Assembly: GCF_026151205.1 (NCBI RefSeq)
Contig: NC_087078.1
Coordinates: 12,259,118-12,323,117, forward strand
Direction of reading: 5' to 3'
From: Bolinopsis microptera
Taxonomy: Eukaryota > Ctenophora > Tentaculata > Lobata > Bolinopsidae
Length of the DNA: 64,000 nucleotides
Part shown: one piece after another, positions 1 to 64,000 of the stretch
How the letters are laid out: every line of letters starts with the position of its first letter
How positions within the stretch are numbered: the first letter of the stretch is position 1
Made by a program: the position numbers and the translations under genes
The notes under the pieces: model-generated
Database searches by the model: none
Seen by the model: only the letters and a program-made list of their open reading frames with translations
Told to the model about the DNA's origin: nothing

Positions 1-189
1 ATCTGGACCCGAGGTTGTCTGGTTCTCGTCAACCCTTGCCCCGTTTCATGGGGTATCGGTGTAACTTTCATGTGTTACAATAAAGCTCATATTTACAGTC
101 TAGGGGATCAATGCAAGCGTCAGTCGAGGTTTCGTTTTACTCTTGAAAACCGTGGATTAAAGTAACGGTTGACTAGTTTGCTATACACG

Positions 190-560
190 ATCCTGGAAAC
201 TCACAAATACCACGTGATCGCCTCTCTCCGCTGTTCATTGGTCCGTCTAGCTCCAACCTTCCACCCTATTGGTGGGGCTGGGAATGTTTAATTCGAGTGG
301 AGTGATCAGAGAGCTCTATGTGGCCTAGTGGGGTAGTTAAAACCACGGATTTAATCAAGGAATAGAGAAACACCTGTTCGGTAAAGCGGGGGTGCTGGCC
401 GTATATACTTAGGAGACCCCGGGCTGCTCATGCACCCTCCCACTCACACGGCCCACGTGCGCGCGCCACCCTCCTCCAACTTGTTCGTCGGCTTCACGTG
501 GGCGTCGTTTAGCTGGTATAGTGCCATTAATTGGAGGTTTAGTTACACTGTTGCAGGCCG
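190..560. promoter_or_regulatory. E-box and CCAAT cluster, promoter-like
   Basis: Three CACGTG palindromes (211-216, 454-459, 495-500) are mixed with ATTGG/CCAAT motifs near 236, 267 and 527 and a TATATAC motif near 400, in a locally GC-richer stretch. This combination is typical of promoter-proximal DNA bound by bHLH-ZIP and NF-Y type factors. No transcript start or adjacent gene can be identified, so the call rests on motif density alone. Confidence 0.25.
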
Positions 561-3500
561 GTGGATTAACTGTTCAGAGAGCTACTGACTCACTTAAAAC
601 TCCTTTTGAACTCGGGTTTGTGACAATTATAGGCGCACACTAAATTCGATAACCGTAACGCAGTGGAGGAGAATGGTATCTTGGGTGTTGGATTGACGAT
701 TACAAAATGCGATTAAATCGAATTGAGAAGCCATGGGACCTGACTTTGATACAGACCGAAAACTGTTTTACCCCCGTAACTTGTTCGAGCGTTAAACTGT
801 AGCAGTGTTCTAATTCTAATAGACTAAGGAGTTAGGGTGGCTATTGTCACCTTCAACTTATTGCCGTTGGTTTCAGCTAAAAAATATTAATGGTCCTCTC
901 AATTCTAAACTAACTAAAGCTAAGGACGTAAATGACAAATAGATTCGAAGGCAGACTACAGCAATCTTTACCTGCAGTGGCCTCTTTATAGAGAAAGTCT
1001 TGTCTATATATAACTCAAGATTAGTAAAATAAAAACTGCAAAATTCGCCGCCTTATCGTACGCCTTGTATTTATATTTATCTGCAAAATAAAGTGGAACT
1101 GTCAAAACCTATAGGTTAATTGTAAGTTGGTAGTGCTAAATCGACAGGATCATCGAAGGTCTACATTCGATTATTGGTCTTTTTTCATTGGTTGTTTTTA
1201 ACTCCCTGTCAGACGATTGGTAGCTGCAAAGACCACGTGACACGGACAGCCCACTAATAGCACTGACCGGGGTCAGCTGCAATCCAGACATGTCACATTT
1301 CCCCTCTTAATTTACCTTCTAAACAGCAATAAAGTATCGAAAACATGACGATTATAATAAGTAGGGGGAAAACCCAAGTAATTGTTCTGCTGGACACCAA
1401 TTATCTTTTCAAATCTCGCTGCAGGTTGGGAGTCTAAGGGGGCTGGAGCAACCACCTGGGCTAAATTAATGAATCTTATTAGAAATAAATGTCGAAAATG
1501 ACCAGAACCAATATCGCTGGCTGTCAAACAGGATTCAAGCAGGGTTGTACACTATTAAAGGTGCCAACATGCCCTGTAAAATTAAAAACATTACCTGGCT
1601 CCAAATACGCCTTAACCATTAATTAACAGCTCTTTATTCGAGAATGTTCTAAGAAGTGGCGTCTAACAAAACCCACAAAAGCAGCTGAGAGCTCCTGTAC
1701 AGCAGTAACATGTTCTTTAATGTTCAGTGTTTTTAACGAGATGGGGGCCAGGTGTAAAGAGTTTTACTACCTCACTGAACTCTGAACTCTGTTTAAGAGT
1801 AAGCCGCGGTTATCGGTACTGCTGACGTTATTTGAAAATTTGAAACTTCTGAATAGAAAGCTGGAACCGTGGTGGAATTAGAAGCGGAGATTTGGACGGA
1901 ACAGAATTATAAGTAACAGTGGAGTGAAGCAAGTGCAACCTTGCAAATGACGCTGACTGGATGAGATCATCGTTTACCAAAAATGACATAAAAAAGAAAA
2001 GTTGGAGGCCGGGATAGTATAAACATTATGCTTGGTGATTTAAGTTTTGATGTAGACTAATCAGCAATTACTATAAACGATCCACAATCTGTATGTCAGA
2101 TTAACTTGATTGGACTCTCGATTATTTCACAACCAATCATTAAGATGTGATTATGAGTGCCACGTGATTGTACATGATGATATTTTTGCTGTTTGGTGAA
2201 CTCATCGGTTTATGATTAGACATGATTTTGGTATTGCTTATTTTGTGCTTTTCAGTAATAAATAATCTCGTCAAGATTCTAATTTACATGATCAATGATA
2301 GCCCTGTCATCGGTCAGATTAAGTGTGTTATTTTTCAATAATTGCCTAATCCTAAGGTTTCAATCAGTTAACTCTTGTAATCAACCATTCAACTTCGAGT
2401 GACTACATTGAGTAATTCGATATGATCGGTGTGTCCATATTTCCAAGATCCTTAACCAAAAACCAAAACCACAATGTAGTATTCGAGATCAGTCCAGAAT
2501 CTGAATAAAGTATATTCAGAAATTGAAATTTTAAAGAAAGTCATTCAATATCATTATTTTAAGTTGCGTTCATTATTCTGTTCGAATAGAATTTATTTTT
2601 ATCTCTTTGTCTTAATTGGTAAATAAATTATACTATAATTACTACGAGCGATTATTGATGAAAAACAATGAATCATTACTGAAACCTTTTTAATTTTATT
2701 ACGATTGACACTTAGAAAAAAATGGAATTGGAAACAACGAGCAGTCCATCATGTTTTGGACGGGTTTAGTTGGTTGGATGTTTATCTTCCTCGACCAAGA
2801 GTTCAACTTCGTCAGATTCCTCTGCATCCATTAATTTGTTGTTGAACCCGGTTGAACTCTGGTATTTCACATCACATTAACATAACAGGAAAGACTAAAA
2901 ATCGCAGTGCACCTTGGTCTATATATAATAATAAATAGACTACCTCAGTCTCACACTGGAACTCAACAATAAGTCATAAACAAAACCAAACCAAACCAAA
3001 CCAAACTACATAATGATAATGGATAAGAAGTTTAACAAGTCTTACATCTTAATAAAGAGCAGATATTTCAACCAAATAAAGTGATATTTTAGCTCAATAC
3101 GAGCATCGTTACCCGATGACTTTTATAGAGAAAGCGCTGGAGATATATTGTCGACCACATAACACCTTGGCCGACAGTCAAATATAAAGATACCAGAAAC
3201 TGAACGAACCTCTCTCTCAGCGCAATGGAAGTTGTTTAGCTCTACTAGATAAACAATTTTTCGCAATCGTTCGCTTCATTGAACTGAAAATGTAGACTAA
3301 AAGTGGCCTTGAAAAGCTGGATCATGCCAAACATGGGAAGATTACTGAAAGGCCACAGTATATCAGCTCGCGATCACAATTCTGACAATCAAAACGCATC
3401 CGAGAAAGGATGTAACCGCAAACGCAAAAATCGTGCCAGCTGCCCCATGAAAGGACATGAATACCTTGTGATTGCGAAATCAGTAGTCTACCAGCACCGG

Positions 3501-5300
3501 ACAGATGCGAGGACTAAAACGGGCAGCAAGTACTCCTCTATCGGACTTACTAATACTCGTTTAACTTTTAGGTTAATAGATACGTGTTATCGTTATCCCA
3601 GTCCTGAGATAACCTCATGCTTTACAAACGGTAGCCCTTTAAAAATTTTGTATCAAATTGTAGGATTTTGATAGAACGTAACTTTGGTTGAACTGATCTT
3701 TCGTTGCCTTATTTGGCAATGCGACTTGTGGCTCAAACCTATCACAGTGTTGAGTGTTCCACAACAGTCCTATTAATTATAGCTGTTAAAATAACAATCG
3801 TAAATGTATCAAATAAAAAAGTTTGTGTTACGAAATAAAAACCAAGTTAACAAGAGTGCAGATGAGCGAAGAGGAAAACTGAAATACATCTTAGGGCACT
3901 GAGCTATTGACCTGTTAGATCACCCGAAATCACAACTGATGAATTGGTAGCACAACAAAAGGTCCGTTGTACGTTAGTAGGTTCGTCTTCTTACAATGGT
4001 GTGAGCTAAATTAGGCATATAAATCCTGTTTTATTGGATTTTTGATTGGGAGTGTAAGAAGGGAGAGTAATGCACGTGTTCGCATTGTTTAGCCTACTAC
4101 TTCCCGGAAGTAATCTGACAATACCGCCTCTATCATCGCTTTGTTCTGCCATCGCCTGGTTTTTGTGCACGTGGGTGTTGCTATAGTACCTTGCTGTGTT
4201 TCTGGTGGTCACGTGGTGTTTTCTGAAGGTTCTGGTTGGTAGTTTGGCAACAATTACTGACTCCTTTTCTTGTTGAGCTAAACCAGTAGATGATAGATCA
4301 GATTGGGAGGAGGTAGCCAATACAAATGTCCTGCCTAGAATTCATTATTGAGGTATTGGATTCATGATGTTACAGCTTGCAGTGGTCATACTCATTTTCT
4401 TATCTTCTTATGAGAGAAAATCAATACAACAACATTACGTAATTCCTAACAAATTTATGGAAATTAAATATAATACGTGCTTAATGAGTTTCTAACAATT
4501 TGTCCTCACTTGATTACAGAAAACTATCAACCAGTTTTTAAGTCCTTCTGAGCTATAATGATATGTGGTGTATGGAGTTATAAACTGCTGAGAGTGGATC
4601 TTTCAAACCTACTCTATATTATTCTTTCTCCGTGTGTTTCTGCAGAAGGGCAGAATGTTCGACATCTACCATGAAACGTATTAATCTTCTCCTGGGGAAG
4701 CTATTAGTGTAAACTGGTTAGTAGCGTAAACTGACCAGAAGTAGAGGATTGGTCAATATTCATAAGGTGATTTGTAATTTCACCATATTATATCCCACTA
4801 ACATGTTGACTGGAAGCCACAAGTTTACTTTCTATGGCAATCAAATCGGGTGTTCTCATTTGTCCAAGTAGGATCGAGCCCCTATCCACTATCCAGTGTC
4901 CACTGATGGTTTAACACGTTGATCTTCTATTACTGTTCCCCCCAAGTTGCGTCATGTGACATGTCTCGTTGGATCCTCTTTAAATACATTTATTCTTGAA
5001 TTTTCCTTGAATAATGAGCGAGAAGCTGTTGTCAGTTTACGTGAAATTGCGGCGTTGCATAAGATAATCTCCTAATGAGATTTGAAGCACTGATGTTTTT
5101 GAATTTCAGTGCAACTGATAATTTTTAGTTTTCCTTAGCAAATGCTTCGAATCCATAAAATAATGAATTATGTCGATTGATTCGAAGTTTTAAAGGCTCT
5201 TTCCTAATGATTTTGATTTTTAAAGGTTTAGGCTCGCCAATGCATATACTTATGGGGATTATTCGTTAAGGGGAAAACAAAAAGCATTTATAAGAAGCTC

Positions 5301-5324
5301 GAGCAAGAAGGATCCTTCTTGCTC
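5301..5324. repeat. 24-bp perfect palindrome
   Basis: GAGCAAGAAG followed by GATC and CTTCTTGCTC is fully self-complementary. It sits about 55 bp left of the CCCT microsatellite. No flanking duplication is visible. Confidence 0.7.
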
Positions 5325-5380
5325 TAGTTAACGTTTAACTCAGTACACTCCACGGTATCGTGTATACTGTGCTCCCTCTA

Positions 5381-5965
5381 CCTCCCTCCCTCCCTCCCTC
5401 CCTCCCTCCCTCCCTCCCTCCCTCCCTCCCTCCATCCCTCCCTCCCTCCCTCCCTCCCTCCCTCCCTCCCTCCCTCCCTCCCTCCCTCCCTCCCTCCCTC
5501 CCTCCCTCCCTCCCTCCCTCCCTCCCTCCCTCCCTCCCTCCCTCCCTCCCTCCCTCCCTCCCTCCCTCCCTCCCTCCCTCCCTCCCTCCCTCCCTCCCTC
5601 CCTCCCTCCCTCCCTCCCTCCCTCCCTCCCTCCCTCCCTCCCTCCCTCCCTCCCTCCCTCCCTCCCTCCCTCCCTCCCTCCCTCCCTCCCTCCCTCCCTC
5701 CCTCCCTCCCTCCCTCCCTCCCTCCCTCCCTCCCTCCCTCCCTCCCTCCCTCCCTCCCTCCCTCCCTCCCTCCCTCCCTCCCTCCCTCCCTCCCTCCCTC
5801 CCTCCCTCCCTCCCTCCCTCCCTCCCTCCCTCCCTCCCTCCCTCCCTCCCTCCCTCCCTCCCTCCCTCCCTCCCTCCCTCCCTCCCTCCCTCCCTCCCTC
5901 TCTCCCTCCCTCTCTCCCTCCCTCCCTCCCTCCTTCCCTCTCTCTCTCCCTCTCCCTCTCTCTCT
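5381..5965. repeat. (CCCT)n / (GGGA)n microsatellite, about 585 bp
   Basis: This is a nearly pure tetranucleotide array with a single interruption near 5432 and a degenerate right edge of CTCT and CCTT variants from about 5900. The minus strand is (GGGA)n, a sequence class able to form G-quadruplexes. Because the unit is 4 bp, every frame is open on both strands. This produces 215-239 codon open frames of Pro/Ser/Leu or Gly/Arg/Glu that are not genes. Confidence 0.97.
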
Positions 5966-6337
5966 TTTCACTTGACATCGTACTGTTATATACTTCACTG
6001 TGAATAGAGCTATGAAACATTCCAATTTTACCCAACTCTAATGAAAATTGCCCTACCACCGGCAGGCCCAGGGTCGCATAAACCGCAATTGATCGGATCC
6101 AATCTTATCAGCTGATTGTATAAGTTCACACTGGTTTTGCTATTAATAAACTGCTAACCTTACGGTACAGCCCAGCCTTTCTTGCCCTATAAATATAAAT
6201 ACTGTAAGAAAATAGTTTCCGATAGCGAGCGATATCGTATATTTTGTATTGTTTATGATCCCCTGAGCCAAACATCTTTCAATCCAATTGAGATATTGTT
6301 AGATATCAGACGACTTTCGGGGAGCTGATGCCCAGAT

Positions 6338-9300
6338 ATGTCAAGCACAACTAATACTCCGACCGTTATGCTATTACCGTCTGAAAGACTTGTGGTTGTC
6401 ATCATTCTTGCCATACTTTCCCTTATCTGTATAGTTGGTGGGTATCTTCTCGGTTATAATTCAAACTTCGAATGGTTCAATCTTAAGTTTTACACGCTAA
6501 TGGTTTACCAGAAATGTCATTTTCAAAATGACCCATATTCATTATTCGCCGATGGGTGAAATGCCTTGTCAAATACTTTGTCAAATTTCATGTCATAGTG
6601 GTTTTGCTGTCACTTGGTATCTTTTATTTCAGTCTCCAGTGTAATTTGAAGAGACTCAATTGAAGAATACAAATCATTTCATGCTTGGAATTTAGCAGGG
6701 TCATGATTATTACGGTCAAATTACGCACCTTCCTCGTTAGTTTCCTCGCCCACTATAAGTTTAACCCCCAGTATTACAAGTGTAGTTAATAACAATAGAT
6801 AAGGATGCAGTGCAAATTACAACGTAAGATGACTTTACAAGTCACTGAAATGGCAGATCCGCTTATATAACCATAGCTGTGTTTATCAAATATTTTATTT
6901 CGGAAAGAACTCATAATAATAAAAGATTACATGTATGTAGTATGTACTTCTAAATACACATTAATAGTGTTTATAAACATTCTCAATGTTTATAACTACC
7001 TGTTTATAAATACCCAAGATCCCATTTACGCCCAGGGAACTTGTTGGTGATCCTCTCGTTCGCCCGAGTAAAGAAACTAAGAAGAGTGCACGGCAACCTG
7101 TTTATTATCAGTCTCGCAGCAGCGGATCTCATTGTTGGTACTCAGACCCTCCCCATTATAGCTGTCAATGTCTATTCAGCAGGTATCTTTAGTTTAACGC
7201 AAAACCCTCCAAAAATACGTGTGATCTTTGAAATAACTTCTAATTATTTGAAAGTCAAACGTTAAAACTTAAGGGAGAATCTTCTAATTCCCACATTGAA
7301 TAATCGAGAACTAGAATATAACATTGGCATTAATGATTGGTAAATTAAATCTTCCTTCCGATAGGTGCGTACAAGTTTGGAGATATATGGTGCAACATAT
7401 CAGCGTACCTGGACGATGTTGCTATAGTCGCCTCGGTCTGGATCCTTGGTGCTTGTTCCATTGACAGGCTGCTCTGTATTGTTAGACCTTTCCAGTGAGA
7501 ATCTTCTTGGAAATATCTTTTTGAGATTTTTAACGAAATAGGTTTGATTTCAGTTTTCACCAACCATTTCGTGCCCTCATTTATTTCGTACATCTAATTT
7601 GGTCATAATGTAATTCCAGGTACAAGCGATTAGTGACTAAAAAGAGGGTGTTTGTTGTCACTCTTACTTTGTGGGTTTACGCTATACTTCTCTCTTCAGC
7701 TCCACTGCTTGGATGGAATGAATTCTGTTGGTTCCTTTCTTGTGATTTATTTCCGAGTATTAACGTTTTAAAACTTATGCCGTGCAGTTACAATTCACGT
7801 AAAAAGTTTGCTTTGGCTTTAGCTCTTCCCCTTTTAAAATGTTAAAAATAGTTTAAAGCAAAATTTCACGAAATTTGAAAAACATTTCCTTCATTAATTT
7901 CACTAAAATCACAGCATTTTCTACGTTTACTCTGTCATGCGCTATGAACCCTACAATGCACGGCTACCACAAGTACTACTTCCTGCTATTCCAGATAGGC
8001 TCCTTTCCTGTTCCGCTTGTAGTTGCTGGTACGTGATGTTTTTATAGTTTAATTCTAATCTTGTTATGATTATATCTCCCAGATCGTTATGAATAGAAAA
8101 TATAGTGTCCTCAAATTCTCAATTCAATGAATTTTGATGAGTTTTATCATGTACATTTTCAGTCTGTAACTAAAGATATCTAATCATTATCAGGATACTC
8201 CTACACAAAGATATTCACAAAGTTGCTGGCAATGAAAAATAAGTAAGTCCCGAGTGAGGTGATACGACCCTGCAAGTGCCTCATCATAAAAACAAAGTTC
8301 AAGATATAATTGCTGTTTTTTGCGGTTGAATCAAATTTGTCGTCCTCTCTATAATAGTAACGGAAAGAAACTAAACATATTTGAATCCAAGTACCATGTT
8401 TCCAGAGTTAAGATAACACAGAATCAGAGGAACAAAGGGAAAAGAAGAATGAAGCCAAACCAAAAGGCAGCTATCACAGTGTTCGTTGCTTGCGGAGCAT
8501 TCATGTTCTGTACTTTACCATCAACCTTGATAGGTCTGTAAAATATGCAGCCTCATATTATGTTAAACAGTGAAAATTAAACCACTTTAAACATGTACTC
8601 CCGTCTCCAACGGATGGTAGAACCACAAACGTACGCTCTCCTTTTATAAATAATACTATCTATTCTAGTTTATGTTCCATTCGGCGGAACCCTTCTTTCA
8701 TTTTTGAACTACAGGTAACGCATTTTGGTTTGGTAAAGAATACGAGATTGATAGAAAGTTACTAATGGCCACTGCTTGGGTACTTTACTTCAACTCAGCT
8801 CTTAACCCTATCATATACGGCGTCTTCAACCCAGAATTTAGGTAACATTTAAATATGTTAATTTCAGCTTTATAATCTTATAAAGTTACAATTCTGTGGG
8901 ATTTGTATAGACTTAAGTTACAGTTTTACCTTTTGAATGCATATTTCAAATTCATTCAAGGTCAGCATATAAAAGAATCATCACAAGAAGAAGTAGTATG
9001 GACGCGTCTAGCAGGTATGTTTCTAGTGCTGCACTCATTCTCATCCCCATTGTGACAAATACATTTTTATACCTCAAACAAGGTCTTTATTAACTTTGGT
9101 AGAATTACAGAAATGGTAACGTTTACTATTAAAAAACTTCATCTGTAGGACTGCAACAGTAATGGGTCAACTCAGTCCACTTCGACGATTGGAGAGACAT
9201 CATAGCAATGCTGGTACAATTCGTCAGGTACATATCCTAATTTGGGATTTCCTTTTGAACAATTTATATTGACTCGCAATGAACACCGAGAATCGAAATA

Positions 9301-9956
9301 AACGTTTTTGAGTAAAAAGTTATTCTTATTGCAGATCTTGCATTTAATTTGTAATTGATTGTTAATATTATTCACAAACTTGAAACACACTATTTCTTTT
9401 CCAGCACGTAGAGAATACGATAAGGTTCAGAGAGAGTTTGAAAAGTACACGAGTGAGATCTCAGAGTTGCGTGTCAATGTGTACAGCTGACAACAAATAC
9501 AGAAGCGTGTCTTTAATTACCCGTAATAATACTTTGAATACTTCTTTGATAGCCGTATATCATTATAAAATATTTCAGTTGGTGATTAATGTCACCAATT
9601 TAACATCTTAAATTAATTCCAAATGGAAACCATTCCGATCCAACATGACCCTTTTACTGCCAACTGCATCTGCATAATTGTATTATTATTTAGACCAAAC
9701 TGTTTTAAACCCAATTAACACACAACCACTTTCTGCAGAGGCCAGATCGTCCAACCTTGCGTCTGTAAGTGAGAGTCCCCTGCGTGGAGACTTCACCCTG
9801 ACAGCTCCTAGATCTTCTGTATCATCCGGACCGTCTGGCTCTTCAGCACCCAACGACTCTGTCTTCACCAGCACAGTCTTCTCTAACATCTTGGGGATGT
9901 CCTCTGTGGACAGTTCAACTTCAAGGCGTGGCTCCTTGAAAAATATGCCTGCTTAA
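6338..9956 (+). CDS. Opsin-like class A GPCR, 12 exons (GPCR1)
   Basis: This is a seven-helix G-protein-coupled receptor of about 471 residues. I joined exons 6338-6437, 7036-7182, 7365-7494, 7620-7726, 7915-8028, 8194-8242, 8406-8533, 8715-8841, 8961-9014, 9149-9227, 9405-9522 and 9694-9956. All junctions are GT-AG and every phase agrees. The start is ATG 6338, shortly before TM1. Visible hallmarks are GN in TM1, Asp in TM2 (AAADLIVG), Cys92 in TM3, Asp116-Arg117 in place of DRY, an extracellular LSCAM motif with the partner Cys, Pro254 in TM6 and NPIIY (289-293) in TM7. The Schiff-base lysine position is Tyr283 and the TM6 toggle tryptophan is Thr252, so retinal binding is not supported. 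The tail is Ser/Thr-rich. The last junction (9522 to 9694) is least certain; an acceptor at 9737 also fits, or exon 11 may read to a stop near 9609. The ligand is unknown. Confidence 0.85.
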
Positions 9957-11090
9957 TGAGTTGCAGTAGAAGTAGATGTCTCTTTGAACACTGAACTTTC
10001 TTTTCAGGAAATGTGAAGGAGCGTGCATGACTACTTGATATGAAAGCTGTACGTGTAAGCATTTGTACTTTGGATTATTCGGAAAGCTGCAATGGCACAA
10101 TTATGCGAATCCATTTAGGACAAGGCTTTGATTAAACAGTCATTTCCAGAAATCTGTTTTATTGAACATATAATTATGTTTCCCATTGTATTGCCAGTTG
10201 TCACTGCCTAATAGGTTGAACATATACTCACATTGGTTGAAGGGGTAAAACGGTCTGAATTCTGAGTATTTGGACTGAAAATTATATTCAAGCAATCAAA
10301 CCTCTGGCCTCAAGACTTGACATTTTTATTGTCCCTAATTTTCTGATTTCAACCATATTGAACAAAGGAAAAGTGGTTAACATGTCTGTTTCAAGGTTAA
10401 TGTTGGTTGTCATATTGCTAGCTATAAAAACCAGGTTTTGAACCATCAGCAAGTGATTTAGTGACAGAATTATAAATCTGTTTATGTGATTGGCGTATAT
10501 TTTGAGATTGCTTGATTTAGTATGACGATTTTGACTTGGATTTGCTTTGAATTATACTTTTATTTTTATTAAATGCCTTTTATTGTCCATGTTATCTTTG
10601 ACTAGATTTACAAATATTTTTTGAATCATGGTTACATGTCTTCAAAGAGTTTCAGGGGAATTCTAAAAAATTAAGCTAGTTTAGATTAAGTATTCGTGCG
10701 ACAACTAGACTAAATCAGCAGACGTAGCTTTAATCCCTTCTCTGCTACAGACTGTGCCCTAATTCTTAGAACCGAACATCCCCGAACAAATTTCAATCAG
10801 AATATTGTATTTCATAATCTAGGATCTACATTGACAGGGAATGTCAAGGAGTTTTGATTTTAAATTAATGCGTCTGATTTAACAGAAAGCATATTATCTT
10901 CAGGAGGCAGAATTCATTTTACTCATTTTAATGTAACTCAGTTCTGATTCCATCTCCATAACTACGCGTCACAGTTTTCGTGTCGACTGATAATCTTTGG
11001 TAGTCATGACAATTCTCGCGAAATTTGTGTAATTATAGTTAATAGTACGTCACTACGTGGCAAAACGTGTGCCACCCCCGCTATATTTAG

Positions 11091-11209
11091 GGTTCTTTAC
11101 CGATAGTTGAAATTCGACATCTAGCGTCATCGATCTAGCGTCAGATGACGCTAAATGACGATTGACGCTAGATGTCGAATTTCAACTATATCGGTAACCG
11201 TAAAGAACC
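11091..11209. mobile_element. Foldback MITE with 8-bp target duplication
   Basis: The 119-bp element begins GGTTCTTTAC and ends GTAAAGAACC. Almost its whole length folds on itself: the left arm containing GAAATTCGACATCTAGCGTC is matched by its complement on the right, with small bulges and a short central region. ATATTTAG occurs directly on both sides (11083-11090 and 11210-11217). An 8-bp duplication is typical of hAT-type insertion, so a non-autonomous hAT-like MITE is the best reading. It has no coding capacity. Confidence 0.75.
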
Positions 11210-11916
11210 ATATTTAGTCGCTAACCTAAAAGTAAAATACCTCCCCGCATACAGCGGGGTGATCGTTACACCACTCAATATAACTATACGGATACCTTGA
11301 TCGCAGAACTGACTTCTGCGATGTCCGAGTGACAATATCCGGTTGATATTAAGTTTAACGTTTGATAGCAATTAAAAATCAGACGCCGTCAAAGAGCCAA
11401 AAACGGCACCAACTTTTATAAATGTTAAACTTAAAGGATCATTATGTGGTGTCAAATTTCAAATTTTATTGTTGCTTTCTTTAATAATTAGCTATCTGTT
11501 GACTGTTAGTGTTAACTGTTAGTTGATTGCGGACACCTCTAGCAATAGCAATCACCTAACACTAGTTGATTTAACCTTTTGGCGTCTTTTAAGTTTAAAT
11601 TTGATCTTGTGATAGAATGCTGATGATTTATAATTATATGTCATGCGTGATCTCAATTCGACAGCTATTTGAGTAGTTTAGTGGTATAATACTGTTTCTC
11701 AGTCAGAATCTGCGGAAATGTGCGGGGTTGATTTATTGGAGTCTTTGAACAGAGTGCTTGTTGTAGTCTGAGTCAGTGTTTATATGAGATGTTTATTGTC
11801 GTCATTTATCTTCGTGTGGTGCAGAGCATTTATTTAAAATTGATCGGTAATAACTGCTATAGTAGACTAGACACTGCAATGATGTTCAAGGAACGCCCTT
11901 AGATTTTGGTTTAAAT

Positions 11917-11971
11917 CCATAATTTGGTATAATGGTATTGGTATAGTTATACCATTACCACCCAAATTCAT
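11917..11971. repeat. Imperfect hairpin
   Basis: Arms with AATTTGG, TAATGG and GGTATA motifs are matched by TATACC, CCATTACC and CCAAATT across a very short loop. No target duplication is obvious. Confidence 0.4.
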
Positions 11972-14392
11972 TCTTTTGATGCTATTGAAATCTATTTTAA
12001 TCTAACGGTCAGACATTTAAACGGGTTGATGTTTACTTGAAAGTGGTCGGAGTCTCGTTGCCAACCAGTTCGATAAACTTGTGTTTTATTTTATAATTGC
12101 TGTAGGGAAAACATATAAATCAAGATGTTTTATTGAATATCATACAAATAAATCTGTTTAAATAAAAATAGCTCATTTTCATGTTAATGTTATGATTGAA
12201 ATAAAAACAGTATCTCATATTAACTTTTGGTGCAGTAAACCATCAACATAGAATCAAAATAAGTTTTAGAAAATAACGATAATATCAAACTTGTAAATCG
12301 ATTTCTCGATCAAGTGTCAAGACATGATCACAAAAATAAAAAAATTATCACCTTTGAATGTAATTCATCACAAACAAAATTTAAATGCAGAGACTTCCTT
12401 AATGATAGTCCTGTTAAACTTTTACTAACTATAAGAAATAAAAAACAACAATTGATACGTCTTACTCATGCTTACAACTTATTGCACTCAACTTAACGGG
12501 TAATACAAATTTATCGGTTTCTAATAGTTGAAGGACCTTTTTCTAATGCTACGCCATCCATTCACATCAAAGCTGGGCAATACTTAATACTTTTTTAGCA
12601 ATAGCCACCTACCCCACTCATCAAGTTATACCAAACTAATCGTTCTGACATGATATAAGATAATAATTTTAAAGTTGACGTAATCCCTTACCATGGCGTC
12701 ACCACCGAGGGACCGAGGGTTAGGTAAGTAAAGAAATTAACTTGAATCAGGCAATCGAACTTTGAAGGACACGCAAGGTCGCAAGCTGCGAGTGAACGTC
12801 TTAACCACGGTAAGCAAAACTTTGAGAATCTCCGATTTTTTGTGACTTTCCAGAGGTAATGGAAATGTTACTGAATAATTATACAATGTGTTTCGAATCT
12901 GTCCCATTAGGAATCTGTTTGGTCGCTACAGGTTCGATCCTGGAATAAAACATTTAATTAGTTTAATCCTTCGTAAATATCACTTCTGGAGCTGGAAAAG
13001 CCTATTTTTACTTTTAGTAAATAGTATCATGAATCACGCATAATTATGAATATGATTAAATAAAAATTAGGTCGGCTTTAAATATAACGGCCGATATACG
13101 ACCGTACTTAGACCTTGCTAAATAATGTCCAATAAAATCCATTTCCCAAGAAATGAGAAGGCTGTACAGTACAGCTGTATAGTACAGCTCTCGGCCCTAT
13201 ATCCTTGAAGTTAAGAAACTGCTGCTGATATAAAAATCGGACCTGTGATTAATTTCCTCCACTGGCGACTCAGACTGAGTCGTCGTAGTCGTCGTAGTTG
13301 CCGTCTGTAGTAGAAACGTTTCGATTGATTCACCCTGAAAGTTATGCCAGTCAAATATCGTTTCTCCCAATTTCATAGATCAATGTTTTGATGAACGTCT
13401 GCATGAAGTGTAAGTCAGATATAAAACCAATTTTTGCTTCATGTGCAGCTTGGATAATCGCACTGCATCGACTCAAATAAATTTATGTTTTGAAACGATT
13501 GTTCTCTGTTTATTTCTGTGACAAAATATGTATAGTTTTGTTAGTTCAAATTTGGGCAATGAATAAATTTGATCAATAAATGATTTATCGTAACTATTTC
13601 GATAAAATTTGTGATGCATTCCTCTAACTATACTATACTAGCTTAAATTTGGATCGGGAGTGGTCATCAGGTCACCTCATTTTACATTTTAGTTAATCCT
13701 AATTTCTGATGCTACCAAAATCTTCGACATGCGCTGATTGGGCGTGGGCTCCCTTAAAAGATTTAACTCGTTCATAGTTTTTGCCTGCAAACCTCTCATG
13801 GCTGCCTCGACCATGATGCTCTGGATATTTTAATAAAATCCGTTTATGTTCTTAATTGGAAATCTTTACATCCCAGTGCTCGCACTTTAATGACGCATAA
13901 GATCGGGTAATTGCAAGGAAGTTATAATGTATAGGTATTGCACTACAGCAATACAGGGTGTTTCGAGACTCGTGTCCAAATTTAAAATTTTAATTTTTAA
14001 TTTTATGAAGGAGCAAAATTAGATGCAATCGGTTTTAAAATGCTGGTTATACCTTATTATGTATAAGAGGATCTAGAAAAACCTCAAATAGAACTGTAGA
14101 ATTATCTAACATGGATGATTTAGAATTTAACTCTTTCGAATCGAAAGTTAATTAATTTTTTCAGTCCCATGGACTGGTTTTTATTTTTGACAATGATGAT
14201 ATTCATTATATATGTATAACCTGTAATACTATTCTGTATATATCTAATTTCGTTTTCCAAAAAAAAAAAAGTTATACCTTACATTTACACAAAAAAAAAA
14301 GTTATACCTTACATTTTAGTTATCTCTCACATATTCGTTTCAAAACTCATCTTTTTGCAAATTTGTATCCTTTCGAAATTTTCTTCGAAAAA

Positions 14393-16407
14393 ATGTCAAA
14401 ATCTGGCATATCAGACGAAATGAGAGTAGCCATGGTCAAGCTTTTCTATGTCAACGGAAGTAGTTGGACTGCTGCTAGGAGGGCACTTTCAAAGAAATAC
14501 GGTAATGCAGGCAGGAAAATTCATCTTAGGACTATTCAGCGACAAGTGACGAAATTTGAGAGAGAATTGACTCTCAGAAGGAAACCAACAGGTGGGGGTG
14601 CAAAAACGGCAGTTAATGAGAAAAACATCAAAAAAGTCGACCAAATCCTTGACAAAAGCCCTCGATCGACGTTCTGTAAGGAACATCGCTAAGAGAACTA
14701 AGCTACCACAACCGTTTGGAGGATCTTGAGAAAGGAGTTGGGCAAATACCCATACAAAATTCAGATGTTGCAAGAACAGACGGCACCCAACAAGCAGCAA
14801 AGAGTGGACTTTGCCAAGCAATTTGCTAGCAAAATTGAGTCTGATCAAAACTTTTTGAAGAACCTTATTGTCTCCGATGAAGCTCACTTCCAACTATCAG
14901 GGTGGGTTAATACTCAGAATGCCCGAATCTGGTCAGATAAGCAACCCTATGCCACCGTGGAAGGTCCAAAAACCAGAGAAAAGGTGACTGTTTGGATGGG
15001 CCTCAGTTACCATGGTGTCTTCGGACCCCACTTTTTCGAGAATGAAGAAGAGAAGGCAGAGACGATAAGGACAGCAAATTACATTGCTATGTTGCGTGGA
15101 AAAGTTATCCCAGTACTTAAAAGGAAAAAATACTTGATTCCTGTATATTCCAACAAGACGGGGCCCCTCCACACTGTTCGCACGAAAGTTTGGCTTGGCT
15201 GAAGGAGCATTTTGGGGAAAGACTGATATCGAGGAAAGCTGAGTTCAGCTGACCTCCCTACAGCCCTGACCTGAATCCGGCCGATTTCTTTTTGTGGGGC
15301 TATCTGAAAGAACGTGTCTATTCAGACCCAGTCCCACAAACAGTAGATGAGCTAAAAAACAATATCAGAAGGGAGGCTAAAAAGTTAACAAGAATTTCGC
15401 CGCGGTAACACCACGCACGATCAAATTTCCCTACTGCCTACAATGTTATTGTTCTACTTTATTGTATCCCAGAGTGGTGTTTGGCGCACGTGATAATCGT
15501 TTATATGATATTAGGCGTGCAGAACTTGAAAAATTCTGCGCGCATCTGAGGTGTCGCCGTCGATCTGTATGTGGTTTGGTTGTAGATCATTTCATACTTT
15601 GCGCGGTTTTGTTTCGTGTTAATAGCAATAACGATGCGTATCATGTCACCGGTCACGTCATATTACTGCATCGTATGCCAACTTTATTGACTTGTGACTG
15701 TAATAAAATATTCTGCCTCGTCTTAGTTATTATTTTTATCTAATATAAACTAATACATTTTGATGCTTACTCGACGCATCTATACTTATAGCACCATCGA
15801 TTTTCGAGCCTTTTATTTGATATACGATTCTTTAAAAGCATACCGCAATCTTGATATTAGCTTCTTGAATGTAAATGTAAAGTAACATCTGTTCTTAACT
15901 ATGTATTCCTATGCTTTTTACCATTCAGTGTCGATTAACTGTATAATAATCAGCCACGAGTTTATCAGTTGATATCATAATTTTATTTGTTTTGACTTGC
16001 TGAATTTTATCACTCGGTAATTAATTAAGCTTGTCTCACCAAAATAACACTTAAATTTATGATTGATCCGTGTGTAACAGTCGTCAAGCACCAAAAACTG
16101 GTTGCTATGCCTGTAATTAATTAACACATAACTGGCGTCGCGCGCGCAAAATAGACTCCTTTTATACACATAATTATAGGGGAGTGGTCTATATTGCGAA
16201 GGAGCAGACTTTTGTCGACATCGTAGGACCGTCGGGCCACCTCATATATCCAAACCCGATTACTTATTCCCTACGATCTTTTTGCCTTCGGCAAGAGTAG
16301 GGAAAAAAATTGACATGGTAAAACGTGCAATAGACAATATGCTTCCGAGGGTTCAAAACCTTCTATGCAGAAAGGGGGCTTGGTTCGAAAAATTGTTGAA
16401 ATATTAG
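14393..16407 (+). pseudogene. Broken Tc1/mariner transposase
   Basis: The reading starts at ATG 14393 (MSKSGISDEMRVAMVKLF), an N-terminal helix-turn-helix of the DUF4817 kind, and continues into a DDE nuclease domain. The first catalytic Asp is in VSDEAHF (about 14874), the second in QQDGAPPH (about 15160) and the third in SPDLNPADFF (about 15260), with about 36 residues between the last two. Breaks seen: frameshifts near 14673, 14707 and 15153, an in-frame TGA near 15250 where related transposases have Trp, and an insertion after about 15402. The C-terminus resumes at about 16312 and ends with RKGAWFEKLLKY at 16407. No functional protein can be made. Confidence 0.88.
15403..16311. mobile_element. 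Nested ~0.9-kb insertion inside the transposase
   Basis: Transposase coding stops at about 15402 and resumes in a compatible reading at about 16312, so about 909 bp are foreign. Short inverted motifs lie just inside the edges (AATTTCCCTACT near 15424 and AGTAGGG plus AAATT near 16297-16311). A hairpin with GCC-TTC-GGC lies at about 16268-16306. The only long open frame inside (15462-15743) has no known domain. The exact ends and target duplication are not resolved, so its class is unknown; a non-autonomous DNA element is most likely. Confidence 0.6.
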
Positions 16408-16537
16408 ATTTATTTTTGTTATGTATTTTAAAATATAATAATTTGTCTACAATTTAAAACAAAAATTAGACCGTTTGTCTCATTTTTTAGATTTTGAGAG
16501 CCATTCAAAATTTGGACACGAGTCTCGAAACACCCTG

Positions 16538-17702
16538 TATATATTATACGGCCTTCTGCAAGTATAGCTATAACTATAATTAATATTTGAAATTCAAATT
16601 AATGCGTCGAGACATTTATCAAATATAATTATCAAATATTACTTTAAGTTGCTCATATAATGCGTCGCTACTTGCTACGGTTATGGCATTCACCCTTTGT
16701 TTTTTAAAAGTCAATTCAGTTCAATAAATTTCAGGCAAATGTCAGGAAACTAATTATTTTCAAAACTGTCTTACTTGACTTATACAATAACTTAAGGTTA
16801 AGATATCAATTGCAATTGGTACAGAGTAGATCTAAGAGGACCTGCACTAAACTTGCACTGAACCTTGATTTCTAACTTTGAATGACTTGGGTTTATAGTC
16901 TTTAAGATGCTTTACCGATTCACGGGTGATATTTTTAAATTGTCACTAATGAGTTTCTAGGGCCACAGAATGTTACTAATCCAGTCACTGTTGAGACAAT
17001 GAAACCCAAGAGACTTGGTTATAAAAACTTAACAAGAGCGCCCATATTATCAACTCTAGGACAATCAGGTGGACAATCCCATCACAAGATCTAATTCTAA
17101 ACCCGGGTAGCATAAAACTTTAGAATTCCAAAATCGGAGACATCAGGATGTAGGAAACATGACCTGATGTTTGGAGACATCAGGATGTAGGAAACATGAC
17201 CTGATGTTTGGTCGTTTGGAGACATCAGGATGTAGGAAACCCGAAACATGACCTGATGTTTGAAGACATCAGGATGTAGGAAACATGACCTGATGTTTGG
17301 AGACACCAGGATGTAGGAAACATGACCTGATGTTTGGAGACATCAGGATGTAGGAAACATGGCCTGATGTTTGGAGACATCAGGATGTAGGAAACATGAC
17401 CTGATGTTTGGAGACATGATGTTTGACAGCGATGACTTTTTTATGAAAGTAGTATAGGTCTTAGCGGTGAGATCTATCGTCTTACAGTTACAGTTAATAT
17501 TTATACCATTTGCATTATCGGCTCATAAAGGTAGACGCCAAACCAAGTAGCAATCCAGTGTCATATCTGTTTCACAATTCACAGTCATTAGTGGCTGCAA
17601 AGATCAAGAAGCCCTGAGACTACGACACCTTCTGCCATTATTGGGGGCCGCACACTCTTAACTTTGAAGCTTTTATATATCAAATTAGTGGCTTGTATTT
17701 TG
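16538..17702. other. Intergenic stretch with 37-bp minisatellite
   Basis: There is no gene. It holds the minisatellite at 17136-17428 and otherwise AT-rich unique sequence between the mariner element and the 3' end of the receptor gene. Confidence 0.5.
17136..17428. repeat. 37-bp minisatellite, about 7-8 copies
   Basis: Tandem units of about 37 bp contain GACATCAGGATGTAGGAAAC followed by ATGACCTGATGTTTG. Each unit carries an internal inverted repeat (ACATCAGG and CCTGATGT), so single strands can fold into a row of hairpins. Copies differ by a few bases, and one has a short extra segment (GTCGTTT). The minus-strand open frame across it is a repeat artefact. Confidence 0.93.
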
Positions 17703-20700
17703 TTATAAGATGTTGCCGTAGCTGGTCACGGTGTGCTCATTTTTGCTAGGTTTTACGGCTACGTAAAAGCTTTTTAAGTATGCCACAAAATATAGATAGA
17801 ATTAAAATAGATAGAATTAAAATTTAAATATACACATAGTTCCATAGATGGAACTTGGAACTTCAGCGATAAAAATGTTTGAAATTCTAACCAGAAGTTT
17901 AAGTTCTCCATGTGGTTTTATTTGCATATCTTCCGGAATGTCTTTTCTTGCGGTGTCTGTCAAGATTATGTCTCCAACTGCATCAGAGTGAAATATTAGC
18001 AAATCAAATTGTCTATTATTACGAATAGTATTACAATTACATACGGTGAAACGTAATTAATTGTCACCATTGGGAGCACGAGATTTTCATATTACGAATT
18101 AAATATTTCTCACAGTTGGCGTTTTCCAAGAGAGCATCAAGTTGTGTCGCTAAATTGCTGGTTATGCAAAGTCGAGGATTGGAAGTGTCTGCCAGAATCA
18201 ATCCGCCTGATGCTACACCTAAAAGATTGTTTTTTAAGAGGGTTGTTAAAAAAATCGCATGTAACGTAAAGTTCAAAAAATTAGTTCCATTATACATAGA
18301 AACCCGTCCTGTCAATGCCTCATTTGAGAGAAAAAGTCGTTTGGCTGATAATCCCTTAACTTTGTAAGAGATGCAGCAGCAGTGTAATATTTGATCATCA
18401 TATAACTTGCTCACTATAAAGGTTATTTGTCGAGCTCCTCTTAACTCTTAAGTCGTAATTTTACTACTGCCAGCAACATTTATAATTACATATCTCGGGC
18501 TCTATGATCGCTGTAATACTAATGATACTACTGCAGCATTACTAAGAAATATGAGTAATATCTGCGTTGATCATAAGGAATAACATAATACTTTATATGC
18601 GTTAAAGAATCTATTATACTTGTTCTCGCTGTTCTATAGCTCTATAGCAAAGCCATTGATCACCATTGCATTTATAAATTAGTCAACAGTATAAATAGAA
18701 ATTCCCGAATGTTCTGGGTGACCATTTAAATGCTTTCTGTTGATTTGAACGTTGCGTGATTTGATTTCTCGAGATTGATTAATAATATGAAATGAATTAC
18801 TTGCACCACCATTTTGCCATTCTGGTTTAAATAATTGTCTGAATTTCCCACTATTCTAATACAGGACCCTCTTACTCAATTTCAAGATTTCTTCGCGAAA
18901 TACATAATTTGCCACAGTTTATCAATATGCCAATATGTTAATATAGGTTCAAAGACTGAACCTGAATGAAGAGCCACTTTTATCGTGATATTCTTCTCGG
19001 ACGCCTCCCTTAGAAGGGTTCGTGCGTATTCCATCATCTGGTGAGGTGCTGCTTCCTCGTTGTAAAGGCCCGATATCACGACGGTGTGTCCATTACTGTC
19101 CACCACCTGAAGATGTTAACAATTAACATTTAATTAAATAATTAGTGATTACCTGATAGATATTAATAAGGTTATTACTCTTTAATTATATATGATTATT
19201 TAATCATCTGCTTTTGTATGGGTACACTGCTATATTATGTTAGCTTTGTCTTATCGAAGGTAAACTTAAACGAATAGATGTATTTCATTTCTGGGGAAGT
19301 CCTGATACTCTGACTGTTTTTGGCTGCAGGTGTGGCTCATCAAGGATAAAATTTAACTTTCAAAGGGAAGAACACCTTGTACCATGTTGGGTCTCCAGTT
19401 TGAGCTTTATAGGGACTAATGACTAAGGTCTTTTATTTCCATGCAAAGTTATGTTTCTGCCTAAAAATAGAAAGCTCTATAACAATTACCTTGATAGCTC
19501 ATTATATGACACCAAATTCGAGTGACACGGTCACTGAGCGTTATTATCTTCATTGTAATTATAATTAGGACTTCGTCTTGTCAAATTTCTCAAGTTTTAT
19601 CAAAAATTGTCAATCATTTTGACACTTGGCAGCGTCTCATTAGTTGACGGGACAGGAATGCAACCGGTTGATGTTATTTCCCCATTACATGAAATTCTTC
19701 AGTATAACCGTAAAAGGGTTTTAATCAACTTGCTTGGCATCCTACATTGGCCTTTAATTCATAATCATTGCCTTCATTGGGAATAATTTTAAAACTTAAA
19801 TACTTTCTTCCAATCATATTTTGATATTTCGTACACCTATATCCTAGAAACAACAACATTTATTAATCTTATTTAATCCATCTTCATGTCTTTAGAATGC
19901 ATGCTACTTATTTTTCGTAATATCAAATATGTATTCTCGAGGGATTGATCTCTGATTTTAATGGATATCTGCTCAAGTAATATAACTTTGCACGGGGGCA
20001 AATAATTACTCGGATGTCTGGTGTATACTGTATGAATATGTCAGAAGTTCTGGTAATTAATAAGCCCCATCCTTTATCACCCAGTCAAAAGATTACTCCT
20101 AGATACTTAACAATCGAGACAAAATGTATATCAAAGATATTTATTAAAGATTATGATAATTTATGTGGTGCCAGGTCCTACAATTCTCTAATGCAACAGC
20201 TTGATAATTTGTATCGGAGTCCACGATAACCACTAAGTCGTCAGATTGATTGTACTGGTCCCCTCTGCAGTAGTTATAGCTTTATAGTGGAAAGTAGTGG
20301 ATCACCACCGGATTACCACTTGTCCTCTGGACAGTTCTCACGGCTACTAACAGAGCTAGGCCACCTCTGAGCGTCATAATCTTGTTAGGGTTCAGTACAA
20401 CATGCTTGAGGAGCGCCAAGAGTGGCAGCTCTTTTCTAATTATTTCCATCCGTGCATAGTACTTTAATGTAAATCATTAACGTTTGTACTATATGGGTCG
20501 TACATTACTTCCAATTTCTCTCCTTCATTATATTATGGGCCTTAAATAATAGTAATACCGGCCTATAGTTTGTATTTATCTACTCCTTGTTTGTCATCTA
20601 CAGAAATTTTGATTACTTCAACTTGATAAATGTTTTATACTTTTAATAATACAGCAATGTAAACGAAGATTTAGATAATTTAAATATGAACAAGCCGGCA

Positions 20701-22416
20701 CGATTATGGCCTTCGGCAGAACTCATACTTTTTGCATCATTTTCAAATAAAATCAACACTATTATAATGAGGAATTTTAGAAAAATTAAATTTCCCCACT
20801 TCCCCGTTTTCATTCAAATGTTGGGTTTAAAATAGATTGTGTTAACTATTAAGTCAGCTGAGGTTTGTAGTTGTCACTGGAAGGGAATATGACATAATGC
20901 GACTTGAATTCTAACCATAGGTTTCTACTAAACGAATTTTGGTATTTAACGAATTTTGGCTCAAGATAGATTTCCATTTCTTTATACTTCCTCGCTCTCC
21001 AGTGTTGTCTTGGCTAAGCTTAACAAGTTAACACTTAAGTTAATCTCACTAATATAAAACAAAACACACTCACGTACTCAAGGCCCTCAAAACACTTTGT
21101 TATAGGCCTCAGGTCTGTCACTGACACTATACAATCTTAGATTAATGGTCAATTTGAAAATATGACAGGCTTCGAGCAGGCCAATAATTGATCTTCCTGC
21201 TTTGCAAAGTTATTTAAAGTATTTAAGACGTGAGTGCGTCAAGAATACTAATAGATTTGAGTAATATATTTTGAAAGGATAAAAGTATCGCAATATTGTT
21301 GCATCGATTTTAGTAATGGTGGTAAATTCGTTAATTTACGCCGACATTATTTTGTCACGTAAATTGGGGTAATCCTATATCTTGGCAAATGCAAATGTCC
21401 GATATTTCATAGCTCCCACTTTTCGATTAAACCATCTACAAATATATTCAAAATTCAAGACAGAAGTTCACGTTATCTAATTAAATTTTTACAAACCTTT
21501 GCTTCAACGCTCTCGGATCTTTAAATCATAATTTATGATTAATTCACTCGAATTAATTTACTTGAATTAAATACATTATATTATATCCCAAATCTTCATT
21601 CCATACCTGATAGATATCCCTGGTGACCACCTCCGTATGGTTGAGTTCCTCGTAAGCGTTAATAGCAGCTATCTGATCTCTCTCCTCCAGCACCTTTACC
21701 TTCACTGCTGCTCCCGTAATGTACTTGTTCTCTGCCTTCTCCACTTCCAAACCTTTCTCTATCTGGTCTATTACCTTCCTGTGAAATAAACTTTATTGAT
21801 ATCGCAGAGTTTGGTGATTAATTATTATTCCTTTAAGGGAGATCCTGAAGGGTGAGATGCCAGAGAGGGAAATATAGGGAGAAGGAAATTTATTAAACAG
21901 TTGAGCCTTGATTCGTTTATTACGATTACAATTTAAGTCACATACGTTCCCTCCCTGTGACAACTACTAAACTCAGCAGGTTATCTAGTAAAATATAGTA
22001 AAATATGTTTACCTTGATTGGTGAACCAGATGTCTAGACTCTAGCAAATTAGATGATGATTCATATCATTAAACCTATTAACCTGTCACATTTCTAACCC
22101 TTCCTTACATGAAATTCGTGACTCTGATTTGGAGGATGACGGACGCTGCAATTACATAAACGCACGACAGTTCTAGCAAGTTTGACAGCCCCAATAAGGA
22201 CAGTTTTAGTAAGTTCTAGCAAGTTTGACAGCCCCAATATATATACAGCCCCAATAAGGGTCTCGTCATCAGATTCCTAACCTGGGCAGGTATTTAGAAA
22301 GGCTCTTGCCAGCCTGCTGACTCCGCAGCTGGTGCGTCTTCATTGCCACTTTGTTCTCCAGGTCCTCCGAGTACTTCTCCATCATCTTCACCACTCGGTC
22401 TGTGATACTCAGTGAC
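17703..22416 (-). CDS. Exons 17-22: dimerisation helix and degenerate cyclase domain
   Basis: Exon 17 gives the signalling helix (DRVVKMMEKYSEDLENKVAM) ending in KYLPR, like the usual LP motif. Exon 18 aligns through IDQIEKGLEVE but has ITGAAVKVKVL where active enzymes have the first metal-binding aspartate motif (S-D-I-V-G-F-T). Exon 19 has NGHTVVISGLY in place of the I-G-D-A-Y motif: His878 replaces the second metal aspartate. Exon 20 keeps HSG and PRLC but then reads ITSNLATQLDALLE: Ala943 and Asp947 occupy the catalytic Asn and Arg positions. Exon 21 has HGELKLL, matching the R-G-E/D-I strand. The fold is recognisable while every core catalytic position is changed. Confidence 0.82.
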
Positions 22417-25400
22417 CTGGTAAACACATGGTGTTAGTTAGTGACGTGTATTTTGTTGTTAGAGCTTGGATTAACCACCCCAAAACAGCTGGTAGTGGTA
22501 ATTCCCAGAATCAACTGTATATGCCTGATGACGCAACCGTCCAATATTAATAATTTCGTTGTGAACTTCCTCGCCATATTGTGACGCTGACATTTCGCTA
22601 TTTAGTTAGCTTGTTGATTATGAATCACCCTGTTTAATGCCATTAGCGTATTTGAAAACACCCATTTCATTATAATTATGGTGTTTCAAAAGTGCATATA
22701 ATATATTAATATAACTGACTAACTGCCTAAATGCAGTTTTCGAATCATGTTCGTCTAGGAGTTGATCGAGTTGTGCATATGTCATGCTCTGTCCTGATCC
22801 TAGCTCTGTCCTGATCCTGGCTCTTTTTTTGCAAAAAAAGAGCCAGGATCAGGACAGAGCTATCGACTATTTCTTACGTCATTTTAATGTTTTGACAATT
22901 GACGCAGTGTAATCACTTTCGCGAACGATCTTTCTTTAAATATATATATAATTTTAGTAGTCACCATTCTAAACAAGTTTTTCCTATTACTAAGTATATA
23001 TCTTGTCAGAGTTATAACCTCATTTATTTGATGGAGTGTAAGACTTGTAAACAGTCGTCTGTCGGTTATACTACCTCAAATCTCCCTAAGAGATTCTCTA
23101 ACCATAAGAGTCACATAAAGAAAGGTATAAGAAGTTGTAAATTAGTTAACCATTTTTTGAAATTGATCATGTTTTAGATTTTAGTACCATAGCCTCCTAT
23201 AATTCCTCACTTGGTAAGCACCTTTCTGTCATTACAGTAGACGCTTTAGTATTTGAGCCAAATATTAGTAAATCAGACAAAGAAAAGGCTATGGAAGCTA
23301 GAGAGGTGTTCTAACAAACCCAATTGAAAACCCTTGAACGGTTTGGGGGTATGAACACCCTTGATAGTAACCATATACTTTTTAAGTCTGCCGGAGCTTA
23401 GTTTTGGTTTTTGTTTTAATCGTAGATTTTATTTAGTTATACCGTTATAATTCCAGAGACGTGTTTACAAATTTTTTACTTTAGTATACGTTTTACAGGT
23501 TTATTTGTGAATCTAAGTGATTTTCTGAGAATCAGTTATCAGTATTTAGATATGAGATAAGATAAGACTAAGAGTATATTTTTTCACAGCTTTTAGTTCC
23601 TTTTTTAAATTTCCGTTCATCAGATTTTCCCACTTCTTTTAGTTTGTATATATTCTCAATATTGTATATGATTCGTATTTGTTATAGTTGCTTTAATGAT
23701 ATAATTTCTCAGAATTTATGTTAATAAATGATGCAAAGAATTACGAGGATCTTATCTAGTCCTATCTAGTCAAAACCGCTTTTTTATTGTGTAGAAGTTC
23801 AGCAATGAAATATATTTATATAATATATTTGCAGTGCAGTGGTATGGATTATGAATTACGATTTTGCTTCATGTAACTTTTTACACTGCGCTCTTTCAAT
23901 TTGTTTTTACGATCCCTTCGTCAGTTATTGCAGATTTTATTGTTTTATGAACTTGAAGACTGTTTGGCTGTCACGTGACATTTTGTAAATTCTATCGATT
24001 TTTAAATACATGGTTTGACTCAGTCGAACAGTAATATCGTAACGAATATAGCAACCATTTCTCGCGAACGTGATCAACAAAAGTATCGATTCTTCACGAC
24101 ATCAATTTTAAAGATAATGAACAAATACCATCACCAAATTGTTACTCTGGAAGTGGAAGCACCCATAGTGGGCGTCTAGCCGCGCACTGCTTGATTAATC
24201 GAGCTGAGGATGAACATGACTGGTGAACATGACTGTTGAACATGACTGGTTTTAGCTTTATTATAGGTCCCTCAAAGTCAAACTCAAACTGAATGATCGG
24301 TGAGAGTTGCTTTAATTAAAGCTGCTTCCTCGAATTACTGTCACTGATCAGACGTCTACATCGTTGTCATATAAAGTTCAAATAATGAATCAGTTCGTAA
24401 ATGTGAAACTGATTACGTGCGTAGTTAATTTTTTCAAATTAGCACACTTTTTGAGACATTGCATGCAGTGAGCGTCACGTTTGAATGGATTTGCACGGCT
24501 TCGCATGTACCCTCTTCGTCGGCCCGGCTATAACCCATTTCATCGATGAGATAATGAGTCAGGATGCCTCTGAAAAGAATGAATGGAACATCTCATAAAA
24601 GTTCATTCGTCAAAGCAGCTGTTTCATATAGTTCCCTAAGAGATGATCTAGACAAAAAAGGTTGTCACTTGTCAGCTTTCCAATTTTTTGTCCTTAGTTA
24701 TATGGCCCTTAATCGATTAAAACACTCATCAAACTTTGAAGTTTTCTGAGATAAGTCAAGCTTACGATAACTGTAAAGTGTAAAGGCCTAGCTCAGCAGT
24801 CTGCTGCGATCTATTACCTCTACTCAATTTTTTCTGACAATGGTCAACATAACATTGCGAACACTTTATAAACAATTGATGGTAAACCAACAACGGCCTA
24901 ACTAAATAAAAACATGCCTCAACTAGTTTTATTTCTATTTAATAAGTTCTTGAGACTCATTCTGTACTAACAAACCGATAGGTTTTTGACCTAATTTTAT
25001 TGGAGTTATCTGTGATTAGAAATATTGAATATCTAGCCCGTTAAAAAAGCAGAGGTATTTGTTTGAGCTTTTTACCCACCAAGATAATTAATCGGATATT
25101 ATCCAACTATCAACCGGATATTATCCAACTATCAAGATAATTAATTACTAGGCTGGAAATTTCCAGTTGATATGTGCGACAAATTGCTGTTCATGATCGG
25201 TAAATATGAACTTTCTGAGTGGTTTTAATTTGTTTATTAATTAGATATACTAGCAGGAACCCGTCTAACCCTAAAGTGGTGTCAAGACTCGAGAGACTAA
25301 AATAATTATTACCTATTTAATTCGCGTTTTTGACACCACTTGAGAGTCCAAATTTTGGGCACTAAAATTATTATTCCTTGGCCAATTTTTTATTTTTTCA

Positions 25401-28400
25401 TGCTGATTTGAAGGCCATTAAAGCATTTGACCCAGTCAAAAAAGTTTCAGTTGTATATGTTTTACGGTTTTTGCGGAAAGTCGCGTTAAAGTTGATGCCG
25501 TGGTGTCAGTAAAATGGCACGGATATATACACATATATATATCGTCTCGCTTTATATATAGTAAGATATATCTAATTAATAAACACTTGGCGTCATGTAT
25601 TCAGGAAATCAAGAAAACCCTTAACTGAAGAATAACGGAAATTATGAGATATATCTCATAATTTCCGTTATTCTTCAGTTAAGGGTTTTCTTGATTTCCT
25701 GAATACATGACGCCAAGTGTCATCTTGGTGTGTTTTGCAGGCCACTCGTCGCTTACTTGTATAATTAATTTGACTTCTGCAACGTAAGATAGGATAATGG
25801 GGCAAGTCAGATTGGCCTCCGTGCTAGGAATTGCCTGCTCGTCAGCATTTTTATTACCTCACAAGCTCATAGTCCTGAGCAGGCAGCCATCTATCTGATC
25901 GACAAGTTTGTTTCCTCCATAGTTGGTTCGTGCGTCAATTTTTCGGGAAAAGTACGTAAAGTGCGTTTGAATTATTTCGTGCGTTAAAAGTGCGTTTAAG
26001 TACATTTACCGTTGAATTCACCGTTTTACGTTTTTTCGTACGTTAAGTGCGTTATGTTTAAAAAGTACGTTAAGTGCGCACGAACCAACTATGGTTTCCT
26101 CAGTCTTAGTTCATTTCATGCTGGCGCTAATTTTAGACTGGATACCTTTTCTCAATATTCGAGCTTTTATTTGGAACTAAAACAAGTCTTTCATATTGTG
26201 GAGCCAGGATGTGAACTGGCTACACCTAGCTGGTTAAAGCACTTCCATCCCGATACATAATGATGAAATACCCGAGACATTCGCTCCATCCACTCATAAA
26301 AGCAAAATGTTGGACGAAGCAACTAGTTCTATCTACCTACGTATGAATGGCTTGTCACTATGTCAGGAATTGCACAGCGGGCCATGTTTCTTCAGTTATG
26401 TATCAGCAATCTGACAAGATTTGTTCTACATTGGCTCGCCACTCTCCTTATAAGTTTATAAGTTCAAACATCGAAGCAGTGGAGGTTCGTGGATATAGCT
26501 TGTGGTCATTTTATAAGTCTTAAATACGCCTTCCTGGGATTGAACTTAATGTCAAGTGAAATATAATGCTTTTAATTGCGATCCACCTATCACCGGCCTT
26601 CGATTTTTTTCTTGACATATTGAGGAAGCAAGATTAAATTGCTAATATTAATAGAATGTATGATGCCAGTAAGAATGAGACTGTCATATTCATGGAGTTC
26701 TCTAGAACAAGCACTTCGGTTTAACTGTATATCATTATCAAATACCCACCAAAACATTTATCCCTATTTGATCGTGCTAAATCGTTTTAGAACATTCATG
26801 ATTCTGAATTCTGATCGAGCCCTTTCAGCCAATCGCTGATAGATTGACTGCTGCCCCTCCCTAGAATTAAGCATTCTGTATTAAGCCATATTTAGTTAAG
26901 ACCAATAGACTATGCATGCATAATGAAACGTCTTTTCTCGAGAAATGTTTGTAAGACTTTTTATGAGCGGTACCTGATCGCATAACGGGGCAGTAGTTGT
27001 TTTGTGTGTTTCTTGATTATTCTACCTTGGTCCTTGGGTATGCAAAGTGCAAATCTTATTTTGTTATTTGAAATGAAATGTAGCATTTATATCCCGCTTA
27101 TATATTTACATTAAAAAATAACATAAATATCAAGCAGTGTTGCATAGGTACGGAGATGGTATTGAATATTACAGAACTACAAGTACACCAGACAGCCTCC
27201 ACAGTCTACGAGACCGTTAGCGGAAAGAAGAACGACTACTCGAACAGTCAATTTGCGCTGATGATGTCCTGCTTATGTAAGTGCAACATGTTGATATTCT
27301 TCTGCATCTGAAACTACATTTCTGTATTCTGTAATCACTTCATTTTCTTGTGTCTCGCATACATTGACATAAGCTTTATCATTGATACAGTTGAACAATT
27401 GAATTATCTTGCGCCGTTTAGGAATCATTCAAATAGTAAATCGCAGCCGGACTCTTGGATCACCCTGTATCATAATTCATAACCGTTGTTTGTTTTATTG
27501 TGTGTCCCAATAAATTATAATAATCTATTTATTCTTTCAGGTATCCTCTCGTTATTTGCTGTGTTCGGGAGTGTCCTACAATTTCTGGCCGTTTATCTGG
27601 ACAGATCCCTCCAAAACTCCAGTAACATCTTCATCCTCTCCCTCGGGTGTAGTGACTTCATCGTGGGGATCTGGACTTTACCCACCATGGCTGTATCTGT
27701 TTATTTCAGGTCCTGGGTGTTATCCGACTCTGTGTGCCAGTTCTCTGCTTTTGTTGACTCCCTTGCTATAACCGCATCAGTGTGGACCCTTGGATTTACC
27801 GCTCTTGACAGGTGGATGTTAGTGAAGTCTCCGATAAGTTACAAATCCCAGATGAAGCAGAAGAAAGCAGTTAAAATAGTGGGACTGATCTGGTTTATAT
27901 CAGCTCTGGCTGCTGCACCACCTCTTCTAGGCTGGAGTGGCTACGACTTCTCTTCATACAGCCTCTCTTGTGCCATGTCTTCATCAGGCGGATTTGACAG
28001 TGTTCACAGATACTACTTCCTGTTTTATGTCTTCCTGACCTTCCCAGCCCCTATTATTCTGATCGTGATATCGTACAGCTACATCGCGTGGTTCGTGCTG
28101 GGTGGAGGCAATAGTGGCCGCCAAGTTTCTATTTTCAACATCAGAACTGCCAAGATCACCGCTCTACTCACCGCCTTTGTGATGGGATGTATTTTACCGA
28201 CCTTCATCATAGGTCTTATCTTCTGGTGCGGATTCCAAATACCCTTTTCAAAGGCAACCAGCAAGATAGTGATCTGGGGACTGTTAGCAAACAGTGGGGT
28301 CAACCCACTTTTATACGGCTGGCTGAACTCTCAATTCAGGACGGTTTACAAAAGAATGTTCTGGTGCCTTATTGTCTGTAAGAAGTACGCGACTCTCAAA

Positions 28401-31400
28401 CGATCTGCCTTCAGCACTCAAATGATGCTGACTCCAACTCTGAGGAGGTCTTCTGCCATTAGACCTGTTGAGAACAAACAAGCTGCATCTCTTTTCGGGT
28501 GGACTGAACATTTCGATAAGTCTCACTTGCATCCGTGAAGAAACCCTGGTTATTTACACAAATACGTTATATGAGACTAAAATGCTTAAATATTGATGGT
28601 AGATTGTAATTTATAGTAATGATTTTATTTTTTTCTTGCTGATTTCATTGCCATTGACTATATGATCGGCTAGGCTATGTCATTTCATGCATACATTAAA
28701 ATTGCAACATATTGTTGACCTCGTCTTTTGGCACTATGGATTTAGTTTACAGTCTGCATGACGACAATCTTTAGGATTCATTATTTGCCCAATCATCAAA
28801 TAATTTCTCTATGTCAACATTTCGATTTAAATCTAACAGGATTCTCCGGTTACCTCATAATTCCTTAATATCTAAAATTTAAAACCTCTTATACAACGTT
28901 TTATTCGGGCGTCAGGTGTCATATTTGCACTAAAACTTGAGTGATTTCAGTAATCCAAGTGCTCAAATTCCGATTAAAAGGAATATAAACAAAGCAATGA
29001 TGCCTTTTTGAGGCGTGAAACATTCGTGCAATGACTAAATAAAAATTGCCCCATGACGTGATTGTGCCATGATTTAGTTTAGTTGTTATTTTTAAATGAT
29101 AGACATTGGATTGGTTTTAGATAAAAATGGTTCGCTGAATTTTGGGCAATCAAGTATCAACTCTTCTCGGTCTATTCGTGATTAACTGATTATCGTATTC
29201 CTGATATATTTTTACTTTATCACTTACCTAGATCTTTTAATTACTCACCATAGAATTTACAAAATGATTTAAATTCCAGAGGGATGCCCTGCTGAGGTAT
29301 TTCAATTTACTAAATAGTAACCTGTCTGGGTTCATGTCTTCCAAGGCTTGTACAGTATCACTCATATTATTCCTCTCAAAAGGCATCTCTCTCCAACACT
29401 GCTTCATCAGCTCTATTGCTTCTGCTGGTACTGCATTAGCTGAGTCTTCTGCTCCCACTTGCTGAGAGTTTTTTTTTATTTTTTAATTTTTTAAATTAAT
29501 TTTTAACTTGCTGAGAGTTGGTATTAAACCATTTAGAATTTAAAATGTAACGTCTATGACGGTTAAAGGAGACCAACTCTATTAACAACAAAGTGTTTTA
29601 TGACAAAAAATAAGGGCGCATTCAAGATGGCAAAAACCCGGGTTTTTTGTAGAAATCATTCAAATTAAAATGAGCATATCATATAATTATCGTGCTCCTT
29701 ATTTTAACAATTTTAATGGCGAAAAGAAACAGCTGTGGCATTTACCTCATAGCTTGTTTTGTCTGTAATATGCATAAGCTCCAAATTAGGCCTATACGGC
29801 GGCGATTCTCGATTTCGTACTTTCTGTATTATTTCTGAAAAAGTGATTCTGAAGGACTGTTGAACTATTGTACTAAAAATACATAACCCTATGTAAGCTG
29901 TAATACATGAGTGGCCTTTCTAATATTCAATTCAAGAATAATGGATCTAGATTAAGCATAAATTTTCTGAAAGACAACAACTGAAGTGCACGTAACAGTA
30001 CTACTTAATTAAATATCTCATGAAAACCTACTTTCAGGAAGAATTTCAGCGGTGTCATAAGGAGCCTCTCTTGCAAACAGTTCGAACATGACAATTGAGA
30101 AACTGTATGTGTCACACTTCTGGACTTCCTTCGGTGATCTTTCCTTGGAGCTCGGCCATAGTTTCTCCGGGGCGGCGTAAAACAAATCTGAGTTCATGCT
30201 TTGTTTATTGTTTGCTAGGTTAATATGTGTTATTGAGTGCTTGAGAAGTAGTAACTGTTAAGAAACTTTTGGATTTTTAAAGCGATATTTTTATTAAAGA
30301 TCCATAATGATCATATTGCTAAAAGTATATGATGATAAGATTGCCTATAATTCCTGAGACAGTCTAAGGTGAAATAAAGGAAGAAAATATGATCAATGAT
30401 ACATAGATAACAAACATTTCAAGGTTAGCGAACTCAGCTTTTAGCGATAATATTTTAATAATAGGAAATTAAATCAAATGCAAATTCATGATTCGTATTG
30501 ATCATAATCCTGTCAGAAACTCATTTTTCATCCAAGTTGATCAATTTTGAAATTTAAGCACCATGTCTTTTTTAATCAATTAGATAGTGTAAATCGTGTT
30601 ATCGTGTAGATCCCATGAAACAGATTTGAGCCAATTATTTTTGGTTTTTATTTTTAATCAGAGCAAATTAACTGCATAATCTCAAGGAGAGTGGAGACTA
30701 TCATATCTATTAATTTTCTTTTTTCATTCGAAATCCTTCTAATATAAGCTTCTCCACAAATCAACAAATGCTTTTCCCAAGAAAAGTGCCTTTCATCATT
30801 CGCTTAAAGACATGACGGACGCGTCTCCGACATGACGGACGTCCCCCGACAATCGACATGAATCACACTCACGATGCGTGGGAACAGTTGACGTTTTGAG
30901 GCCCCCATCCTTCGAGGAATAGGAAGTGAGATTGAAAACACCATTACCTTTTCCGGATATTAATCTCTCCTTTTCCGATGTGCCCTCTATAGAGATTGCT
31001 TTGTCAAATAATCAAAGCAAACAAGATCTTACTTTATAGAATAACTTAATTCTAAACATTTTGTTTCCTATTCCATTTGTAATGGCACTTAATTTTCTTT
31101 AAAAAAGCGAAAGCAAGCCCCTCTTTTAGCTAAGCAAGCTGGTGCTGGTGCGCGGTGGTAGCTGACTTATTATACCTCTTAGAATAGCAACATCATTGAT
31201 TTCTAAAATCAATGTGTTTTGATCAGTACTGTCTTGTGAAGCGGACAGGTTAGTTACCGTCGTCCCGCTATCTATGATCAAAACGCTTCTTTATAAACGT
31301 TTTTTTAAACAATACCATTATCGTAAGATTTAAAAATATCAACTTGTAGGTTACTTGAAACCTTATTTAGCGCATGCAATTGAGTAGTATACTGAATATT

Positions 31401-34400
31401 TCCATCGCCTCTTAAAGATCAGCATAAGACGAACTAAGGTCATTATATCGAGTCACTGCTGATAAGTCACTAATAAGTCACTAATAAGTCACTATTTGAT
31501 CACTAATAAGTCACTAATTAGTCACTAATAAGTCACTAATAAGTCACTAATACGTCACTAATAAGTCACTATTTGATCACTAATAAGTCACTAATAAGTA
31601 ACTAATTAGTCACCTATTAGTTATTAATTAGTCATTAATTAGTAACTGCTAATACCAGTTGAATGAAAGATAATTTATATTTTATAACTTCATGATAAGC
31701 TTACCTCTCACGTTCGCACCTTTATTCATTGGTTTCTCTTGCTTTGTGTCCTCAAATTCTCTGTACATGTTCTTCAAACCAAAATCTGCTACTTTACATA
31801 CCCAATGACTGTCTACTATACAGTTCGAGGTCCTCAGGTTTCCATGGTAACCAAACGTAGAGTTATGAAGATACCTCAAACCCTTTTTGGGATAGAAAAA
31901 TGTTTCAAGAGAATAGCACATTGACGCCTGCCTGCATATTTCAATTTATTTTGATATATTCTTATCTCAGCCTCACTTAACTTTTTACGTCACTACAGCG
32001 ACGTTGAAATAATTCCAAGCCTTACAAGGGTCCTATAAAAGACCCAAATACCTTAGCAACATCTATTACTAGAGAGAGTTTGAACATCCAGTCAAGATGC
32101 ACGTTATCATTATGAGCTAGGTCCTCAAGAGAACCTTTAGAGCAGTACTCAGTGATCACTGAACAGTATCCAGGGTCGTCACATAATCCGTAAAACGCTT
32201 CCAAGTTTGGATGAGTCTCTTTCTTTATCTGAAAACAAATGTATAATTAATCATAACAATTTGTTTAAAAGAAGTTTATGGATATTTATAGCAGCTCTGC
32301 AGATTGAATGACGACTAACAAAAGGTTTTATATGGTTGGTTTCGAGGATTTTAAATCTGGAATTTATTTGCATACCACGTAAATATCCTCCAGAGTCTCC
32401 TTGGTGATAGTTATGTTTGCGACGGTGAGATTTTTAACCACAACGAAGGTATGATTCCATCTGGCAACAGATATATCTGATGGTTTGTCATCAACCCCAA
32501 ACTGAAATGATTTCAAGCTCGGTGAATCATTGAGCAGTTATAATATTACTGCACTTCAAAACTAGACAACTTAATTTTACCAACAGATATTGTCCATTTT
32601 AAATGTCAATTTTGCCTGGTTGAGTAGTAATTGATGTTGAATATAAATTCGCATGATCCATCGTCTACCTTCCTGCTTCCAGACACACTTTTCTTCACAG
32701 CAAAGTCCAGCTCACTAAAGGGAATCTTCCACTCGACCTTCCTATCTTCATTGTTCCTGGTTCTCTGCCTGTGGATGATGAACCCTGCAGCAGCAATCAC
32801 CGCCACCACCAGAACCACGCAGATACCCACCACTGCAAATAGTACTGTGTTGTCAGTACCCGCTGTGAGACAACGGTTATCTTCACACGGGTCCACTTTC
32901 TTATCGTTCGGCCATCTGAAGTGAACGATTGTGTTGGTACTTGTTTAAAATCTTAATATATTCTCGCATATTCTCATTTTCACATATTCTCATTTTCACA
33001 TATTATTATATTCTAATTTTCATTAGACCCATTAATAACTGCGTTACAATAAGATCCTATTTGTACAATCACCTGACTTTGTCGTTGTGAACAGTAAACA
33101 TGCCCGGATCCTCCAAGTGCTGGGTAACCACGTCTACAAACGCTCCGTCCTGGTACTGTCTCAGGTTCCAGATGGCGTTAGCTGGTTCCGCTTTATCGTT
33201 TAGCGTTTCTAACCTGTATGCACCTGCAATACAATATGTTAAATTGCTATAATAATCAACAACTTGATTTTATCGAACATCATGGTCTTTACTGTCACTT
33301 CATTAGAATGGAAATGAATTTTGGAATATTCATTAATAATTAATCTTCAGAATTCAGATTTGCTGCTTTGCTCTAGTCCACAACTTACCCGTATACTCAA
33401 GGTCGCTTAACTGCCCAATTATAGCTTCGTATTTCCAATCTCTTTCACTGTAAGTGGCCCCAGTTTTCTTGTATGCTGTACCCCAAGCGGTAATTGCATT
33501 GTACATGTATGCCAGGTATAGCTTCACTGCCTCTGGCTTGCCCTGAGTATCAGCCATTGTTAATACTTAATACTAATAGTGCCCACAAGAGTTTATATCT
33601 ACTTTTCAGGTTATGTGTTGAATTTATGTTTAAATAATTCGTAAAGTTGCTCAGTTATTTAATTTCTTTAATGTAAAGCTGAAGAGAAAACATTTGGAAG
33701 TAAGGTATATACCTTTAACACCGCATCCTGATCTTCAAATTTCGCCAAGAATGCATCGTAAGCTGCCGGAAAGCTTTTGTGAGGGGTATCATTTTCCAAA
33801 GAAAAAACATTCTCGTAGTAATCTTTATATTCCGACTGGACGAAACTCTGCGGAGGTTACATTTGACTAATTGTTTATGCATAATTATTATAATTGCTAC
33901 TTAGCATAAATAGCAAAATTAGCTTCTTCGTTTATACAGGAAATAAAGGATATAAACTTAAAACTTTATAAGTTATTATACATTTTTTAAACTTGTCATC
34001 AATTCTTACTTGATATCTAAACCAAGCGTAGTTGGTTTTCTGCCAGGCTTCAGTCTTATCCACGCCAAACGTATCAGCAACTTCTTTCGCAGCATTCTCC
34101 AAAATGAAATTTGCGTCACCATCGTACGTAGGTATGAAGAAAACTGTGGATATTTTATGAGTATTAAGTACAGCCACTGTTTAGTGTTGATGCGTCAACA
34201 ACTTTTATATATAAAAAACATACGCACAATCTCAATTTATCTCTTGAGAATGCAGCCAGATAAATTTTGTGTTTACCCCAGGCGTCCGATAAGAATGAGT
34301 CAAGTTGTTCCTTTGTCCCTTCCTGAATGGCATCGTCTTGTACTGCTAGACTCGCCACTACCGTAGATAACTGCTTCAATTTGAAGCGGTCTTCAGCGTT

Positions 34401-36848
34401 TTCTTCTATTCCTAATGCTGGGTAAAACAGAAAAGTTTTAACAAGGGGTTTTTGGAGCAGAACTTTAGCTATTTATGTATCAAAAATATAATCAAAGATG
34501 TGCATAAATTCTTATATCGAAGATTTCGTTTTATCATCGTTAGAATTTTATATGGATCATGAAAACCCTTGCAGCCATTACAAATTATCGATGCGCATAT
34601 CATTTTAGAGTTTCACTCAGAATAGGACTCTACCAATTCGTCTTGATCAAGTTGTACAGTTGAACACAGACCTCGTGTTTTTTATCATTAATAATCAAGA
34701 CAACGACCATTACTATAAAATCAAACAAGAATCAATACAAGGCAATGGATATCTTTCCCGCCAGATTGAACTCACAACAAACTCAAAATTACTTTTGTCG
34801 GATTACGAAATACGAAGAAACCGCAAACAACTGCAATTCTTCACTCGTGAAATTAAAAATCATGTCAAACTTAAAAATGCTTTCACTTCCAAAAATTACC
34901 TTCCTGCATCTCAGCATTATTGTCGACCAGATATGCTATTAATAGATTTTGTGAATATCTTGTGTTAAGTTAACTCTAAGAAAATGTAAGAAATGTAACC
35001 ATTTTGTATTTACAGGGAAGAAAGGATGAAAGTAGTCAGGCTGAATCATTATCAATGCAATGATTAATCAATTTTGAAGAGGGTAATTTTCTAACAAATT
35101 TTTTTAGTTTATTCTTACCAGTGGCATCTCTCATTTGCGTCACAAAGTCTATGGCAAGGTCTACATTTATTTTTTGAGTTGTTGTCATAATGCTGTATAG
35201 CTTAAAGTCCCATCGCCTGAAAAAGGTTTCATTTTTAATCCTTCCAGAAAACATTTTAATGACCAAAACAAGACTTGGACGTGAATTAATAAAGAAGAAA
35301 AATGCATGTTTCGCTTATAACAAGTGATAATTAATTGGAATTTGAATATTGCTGAAGAAGTTTCCCTAACACTCGCTCAACTAGGTGATGATTTATTGCC
35401 AGAACCGGAAATAAAGGCAATGACTAATTACAAACTCTTCCACTAACCCAAACACTTTCATTAGTAATGTACTAGCACCGCTCAACGATTCTGATGATCT
35501 TGCGAAGTTGGGATATATTTCCTTTTGACTTAATACTGAAAATTACGCAGTTATATTACTAAATTGTAACCATTTACATACGGATTACTGATCAATTTAA
35601 TTTTAATTTAAAGTCAAAGAGTTGTGCGGTGATAGAATTGCATTTATCATCTCAACTTGACAAAACAGATCATAAATTTTAAATAAGTAAATCTTTCATA
35701 TTACTTGTCCCAGAGCAGGCGTAGGATATTACTGGTACATTGTACTCCTTTGCCATGAGACTAACTGGTATACAGGCCGTCGTGCAAGCTGGTCCTATGA
35801 TAACCTGTGCCCTGATATGATGAATAATATTCAAGAATATTCAAGAATATTCAAGAATATTCAAGAATATTCAAGAATATTCAAGAATATGAAGAATATT
35901 CAAGAATATTCAAGAATATTTAAATTTTATCATTTTAATAAGACGCTAGAGGCAGGCTGTTAACGTCTGCAGCTGAAATCATCATGAACAAGGCTGGAAG
36001 TCAGCTGTGGTTGAGATGGTTAGGTACCAGATGACATGAACATGACTGGAAGTCAGGTTGTTAGGGGTGACGTTAGGGGTGACGTGGTACCAGCCACCTG
36101 ATAATTACTATAATCACTTGCACAGCTGGCACACAAACTACCAATACAGTGGTATAATTACCAATGGGATGGTATTTCATTATATCAATGTGGCTTGGCC
36201 TTCGCCTCATGCTCTGCGCATTATATCCATCACCTATTTATCAGTCAGTATCAACATTATAATATCTTCCAGAACTTGAAAGTTTTATTTAATAGTTTCG
36301 AAGGGACAGCTAACGGTACCACATTGAATAAGTTGAGCAATGTTATAAGCAATGTGGCTGGGAAATTATCGGAAATTATTCTGTTAAGTAACGGTTAAAG
36401 CTTAATTTAATTAATTAATTGGTCTGTTAAGTAAACGGTCAAATCTTACCCCCATTCTAGAAGATTATGTGCGGCTGCGTATGAAGCAGATTCACTGCAG
36501 TATGTTATCTCTATCTTCGTTTCTATCTTTAGAGCTGAAGATTTAAAGTTTGATTAATAAAGATAAACTTGCAATCGTTATTATTTGGGCCAAGCTAACA
36601 ATCACTACATTCGTTTTATGACATTTAAATTCTAAAAAATATACTAAAAACTTACGTCTATCCCAGCTTTTTGAATATTCCTCCAAGTCCTTTATTGCTA
36701 TTTCTGCTGCTGGGTAAGAATCATTTCCAGTCTTCCAACCGTCACCAGATAGCAATATTCCCATTCTAATAGTAACAACTTGAGAGTGCACCCCACCCAT
36801 CCCACCAAGTATCCAAAATATTATCGTGTGTGGAACCAGAGTAGTCAT
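17703..36848 (-). CDS. Receptor guanylyl cyclase-like protein with degenerate cyclase domain
   Basis: I joined 22 exons with consistent GT-AG phases into about 993 codons: 36656-36848, 36450-36534, 35705-35811, 35448-35535, 35119-35216, 34277-34417, 34010-34143, 33713-33847, 33389-33542, 33073-33223, 32669-32915, 32376-32501, 32052-32228, 31705-31882, 30032-30187, 29322-29457, 22282-22416, 21607-21778, 18962-19106, 18114-18218, 17892-17977 and 17703-17735. Order: signal peptide (1-22), ANF-receptor ligand domain (to about 430), one membrane helix (about 453-476), kinase homology (about 512-765), dimerisation helix (about 775-812), cyclase homology (about 813-993). Length and order match natriuretic-peptide-receptor-type cyclases. 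The cyclase domain lacks the metal aspartates and the catalytic Asn and Arg, so cGMP production is unlikely. The last 33-bp exon is tentative; otherwise exon 21 reads to a stop at 17817. GPCR2 lies in intron 16 on the other strand. Confidence 0.85.
19107..21606 (-). other. Intron 18 of the receptor gene
   Basis: 2.5 kb of AT-rich sequence between exons 18 and 19. I see no second gene. The open frame at 20014-20229 (+) has no recognisable domain. Confidence 0.6.
22803..22862. repeat. 60-bp perfect palindrome
   Basis: Two 29-base arms (AGCTCTGTCCTGATCCTGGC then CTCTTTTTTT, and the complement) flank a central GC, so all 60 bases are self-complementary. A partial direct copy of the arm (GCTCTGTCCTGATCCTA) lies immediately to the left at about 22785-22803. 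Confidence 0.9.
22899..23401 (+). pseudogene. GIY-YIG endonuclease remnant, Penelope-like retroelement 3' end
   Basis: The reading contains NLIYLMECKTCKQSSVGYT followed by LPKRFSNHKSHIKKG and SCKLVNHFLK, the pattern of the GIY-YIG nuclease domain found at the C-terminus of Penelope-like elements. A frameshift near 23160 moves the reading to DHVLDFSTIASYNS, which runs through KAMEAREVF, an in-frame TAA near 23312 (probably a former Trp codon) and QLKTLERFGGMNTLDS to a stop at 23401. The reverse transcriptase part is missing. This is a dead 5'-truncated copy within the receptor intron. Confidence 0.6.
25583..25720. repeat. Perfect 138-bp palindrome, no spacer
   Basis: Two 69-base arms are exact reverse complements, centred between 25651 and 25652 (GAGATA/TATCTC). 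I checked every base of the arms: there is no mismatch, and pairing stops at once outside (A at 25582, C at 25721). No target duplication flanks it, so it does not look like a normal MITE. Confidence 0.95.
25917..26094. mobile_element. 178-bp MITE with 18-bp inverted repeats
   Basis: The ends are CCATAGTTGGTTCGTGCG and its exact complement. TTTCCT is directly repeated on both sides (25911-25916 and 26095-26100). The interior consists of variants of an ACGTTAAGTGCG motif in both orientations and has no coding capacity. The open frame at 26012-26260 merely crosses the right end. Confidence 0.82.
27156..28538 (+). CDS. Opsin-like class A GPCR, two exons (GPCR2), nested gene
   Basis: A seven-helix receptor of about 372 residues from exons 27156-27276 and 27541-28538 (GT-AG, phase 1). 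The extracellular N-terminus has an NIT glycosylation site (residue 4). Hallmarks: Asp79 in TM2 (GCSDFIVG), Cys106 in TM3, Asp130-Arg131 (LDRW) for DRY, Cys184 in LSCAM, Pro260 in TM6 (GCILPTF) and NPLLY (295-299). Ser51 replaces the TM1 Asn. The retinal lysine position is Leu289 and the toggle position is Ile258, so it is not a photopigment. It aligns without gaps with GPCR1 through GW-x13-LSCAM and the YYFLF/YSY segments of TM5, so the two are paralogues. Helices TM1-TM7 lie in one uninterrupted exon, unlike GPCR1. It lies inside intron 16 of the cyclase-like receptor, on the other strand. Confidence 0.9.
29322..32501 (-). CDS. Exons 12-16: kinase-homology domain (pseudokinase)
   Basis: The order of motifs is that of receptor cyclase kinase-homology domains: VVVK (candidate beta-3 lysine, Lys534), HPNLEAFYGLCDDP, TEYCSKGSLEDL, LDWMFKLSLVIDVAKGLRYL, HGNLRTSNC (625-633), VADFGL (643-648), AAPEKLW, DTYSFSIVMFEL and MKQCWREMPFERNN. 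HGN in place of HRD removes the catalytic aspartate, as in all known receptor cyclases. The DFG aspartate (645) is kept. The exon 16 donor at 29321 opens the 6.9-kb intron containing GPCR2. Confidence 0.88.
29457..29519. mobile_element. Poly-A insertion with 14-bp target duplication at a splice acceptor
   Basis: ACTTGCTGAGAGTT occurs at 29457-29470 and again at 29506-29519. Between them is a T-rich stretch, which is A-rich on the minus strand. This is the footprint of LINE-mediated insertion of a poly-A tail with almost nothing attached. The duplicated 14 bases include the acceptor of receptor exon 16 (CAGCAAG| on the minus strand), so two copies of the acceptor now exist. Confidence 0.7.
30188..31704 (-). 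other. Intron 14 of the receptor gene, with 11-bp minisatellite
   Basis: 1.5 kb of intron between exons 14 and 15. It contains a tandem array at 31451-31646 close to the donor side and no second gene. Confidence 0.6.
31451..31646. repeat. 11-bp minisatellite
   Basis: About 16 tandem variants of CACTAATAAGT are interspersed with CTATTTGAT and AATTAGT variants. The array lies about 60 bp from the exon 14 donor of the receptor gene. Confidence 0.9.
32669..32915 (-). CDS. Exon 11: transmembrane segment and juxtamembrane region
   Basis: The exon encodes a short cysteine-containing stalk (WPNDKKVDPCEDNRC), a 24-residue hydrophobic helix (VLFAVVGICVVLVVAVIAAA, about 453-476) and a basic cytoplasmic juxtamembrane stretch (HRQRTRNNEDRK). 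It then continues with VEWKIPFSELDF, which resembles the W-x-I segment preceding the kinase-homology domain of receptor cyclases. It ends in phase 0 at donor GTAGAC. Confidence 0.85.
33073..36848 (-). CDS. Exons 1-10: signal peptide and ANF-type ligand-binding domain
   Basis: Exon 1 begins ATG 36848 with a hydrophobic leader (TIIFWILGGMGGVHS), then VVTIRMGILLSG, the usual first strand of the periplasmic-binding-protein-like fold. Exon 3 encodes VIIGPACTTACIPVSLMAKE and VPVISYACSG, the conserved GPxC and ISY/C elements of natriuretic-peptide and orphan cyclase receptors. Exon 4 gives YPNFARSSESLSGAS and exon 5 KVFGRWDFKLYSIM, matching the YPTF-R and FxW strands of the family. Exon 6 onward is more diverged. 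Exon 8 supplies PAAYDAF and exon 9 VKLYLAYMYNAI, the helix preceding the membrane-proximal part. The ligand cannot be predicted. Confidence 0.82.
35822..35926. repeat. 10-bp minisatellite next to a splice acceptor
   Basis: Ten or so copies of AATATTCAAG, one of them shortened, start about 10 bp upstream of receptor exon 3 (exon edge 35811). The array occupies the place where the branch site and polypyrimidine tract are expected on the minus strand. Confidence 0.93.
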
Positions 36849-39744
36849 TCTGTTATAAGTATCGCTAGAATAAAAGTTGAGTTAATGAAAGCAAAGTGTT
36901 ATTTATTTAAATTCTCGATACACTGTTCAAAAATTAAATTCAGAACCGATGTTACTTATCAAGAAGTACGGTGTATTGTAATCAATAACCTTCTGAAGAT
37001 TCAGAAGACAAAAAAACATCTCGATACAATGAATTGCGAAATAATAAGGTGTCTCTGTTGAGAGAAAACTCTTGTCGTGAATGTTGACTAATGGCTAAAT
37101 TGTTATTTACACTTTAAATCCAGAAGTGGTGGAACCAGGTGGCTCACAAAGCTTTAGTTTTTTATAGAATGTTCCTAACTTTTACTGAGTCTCGCCCTTA
37201 TTATTTGTCCTTGAAATGTGTCAGAATCATCGTAAAAACTTTACGAAGCTCGGTTTAACTTTATACAGCTGGATTCAACTATATAAGGTCTGAATCCGTA
37301 GTTACCGTAATTCATCTCCGACAGAAACGTGTTTAAAGTCTGGAAGACGTCTAACAAAAATTTAATTTTTTATAAAAGCATGCATAATGATAACCGAATA
37401 TTTCAGCAGAAGCCGCCAGTACTTTTCCGATGATAATTGACTGAAACAGCCAAATTGTGTGGCCGAGCGAAATAGTGTCACGGCAGCAGTTTATTAACGG
37501 TTAGTGATCTTGAGAACCCCAGGAAAGTCGGAAAGATTGCAGTTATAAAAGAAACGAGGCCTCCTTGCCAGATTACTCTAAATAGAAGCAGCTGCTGATC
37601 AAATCTACGGACACTGTAATCACAAAAATACATTAAAAAGATTCGTTACTTAAAGACTTCGATGTAATTCGAGAGACTGAAATCCTTTTGTAACTCTCCA
37701 TTGCAAGTGACCAATGTGTAAAAGATAAAAAGACGAGATAATCTAGTTGTTAAAATCACGTTATAGTAACCTTAATTATGGTAGTCATATAGCGTCCAAC
37801 TTCCTAAGATAAATTCGGTACTAGAATTGGGAGGGACAGTGATATTAAACGTAATGAAGCAGATCTGACTGAGCAACAATCTAGGTCAACCTACCATGGG
37901 AAGATGACGAATAAAACTGATAAGAAACTGCTAAATCTAAAGTAGGAAATATAACTAAATTATGGAGATTTGAGACCAAGTTGGGTACTGGAATTAGAAG
38001 TAGAATTTGCAGATACAAATTAGGTAAAATACCAAATATGACGATAATTGGATTTACAGCTCGATGCAACTATGACAGCGCATACCAGACTGGTTATTTT
38101 CTGCATCATGACCAACCACTGCCATACCTCAAAACATCGGTTTGAATGGTTTTCTTGATTTCATGGGTGAAGATGCCTAATTAATTTGGCGGCCTAAAAT
38201 TCTCGGGCATTTTTCTTGCTGAATCAAACTTTTTCCTCAAATAAATGCGAAATTTTAGGGCTGCAGGTGCAGTGCCACAATAAGCTAAATCAGTTAAATT
38301 GTGTTATTTAATTTTATATTACAGCTGCAACTGCTGCACTACTACTTTTGACGATCCCTAGAAACATTTCAGTAACGAATTATTAACTTTTAAGAAAAGC
38401 AACAAAAATAATTATACGTAGACGGTCGCTCTAAATGGAAACAGCTGCAGAAGCAGCCACCGGAATCTGTAATCACAGAAAAATCATTGTTACTATCTAT
38501 TATGGCGCAAATCAGAGATTTTGCAATTCGAGAGGTTGTAATCCTTTGTATTCGATCGACCAAATAACAAATTTCGACCGAATTGGATTTGGTCTAAGAA
38601 CAGATCATTACTCACAGGGTTTCATTACTCGAAGAAAAAAACAGTCCATCATCTAATATAAATGGTCCAATCTGAATCACAATAGCAAACGATCTACTAA
38701 GTGAAACATGGCCAGAATGATTTGGTGAAACAGTTTGATTTATTAACATGCACGTGTAAAATACTGTTCATGGTCCTTCTGATTTTGACGATGAAACTGG
38801 GCGGATCAAAATCATCCCGATCCTAGACTGATAATCCAGTCGCTGGCAGTGGAATCTCACTGAAATTATCTTTGTTATGTAATAGTGGGAGTCAAACGTG
38901 AAGTGCTATGGCCGGAGCATCAACTCATAAACTGACAGTTACGGTGATATCTAACCTATGATTGCTGAGCTAGCTCAAGAAAACATCAAACGTTATCGAA
39001 TACTCGATAAGGTTCTTTCCGCTGAAATTCTGGAACTGGAAGTTGATCTAGCAGATGCCAAGCAGAAAGACATAAATATATTAAAAACCAATGACGATAA
39101 TCGGTTTGAGAACCTCGCGCCAACATCGTCAACCAGACTCCGTTAATTTGAATAATTTGCAACCGACTGCTTAGATGAGAGCATGTCTGCAATTTGGTAA
39201 TATAAATATGGAAGTGTGGTGCCCTTGGTTATGTTTCATCTAAACGTTTGACACGTCGTTATACACAACGCTGCCAATATGTCGCAGAGTACACTAACAG
39301 CAGCTTCGACCATTTGCAAGACATACAGTAACGATGATCTTATATTGAGGAATTATGAACATTAACTCTCACTTTTTCAAGATACTAATACGACCCATTA
39401 AAAATAGCAATTTCCAAGCATTATCAATATATTGGTACTGCTATGCACAGAGTACTCCCCGCCATTAGTGTCGTTTACTTCCTACCCATGGTATAGCCGG
39501 TGTCAGTAATTACCGATACTTTGCTCCAGTGCACCGGCGGCTTAATTGAAGCTTATTCTGAACTTCCAGACCTACAGAAACCTTATATCGTATATTTTTT
39601 TTTTTTTTATCTAGACACTTATTTTACTTCGGTGTATTCCAACAGCCACAATGTTACACAAGTGCAACCAGCCAATTACAGGAAGCCGAAGGATCTTTTT
39701 GGCCAGTGACGGTTAAGGTAGTGTGTACCATACTTTCTTCGTCC

Positions 39745-39957
39745 GAGACTTTGCTGCAATGTGCAGCTCCTCATTTAACCCTCACACCCGATTTCTCGAG
39801 TATTCGGCTGAGTAGACCGGGGGGCTGCATAGACCACTCATGATCCTTAGCTGAACGTCGACGACGCTCACCCCACGACCAGGCAGTCAGTGGGTTTCGA
39901 ACTCGCAACTTAACGATTGTAAGACAGGCGTTCTAACCAACTGCGCTACCTGGCCGC
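39745..39957 (-). mobile_element. tRNA-derived SINE with tRNA-Val-like head
   Basis: On the minus strand the head reads GGCCAGGTAGCGCAGTTGG, a good A box, then an anticodon-like loop CTTACAA (anticodon UAC, valine), then GAGTTCGAAACCC, a good B box. The stems are imperfect and the sequence runs on into an unrelated body, so it is a SINE and not a working tRNA gene. The left end of the body is not precisely defined. Confidence 0.65.
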
Positions 39958-41611
39958 AAAAATATATATACTAGTGAAGAAACTGTCTAGTGTCTACCAG
40001 CTACAGCTATGTCCTACACTATTACTCCTTAGGATTATTGAGCGTTTTATATACGCGTGCGATCTGTTTTGGGTCGGCTGAAGGCTCCACTGGAAATGTA
40101 TTAAAGGTGCAGTGTGTGAGATGCTAACATCATGGATTGGGGATCACATTTTGGAACAGATCTTCCAGAAAAAAATCAGCTTTCAATAAAATTATTATGT
40201 TCAACAGCTTGTTTCTTTAAGGCATCTTTTGATGTAATTCGTATATGCGCCCAAAAATGTCACTTAGAAATCGTGAAATTAATTAATCAACAATGCAAGT
40301 GGAAAGTCCATAGCAATAGCGGTATAATGCTCTGAAAATCTGATTCCCAAAGACCAGCATCGGAGTCAAACCACGGTACTGTCTATACAATGCGGAGGCT
40401 TTTGTTCTTTTGTTAACCAAGCTTTGAAACAAAAAGAATTCCTGTACAATGGTCAATGGATCAGTTAATTGGAACAAAAAGAAATTAATAGGGCTAGGAT
40501 ATTTCAGACCAGAGAATTCCTGATCAATAGTTTGTGAAAAGAATAGAATCAGCATACTGGAACTAAGATGATACCGCTGGTAATTTTTCCCATGCCTGGT
40601 ACTGGGCGTCCATCCCGGCAACCAGAAAAAGGATGCGTGAGAAAATGAGAGGCCAGTATGACAGGGAGTTGACCAAGTTAAAAAAATCCTTCTCCTGGGT
40701 ATGGTGCTATGACGTACTCATAATGTCAAAGACTCTTGGGATGATAAAAGTAAAACAACAGAAAATAAATTAATACCCCAGTTATCAGAGACTAAACATG
40801 TAAACTTTTAAACAAGCCAATCCATACAAAAAGTAACACAACTTGATTTATCCAGAAACCGCCAACATGAAAAGATCTTATCCGATTTTCTAGGACACTG
40901 CCTAGTTACCACAAAGCTATGCTGGGGCATCTTCCACTAATACAACAAGACAATTGATGATATATTGAACAACTATCACTATTCACTATACTACCTGATA
41001 TTACATATCATAACTTAATGATGTTGTAAACTGTCCGAACCGGACGAGCTGACTAGACTTGAAGCACTTTCTCATTCTGGAGTTACCTGGTACAGTGCTT
41101 CCTTCCCGCCCTCTCCCTTCCGCACTTCACCTTTCAACTGCCAACTAAACCTCGACCTCTCCCTCCATACTTCAACTTTCGACTGTCCCCTGACCCTCAC
41201 CCTTCACTTCCCCTTGGATTTGGAAGTACGTAAGCTATCTTAACTCATCATTAATTAATTATGGTGAACGATATACATTATACATAACATGACCTGCAAA
41301 GTTAAACTATGATATAACATAATTACTTTTATTTTAAACATAATTATTTTTATTCACGTTAACACCTGGCTGGACGATTCATGAGAAAATTCATAATTGT
41401 TACAAACCTGTTGAAAACTCTTACTTTATAGTGCTCAATCGTACTACTATCTGCAACTTAAAGTCATAAATTTAGACTTCAATTATCAAACAATTTGAAG
41501 TGTTGACAGCTAGGTTCCGAATGGATCAGACGTAATCTTGAAATTCTACTTAATTTATCGATTGAGTGGTATTCAAATAATAAAAGGTGAGTAATACCAC
41601 GTGGATTTTAT

Positions 41612-41677
41612 GATCGTTGGTAAATTATGCACCGTGGTGTTCACTGAACACCACGGTGCATAATTATACCAACGATC
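41612..41677. repeat. Foldback of 32/33-bp arms with 1-bp spacer
   Basis: GATCGTTGGTA, AATTATGCACCGTGGTG and TTCA are matched by the complement across a single C at 41644, with one single-base bulge. No flanking duplication is evident. Confidence 0.85.
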
Positions 41678-44600
41678 TGCTATGATTGAGATAGTCCATC
41701 AAACTTTTAAACGATTATAACTGCACAAAATTATTAATTATAAGAGACGGCCGCCATCACGGGAGATGGAGCAAAACATTATTGGACTATGAGTGATGAA
41801 ACTGACAAGACAACAAGGTATTAACAGCAAATAAATTAAACAAGCACCAGCCTTCACTAACACTACTCTTATAAATACCATAGTTAAAAGTTCATGAAGC
41901 GAACCCCTCTCTTCCAGGCTACAGAGTGTTACTATACAAAGTCTTACTTTACACCGACATGACCTACTAATTGGTTTGCTTGAGTTTCATGTGGTCATCG
42001 GATCAACAGTCTAGGTTCGAAGACAAAGCTCAGGGTCAATGATAATCAATTATGTAATTATAATTATATAATGACCTGTGAATTGTCTGATTAAGTCGTT
42101 AGGAGACAACTGGTTGTGGTGATGATTTTTATTGTTTAACTTTACCTTTACGTTATTGAAAGGGTTGTTTAAGCTTTTAGCACATGTTCCCACGTTTGGA
42201 TGTAAATAAATCTATTTTTTAACTGAATCAGTTAAAGAGTTAAGTTTAAAAGGTGCTGTGCCAAAGGCTCGACTAACTTGACATTGTAAGATTAAGTCAT
42301 TGAAAGTTGTCAATGAGTCGTAACAAGCATCAGGAGGCTGACTGTTTAACCCATGTATTTTAAAGTTTTAAGGCCCTTTGATACCAAATTCGGCCGTTTG
42401 ACTTTGATACTTTTTTTTCTAAAACGAAGACAAAATGTCCCTAAAATTCAAACTAAAAGGCTGCAAAATTTCAAAATTTCCATTTATTCCATGATCTGGT
42501 GATACCCATATAAACATTACCGTCAATGATATTTTTTATTTTGATTCACGATGTCAATCCTTCGCAGCTCGGTGAGGCACAGTGGTGCATTTCGCCGATC
42601 TACCGAAGTGGTTGCGAGAAGCATTATTTGATGCGCGCGCGACCCAGTAGTGCATCGCGCTACAATGATATTTCGGAAGACTCTGCATATATCAAGCTGC
42701 TGATAACCGTCTCAGCTATTATCAGCATCTTTGCCAAGAAATCAAAATTAAGAAATCCAGAGGCTGAGCTATAATTTCTTGAAGAAACTTCTCGCAATAA
42801 TCTAAAAGCTATATCACGCGAGAAGCTGGCTTCTAAATCTCAAGTTTCTGGTGTAATTCGATTGTAATTCAGAGGCAACATTTATAAGTGCGGTAATATT
42901 TTGTAAATTGTGCGATTCCGCACCTTAAAGGGCCAAAACTATTATGTGCGGCAAATTTCGAAACAAAACCACTACAATCAAGCTAAACATTTCGCCAAAT
43001 TAATTGCAGTCAGGTTATAAGGTTGGATTATTAAACAGCTCGTAGTATTTTAACGCGACGTCGCGGTTTACACGATTGTTTTATTTAACACGACAATTAA
43101 ATTACAGGGTGTCTAATGATTGTCTGATACTGAGTTAATTTCTTGGCAATTCAAGATATATAAACTTAGAATTACCTTCATAAAAGGTTTTACAATTAGA
43201 TGGGCAGGATGGCTGAGACTAGTTGAGCTGGTCATGAGCATAATTGAAGACGAGTATTCAATATCATAACTTAACAATTCCAATAAATTATGTGTATAAG
43301 CGACTAACGTGACCAACGTGACTCACAATCTGTTAAAGGATCCAGCATGATTGAGGGGACAAAACTACATACTTCTGAATGGGCTGGAGAAAGTGAATAT
43401 TAGTGCCGCCAGTAGGTGCTGGTGAATTAACCATGAACGAATCTCAAACCAAGTTGGTTACTGGAAAACAACTGGAAAAGGTGAGACAGTTTACCTCGGA
43501 GCCTAGATAGCTTAACGATTGAAAAGGACCTGCAAGTTAGCCCCAAAGCCACGAACACTTGGTTAGATTGCCACAAGCTCAAAATGATCTGGAGGTGAAA
43601 CCTCGGGAGTGGACTCAAGATTCGTGATTCATCGCCACAGTTGGGTCAATAATGTTATACACAGCTTAGAAACAAGGCCACAAAGTCTATGGTAAACAGC
43701 CAAGGGCGACTCGGACTATGAAGATTGAAGATCCAGGAACAGACCGGGTTTATGGTGGATATGGTTCTATGGAGAAAGTGTATCGATAGACGCCTTGAGT
43801 CGAGTAAAATTAAATCAGTTAGTTGACCCCTGTAGTCGAAGAAATGTTTTTCTGTGCAATTGAATTTCACTTAACCGAAAGAATAAAGAAAAAACTGCAT
43901 ATTTCTAAAAACATCACGATTGTGACAACTATAATTGCGTAAAGTCGTGTTTTACTGCAGTAAACAAATAAACCTTTGGTGCAAAGGGTGGAGGGAAAAG
44001 CGTCGAAATTTAACAGCTTCTAAGGAAAGGGTGCTCCCTAGTCCCTCGTGGAACATATAGTACGTTGCAACAATCGACTTCATCTTCCAGTTTAAACATT
44101 TATAACTATAAGCGTTAACTAACAGGAGAGAGACCGAAACACTTAAAGTTTTATCAACTTATAGGCTAAGCTCTCTAACACCATCATGGGTAGTTAGCTC
44201 CTGTCGATGGGGTAATGTCTCTCAGCTGAACACGCTGGTACACTGCCTCACTACGACACTACACTTAACACACTGTGGAAAACTGTTAAATTCAGAATCA
44301 CTACTGGGCCGCGCCGCGCATCCAACAAGGTTTCAAACCAACTTGAACGGAGGCATCAAATGGTAATGTTACGCGCCACTGGGAAAGTTGATGTTTGTCT
44401 AAATGCAAATGTTAACTAATGATTTTATTCACAATCACATCACGTGTGATGATGAAACGTATTAGCTGCAAAGTTGTTGCTTTGTTGCTAACAAAGTCAA
44501 TTATTCTCTCTTTGGTACAAGATAATTAGCCGGAAGTTCTGGAGAGTAGCCCTAACAAAAACTGACATCAAATTCCCACAAGTCTAGAAGCTGGCAAAAT

Positions 44601-46984
44601 ATTACATTTAAAGTCCAGTTAAGTTAAACTCAACTTAAACACACAAACACACGAGCAAATCAACTTCATTCTGCATATGAAAAGATACCAGTAAACCTGG
44701 TGTCCACCCTGGCCGGTTAAGCTCACATTCTAAGTGGATAAAACCAAGCCAGACAAGAGAGCAGCTATAACAAAGCCTAGCTACAAGTGTGAGCTGGCTA
44801 GATCCCATGAGGAAAACTACTCTCACTCTCCCTCGTGCCATCACGTCTTAGAGTTTAACTTTTACTCTCCCTGGAGCTCCATGGTGATACGTACTTCAGG
44901 GGGCCCACCAATTATGAAACTTGTAATGCTATATATTTCATTGTTCAACTAATATAAGTTCCATCATGGGGTCACGCTACCTGAACATTCGTTATAATGT
45001 ATGTTTTTGTGTTGTAGGCCTGTGACGTTGAGATTACGCGGGCCAGGACCAGGGCATGAGTTTAAACAGACTATTTTAGCAAATTGATGTGTAAATTAAG
45101 AAGCAAATAGAACAAACTTCCATAATATGTGTGATCCAAGAGGCTAATGGTTAGTCCAAGGATATGGAAATGAATTATATAAGTCTATATCTTATTTCGT
45201 CTTTTTGCTAAGTACTTAAGTAAATACGATCGTTTCGATAAAACTATAAAAGACTAAATTGCAGGTAGTGAGCTAGAAGAGCAATAAAGCTGAAAATAAT
45301 AAAGACCATGTCTAATGGAAACTCATCCTGACAATATGCCAACAAGAAATGAACATTGTTGCTGTGAAAATGGTTGAACACTGCAGCTAATATTCATATA
45401 TGGTTTCTATCAGCTTTTTCTCTAATTAATAAAAACTGGTGGCCTCGATGGTACAACCACAATTAATTGCTTAACCTATGAATATCAATAAGTTCAGCCG
45501 CTCAAACGATATATAATATGTACATCTACTTCGCTGCTACAATGTTCAAGAGCTTAAATCCGCTGGACGTTATCGACTTAAGTTTGCCGAAAAATTCAGT
45601 ACTTTATTTTAAATTCTTAAAATAATCACGTTTTCAAAAACACTAATAGTAAAACAACCTGTCACTGTTATAACGTAGCAAAATGAGAAGTTCCAATAAA
45701 GACCATCATTCACCAGACTATCGAGTCGATTCTGATTATCGGCTGTCATTGGTATAAGTTATTATAATGATCTTTTAAGTTTTAATAATTTACATTTTTA
45801 TGGCAGACAAAATTATACCCAATGAGACATAAACAATTCAAAATTGAAGCTTTAAGTAATAACATATCACGAAACGTCATTTTAACGACCACAGCACCAA
45901 TCAACAACAAATAACAAAGCTCGCAACTCCTGATGAAGCAGAAAGTAGTTTAATGATTACAGCAGCACGGGACAACAAGTCCCCAGTATACCGGAGATAT
46001 GTATATCAGATAACGACCCGCTAGAGGGACCGGTACTGGGATCCAGATAATCATGCTAATGTCGGGTGATTATAACAATTCAATGAACCAGTGCCACCAG
46101 GTATAGGTCAAGTTGCACCACATAGTCACAAGCTACACATCGTTTAATCACAATGAACTGCTAAATATGAATGAGAGTGATCATGATGACGATAAGGAAG
46201 GGGGTACGGGAAATTGAAACAGTGAAGCACGTTTAAAGCTCATGTAAAGCACCCCGCAAACCTTGAATCTATGAGTGAGGCAATCGACGGTTGATTAAAA
46301 TATAAAGTGGTAGTATATTTTGTACATCGCAATGATATATAGATGTAATAGTAATACAATCAGTATGAATATTTTGAATTACGAAAATAATGGCAGATCT
46401 ATTGGAATAATGTAACAGTCAACAGACCACAGACAGTGTTTAATATTAATAACTAATTGGTGGTTCATGGAAATTCGTTCCTTGAAATCGATCCTTCACG
46501 GCTATTCGGAATAATATTCCTCAAAAAATAAACACGCAATGTTATAAAAGTATAAAAATTGAAGCAGGTAGGTATTGCGAAATCTTAGAGTGGAAATATG
46601 CATTGACAAAGGAACGCAATAAACCCGATGAGACAATAGAAACCCCATTTTTGGGCGCCACTTTTATCAGGATTCATGGCGCTGAATGACATCACATCAA
46701 AATATAAATTAACTCCCGAAAAATATAATCCATCTATTGTGAATAAAAATAGACGATCAGATTATTTGTCAACACAATTAGGGCATTCAATTGTGAGTCA
46801 AAAAATGGCATATTTAAGATCACGCATGATATGACAAGATCACGTATAATGATATACTGATATAGATGTAAGTATGACCTTATAATCTAACAGAGATTTT
46901 AATTTAAACATCTCTAGGCCAAATTCAAGTCTAAAAAGAAGGCCTGACTTTAAAAATTATTTTTAGGACGTAAGATAAATTTTA

Positions 46985-47000
46985 GGGGGGGGGGGGGGGG
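46985..47000. repeat. Run of 16 G
   Basis: An uninterrupted G homopolymer, rare in this AT-rich sequence. It may mark the end of an unrecognised element or simply be a slippage-prone site where the assembled length is unreliable. Confidence 0.9.
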
Positions 47001-48730
47001 CTGAAGTTTGAAGCAGGATATACATCATCACATGTAAGATTGTATTGTTAAATATATCACATTTTCCCATTAAATACCTGTAGATTAATTGAAATACCTG
47101 TAGATTAATTGAAAACTTTACTTTTTAGGGATTAATATTAACTGTAGCTTAATATAACCTTCAGAATACTGGTAATAGTAATACCTACAGCGCATCTGAA
47201 CTGTATGCATTTCATAACTTGACTGAAAGTCAGTACACAGCAACCTCGGCCTCTTTGTCGAGACCAAAATACCAATGGTTTGTCCTTAGTTTCGCATAAT
47301 TCTTACCTCTTATTAAGCTATAAAACAATTTTATGTATACTAAATTAAGTGAAGAATGTCAAAGCAAATAACCTATTGCAATCCAATACTTTCAGTTATA
47401 ACATGTAAAAACGCATGTGATGAAAGTAATTCGTCGTTAACAATTAATTAATTTTGCAACTTAGGTAATAGGTATTCAATATATGTTTCATGCTTGTATG
47501 TTTATAGCCTACCGAGACGCGCGCCGAGTTGGACTCGTCGACGGTCTTGAATATTTGAAACAGATAATTTACGAGTATCACCCGTTAATTTCATGCACGT
47601 GGATATGAGTCCTTCGTCAACAATTTGGATTAGATTTTGCATCAGGCCCAATACAAAACGAACATAAGACTTTTTTAGAAAATAAAAAACAGATCGAGTT
47701 ACTTATAGTTATAGTTATAAAAGGCAAGATCTGTCCACGTGATATTTAGAACATCTCAGTAAAACTAAACAAATTAAGAAGTTGATAATTCTTTTAAGAA
47801 ATTTTCGCTGAATATCTTTAGGAATTTGTTGGTGTGGCCAGTGGCGTAAATGGACCTTTTTGTACAACCTAATAGTAATATTTTTACCAAACGTTAAGTT
47901 GACCGGAATATATGGTACATTTTGCTGCCAAATCGGACGATTTTTAGTTTTAAAACCTTAAAAATTCCTCCCTGTTTTCGATAAAGTGGTTTGGAAATCA
48001 CACGCAAACGAACATCGCTATCAGGATTATTACATAAGATTAAAACGTGTTTTGTAATTGCGAAAGGTTATAAATTAAAACGCATGCCCTCATGTCCTGT
48101 CCAAGAAATGATTGGACGATAGTTATGATTGATACGATGGTATACGGCGACTATATTTAGCTAATAAGGAAGAAATTTCTCAATTATATACGTGTTTTGC
48201 AGTTGGGAAAGAAAATTGAATAACATGATTTTAAAATTATTGGGACGCATGACCGTCCGAAAAAATGATTTGTATCTTGATTTGAAAATGAAATTGTTTT
48301 TTGAGAATCCGAAAAGCGGCAGGATTAAGTTGCACATTTATACATCATGACATCTCTCCAGTAAATAACATTGAGTGCAGAGCGTTCCCATTACCGAGCC
48401 AAAACAGGTGTTATATATAAAGGGTCTTTCAGATGGTGTAGACACTAAATTCTAGCTCTGAGTTATTCCATAGAGCACCACGACGTGCTAATAATTACAT
48501 CGCAGTGGAGCTGATACATAACCAGAAGAAAGTAGAAAAACGCTTCATCAGCTCCATGTAATATGGGTCCGTGTGCCATTAATAATAGCTCAGTGAATAT
48601 ATAATAAAAGAGCTATTGCAATTAATCAATGCTATATTCAATCTCAGAAAGGTGGCTGTGATTAAGAAGGGTTTCGTTGGCAAGATATGTGCTTTGTGTA
48701 CACAAGACAATTGTTTAACACAACAATCAG

Positions 48731-48815
48731 GAACACTGACAGTGACATGTGACCACGTGTCACGTGTGACAGTGTGACATGTGACCACATGTCACACTAT
48801 CACGTGAGAAACATA
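48731..48815. promoter_or_regulatory. Clustered CACGTG/CACATG palindromes
   Basis: Within about 85 bp there are several copies of GTGACATGTGACC, CACGTGTCACGTG and ATCACGTGAG. The core 48772-48797 is a hairpin of 12-base arms (GTGTGACATGTG and complement) with an AC loop. The motifs are E-boxes of the bHLH-ZIP type. No adjacent gene start is recognised, so a regulatory role is only possible. Confidence 0.3.
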
Positions 48816-50608
48816 GAGGATCTGCGGTTCCACGTGACAAACTGATAAATGCATATAAAATATAGTTTATATAATCTATATACTATAGGTATATGATGTT
48901 TGACTAATGAAGTAGTAAGGTGATTGCCGGCTATACTTCAGGTTAGGAACAAGAGCCTGGCATGCTGAATAACTCATGAGGACTAGTGATCTTCTGTGGT
49001 CGCGACCCCTCTATTGGTGATGAAGTGAAGCTTAACATGGCCATGCTGATGCATGCTGTGAATCTCGATAATTTCGTAATTCACAAATCCATGACCAATA
49101 TATAAAAGAAGATTCCTTTAGTAGAGCTGTTTCCTGAAGAAATGCCAGCTAGAAACATCTTAAGGTCCTCAAACCTACCACGCAAAGTACGGTACAGCCT
49201 CAAAGGCTAATTACAGTTACAATAATGATGGAAATGTTACAATTGATGAATTGTGGATCTAACCTCCCTCTCCGTTGACAGGGTAGCTAATGTTCTGATA
49301 AGAGCAGTGTTAGAAAGGTTACACCCTGGGGTTACAGATGTTGACCTGAAATCAGATCTTTGTAGACTCTCCCTCGTCATACCTTACTTTTTTAGCCAAC
49401 ACGAGCGCTGTTGACTAACCAGTTATCGCTTATTTTTGCAATGGTGAGTGATGACAATACATTAATGACAAAAAGGTGCAAATATTAGACAAAGACATGT
49501 CACATTGCATGCGGAGTGTGGACAAATTTTACAAATTACAATGCCGACAATATTCCTCGGTAACATATTTCTTTGGAAATTGTTGAGCAGATCTTATGCC
49601 AGCTTTGCGAATAACAAAACATAACCATCACTCCTCACATAATATAGCGTTGTTTACACATGTGTAACACTATAATACAATGGATAGAACAGTGCAGTAT
49701 TACTTATTTGCTGATGCTTTCAAAGGAACCGGATATCCGGCAGAATAATTGATGATTTTCATCATCAATTATCAATTCTAAACTGTTTGGTATGAAATTT
49801 AGGAACCATTTTTCTTCGTTTGAGATTCAAGAAAAAGAGGTATGAAACGGCAAAAAGAAGTATTGGAAAAGCGCAAAAAAGGGTATCGAGTGGCCAAAAA
49901 AGGTTATCAAATTGCCGAAATTATAAGAAATTTACGGAATTTAAACTGCAATCCACCTTTCAGTACTTTTGATTTTATTTGCTCAATTTTTTATGTTCCA
50001 CTACTTGCTCTATGATCAGCGTCATAATGCTCGATGGCATGATGCTGATCAAGCAAATAGCGGAACCTCCGCCTTCAAACAAACGTCTTTAGGTCGTGAG
50101 GTGACAGATCTATGTCATGTAGCAATGAAATATGTTTCTTGGAAATACGTTTCAGATACGCTGCAAGAACAACAGGTACCAGTCTAACTGTAAAAGCTAA
50201 CACAGCCGGCACGTGATTCAAACCAAATCTGGTCACTTTCTCATATGTCCACACGAGCTGTCATCATCAGAGCTTTCACTTGATAAGTGACACTATGCAG
50301 ACATGCAGACGCCCTTCTAGTTCAGGCTCTATCTATGTGTGTCAGGTGAGCGGATATACTACCACTTCCGAGGATAGTCAGTTTCATATATGCTACGAAA
50401 ACTGAAAAGCTTCAACAACAACTATAACTGCAGTCACTATCATCTTTACAAATTTTTCCTGGGTTGTCTAGACAGATCACAGAGAGCTATAATATTACCC
50501 TATATTGGCAAGATAAGGAGTCTGTGGCCACAAAGACCATTGTAAGATTCTTTTAATGGTCTTTACCTCATTATTAAACAGGGTCGTAGACACTATTAAT
50601 AAATTAAT

Positions 50609-50884
50609 AACTTAATGAGGTAACGTGAGCCTATACAAATGGTCATTGATTGCACGCTCCTCCACCCCTCTCTCATTAAGTTCATTAAAATATTCAATGA
50701 TACGATTTCTCATACTAATACCATTTCTAAACACCCCAAACAGATTCATTTGATACCTTTCTTTATCTTTAACACAGCCCCTATAATTATAAAGAAGAAA
50801 CATTAAGCGCCCACTTTTATCCTCAGTATGACTAGATAACAGGTCGATTGGAGAATTTGTCTCGTTCTCAATGCCAGGGCACCT
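50609..50884 (-). CDS. Coding-like terminal exon, unknown product
   Basis: An open reading on the minus strand follows a possible acceptor (TAACATAG|G at about 50885) and runs about 91 codons to TAA. It includes KSGRLMFLLYNYRGCVKDKE and NRIIEYFNELNERGVEERAI. The composition is protein-like and rich in charged residues, but I recognise no domain and found no upstream exon with matching phase. It could be a terminal exon of an unseen gene or a retroelement remnant. Confidence 0.2.
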
Positions 50885-51468
50885 ATGTTAACGCTCTATT
50901 ATGCTATACAGCTTACCTACCCTAATTATGATAGGTTCAAAACTTGATATAATTATAATTCAAGATATTAGAATCGTATTGCAATGATCGAACACACCGA
51001 CCTTTTGCAATCATATGAATATATTTATAGGCCAAATGATTGAATTCGTGCTGAGTATGATGGTTTTATCACTTGCAACGAAATTGATCATCAATATATC
51101 ATTAATCGATCAAAGATGATCGAAAAAAGTGCAGAGACGACCGAAAAATAAATAAATCATAACAGTTAAAACGATCGTTGATCTTGCACAGAAAATTTCA
51201 AAGTTGAAAGTTTGATCATGTAATATAAATAACAAACAAAAAACATCATAATTACTCGATATCTTTGGTTTGAGCAAGGTAGCTCGAAGCTATAAATCAT
51301 CAACGCTAACTGATTAATTATTTGCGCTAAACACGTATATGTCAATATACTAAGCAGACAACATTTAGGACTGTAAATAAGCAGATGAATAATAATGAAT
51401 TATTTCTGTAACTATTCTAAGTACTAGTAGACAATATCAAGAACTGTAAATAAGCAGATAAATAACAA

Positions 51469-51681
51469 TTATTTATCGTTTAATATATTAATTAAAGATC
51501 TTAAACGAATATTAACCGGAAAATATTCCAATACTGGATCGGAGACGGTCCTGCCCTGCCCAATATGACCATATGTTTTATAGAACGTCCGATTCCTAGT
51601 CAAATTAAAGGATCTACATTCTACTATACAGATAACAGCGTCACCGCCTATATAAAATATAGGTGTAGTGATTTCGTTCAC
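51469..51681 (-). CDS. Coding-like 70-codon segment, unknown product
   Basis: The minus-strand frame encodes FYIGGDAVICIVECRSFNLT and continues RTFYKTYGHIGQG to IRLRSLINILNDK. It looks more protein-like than neighbouring frames, but it has no recognised family and no clear splice partners. It may be related to the segment at 50609-50884. Chance is a real alternative. Confidence 0.15.
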   Translation of the reverse strand: MNEITTPIFYIGGDAVICIVECRSFNLTRNRTFYKTYGHIGQGRTVSDPVLEYFPVNIRLRSLINILNDK

Positions 51682-54600
51682 CCGATGTGTATGGTATTTG
51701 ACCCTATATGTTAGGGTTTGAGGTTACAAATGGCTTTGTATTCATTTTGAGGTCATCTCATTTGAAATGCTGGCTTGGGGCCAGCATTTATAGGGTTAGA
51801 GCTTTAACATGGAGCCTGTTATTGGAGGAATCTAAATTGTTTACGTGTGAAATAAGGTGCCTCAAGCCCTTGGAGCGTATGACGACTAAAACATATTGCC
51901 ATGTTCTAATTAATGAGTGGTATTGACCAATCTCTTGATCGGTGGTTGAAAAAACAAAAACAAGTATTTCTGCATGAAATTCATGCTGACATACAATAGT
52001 TGTTAGAAATGGAAATAAGCAAAGAATAACCTTGAAGTTTAAGGTTTTCATTCGACAGGAATATGACCAATTATCCATGACAATAACAAGTGTGTTCGAT
52101 AACACACAAGAAGAGACAGAAATGGTATTATGATAAGGACATGGCAGTGATCAACAAAGGTATAACTCTAGACATGTACTAAACACAAAGATCTGACTAT
52201 AATTGAAGAATTGAGTTCGTGACCTCTTTATTCACACTCTTTATAAATGAGGAGTCCTCCTGTTGCAGTGCTCAACAGAAGACTGATTTCTTAACGAACT
52301 CCAGAAAGTTGGTTAGTTACTGGGTAGGGTAAGACAGTAACGGCCGTATATTCTTGAAACGTAAACTCTAATTATCATCAATCGTAATTAGACTTAACGG
52401 CTAAAGCTTTAAAAGGTTGCCATCATGGTGATGAGAACACTTGCTAATATAAAAGGACAATTCACGTGCGTTGGTCAGAAAAATTAGTGGAATCCTGAAT
52501 CAACTTTTTATAATAATCACGTATAGTAACTATTCTAATAACTATAAGGTTTTCTGAATCTTATTTGTATGTAATTATTATTAATGCACTTAGGACACTT
52601 CAAAGAGCGAAGTGATAATTAGCAGAATAGACAACAAAATGAGGATGCTGACATAATTACTAGCAAAAGAAGTATTGTTTGTGTTGAAGCAGGATTAGGA
52701 TATGAAGTGCTGAACAAAGCAGCAAGTCTGAAAAAGTAAAACTGAGGACCAATCGCACAGCTAGAGCACATAATTAACAATTTTTTTATGTCTCGGCATA
52801 TTCAACACTGGAGAAACATAAGAGGCTTTAACTATTAACTCAAGAAATGAGCCTTTTACAATTTACATAAAATGAAAAGTTAAAGCCATTCAATACTTTA
52901 CTAAATCTTTAAAGGAAGATACGTGCTCTGTATTTTCATTGAGAACACATGTACGGACAAGGCTATACTTGATTGCTGAGTTAACAGCCACTCAGAAACA
53001 AAACCTTAAAATATCAAACCGCAATTATATAAATAACGTTCCAGATAAAAATAAAGAAACAAACAATTTAATGGTACCCTGATCATAAACTCGCTACTAA
53101 CAAACATAATGAATATTCTTCAATCGCAACTTGTCACCACTATCGTTAAGCGCAGTGGTCTACGGCTTCACTCTTATGACATGGCTGCTATCAAATTCAT
53201 CTTTTCTTCAGTACCTATGCTTGAAAGCCTCATATTTTCACCCCATCAACACTAAAGCCGCATGGATATCTCCGAGTGTGATTTATAGGGAACGGACAAT
53301 ACTCGTCTATTTTTCAAGCAAATATTTATGTCTCTGTTCGCCAACGAAGCTCTACCCTGGAAGAGTGCGACCTCCAGTCGAGGAGTGGGAGAACCTAACA
53401 AGTTAAAACTACGTCAGCACCACTTGATGTATGGGTTTGTGTAATACTTGTAGTATTTCTCTCTTCACAGCCACTGCAGAGTCTCACTCTTCAAGTCGTA
53501 CCATGTGTGAGGAGGCGGGACCTAACACATCAGCAACCTTTTTAAACGTTGCACCATCTGCCAGTGCCACTTGATTTAAGGCCTCTCAACTTCCCTAGTT
53601 GAGACTGAGTGTATCCCACAACCAAGCTCATTGCCTAGAAGTACTACATTTACATTATAATGAACCTGGACATATGTGGCGTGCAGCTCTATAAACCAAA
53701 ACCAAAACCAAAAATCTGCCACACCATATGTTAATATATTCTAACTTATATAAATACATAACCCTTTTTACTTTTACTATCGGAATAGTGCGTATTATGT
53801 GAGCCAGATTGCCATCACGGGAGCCGCGGCTGACCACAATTGTTGTGCAATGTAAACGCGAATCCACGAAACTGAGTCTTAAAAACAAACTGCTGCACCG
53901 GTAATAATACGTAGTCAAAGTTAATTCCTCTTTAACACGTGGCTGATAAAGGACCTGTAGCTCGTATAGGAGTTATGTATAGTATGGAAGGTGTTATAGT
54001 ACCATCAGTGCACTAACGATCTCAGTCAGCTTAAACCGTATTGTGAGGGAGCGACAAGTGAAGTTTTACGAGCGGGTGCCGCCAGGTGCAGTAATTCCCT
54101 GATCTCATATATACTCTGACAAAAAGAGCTAAACTCCTTTTTATCACATCGTGTTCAGCGTGATATATACAAATTATACATATAACTGCAATGAAGGTTA
54201 TATAGTGTTAACTATAGATAACACAATAGTAGAGGAATAATGATAATTGTCATTTGTCTAGATGATTCATCTTATATAGCACTGGTTGAAGGGGTAGTGA
54301 TCGCTATTATACAGTTTCTTTTAAGACTTGTTGACTAATGAACATGCTGGAAGAGTAAGCATGAAGGAGGATCATGGTGGAAGTGTACGTGATCTATCTA
54401 GAGTCATTCGAATCCAGTGAAGTCGTTAAAAAGTGAGACTGTAATGGAAGATTACGGTGCCACATTACAAATGATCATCTTTGTACTGTACAAAATATAA
54501 TACAACCAAAAGTAAAAATATATTGATGGATTATTTTAGAACTTTAATTGATCTAGCGCTCACTGATCAAAGAGATCATACAATTTGAACGCTAGACCAA

Positions 54601-57600
54601 AAGTGGGACAATATCTCACTCCACAAAATAGTGCACGAACAAAGATTTATGTATTTTATTACTTTTATTTAAATAAGTGTCAACAAGTTTATTAATTCTC
54701 ACACTTTCACACCTTTCGCTCGATTAATGTAACACTAATAATTTACTAATCGGTGTAAACACAGTTTCGCGAGGTGACGAGAGACTAACGGAAATTTCTC
54801 AGCTTGCACTAAAAATATTGATTCATAGAATTAGTGAGCGTGCGGAAACATATTAGCTATTTTAATAATGCTAATAATATAATTTTGCAAACATTTTAAA
54901 TATAATAACGATCAAAGATTAACAAAACGATAAACTACAGATCACTACAGAATTCTTGCTTGGAATGCGTGCAATCATGGACACAGTTTTTATGTAAAAT
55001 CGATCGCTTCAAGGAAGGATGCTTTAGATTAAGCGACTTTTCAGATTCAAGCATAAATTACTACATCTTGTTTCGTGACTGCCTGGACATGTAAAGTTGC
55101 TTCTCACTTCCCTGAATTACTATCAGGGCTCAAATAAACTGGTAATTGATGAACAGAATCGTTTAGTTTCACGCGTCACTTCGTTTAAGGTTGGAAATGA
55201 TAAACACTCCTAAATATCGTTTACAAATTTCAAGGAAATGAAGGAACTGGTGTACATTAACCGTGCACTGTAAGACTGTACAACCATGAAGTGCAGACTG
55301 CAGAAATCATTGATAAAGACTTGTCACTCTGTTCATGAATGCAACATATTATCTTATATCTCTATATGGTATTGCTGTACGTGCCACATCCGCTATTCGT
55401 GATTGCTTCAGAGACAAACTGTTGCGCATTTTTGCAATCATTTCAGGTTTCTAAGAAGGTGTAATGGGTTCAACTGTTCTTCAGTAGACAGTAAATAAAA
55501 CCAATTATGGTTAATGATTGAAATCTCGAATTTAGTTATTAACAACATTGGAATATTGTAAAAGAATTACACTACGTAGCATTAAAAAGGAAAGCAAGTA
55601 TGGTAGTCTCTCAACTTCCGGGGACTTTACTTATCCAAATGAACACTTCCTTTTTTATCAATTTTTAAAACATATAACAAATGATAAAAGTCAGAAAAGG
55701 ACAATAAAATTGTCTGCTACAAACAGATGCAAGATGACTCTTCTTAGATAAGATATGAACTAGTTTACTACAATAATTATATCATCCCACATTCGTCCGT
55801 TTGTCGTGTCTGGCAGATAATTGTATTGTTTTATCTTTCGAAAATTATTAGTAATTCTCATCTTTCATATCCTGTGTAGTTCACTTGCTATATTAGCTGA
55901 AGAACTGGTGTCTATCTCAGGTGTAAGGATAATAATGTTCATGTTCACAACACGAGACAGGATACAGGAGCTGGAGACAGGAGCAGTGAAGACAGGGGCA
56001 GCTTGAGATGACACCATCACACTACACAACTATGCAGTTTACCCTCACCTCATGGAACTGCGCTATTGCTCTCCAGAAAATCTGACAGTTTCTCAGTTTC
56101 TGAGACTAAGCGAATCAGGTGGGTTAATGATGTAGTACCCCTTCTCATGTTGAAGCGTGTCACCCTCTGTTGTAACTGTTACAGTACGGTATCTGTTATG
56201 ATGTGGTTGTTTCTTTCTACCAGTTCTACTTCTATAGTCCTGTTCATTGGCTTTAATACACCGTTATACTTTTATAGTTACCATTGAATGAATCGGACAA
56301 TGTCTGGTTCCGCCGTCGTGTTCACCCTAAACCCTTTTAGTTTTAGAAAAGTACCGCCTTCGTGTCCTACGCCCTCGTGTACACCGCCTTAGTCTGGTTC
56401 CCAACGACCAACTTAATTGTAAACCTTCAATTATGTAATTTGATGTTGAACTCTGAATCAGTCCGCCCATCATCCCTCAATCATTTCAACATTTAAATAA
56501 ACCTATGGCCCCAGTATTGTTCTGTCCGTTACTTTTCTAAGCCGGTTATTTTTCGTTTAACTTTCCTATGAGATCCTGTACAGATTCACAACTAATCGGT
56601 GATCAAAACATTTTAACTTACAGGATGTTCACGATACATTGAAACGGTTTTAAATATATCTATACAAACTTTTATGAAGGAGTTTTTCTTGAAATTTTAT
56701 TACAAGGGCCAGAAAACCACAAAAAAAAACGTTGAAAATTGCTAATATTTCAGTTTTGTTTTCGCGAGAGCTTAAGTTCGCTCAAATCGTAATTATTTCT
56801 TTTTTTTCTTTTTTTCAGAATCAATATAGAATCGTGGCGCATGATTAATTACCAAATTGTACAGATCACTTGGAACGCTATTGCTATCCAATCTGATTTG
56901 ATTGGAGACCGACACAATCTAACGACGTTTTGAATTTTGATATCATTCAGAAAATTGTTTCGGTTTAACCCTGTACAGTAAGTATATATAGTAAGTATAA
57001 ACGATCTTATAGCAGTTAATCAGAGTACTAGTTTCACCATGATTTTGTAACAAGGTTGCTGTGCGGATCCCGAGCACATAGTTTTGGTCACCATTAACAA
57101 GCGTTTATAGACACAGATCTAATTCAGCGCTCCTGCTTATACTACCCACTGCAAAAGTATCTTGTCAGATAATAGATATGTTACTGATGGCACATGATAT
57201 GTTACTGATGGCACATGGACGAATGCTAACCGATATAAACACATTGTACCTTAACATCTTAACGTTTACTGTAGACCTATTTATCTTAACACCGTCATTG
57301 CACAATTAGTATATCCTTTTTTATCGTAAACCTGCTAAGTACCGCTACCTAACGACTTCTGATCCTCTCACGGCAGAGTAGCACAAACTACAATAGTATC
57401 ACCGTCCTCCTCCTACAAACACCTTTTAAGTGTAGAGCTGAGTAAATGAATTGTGCCCTTCCCATGGCCAAGCCCAATTATCTCCACCCTTTAGTAGCGA
57501 CATATAAACTGCTAGTCATGAAACTATTCTTTCGACAATTTTTTAGTCGTTTTCAGAAAAAGTGGGACCTTTGTCTGATCAGTATCATAATCGAGTCACA

Positions 57601-57889
57601 AGTGTAAATTGTACAGGTGTTCGATGCTGGTATAACATTGGTACTAGCAATCGTTTAGGAGCTTTTCATTTGTATTTCATTTGATAGATAATATTATTAG
57701 ATCGATGATATTTGTTCAGTTCAGACTTCGGTAGCGTTCAAAAAATATAAGTCTGCTTAAGCTGCCCTACCATATTTTTTCATGCATAACCTTATTAAAT
57801 TTTACAACCAAAAACCTCATTGTCTTTCGTTATGTTCTTTCTTTCTTTGTACAATATCAGAAACCAATGATTGTTATAATTTTGATAAG

Positions 57890-60627
57890 ATGGCTAGAAA
57901 AACGCGGACTATAGTGGGTGGGTTACTTTTGATCTTACTTGGTTACCTGCTGTTGCTTATTGTGCCATCCCCGGCCATACTTCATTACAACTTCTCAAGC
58001 ATTGATATTAAACGTGAGTTGTTGGATTGGTATTTGATTTAAGTTTTATTGAAAAATGTATTTATACATTATATAGTGCATTTTACGCAGATTTCTATAT
58101 ATTTTAAAAATCTGCTTAAAATATGCACTGTGAATTCAACTTATTCCAGATGAATAAGTCCACTGCTTTATGTCATTGTCATAGTGTTGCAACCTGCAGA
58201 AAATTGTCAATTAATTTGCTTATTATGAAAGCAATCTCGTAGCAGCAAATGAAATTGGTTCACGTGGATACGGCTCCTATTATTTCGCTCGCCCAAAAAC
58301 GTGAGTTTATACAACAAACACGATCAAAACAATTTTATATAAAACAGCTAACCTCAACCATAACCCTAACCATAACCACGGAGCTTACCGATACCTCAAT
58401 AGTCAATACTTTAACCACAATCCTAACCCAAGTACACGTTTTACCAGTCAGTCACGTGACCAAAACAGTTTTTTGCCCATGCCCCATAACTCTTCAGAGG
58501 AGTATTTTTATCCTACATCATGGGGGTGATTCAGAATCATGGGGGTGATTCAGAATGAGTGTAAAAAGATGACTATTATTATTATTATAAAACTGAAAAC
58601 AGGATCTTACCGACAAAAATGATTCTTAAAAATACCTTAATGCGATAAACTGTACCCTTGAAAAAGATTTTCCCAACATCTGTTGCATGCAGCTATATCT
58701 TTAATTTCGTTCAATTCATGAGAGCTGTCCATTTGCAGATTTCTACTACTTAAATCACTTCTTAAAACCGATAACAAGTTCATTCTAGGTCTCCCCAACC
58801 TTCCAATGAATAATAAAAGATAACTAGTAAGATTAAACGAGATAAATACATAAAGGATAGTAAAAGTATTATACCCGAGGAGGCTAAGTCCCGACCACAT
58901 TTTTTACATTGTACTAAGGTAATGATATTTTAACCAGTACTGGCACCACCCAACCGTATCCTTCAATAAGAGCTATGAATAATGGAAATCCGAAATGTGA
59001 ACTGTCAATTCGCGCTATTCTTATCGTTAATTCAGTGTCCCAAAAAAGACGTCCCAGTGAGAAACCCTCCTCATTTCCTCAATTTTCCTTTCATGGTACT
59101 CATGTCTTGGAATGTTTACCTAAAAGGGTTGGGAGATTTGTTTGTGACTTCTGAAAACTTAAGCAAACTATTTTGAGTCCTCATTTCAAAAATGCCAAAA
59201 ATTGTCCGAAATAGTCCTCAAATTATGGGCTCGTCCACCATTCGGAGCGCTGAGCCAAGAGGAAAAAATCTTTTGTCATGAATTTGATTGCATACTGTTA
59301 CTTTTTGTCTCACCTCACTCCCGAACACCTCAGTTAATGCCAAAAGTCCCAAGAGGTGCTCGCAAATGGTAACTTTCCCAGCAGGCCTGAAACCCAAAAA
59401 TGGACAATAAGCCGAATTTGCATAAATTATGCAATTTTTTATGCGAAAGTCGCTAGTCGCTGATTTTCTAGCTTTAATAGTCGCACATGTTCCTTGGTAA
59501 GTGTACTGACAGATCAATTAGGCCCATATAGTGTCTCATGCTCGACCATATAAACTCTCTTCTGATGGAATCAAATGCAGACTTCAAATCAATGAAGTTA
59601 ACATGTAATGGAATGTTAAGGCCAGAGGGGGGGGGGGGGTAAAATTAATTTTTCCAGTTTTCACATATTTGATCAGAGCTGCTGGAGACGAACAAGAAGA
59701 AAAAAACCCGACCGAAATCTGACCTTACGTTTTTGAGATATCGCGTTTAACTTAACTGTAAAAAGTTTAAAAACCTTAACTTGAAAAGACTGGCCACACC
59801 CAGAAGCTGAAACTTGGCACAGGTGTTCTTTGGGGTGTTACGCAAAAACGTTACGTTTTAGAATTTTGATTTTTGCCTTTGTTCTTGAAATATGAGGTTA
59901 ACTTTAGCCCAAATTCGAAAAAATTCGAAAAAATTTCTGGCCTTAAACTCAATACAGTTATGAATAATGGTTCGGATTGAATAAATTTGATCAATACAAG
60001 AGCGGTTCCGTCTGAACCCACACTGATTCTCCCTAAGAAGACACTCCATTCCAACATCTAATCTCTTTAGAATAATCATTTCGAGAATCTTAGATGACGT
60101 TGCCCACAGAGCTTTATTCCCCTATTATTACTGCAGTATGAAGTGTCTCCCTTCTTTCCAATAACCACTATAACCCCTTTCAGCCAGTCATCAGGTATCA
60201 CCTCTTCTACTATAGAAATTAGAAATTGGAAATGAAAATTAGACAATTATATCAAAACTATAAACCTCACACTATTTTTACAGGGTTGTTAAGAAGAACT
60301 ACCGATCAAGAATACAAAGACATCGAGACATCAAAAATCAGAGATTACTGTATTGGAAAGCTTGGGGTCCCCTACAATTACTCAAGGCAAGTGCTTAATT
60401 TGTTTTTCCCGTGCAGATAAAAACATAAAAATTACCTTTACGTGCTATGTTAATCTAAACAACACTTGAACTTAATAAACAAAATAACCTGCACTTAATA
60501 AACTGTCATTTTCAGTGATTCTCACAACGACATGGTCGAGGACCATTATTATGCGAAACTAAACTACGTGGCACAGCATCTTTATATAAACGACGACTAC
60601 AAGTTCATCTACCTTTCAGTTCCAAAG
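57890..60627 (+). CDS. Probable carbohydrate sulfotransferase, first three exons (partial)
   Basis: Exons 57890-58013, 60284-60386 and 60516-60627 join in phase into 113 codons starting at ATG 57890. The N-terminus is a type II Golgi signal anchor: basic MARKTRT followed by VGGLLLILLGYLLLLIV. Exon 3 ends DDYKFIYLSVPK, which resembles the strand and V-P-K element of the 5'-phosphosulfate-binding motif in HNK-1/CHST8-14 type sulfotransferases (Sulfotransfer_2). Those enzymes transfer sulfate from PAPS to glycans in the Golgi lumen. The junction of exons 2 and 3 uses a GC donor (CAAG|GCAAGT). I could not find the following exon, so the catalytic remainder lies beyond the LINE or outside the window, or the gene is broken. 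Confidence 0.55.
58637..60231 (-). pseudogene. Decayed LINE reverse transcriptase in intron 1
   Basis: Reading the minus strand from about 60231: EEVIPDDWLKGVIVVIGKKG, then LLRENQCGFRRNRSCIDQIY, the fingers motif of LINE reverse transcriptases. Motif A (VNFIDLKSAFDSI) follows near 59600. Downstream the reading is broken by many frameshifts. Near 58800-58640 it gives a C-terminal segment with RNLQMDSSHELNEIKDIA typical of the same class of element. A 323-bp insertion splits it just before motif A. The clade is not determined, and it differs from the LINE at the right edge. Confidence 0.78.
59620..59942. mobile_element. 323-bp element in TTAA target, piggyBac-like MITE
   Basis: The element starts GGCCAGA followed by 13 G and ends TCTGGCC. 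TTAA is present on both sides (59616-59619 and 59943-59946). Removing the element together with one TTAA joins the surrounding LINE reading in frame (IEF-NIPLHVNFIDLKSAF across the scar), which fixes the boundaries exactly. TTAA duplication is the signature of piggyBac-superfamily insertion. It has no coding capacity, so it is non-autonomous. Confidence 0.8.
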
Positions 60628-62737
60628 GTAGAATCTCTCTTTTCTTCCTTATCATCCAACAGGCGCCAGTCGCTTGTTAGGCAAGCAAAATTTAATGGTT
60701 TAATTTAGCGAATTATGTTGAGTGGCTCAAAAGTCGAAGGGTTTAAATCTTTAAAATGCCAAATATCTACAGTTTTCAAAAATCGATCGTCAAAATGTGC
60801 AGCTAAGTTGCAATAATGATCTCGAGTGAAATCCAACAAATAAGTTAAAATCTGTTCGACTAATATAAGGACCAGGTTAAAACCTTTAAGAAGGTTAAAA
60901 CCTTCTTCCGTAGAAATCTTCCCATAGTCTTTAGTCACCCATATCCCTTGACTATTAGAGTATTAGTATAAGTTAATAAACGTAGTGGCGTTGAAACTTG
61001 AAAGTATTAAAACGCTATACTTTCAACACTATACTAGAACTATTTAACAAAGTATTTGAATGCAAATAATAAATATGGCATATTATTCAGCTCGGCAGAA
61101 GTAGAAGCAAGGGTTTTAAGTTTTAAGTTTTAACTTCAAGTGAATTTCATGTCTATTACTATATACAGTCTCTTGCCTTGCTCATTTACGATGCACTGAG
61201 CAATGCAAGAATCTAGCTATGCTTTGAATGTCGTTAAATAAAGGTTATATTTCAGTTTGAACAACAGAAATAATTCTTTAGTGAATGGTGAAAATGTAAA
61301 TTATCTCTGGAAAAGGAGACTCCGGTATTGTAATGTATCCAATAATGCAGCTATGACGTCACAAATTAGACTCCAAGAAAGCCATAACGATGGAATTAAA
61401 CGTAAGAAAGCTCATAATTTCAGGCTGATAAAACAACAAGATTGGTGGTTTACACTGAGTTTAACTTAAATTAGATGCTGGTTTAAATTGGACTCAGTAA
61501 TTTTCCAGCTTCTATCATTGTCCACTGTCCAAACATCAACATGTCAAACAACAAAGTTTAAGTTTAATACAGGGAGACAACTTATAGCCCCAATGAGGTT
61601 TAAAGTTAATTTTAAAATTGAGTTGTTATGTAACTACGCTGCTGAGTACTTGAGTATGTACTGACAGACAATTTTTTTGGAACAAATGTCACATCATGGT
61701 CAAATGTTATTATCCCTGATAAGCATTATAAGGCGTCAGCGAGCGGGCTGGTCATTTTTGCCTGGTTGAATAAATTTCGGCTGACTTATAGCTGGCTAAG
61801 CAGGATACAAAATTGCAAAACAGAATCATTAAGATGATGATTGGAATGCACATTATTTTAGGCCTTATTTTCGTCCAATAATATGCGATACGTAATATAA
61901 AATAGGGCCAACCTTAAGGCTGACGACTTAGTGAACGAACTGTTTTCGTGTTAGCGAGATTGCATAATAAACACTAACATATCAACGGTATTTCTTCAGA
62001 ATTCGAGGATTCAGGTCATTGGAGTGAAAAATTTGTCGGTTAAAAATCGTCTAAAAGATCTTACCAGATGGCTGAGCCAAATTAAAACCATCGGCTGATT
62101 TAGCTCACACTTCTACTGCAACACAGCTACACCCCTCATTCCTTTATCAAACAATCTTAAATGCAAATATCATGAAAATACAGAGTGGACGACACTGCAG
62201 GTTATCAGGACTTACATAAGTGTTTACACTGAACATCATAAACAATTGACTTCATATCAAAACCAAAACAACACAATGTCATTATAATACACCTACATGA
62301 CGTTAACATAATGTCATGATATAACTACTGTGTGAACATGCAGCGGGAGATTATAGCAAGAGCTACACTGTAGTTTTTAGCGTACTTTGTGAATATTTAT
62401 GAGGTACTGAAGTTATGAAGTAGAAGTCATGAACTCTGAATGCATAACTTAACTAGTTCTCGTGAGAGTCCTTTATAAAGCGCAAATTGAAACCCTCCGT
62501 TTAACCCTACGTTGGTACCTGAGATAACATTTCGAAGAAATATAGCCCACGCGTATCATCCGTCAAAAATAAAACATATTACTGATTATATTCATATACT
62601 GCGAGGGTCACGCGTAGTCACAAAAAAAGTATATAATTGTTCAAATTGATGACCAAGCAACATCACTGTCTTTAAATTCATGTTCACGATCACAATGGAC
62701 CTAAATAGTCAAAGATCGAGATTCGACTTTACTTCTG
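60628..62737. other. Stretch between sulfotransferase exon 3 and the LINE
   Basis: I searched for a phase-0 exon continuing the sulfotransferase after VPK and found none that fits the family. The open frame at 61257-61469 follows a plausible acceptor but is in the wrong phase and resembles nothing known. The rest is AT-rich sequence, probably intron. Confidence 0.4.
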
Positions 62738-64000
62738 TAGTACTACTACTATGTCGGAGCTAAGTCCGATCTACGCCAGAAAACCCCCTCCATATATCCC
62801 TGTCCCGCATCAGGGTTCGCAGTTCCTCTTTAGAGTTTGTCCCAACTTCCTTCAGTAACATAGACAAGTAGCTTTGTCTTGGTCGGCCTTGCTGTGCTCT
62901 ACCGTGCGTAGGTTCCCATAAGACTAAATCACTGGCAAGTAGCTCAGGATGTCGGATGCAGTGTCCCGCCATTTTTAATCCCCTGCTTCGTAACTTGTTT
63001 GACAGCCTTGGGAGGCTACCATACAAAGTTATATTGCTGACCTTGTCCTTCCATGAGATACCCAGCACCATACGCAACATCTTTGTGTATGTCCCGTCCA
63101 AACTTTTCTCTTGAGCCTTTGTCAGTGTCCAGGTTTCTGATCCGTAGAGCAGTACTGATTCACAAGCCGCTATGAACAATCTAATCTTTAGGCTCTTTGA
63201 GAGTTTGGATTTCCAGATATCCTTCAGTCTATGTAGGGCACCCCACGCTTTTCCCTTTCTAACCCTTATCTCCCTATCTGTGCTCTCAATCCAGGAGCCT
63301 AAGTAGATGAAATCATCTACATTTTCTATGGCTTCCCCGGATCGACTTTGTAGGTCGCTAGATCGATCCTCCATATTCAGTGTCATGACCTTGGTCTTGC
63401 CTTCGTTTATGTGTAGTCCCACGCTTGCTGCCGCCGATTCTACTCTGAGCAGGAACTCGTTAGCCTTGTCCATGTCCTCAGATATAAGTGCTATATCATC
63501 TGCAAAGTCCACATCGGTGATGATCTTGGGCCCCACTCTTCTGCTTTTTCTACGTTCGAGGGTGAGTCCAAGTCGCTCCGCATCATCGCCTATGGCTTGC
63601 CTCATACAGTAGTCGATGACTATTGCAAAGAGGTAAGGTGCTAAGGTATCACCCTGTAACACACCTGCAAGTATCTCGAACAATTCAGTTTCTCCGTCTG
63701 GAGTTAGGACTTTGGCCATTGTCTTCTCGTACATGAGCCGTATAAGCTGCACGATTTTGACTGGGATGCCGTAAGCTTCTAGAATCTTTAGCATTTTCCC
63801 ACGATGTACACTGTCGAAAGCCTTCTTAAAGTCTATAAATGTCAGAACAGCTGGCAGTTTCCGACTCTTGACACCCTCTATAAGACGTCTCAGTACCAAT
63901 ATCTGTTGAGTTGTTGACCTTCCTGGTCTGAATCCATTCTGGTTTCTACGCAGAATTGTCTCGATTTCTGGCTTCAACCGGTTTAGAACCATCTTGTTTA
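62738..64000 (-). mobile_element. LINE (non-LTR retrotransposon), 3' part
   Basis: The minus strand carries the C-terminal part of a reverse transcriptase ORF followed after its stop (62760) by a short 3' end with TAGTAGTAGTAC, a simple-repeat tail as seen in RTE-like and related LINEs. The element continues beyond the right window edge. Confidence 0.88.
62760..64000 (-). CDS. LINE reverse transcriptase, C-terminal 413 codons (open at edge)
   Basis: The frame is open through the window edge, so the Met at 63992 is not necessarily the start. Motifs in order: NQNGFRPGRSTTQQILVLR (fingers), FIDFKKAFDSVHR (motif A Asp), GVLQGDTLAPYLF (motif B), DVDFADDIAL (motif C, FADD catalytic pair), INEGKTKVM and FIYLGSWIES (motifs D-E). 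The thumb and C-terminal segment follow with LLYGSETWTLT, KMAGHCIRHPE and GRAQQGRPRQSY. No stop or frameshift interrupts it, so it is a recent and possibly active copy. The endonuclease part would lie beyond the edge. Clade assignment (RTE, Jockey/CR1 relatives) needs a phylogeny. Confidence 0.9.
   Translation of the reverse strand, partial: NKMVLNRLKPEIETILRRNQNGFRPGRSTTQQILVLRRLIEGVKSRKLPAVLTFIDFKKAFDSVHRGKMLKILEAYGIPVKIVQLIRLMYEKTMAKVLTPDGETELFEILAGVLQGDTLAPYLFAIVIDYCMRQAIGDDAERLGLTLERRKSRRVGPKIITDVDFADDIALISEDMDKANEFLLRVESAAASVGLHINEGKTKVMTLNMEDRSSDLQSRSGEAIENVDDFIYLGSWIESTDREIRVRKGKAWGALHRLKDIWKSKLSKSLKIRLFIAACESVLLYGSETWTLTKAQEKSLDGTYTKMLRMVLGISWKDKVSNITLYGSLPRLSNKLRSRGLKMAGHCIRHPELLASDLVLWEPTHGRAQQGRPRQSYLSMLLKEVGTNSKEELRTLMRDRDIWRGFSGVDRT

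Follow-up and report, generated by a model that had tools for sequence, protein, structure and literature searches.

A ctenophore receptor guanylyl cyclase gene with a diverged and probably inactive cyclase-like domain

Results

The window, the whole stretch of 64,000 nucleotides of Bolinopsis microptera DNA that was analysed, carries on its minus strand a gene (17817-36848) whose 22 exons encode 1058 amino acids followed by one terminal stop. In the splice model, the phases are consistent across all 22 exons, yielding a single open frame with no internal stop, in agreement with the original prediction of 22 exons free of stops and phase conflicts. The gene end, formerly placed at 17703, is corrected to the stop codon at 17817-17819. 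Several of the splice joins were chosen by hand, and the donor of exon 20 (CAG|GTTCAG) is weak, with a score of 0.4.

All exons lie on the minus strand. Exons 1-10 (33073-36848) encode a signal peptide and an ANF-receptor-type ectodomain (amino acids 1-439), as assigned from the splice model and Pfam, and are located at 36623-36848, 36450-36534, 35705-35811, 35448-35535, 35119-35216, 34277-34417, 34010-34143, 33713-33847, 33389-33542 and 33073-33223, respectively; confidence is lowest for joins 1/2 and 3/4. Residues 76-390 match Pfam ANF_receptor with an E value of 9.9e-16. Exon 11 (32669-32915), from its translation and its collinearity with NPR1, contains the end of the ectodomain, a single transmembrane helix and the start of the intracellular part. 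The kinase-homology domain occupies exons 12-17 (29322-32501; PK_Tyr_Ser-Thr, E 8.2e-31), which lie at 32376-32501, 32052-32228, 31705-31882, 30032-30214, 29746-29834 and 29322-29461, and exon 18 (22282-22416), according to its translation and comparison with paralogues, encodes the signalling helix or dimerisation linker. The cyclase-like domain begins in exon 19 (21607-21778), which was placed by intron-anchored alignment and has flanking introns common to paralogues, continues through exon 20 (18962-19106; anchored alignment, shared intron and splice model) and exon 21 (18114-18218; anchored alignment and shared intron), and ends in exon 22 (17817-17977; splice model) with the last strands and the C terminus. 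Residues 388-996 of the query, a segment that starts at the end of the ectodomain and reaches into the cyclase domain, are collinear with residues 360-969 of the human NPR1 chain (E 3.3e-49). The order of ANF-type ectodomain, one transmembrane helix, kinase-homology domain, signalling helix and cyclase-like domain is that of a receptor guanylyl cyclase, the class to which the gene had originally been assigned.

The kinase-homology domain has the lysine of a VVVK motif (Lys545), a DFG motif (amino acids 656-658) and HGN in place of HRD (amino acids 636-638); NPR1 and the paralogue rB likewise have HGN where HRD is expected. Over a core of approximately 90 residues, compared with one canonical paralogue (rB), identity is 47% to NPR1 (42/89) and 48% to rB, and rB is itself 46% identical to NPR1 (42/92). 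The corresponding core of the intronless paralogue rG is 29% identical to NPR1. The signalling helix is two residues shorter than those of NPR1 and the paralogues rA-rD, with 18-20 of 41 residues identical to rA-rD and 13 of 41 identical to NPR1, compared with 20-22 of 43 for the helices of the four paralogues. Coupling and dimerisation may therefore be altered by this shorter and less NPR1-like helix.

Exons 17-22 had been described as aligning end to end with a cyclase domain. The last exons are indeed cyclase-like, but exon 18 (from 22416) encodes the signalling helix, leaving exons 19-22 for the cyclase, and the alignment runs from end to end only if exon 19 is allowed to be seven residues short, exon 20 ten residues short and exon 21 two residues long. 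All four introns among exons 18-22 match the codon and phase of an intron in one or more of the six canonical paralogues, the intron before exon 22 being identical in both to that of the paralogue rC, and the residue register of the cyclase-like domain is fixed by these shared positions. Profile alignment to cyclase domains, as proposed with the original prediction, gave a score of 11.3 bits using an HMM of ten receptor-cyclase domains, which was reached by two of the 16,069 shuffles reported (20,000 made). The intron-anchored alignment scores were equalled or exceeded by 6/20,000 shuffles for exon 19 and by 0/20,000 for exon 20; for exon 21 the count was 11/20,000 with the reference end set at the shared intron and 2,907/20,000 with the reference ending one residue short of it. 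These tests cover exons 19-21, exon 22 being assigned by the splice model and the shared intron. GC-C was dropped from the references for exon 19, GC-C and rD, which differ in piece length, were dropped from those for exon 20, and rG and rH were left out of all three tests.

In the anchored alignment, VVDSNGHTVVISGL of exon 20, which is ten residues below the family length, pairs with the family sequence VETIGDAYMVVSGL, and NPRLCITSNLATQLDALLENAN of exon 21 pairs with a 22-residue family segment. Exon 19 carries a seven-residue deletion, best positioned after Thr886 (about 21715), that removes the end of strand 1 together with the position of the first metal-binding Asp (Asp1); exons 19 and 20 together leave the domain 17 residues shorter than canonical. 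The cyclase part is 17% identical to NPR1, compared with 63-72% for five canonical paralogues, and 16-20% identical to six references. The sole PDB match, the nucleotide cyclase 6sir_A, was weak (E 0.74, from a query with one surplus Gly), and hhalign gave probabilities of 46 for the short and 77 for the long form of exon 19. Only the C-terminal part of the domain was placed by hmmalign, and einsi, one of five MAFFT modes, put the Asn/Arg elsewhere. No cyclase domain was found in the protein by Pfam and NCBIfam, even at an E value of 10, for which reason retention of the cyclase fold is only inferred. On the sequence evidence, exons 19-22 are confirmed as the cyclase-like domain of a receptor guanylyl cyclase.

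Class III cyclases bind metal through two Asp residues and use an Asn and an Arg for the transition state, and in guanylyl cyclases a Glu and a Cys contact the guanine. In the present protein the Asp1 position falls inside the exon 19 deletion, and under each of the five top-scoring placements of the deletion this column holds either a gap or Tyr. The original reading of this site as GAAVKVKV, with Lys for Asp, is a possible register, but anchored scoring favours the deletion of a segment. The intron-anchored register also revises the remaining assignments: the second metal Asp (Asp2) is Gly928 (19089-19091) rather than the His of NGHT (His878), the transition-state Asn is Thr995 (18145-18147) rather than Ala943 and the Arg is Ala999 (18133-18135) rather than Asp947. 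The guanine-contacting Glu is Val924 (19101-19103), and the guanine-contacting Cys is kept as Cys988 (18166-18168). Both the metal Asp pair and the Asn/Arg pair of a class III enzyme are thus lacking, and of the substrate-contacting pair of a guanylyl cyclase the Glu is lost and the Cys is retained. The proposal that every catalytic residue had been lost therefore holds for Asp1, Asp2, Asn and Arg, but Cys988 stays. The cyclase domain is very probably catalytically dead.

A second donor would extend exon 19 at its 3' end by 15 codons (21562-21606, minus strand), and with this donor an Asp falls at the Asp1 column in all five MAFFT modes. The donor (after 21562) scores 6.1, compared with 8.5 for the one used, and would break the intron position common to paralogue rB; the extension has a GC content of 0.22 and a codon log-likelihood ratio of -0.15 per codon over its 15 codons. 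The extension looks non-coding and was judged to be intronic, the longer exon being kept as a disfavoured alternative. Asp2, Asn and Arg are missing with either reading of exon 19. In a tblastn search of the whole window with ten receptor-cyclase domains, no canonical cyclase exon was found; the best match (E 0.29) was not family-like. NPR1, which was among the ten queries, served as the positive control and matched paralogue exons with E values of 2.5e-13 to 5.6e-41 among the ten matches listed. In an HMM search of 2,905 six-frame fragments of the window, the top match was exon 20 itself (E 0.3), with no other family-like exon, and none of 46 genome matches to PF00211 lies inside the window. 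An artefact of missing exons was rejected because the tblastn and HMM searches of the window show no canonical exon. No second close copy of the gene was found in the assembly.

Neutral decay to the same identity was simulated under a simple mutation model, in 300 runs started from rA, rF and rC without indels and in 400 runs started from rA and rF in which same-sized indels were placed at random; the frame was stop-free in 0/300 and 1/400 runs, respectively. The mean BLOSUM score per column is 0.550, compared with 0.148 in the simulations (sd 0.122, maximum 0.459), and was reached in 0/400 runs. The hydropathy value, matched by 17/300 neutral simulations and 0/20,000 shuffles, is weakly separated from neutral decay. 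Codon scores per codon are coding-like in exon 18 (0.150, with another frame higher at 0.222), exon 19 (0.209) and exon 20 (0.098) and intermediate in exon 21 (0.055) and exon 22 (0.010), as judged against 190 coding pieces (0.090, sd 0.064), which are the training set itself, and 73 non-coding pieces (-0.067, sd 0.079). The loss of constraint appears to be domain-specific, the kinase-homology core being ordinary and the cyclase part diverged. Since simulated decay was rarely stop-free and never as conservative, and since the kinase-homology core is ordinary, the gene looks like a selected pseudocyclase receptor rather than a decaying one. The original argument from the open frame is weak by itself, and its conclusion against decay is now backed by the 400 neutral simulations and the unaccelerated kinase-homology core. 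A dead cyclase with its fold under selection is probable, although the open frame could alternatively persist solely to escape nonsense-mediated decay.

Discussion

Receptor guanylyl cyclases already carry a pseudokinase. The present receptor would be a double pseudoenzyme, with a dead output domain as well, and, if confirmed, would provide a natural case in which the structural role of the cyclase fold is separated from its enzymatic role. To our knowledge, little is known of ctenophore peptide signalling. A receptor pseudocyclase did not appear in the titles and abstract openings of the open-licence PubMed Central matches listed, and one may exist in print. The earlier interpretation is partly supported: a receptor pseudocyclase that is not decaying agrees with the sequence, and the actions proposed for it, scaffolding or dimerisation with an active cyclase to control it, are putative.

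The class III site is assembled from two chains, one providing the metal Asp pair and the other the Asn/Arg. Both half-sites are missing in this chain; therefore, it could not complement a partner and no heterodimer would have a complete site, so that any control of an active cyclase could only be inhibition. In the proposed action, the receptor would reach the membrane, bind ligand and dimerise via its ectodomain, signalling helix and cyclase fold. Homodimers would synthesize no cGMP, heterodimers with an active paralogue would have an incomplete site, and the receptor would depress cGMP output wherever the two are co-expressed, either as a decoy or as a dominant-negative partner. The same genome contains six canonical receptor-type cyclases as candidate partners. 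This decoy or dominant-negative role is considered the likeliest, with roughly an even chance of being correct, and a scaffolding role is possible. A precedent appears in a report of a dominant-negative NPR-B mutant active in rats (PMC5157132). More broadly, a dedicated ctenophore pseudocyclase receptor, in which the fold is a binding or dimerising module that silences active receptor cyclases or relays a cGMP-independent signal, is put forward tentatively.

The output could instead lie in the kinase-homology domain, with ligand altering the pseudokinase so that partners are recruited and the dead cyclase fold serving as a dimerising or chaperone platform. The core of this domain is as NPR1-like as that of rB while the cyclase has diverged, and its VVVK lysine and DFG are kept with HGN for HRD; in addition, a cryo-EM structure of GC-C together with Hsp90 and Cdc37 is described as showing such a receptor held by chaperones (PMC10400071). 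However, HGN is also found in NPR1 and rB and nothing in the domain is specific to a new output, and this explanation is rather unlikely. An improbable explanation is that the cyclase domain is relaxed and dispensable in a receptor that clears ligand in the manner of NPR-C, its frame being kept open solely by the mRNA decay that a premature stop would provoke. The low identity of the cyclase part to the six references (16-20%), its two internal deletions and the intermediate codon scores of exons 21 and 22 would be expected here, and NPR-C is described as working without a cyclase (PMC6539462). However, the substitutions are more conservative than in 400/400 neutral simulations, exons 19, 20 and 21 are each still family-like, and this protein has both of the domains that NPR-C is not known to carry.

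It is very unlikely that the cyclase is still active by way of other exons, the longer exon 19 or a non-canonical site. The Asp supplied by the second exon 19 donor in 5/5 MAFFT modes and the retained Cys988 would accord with activity, whereas the HMM and PF00211 searches of the window gave no other family-like exon, the extension looks intronic and neither reading supplies Asp2, Asn or Arg. A recently dead gene, or an artefact of the assembly or splice model, might be suspected from weak splice sites such as the exon 20 donor (0.4) and from the hand-chosen joins, but it is hardly compatible with 22 phase-consistent exons, four shared introns, coding-like exons 18-20 and the finding of no second close copy, and is regarded as highly improbable.

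The putative pseudocyclase receptor has the domain order of the animal receptor guanylyl cyclases (NPR1/GC-A type and ctenophore ANPR-like), and its cyclase intron positions are common to canonical paralogues; unlike it, these enzymes have the metal Asp pair, the Asn, the Arg, the guanine-contacting Glu and 17 more residues. NPR-C, of the same superfamily, likewise makes no cGMP, as is predicted for the present protein. NPR-C is not known to have a kinase-homology or a cyclase domain, whereas the present gene has both as sequence and so differs from the clearance type. Signalling by NPR-C is attributed to Gi-binding segments of its tail (PMC6539462). An incomplete catalytic set per chain or half is also seen in ODR-1/DAF-11, an obligate heterodimer of Caenorhabditis elegans, and in the C1/C2 halves of adenylyl cyclase, in which each part is described as supplying the residues that the other is without (PMC5225109, PMC8815786); the present chain, being without both half-sites, is not of this complementary type. 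A parallel within the same genome is given by the intronless rG and rH (C2:8349241 and C2:8353684), receptor cyclases that also have an altered Asn/Arg segment but, unlike the present gene, keep both metal Asp residues and match Pfam Guanylate_cyc strongly.

Gene model and domain composition

The receptor guanylyl cyclase gene was modelled by a splice search followed by hand refinement guided by family features. The resulting splice model runs from 36848 to 17817 on the minus strand, with 22 exons encoding 1058 amino acids. The open joined reading frame of the original prediction was upheld: phases are consistent across all 22 exons and the single stop is terminal. Pfam identified an ANF_receptor domain (E 9.9e-16) and a kinase-like domain (E 8.2e-31) in the product; Guanylate_cyc was absent even at E 10, and the last 193 residues had no NCBIfam match. 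The top PDB match for the whole chain was human NPR1, collinear over query residues 388-996 (E 3.3e-49).

Exons 17 and 18 are separated by a 6.9-kb intron, which contains, on the opposite strand, a single-exon rhodopsin-family GPCR gene (27483-28538, plus strand; 7tm_1, E 3e-41). A near-perfect inverted repeat around GCTCTGTCCTGATCCTGGCTC (about 22800-22862) lies in the long intron, ~400 bases upstream of exon 18, and tandem units resembling GACATCAGGATGTAGGAAACATGACCTGATGTTTG (17130-17430) lie directly 3' of the gene. Elsewhere, a long short-repeat run gives PPSLPPSL in open frames (5328-6104), and two stop-broken frames at 14156-15202 (plus strand) look by eye like a Tc1/mariner-type transposase; in Pfam, the first has a weak helix-turn-helix match (DUF4817, E 1.6e-4) and nothing further.

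Cyclases in the same genome

The Bolinopsis microptera genome has been described as 13 chromosome-scale scaffolds of about 254 Mbp (PMC10232365), and three ANPR-like receptors have been reported in Mnemiopsis (PMC10073611). A profile search of the 264.65-Mb assembly (232 contigs) with PF00211, in which 58 candidates were scored, gave 46 matches, none of them in the window, which spans G000:C7:12259118-12323117. Six canonical receptor-type cyclases were assembled out of exon pieces: rA (C8:15314), rB (C7:3735), rC (C7:6397), rD (C7:6603/6598), rE (C9:584) and rF (C3:14160), the C terminus being partly missing in rD and rF. All six carry the two metal-binding Asp residues (Asp1 and Asp2) and the transition-state Asn and Arg.

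The genome also contains two neighbouring intronless receptor guanylyl cyclases, rG (L001/L054; G000:C2:8349241-8349825) and rH (L002/L057; G000:C2:8353684-8354124). Both retain the metal Asp residues, and their 12-residue Asn/Arg segment reads GREPRYANNLES or GKEPRYANNLES, so that Asn and Arg are altered; when aligned without gaps, Asn is replaced by Arg and Arg by Asn. Both resemble half-site cyclases that would depend on a partner. At two further loci (L022, G000:C2:4549758-4550313; L030, G000:C4:4040555-4041265), cyclase exons carry GECLV in place of the second metal motif GDAYM (Asp to Glu), and their Asn/Arg segment is near-canonical (VNTAARMKS). Cyclase exons at L018 (G000:C8:8699750-8699935) and L019 (G000:C9:10364411-10364557) have VNLATAMEE for VNTASRMES, and thus Ala in place of the catalytic Arg.

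Identity of the last exons

All four introns among exons 18-22 coincide in codon and phase with a canonical intron. The intron after the signalling helix (phase 2) occurs in rA, rB and rD on both sides and in rF at the acceptor only; rC has none and rE a different one. The DIYQ/VVDS intron (phase 0) is common to rB only, at YK/VETIG, and that within the Gly of HSG (phase 1) is common to rA, rC and rF and not to the other three. The intron after NAN (phase 1) is found in rC on both sides and is absent in rA and rB; the donor side suggests that rD, rE and rF also have it. The PRxC motif precedes it by 17 codons in the window gene and rC alike. In the intron-anchored alignment, the family match was equalled by 6, 0 and 11 of 20,000 shuffles for exons 19, 20 and 21, respectively, and the score of the domain against a profile of 10 receptor-cyclase domains was reached in 2 of 16,069 reported shuffles (20,000 made). 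Judged from sequence, these terminal exons make up a cyclase domain.

Loss of the active site

Exon 19 falls seven residues short in the anchored alignment, and the best gap removes IYFSDIV, which bears Asp1; the next four gap placements leave a gap or Tyr at this position. Gly928 stands at Asp2, Val924 at the guanine-contact Glu, Thr995 at Asn and Ala999 at Arg, and the guanine-contact Cys988 is retained within the PRxC motif. All five modes of unanchored MAFFT, run with the short exon 19, placed Gly at Asp2 and set Asp1 opposite a gap; four of the five had Thr at Asn and Ala at Arg. The predicted dead cyclase domain stands; its residue numbers and some residue calls were revised because both kinds of alignment give other residues (Gly928, Thr995, Ala999 and Asp1 in a gap).

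Hidden active exons were also considered. Neither tblastn, the HMM nor the genome profile search found a canonical cyclase exon elsewhere in the window. A second exon 19 donor would add 15 codons and let aligners put Asp in the Asp1 column; this longer exon is disfavoured, as the added stretch is AT-rich and non-coding-like and the gene would no longer share this intron position with rB.

Divergence and selection

The cyclase part shares 16-20% identity with six references, human NPR1 included, which share 56-72% among themselves. Identity to NPR1 over the kinase-homology core (~90 residues) is 47%, compared with 46% for rB and 29% for the intronless rG; in the signalling helix it is 13/41, and 20-22/43 in four paralogues. 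Given 16-20% in the cyclase part against 47% in the kinase-homology core, most of the release, as read from these identities, falls in the cyclase domain, and the signalling helix has changed to some extent.

Neutral decay was simulated by evolving paralogue exons to the cyclase identity of the window gene. No run of 300 remained stop-free, and only one of 400 did so when indels of matching sizes were included and gaps were optimised in the same way. The mean BLOSUM score per column is 0.550, a value reached by 0/400 simulations (mean 0.148, sd 0.122, maximum 0.459). The hydropathy correlation of 0.418 was reached by 0/20,000 shuffles but by 17/300 neutral simulations. Codon scores are coding-like in exons 18-20 and intermediate in exons 21 and 22, and exon 18 scores higher in another frame. 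Purifying selection probably acts on a cyclase fold that has no active site.

Comparison with known systems

Partial cyclase domains are already known; a full-length receptor cyclase, apparently under selection, that has lost all its metal and transition-state residues was not among the matches listed from the open-licence literature. NPR-C demonstrates that receptors of this family can act without cGMP synthesis (PMC6539462), and effects of a dominant-negative NPR-B mutant have been described in rats (PMC5157132). Receptor cyclases work as dimers, and their kinase-like domain is described as having no kinase activity (PMC1435932). The gene is consistent with a silent receptor, which would occupy ligand or partners.

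Many heterodimeric class III cyclases are stated to obey the rule that each chain contributes essential residues (PMC8815786). Heterodimers such as ODR-1/DAF-11 function because both chains supply essential residues (PMC5225109). The chain described here, in contrast, lacks both halves, so a heterodimer containing it would have neither site complete.
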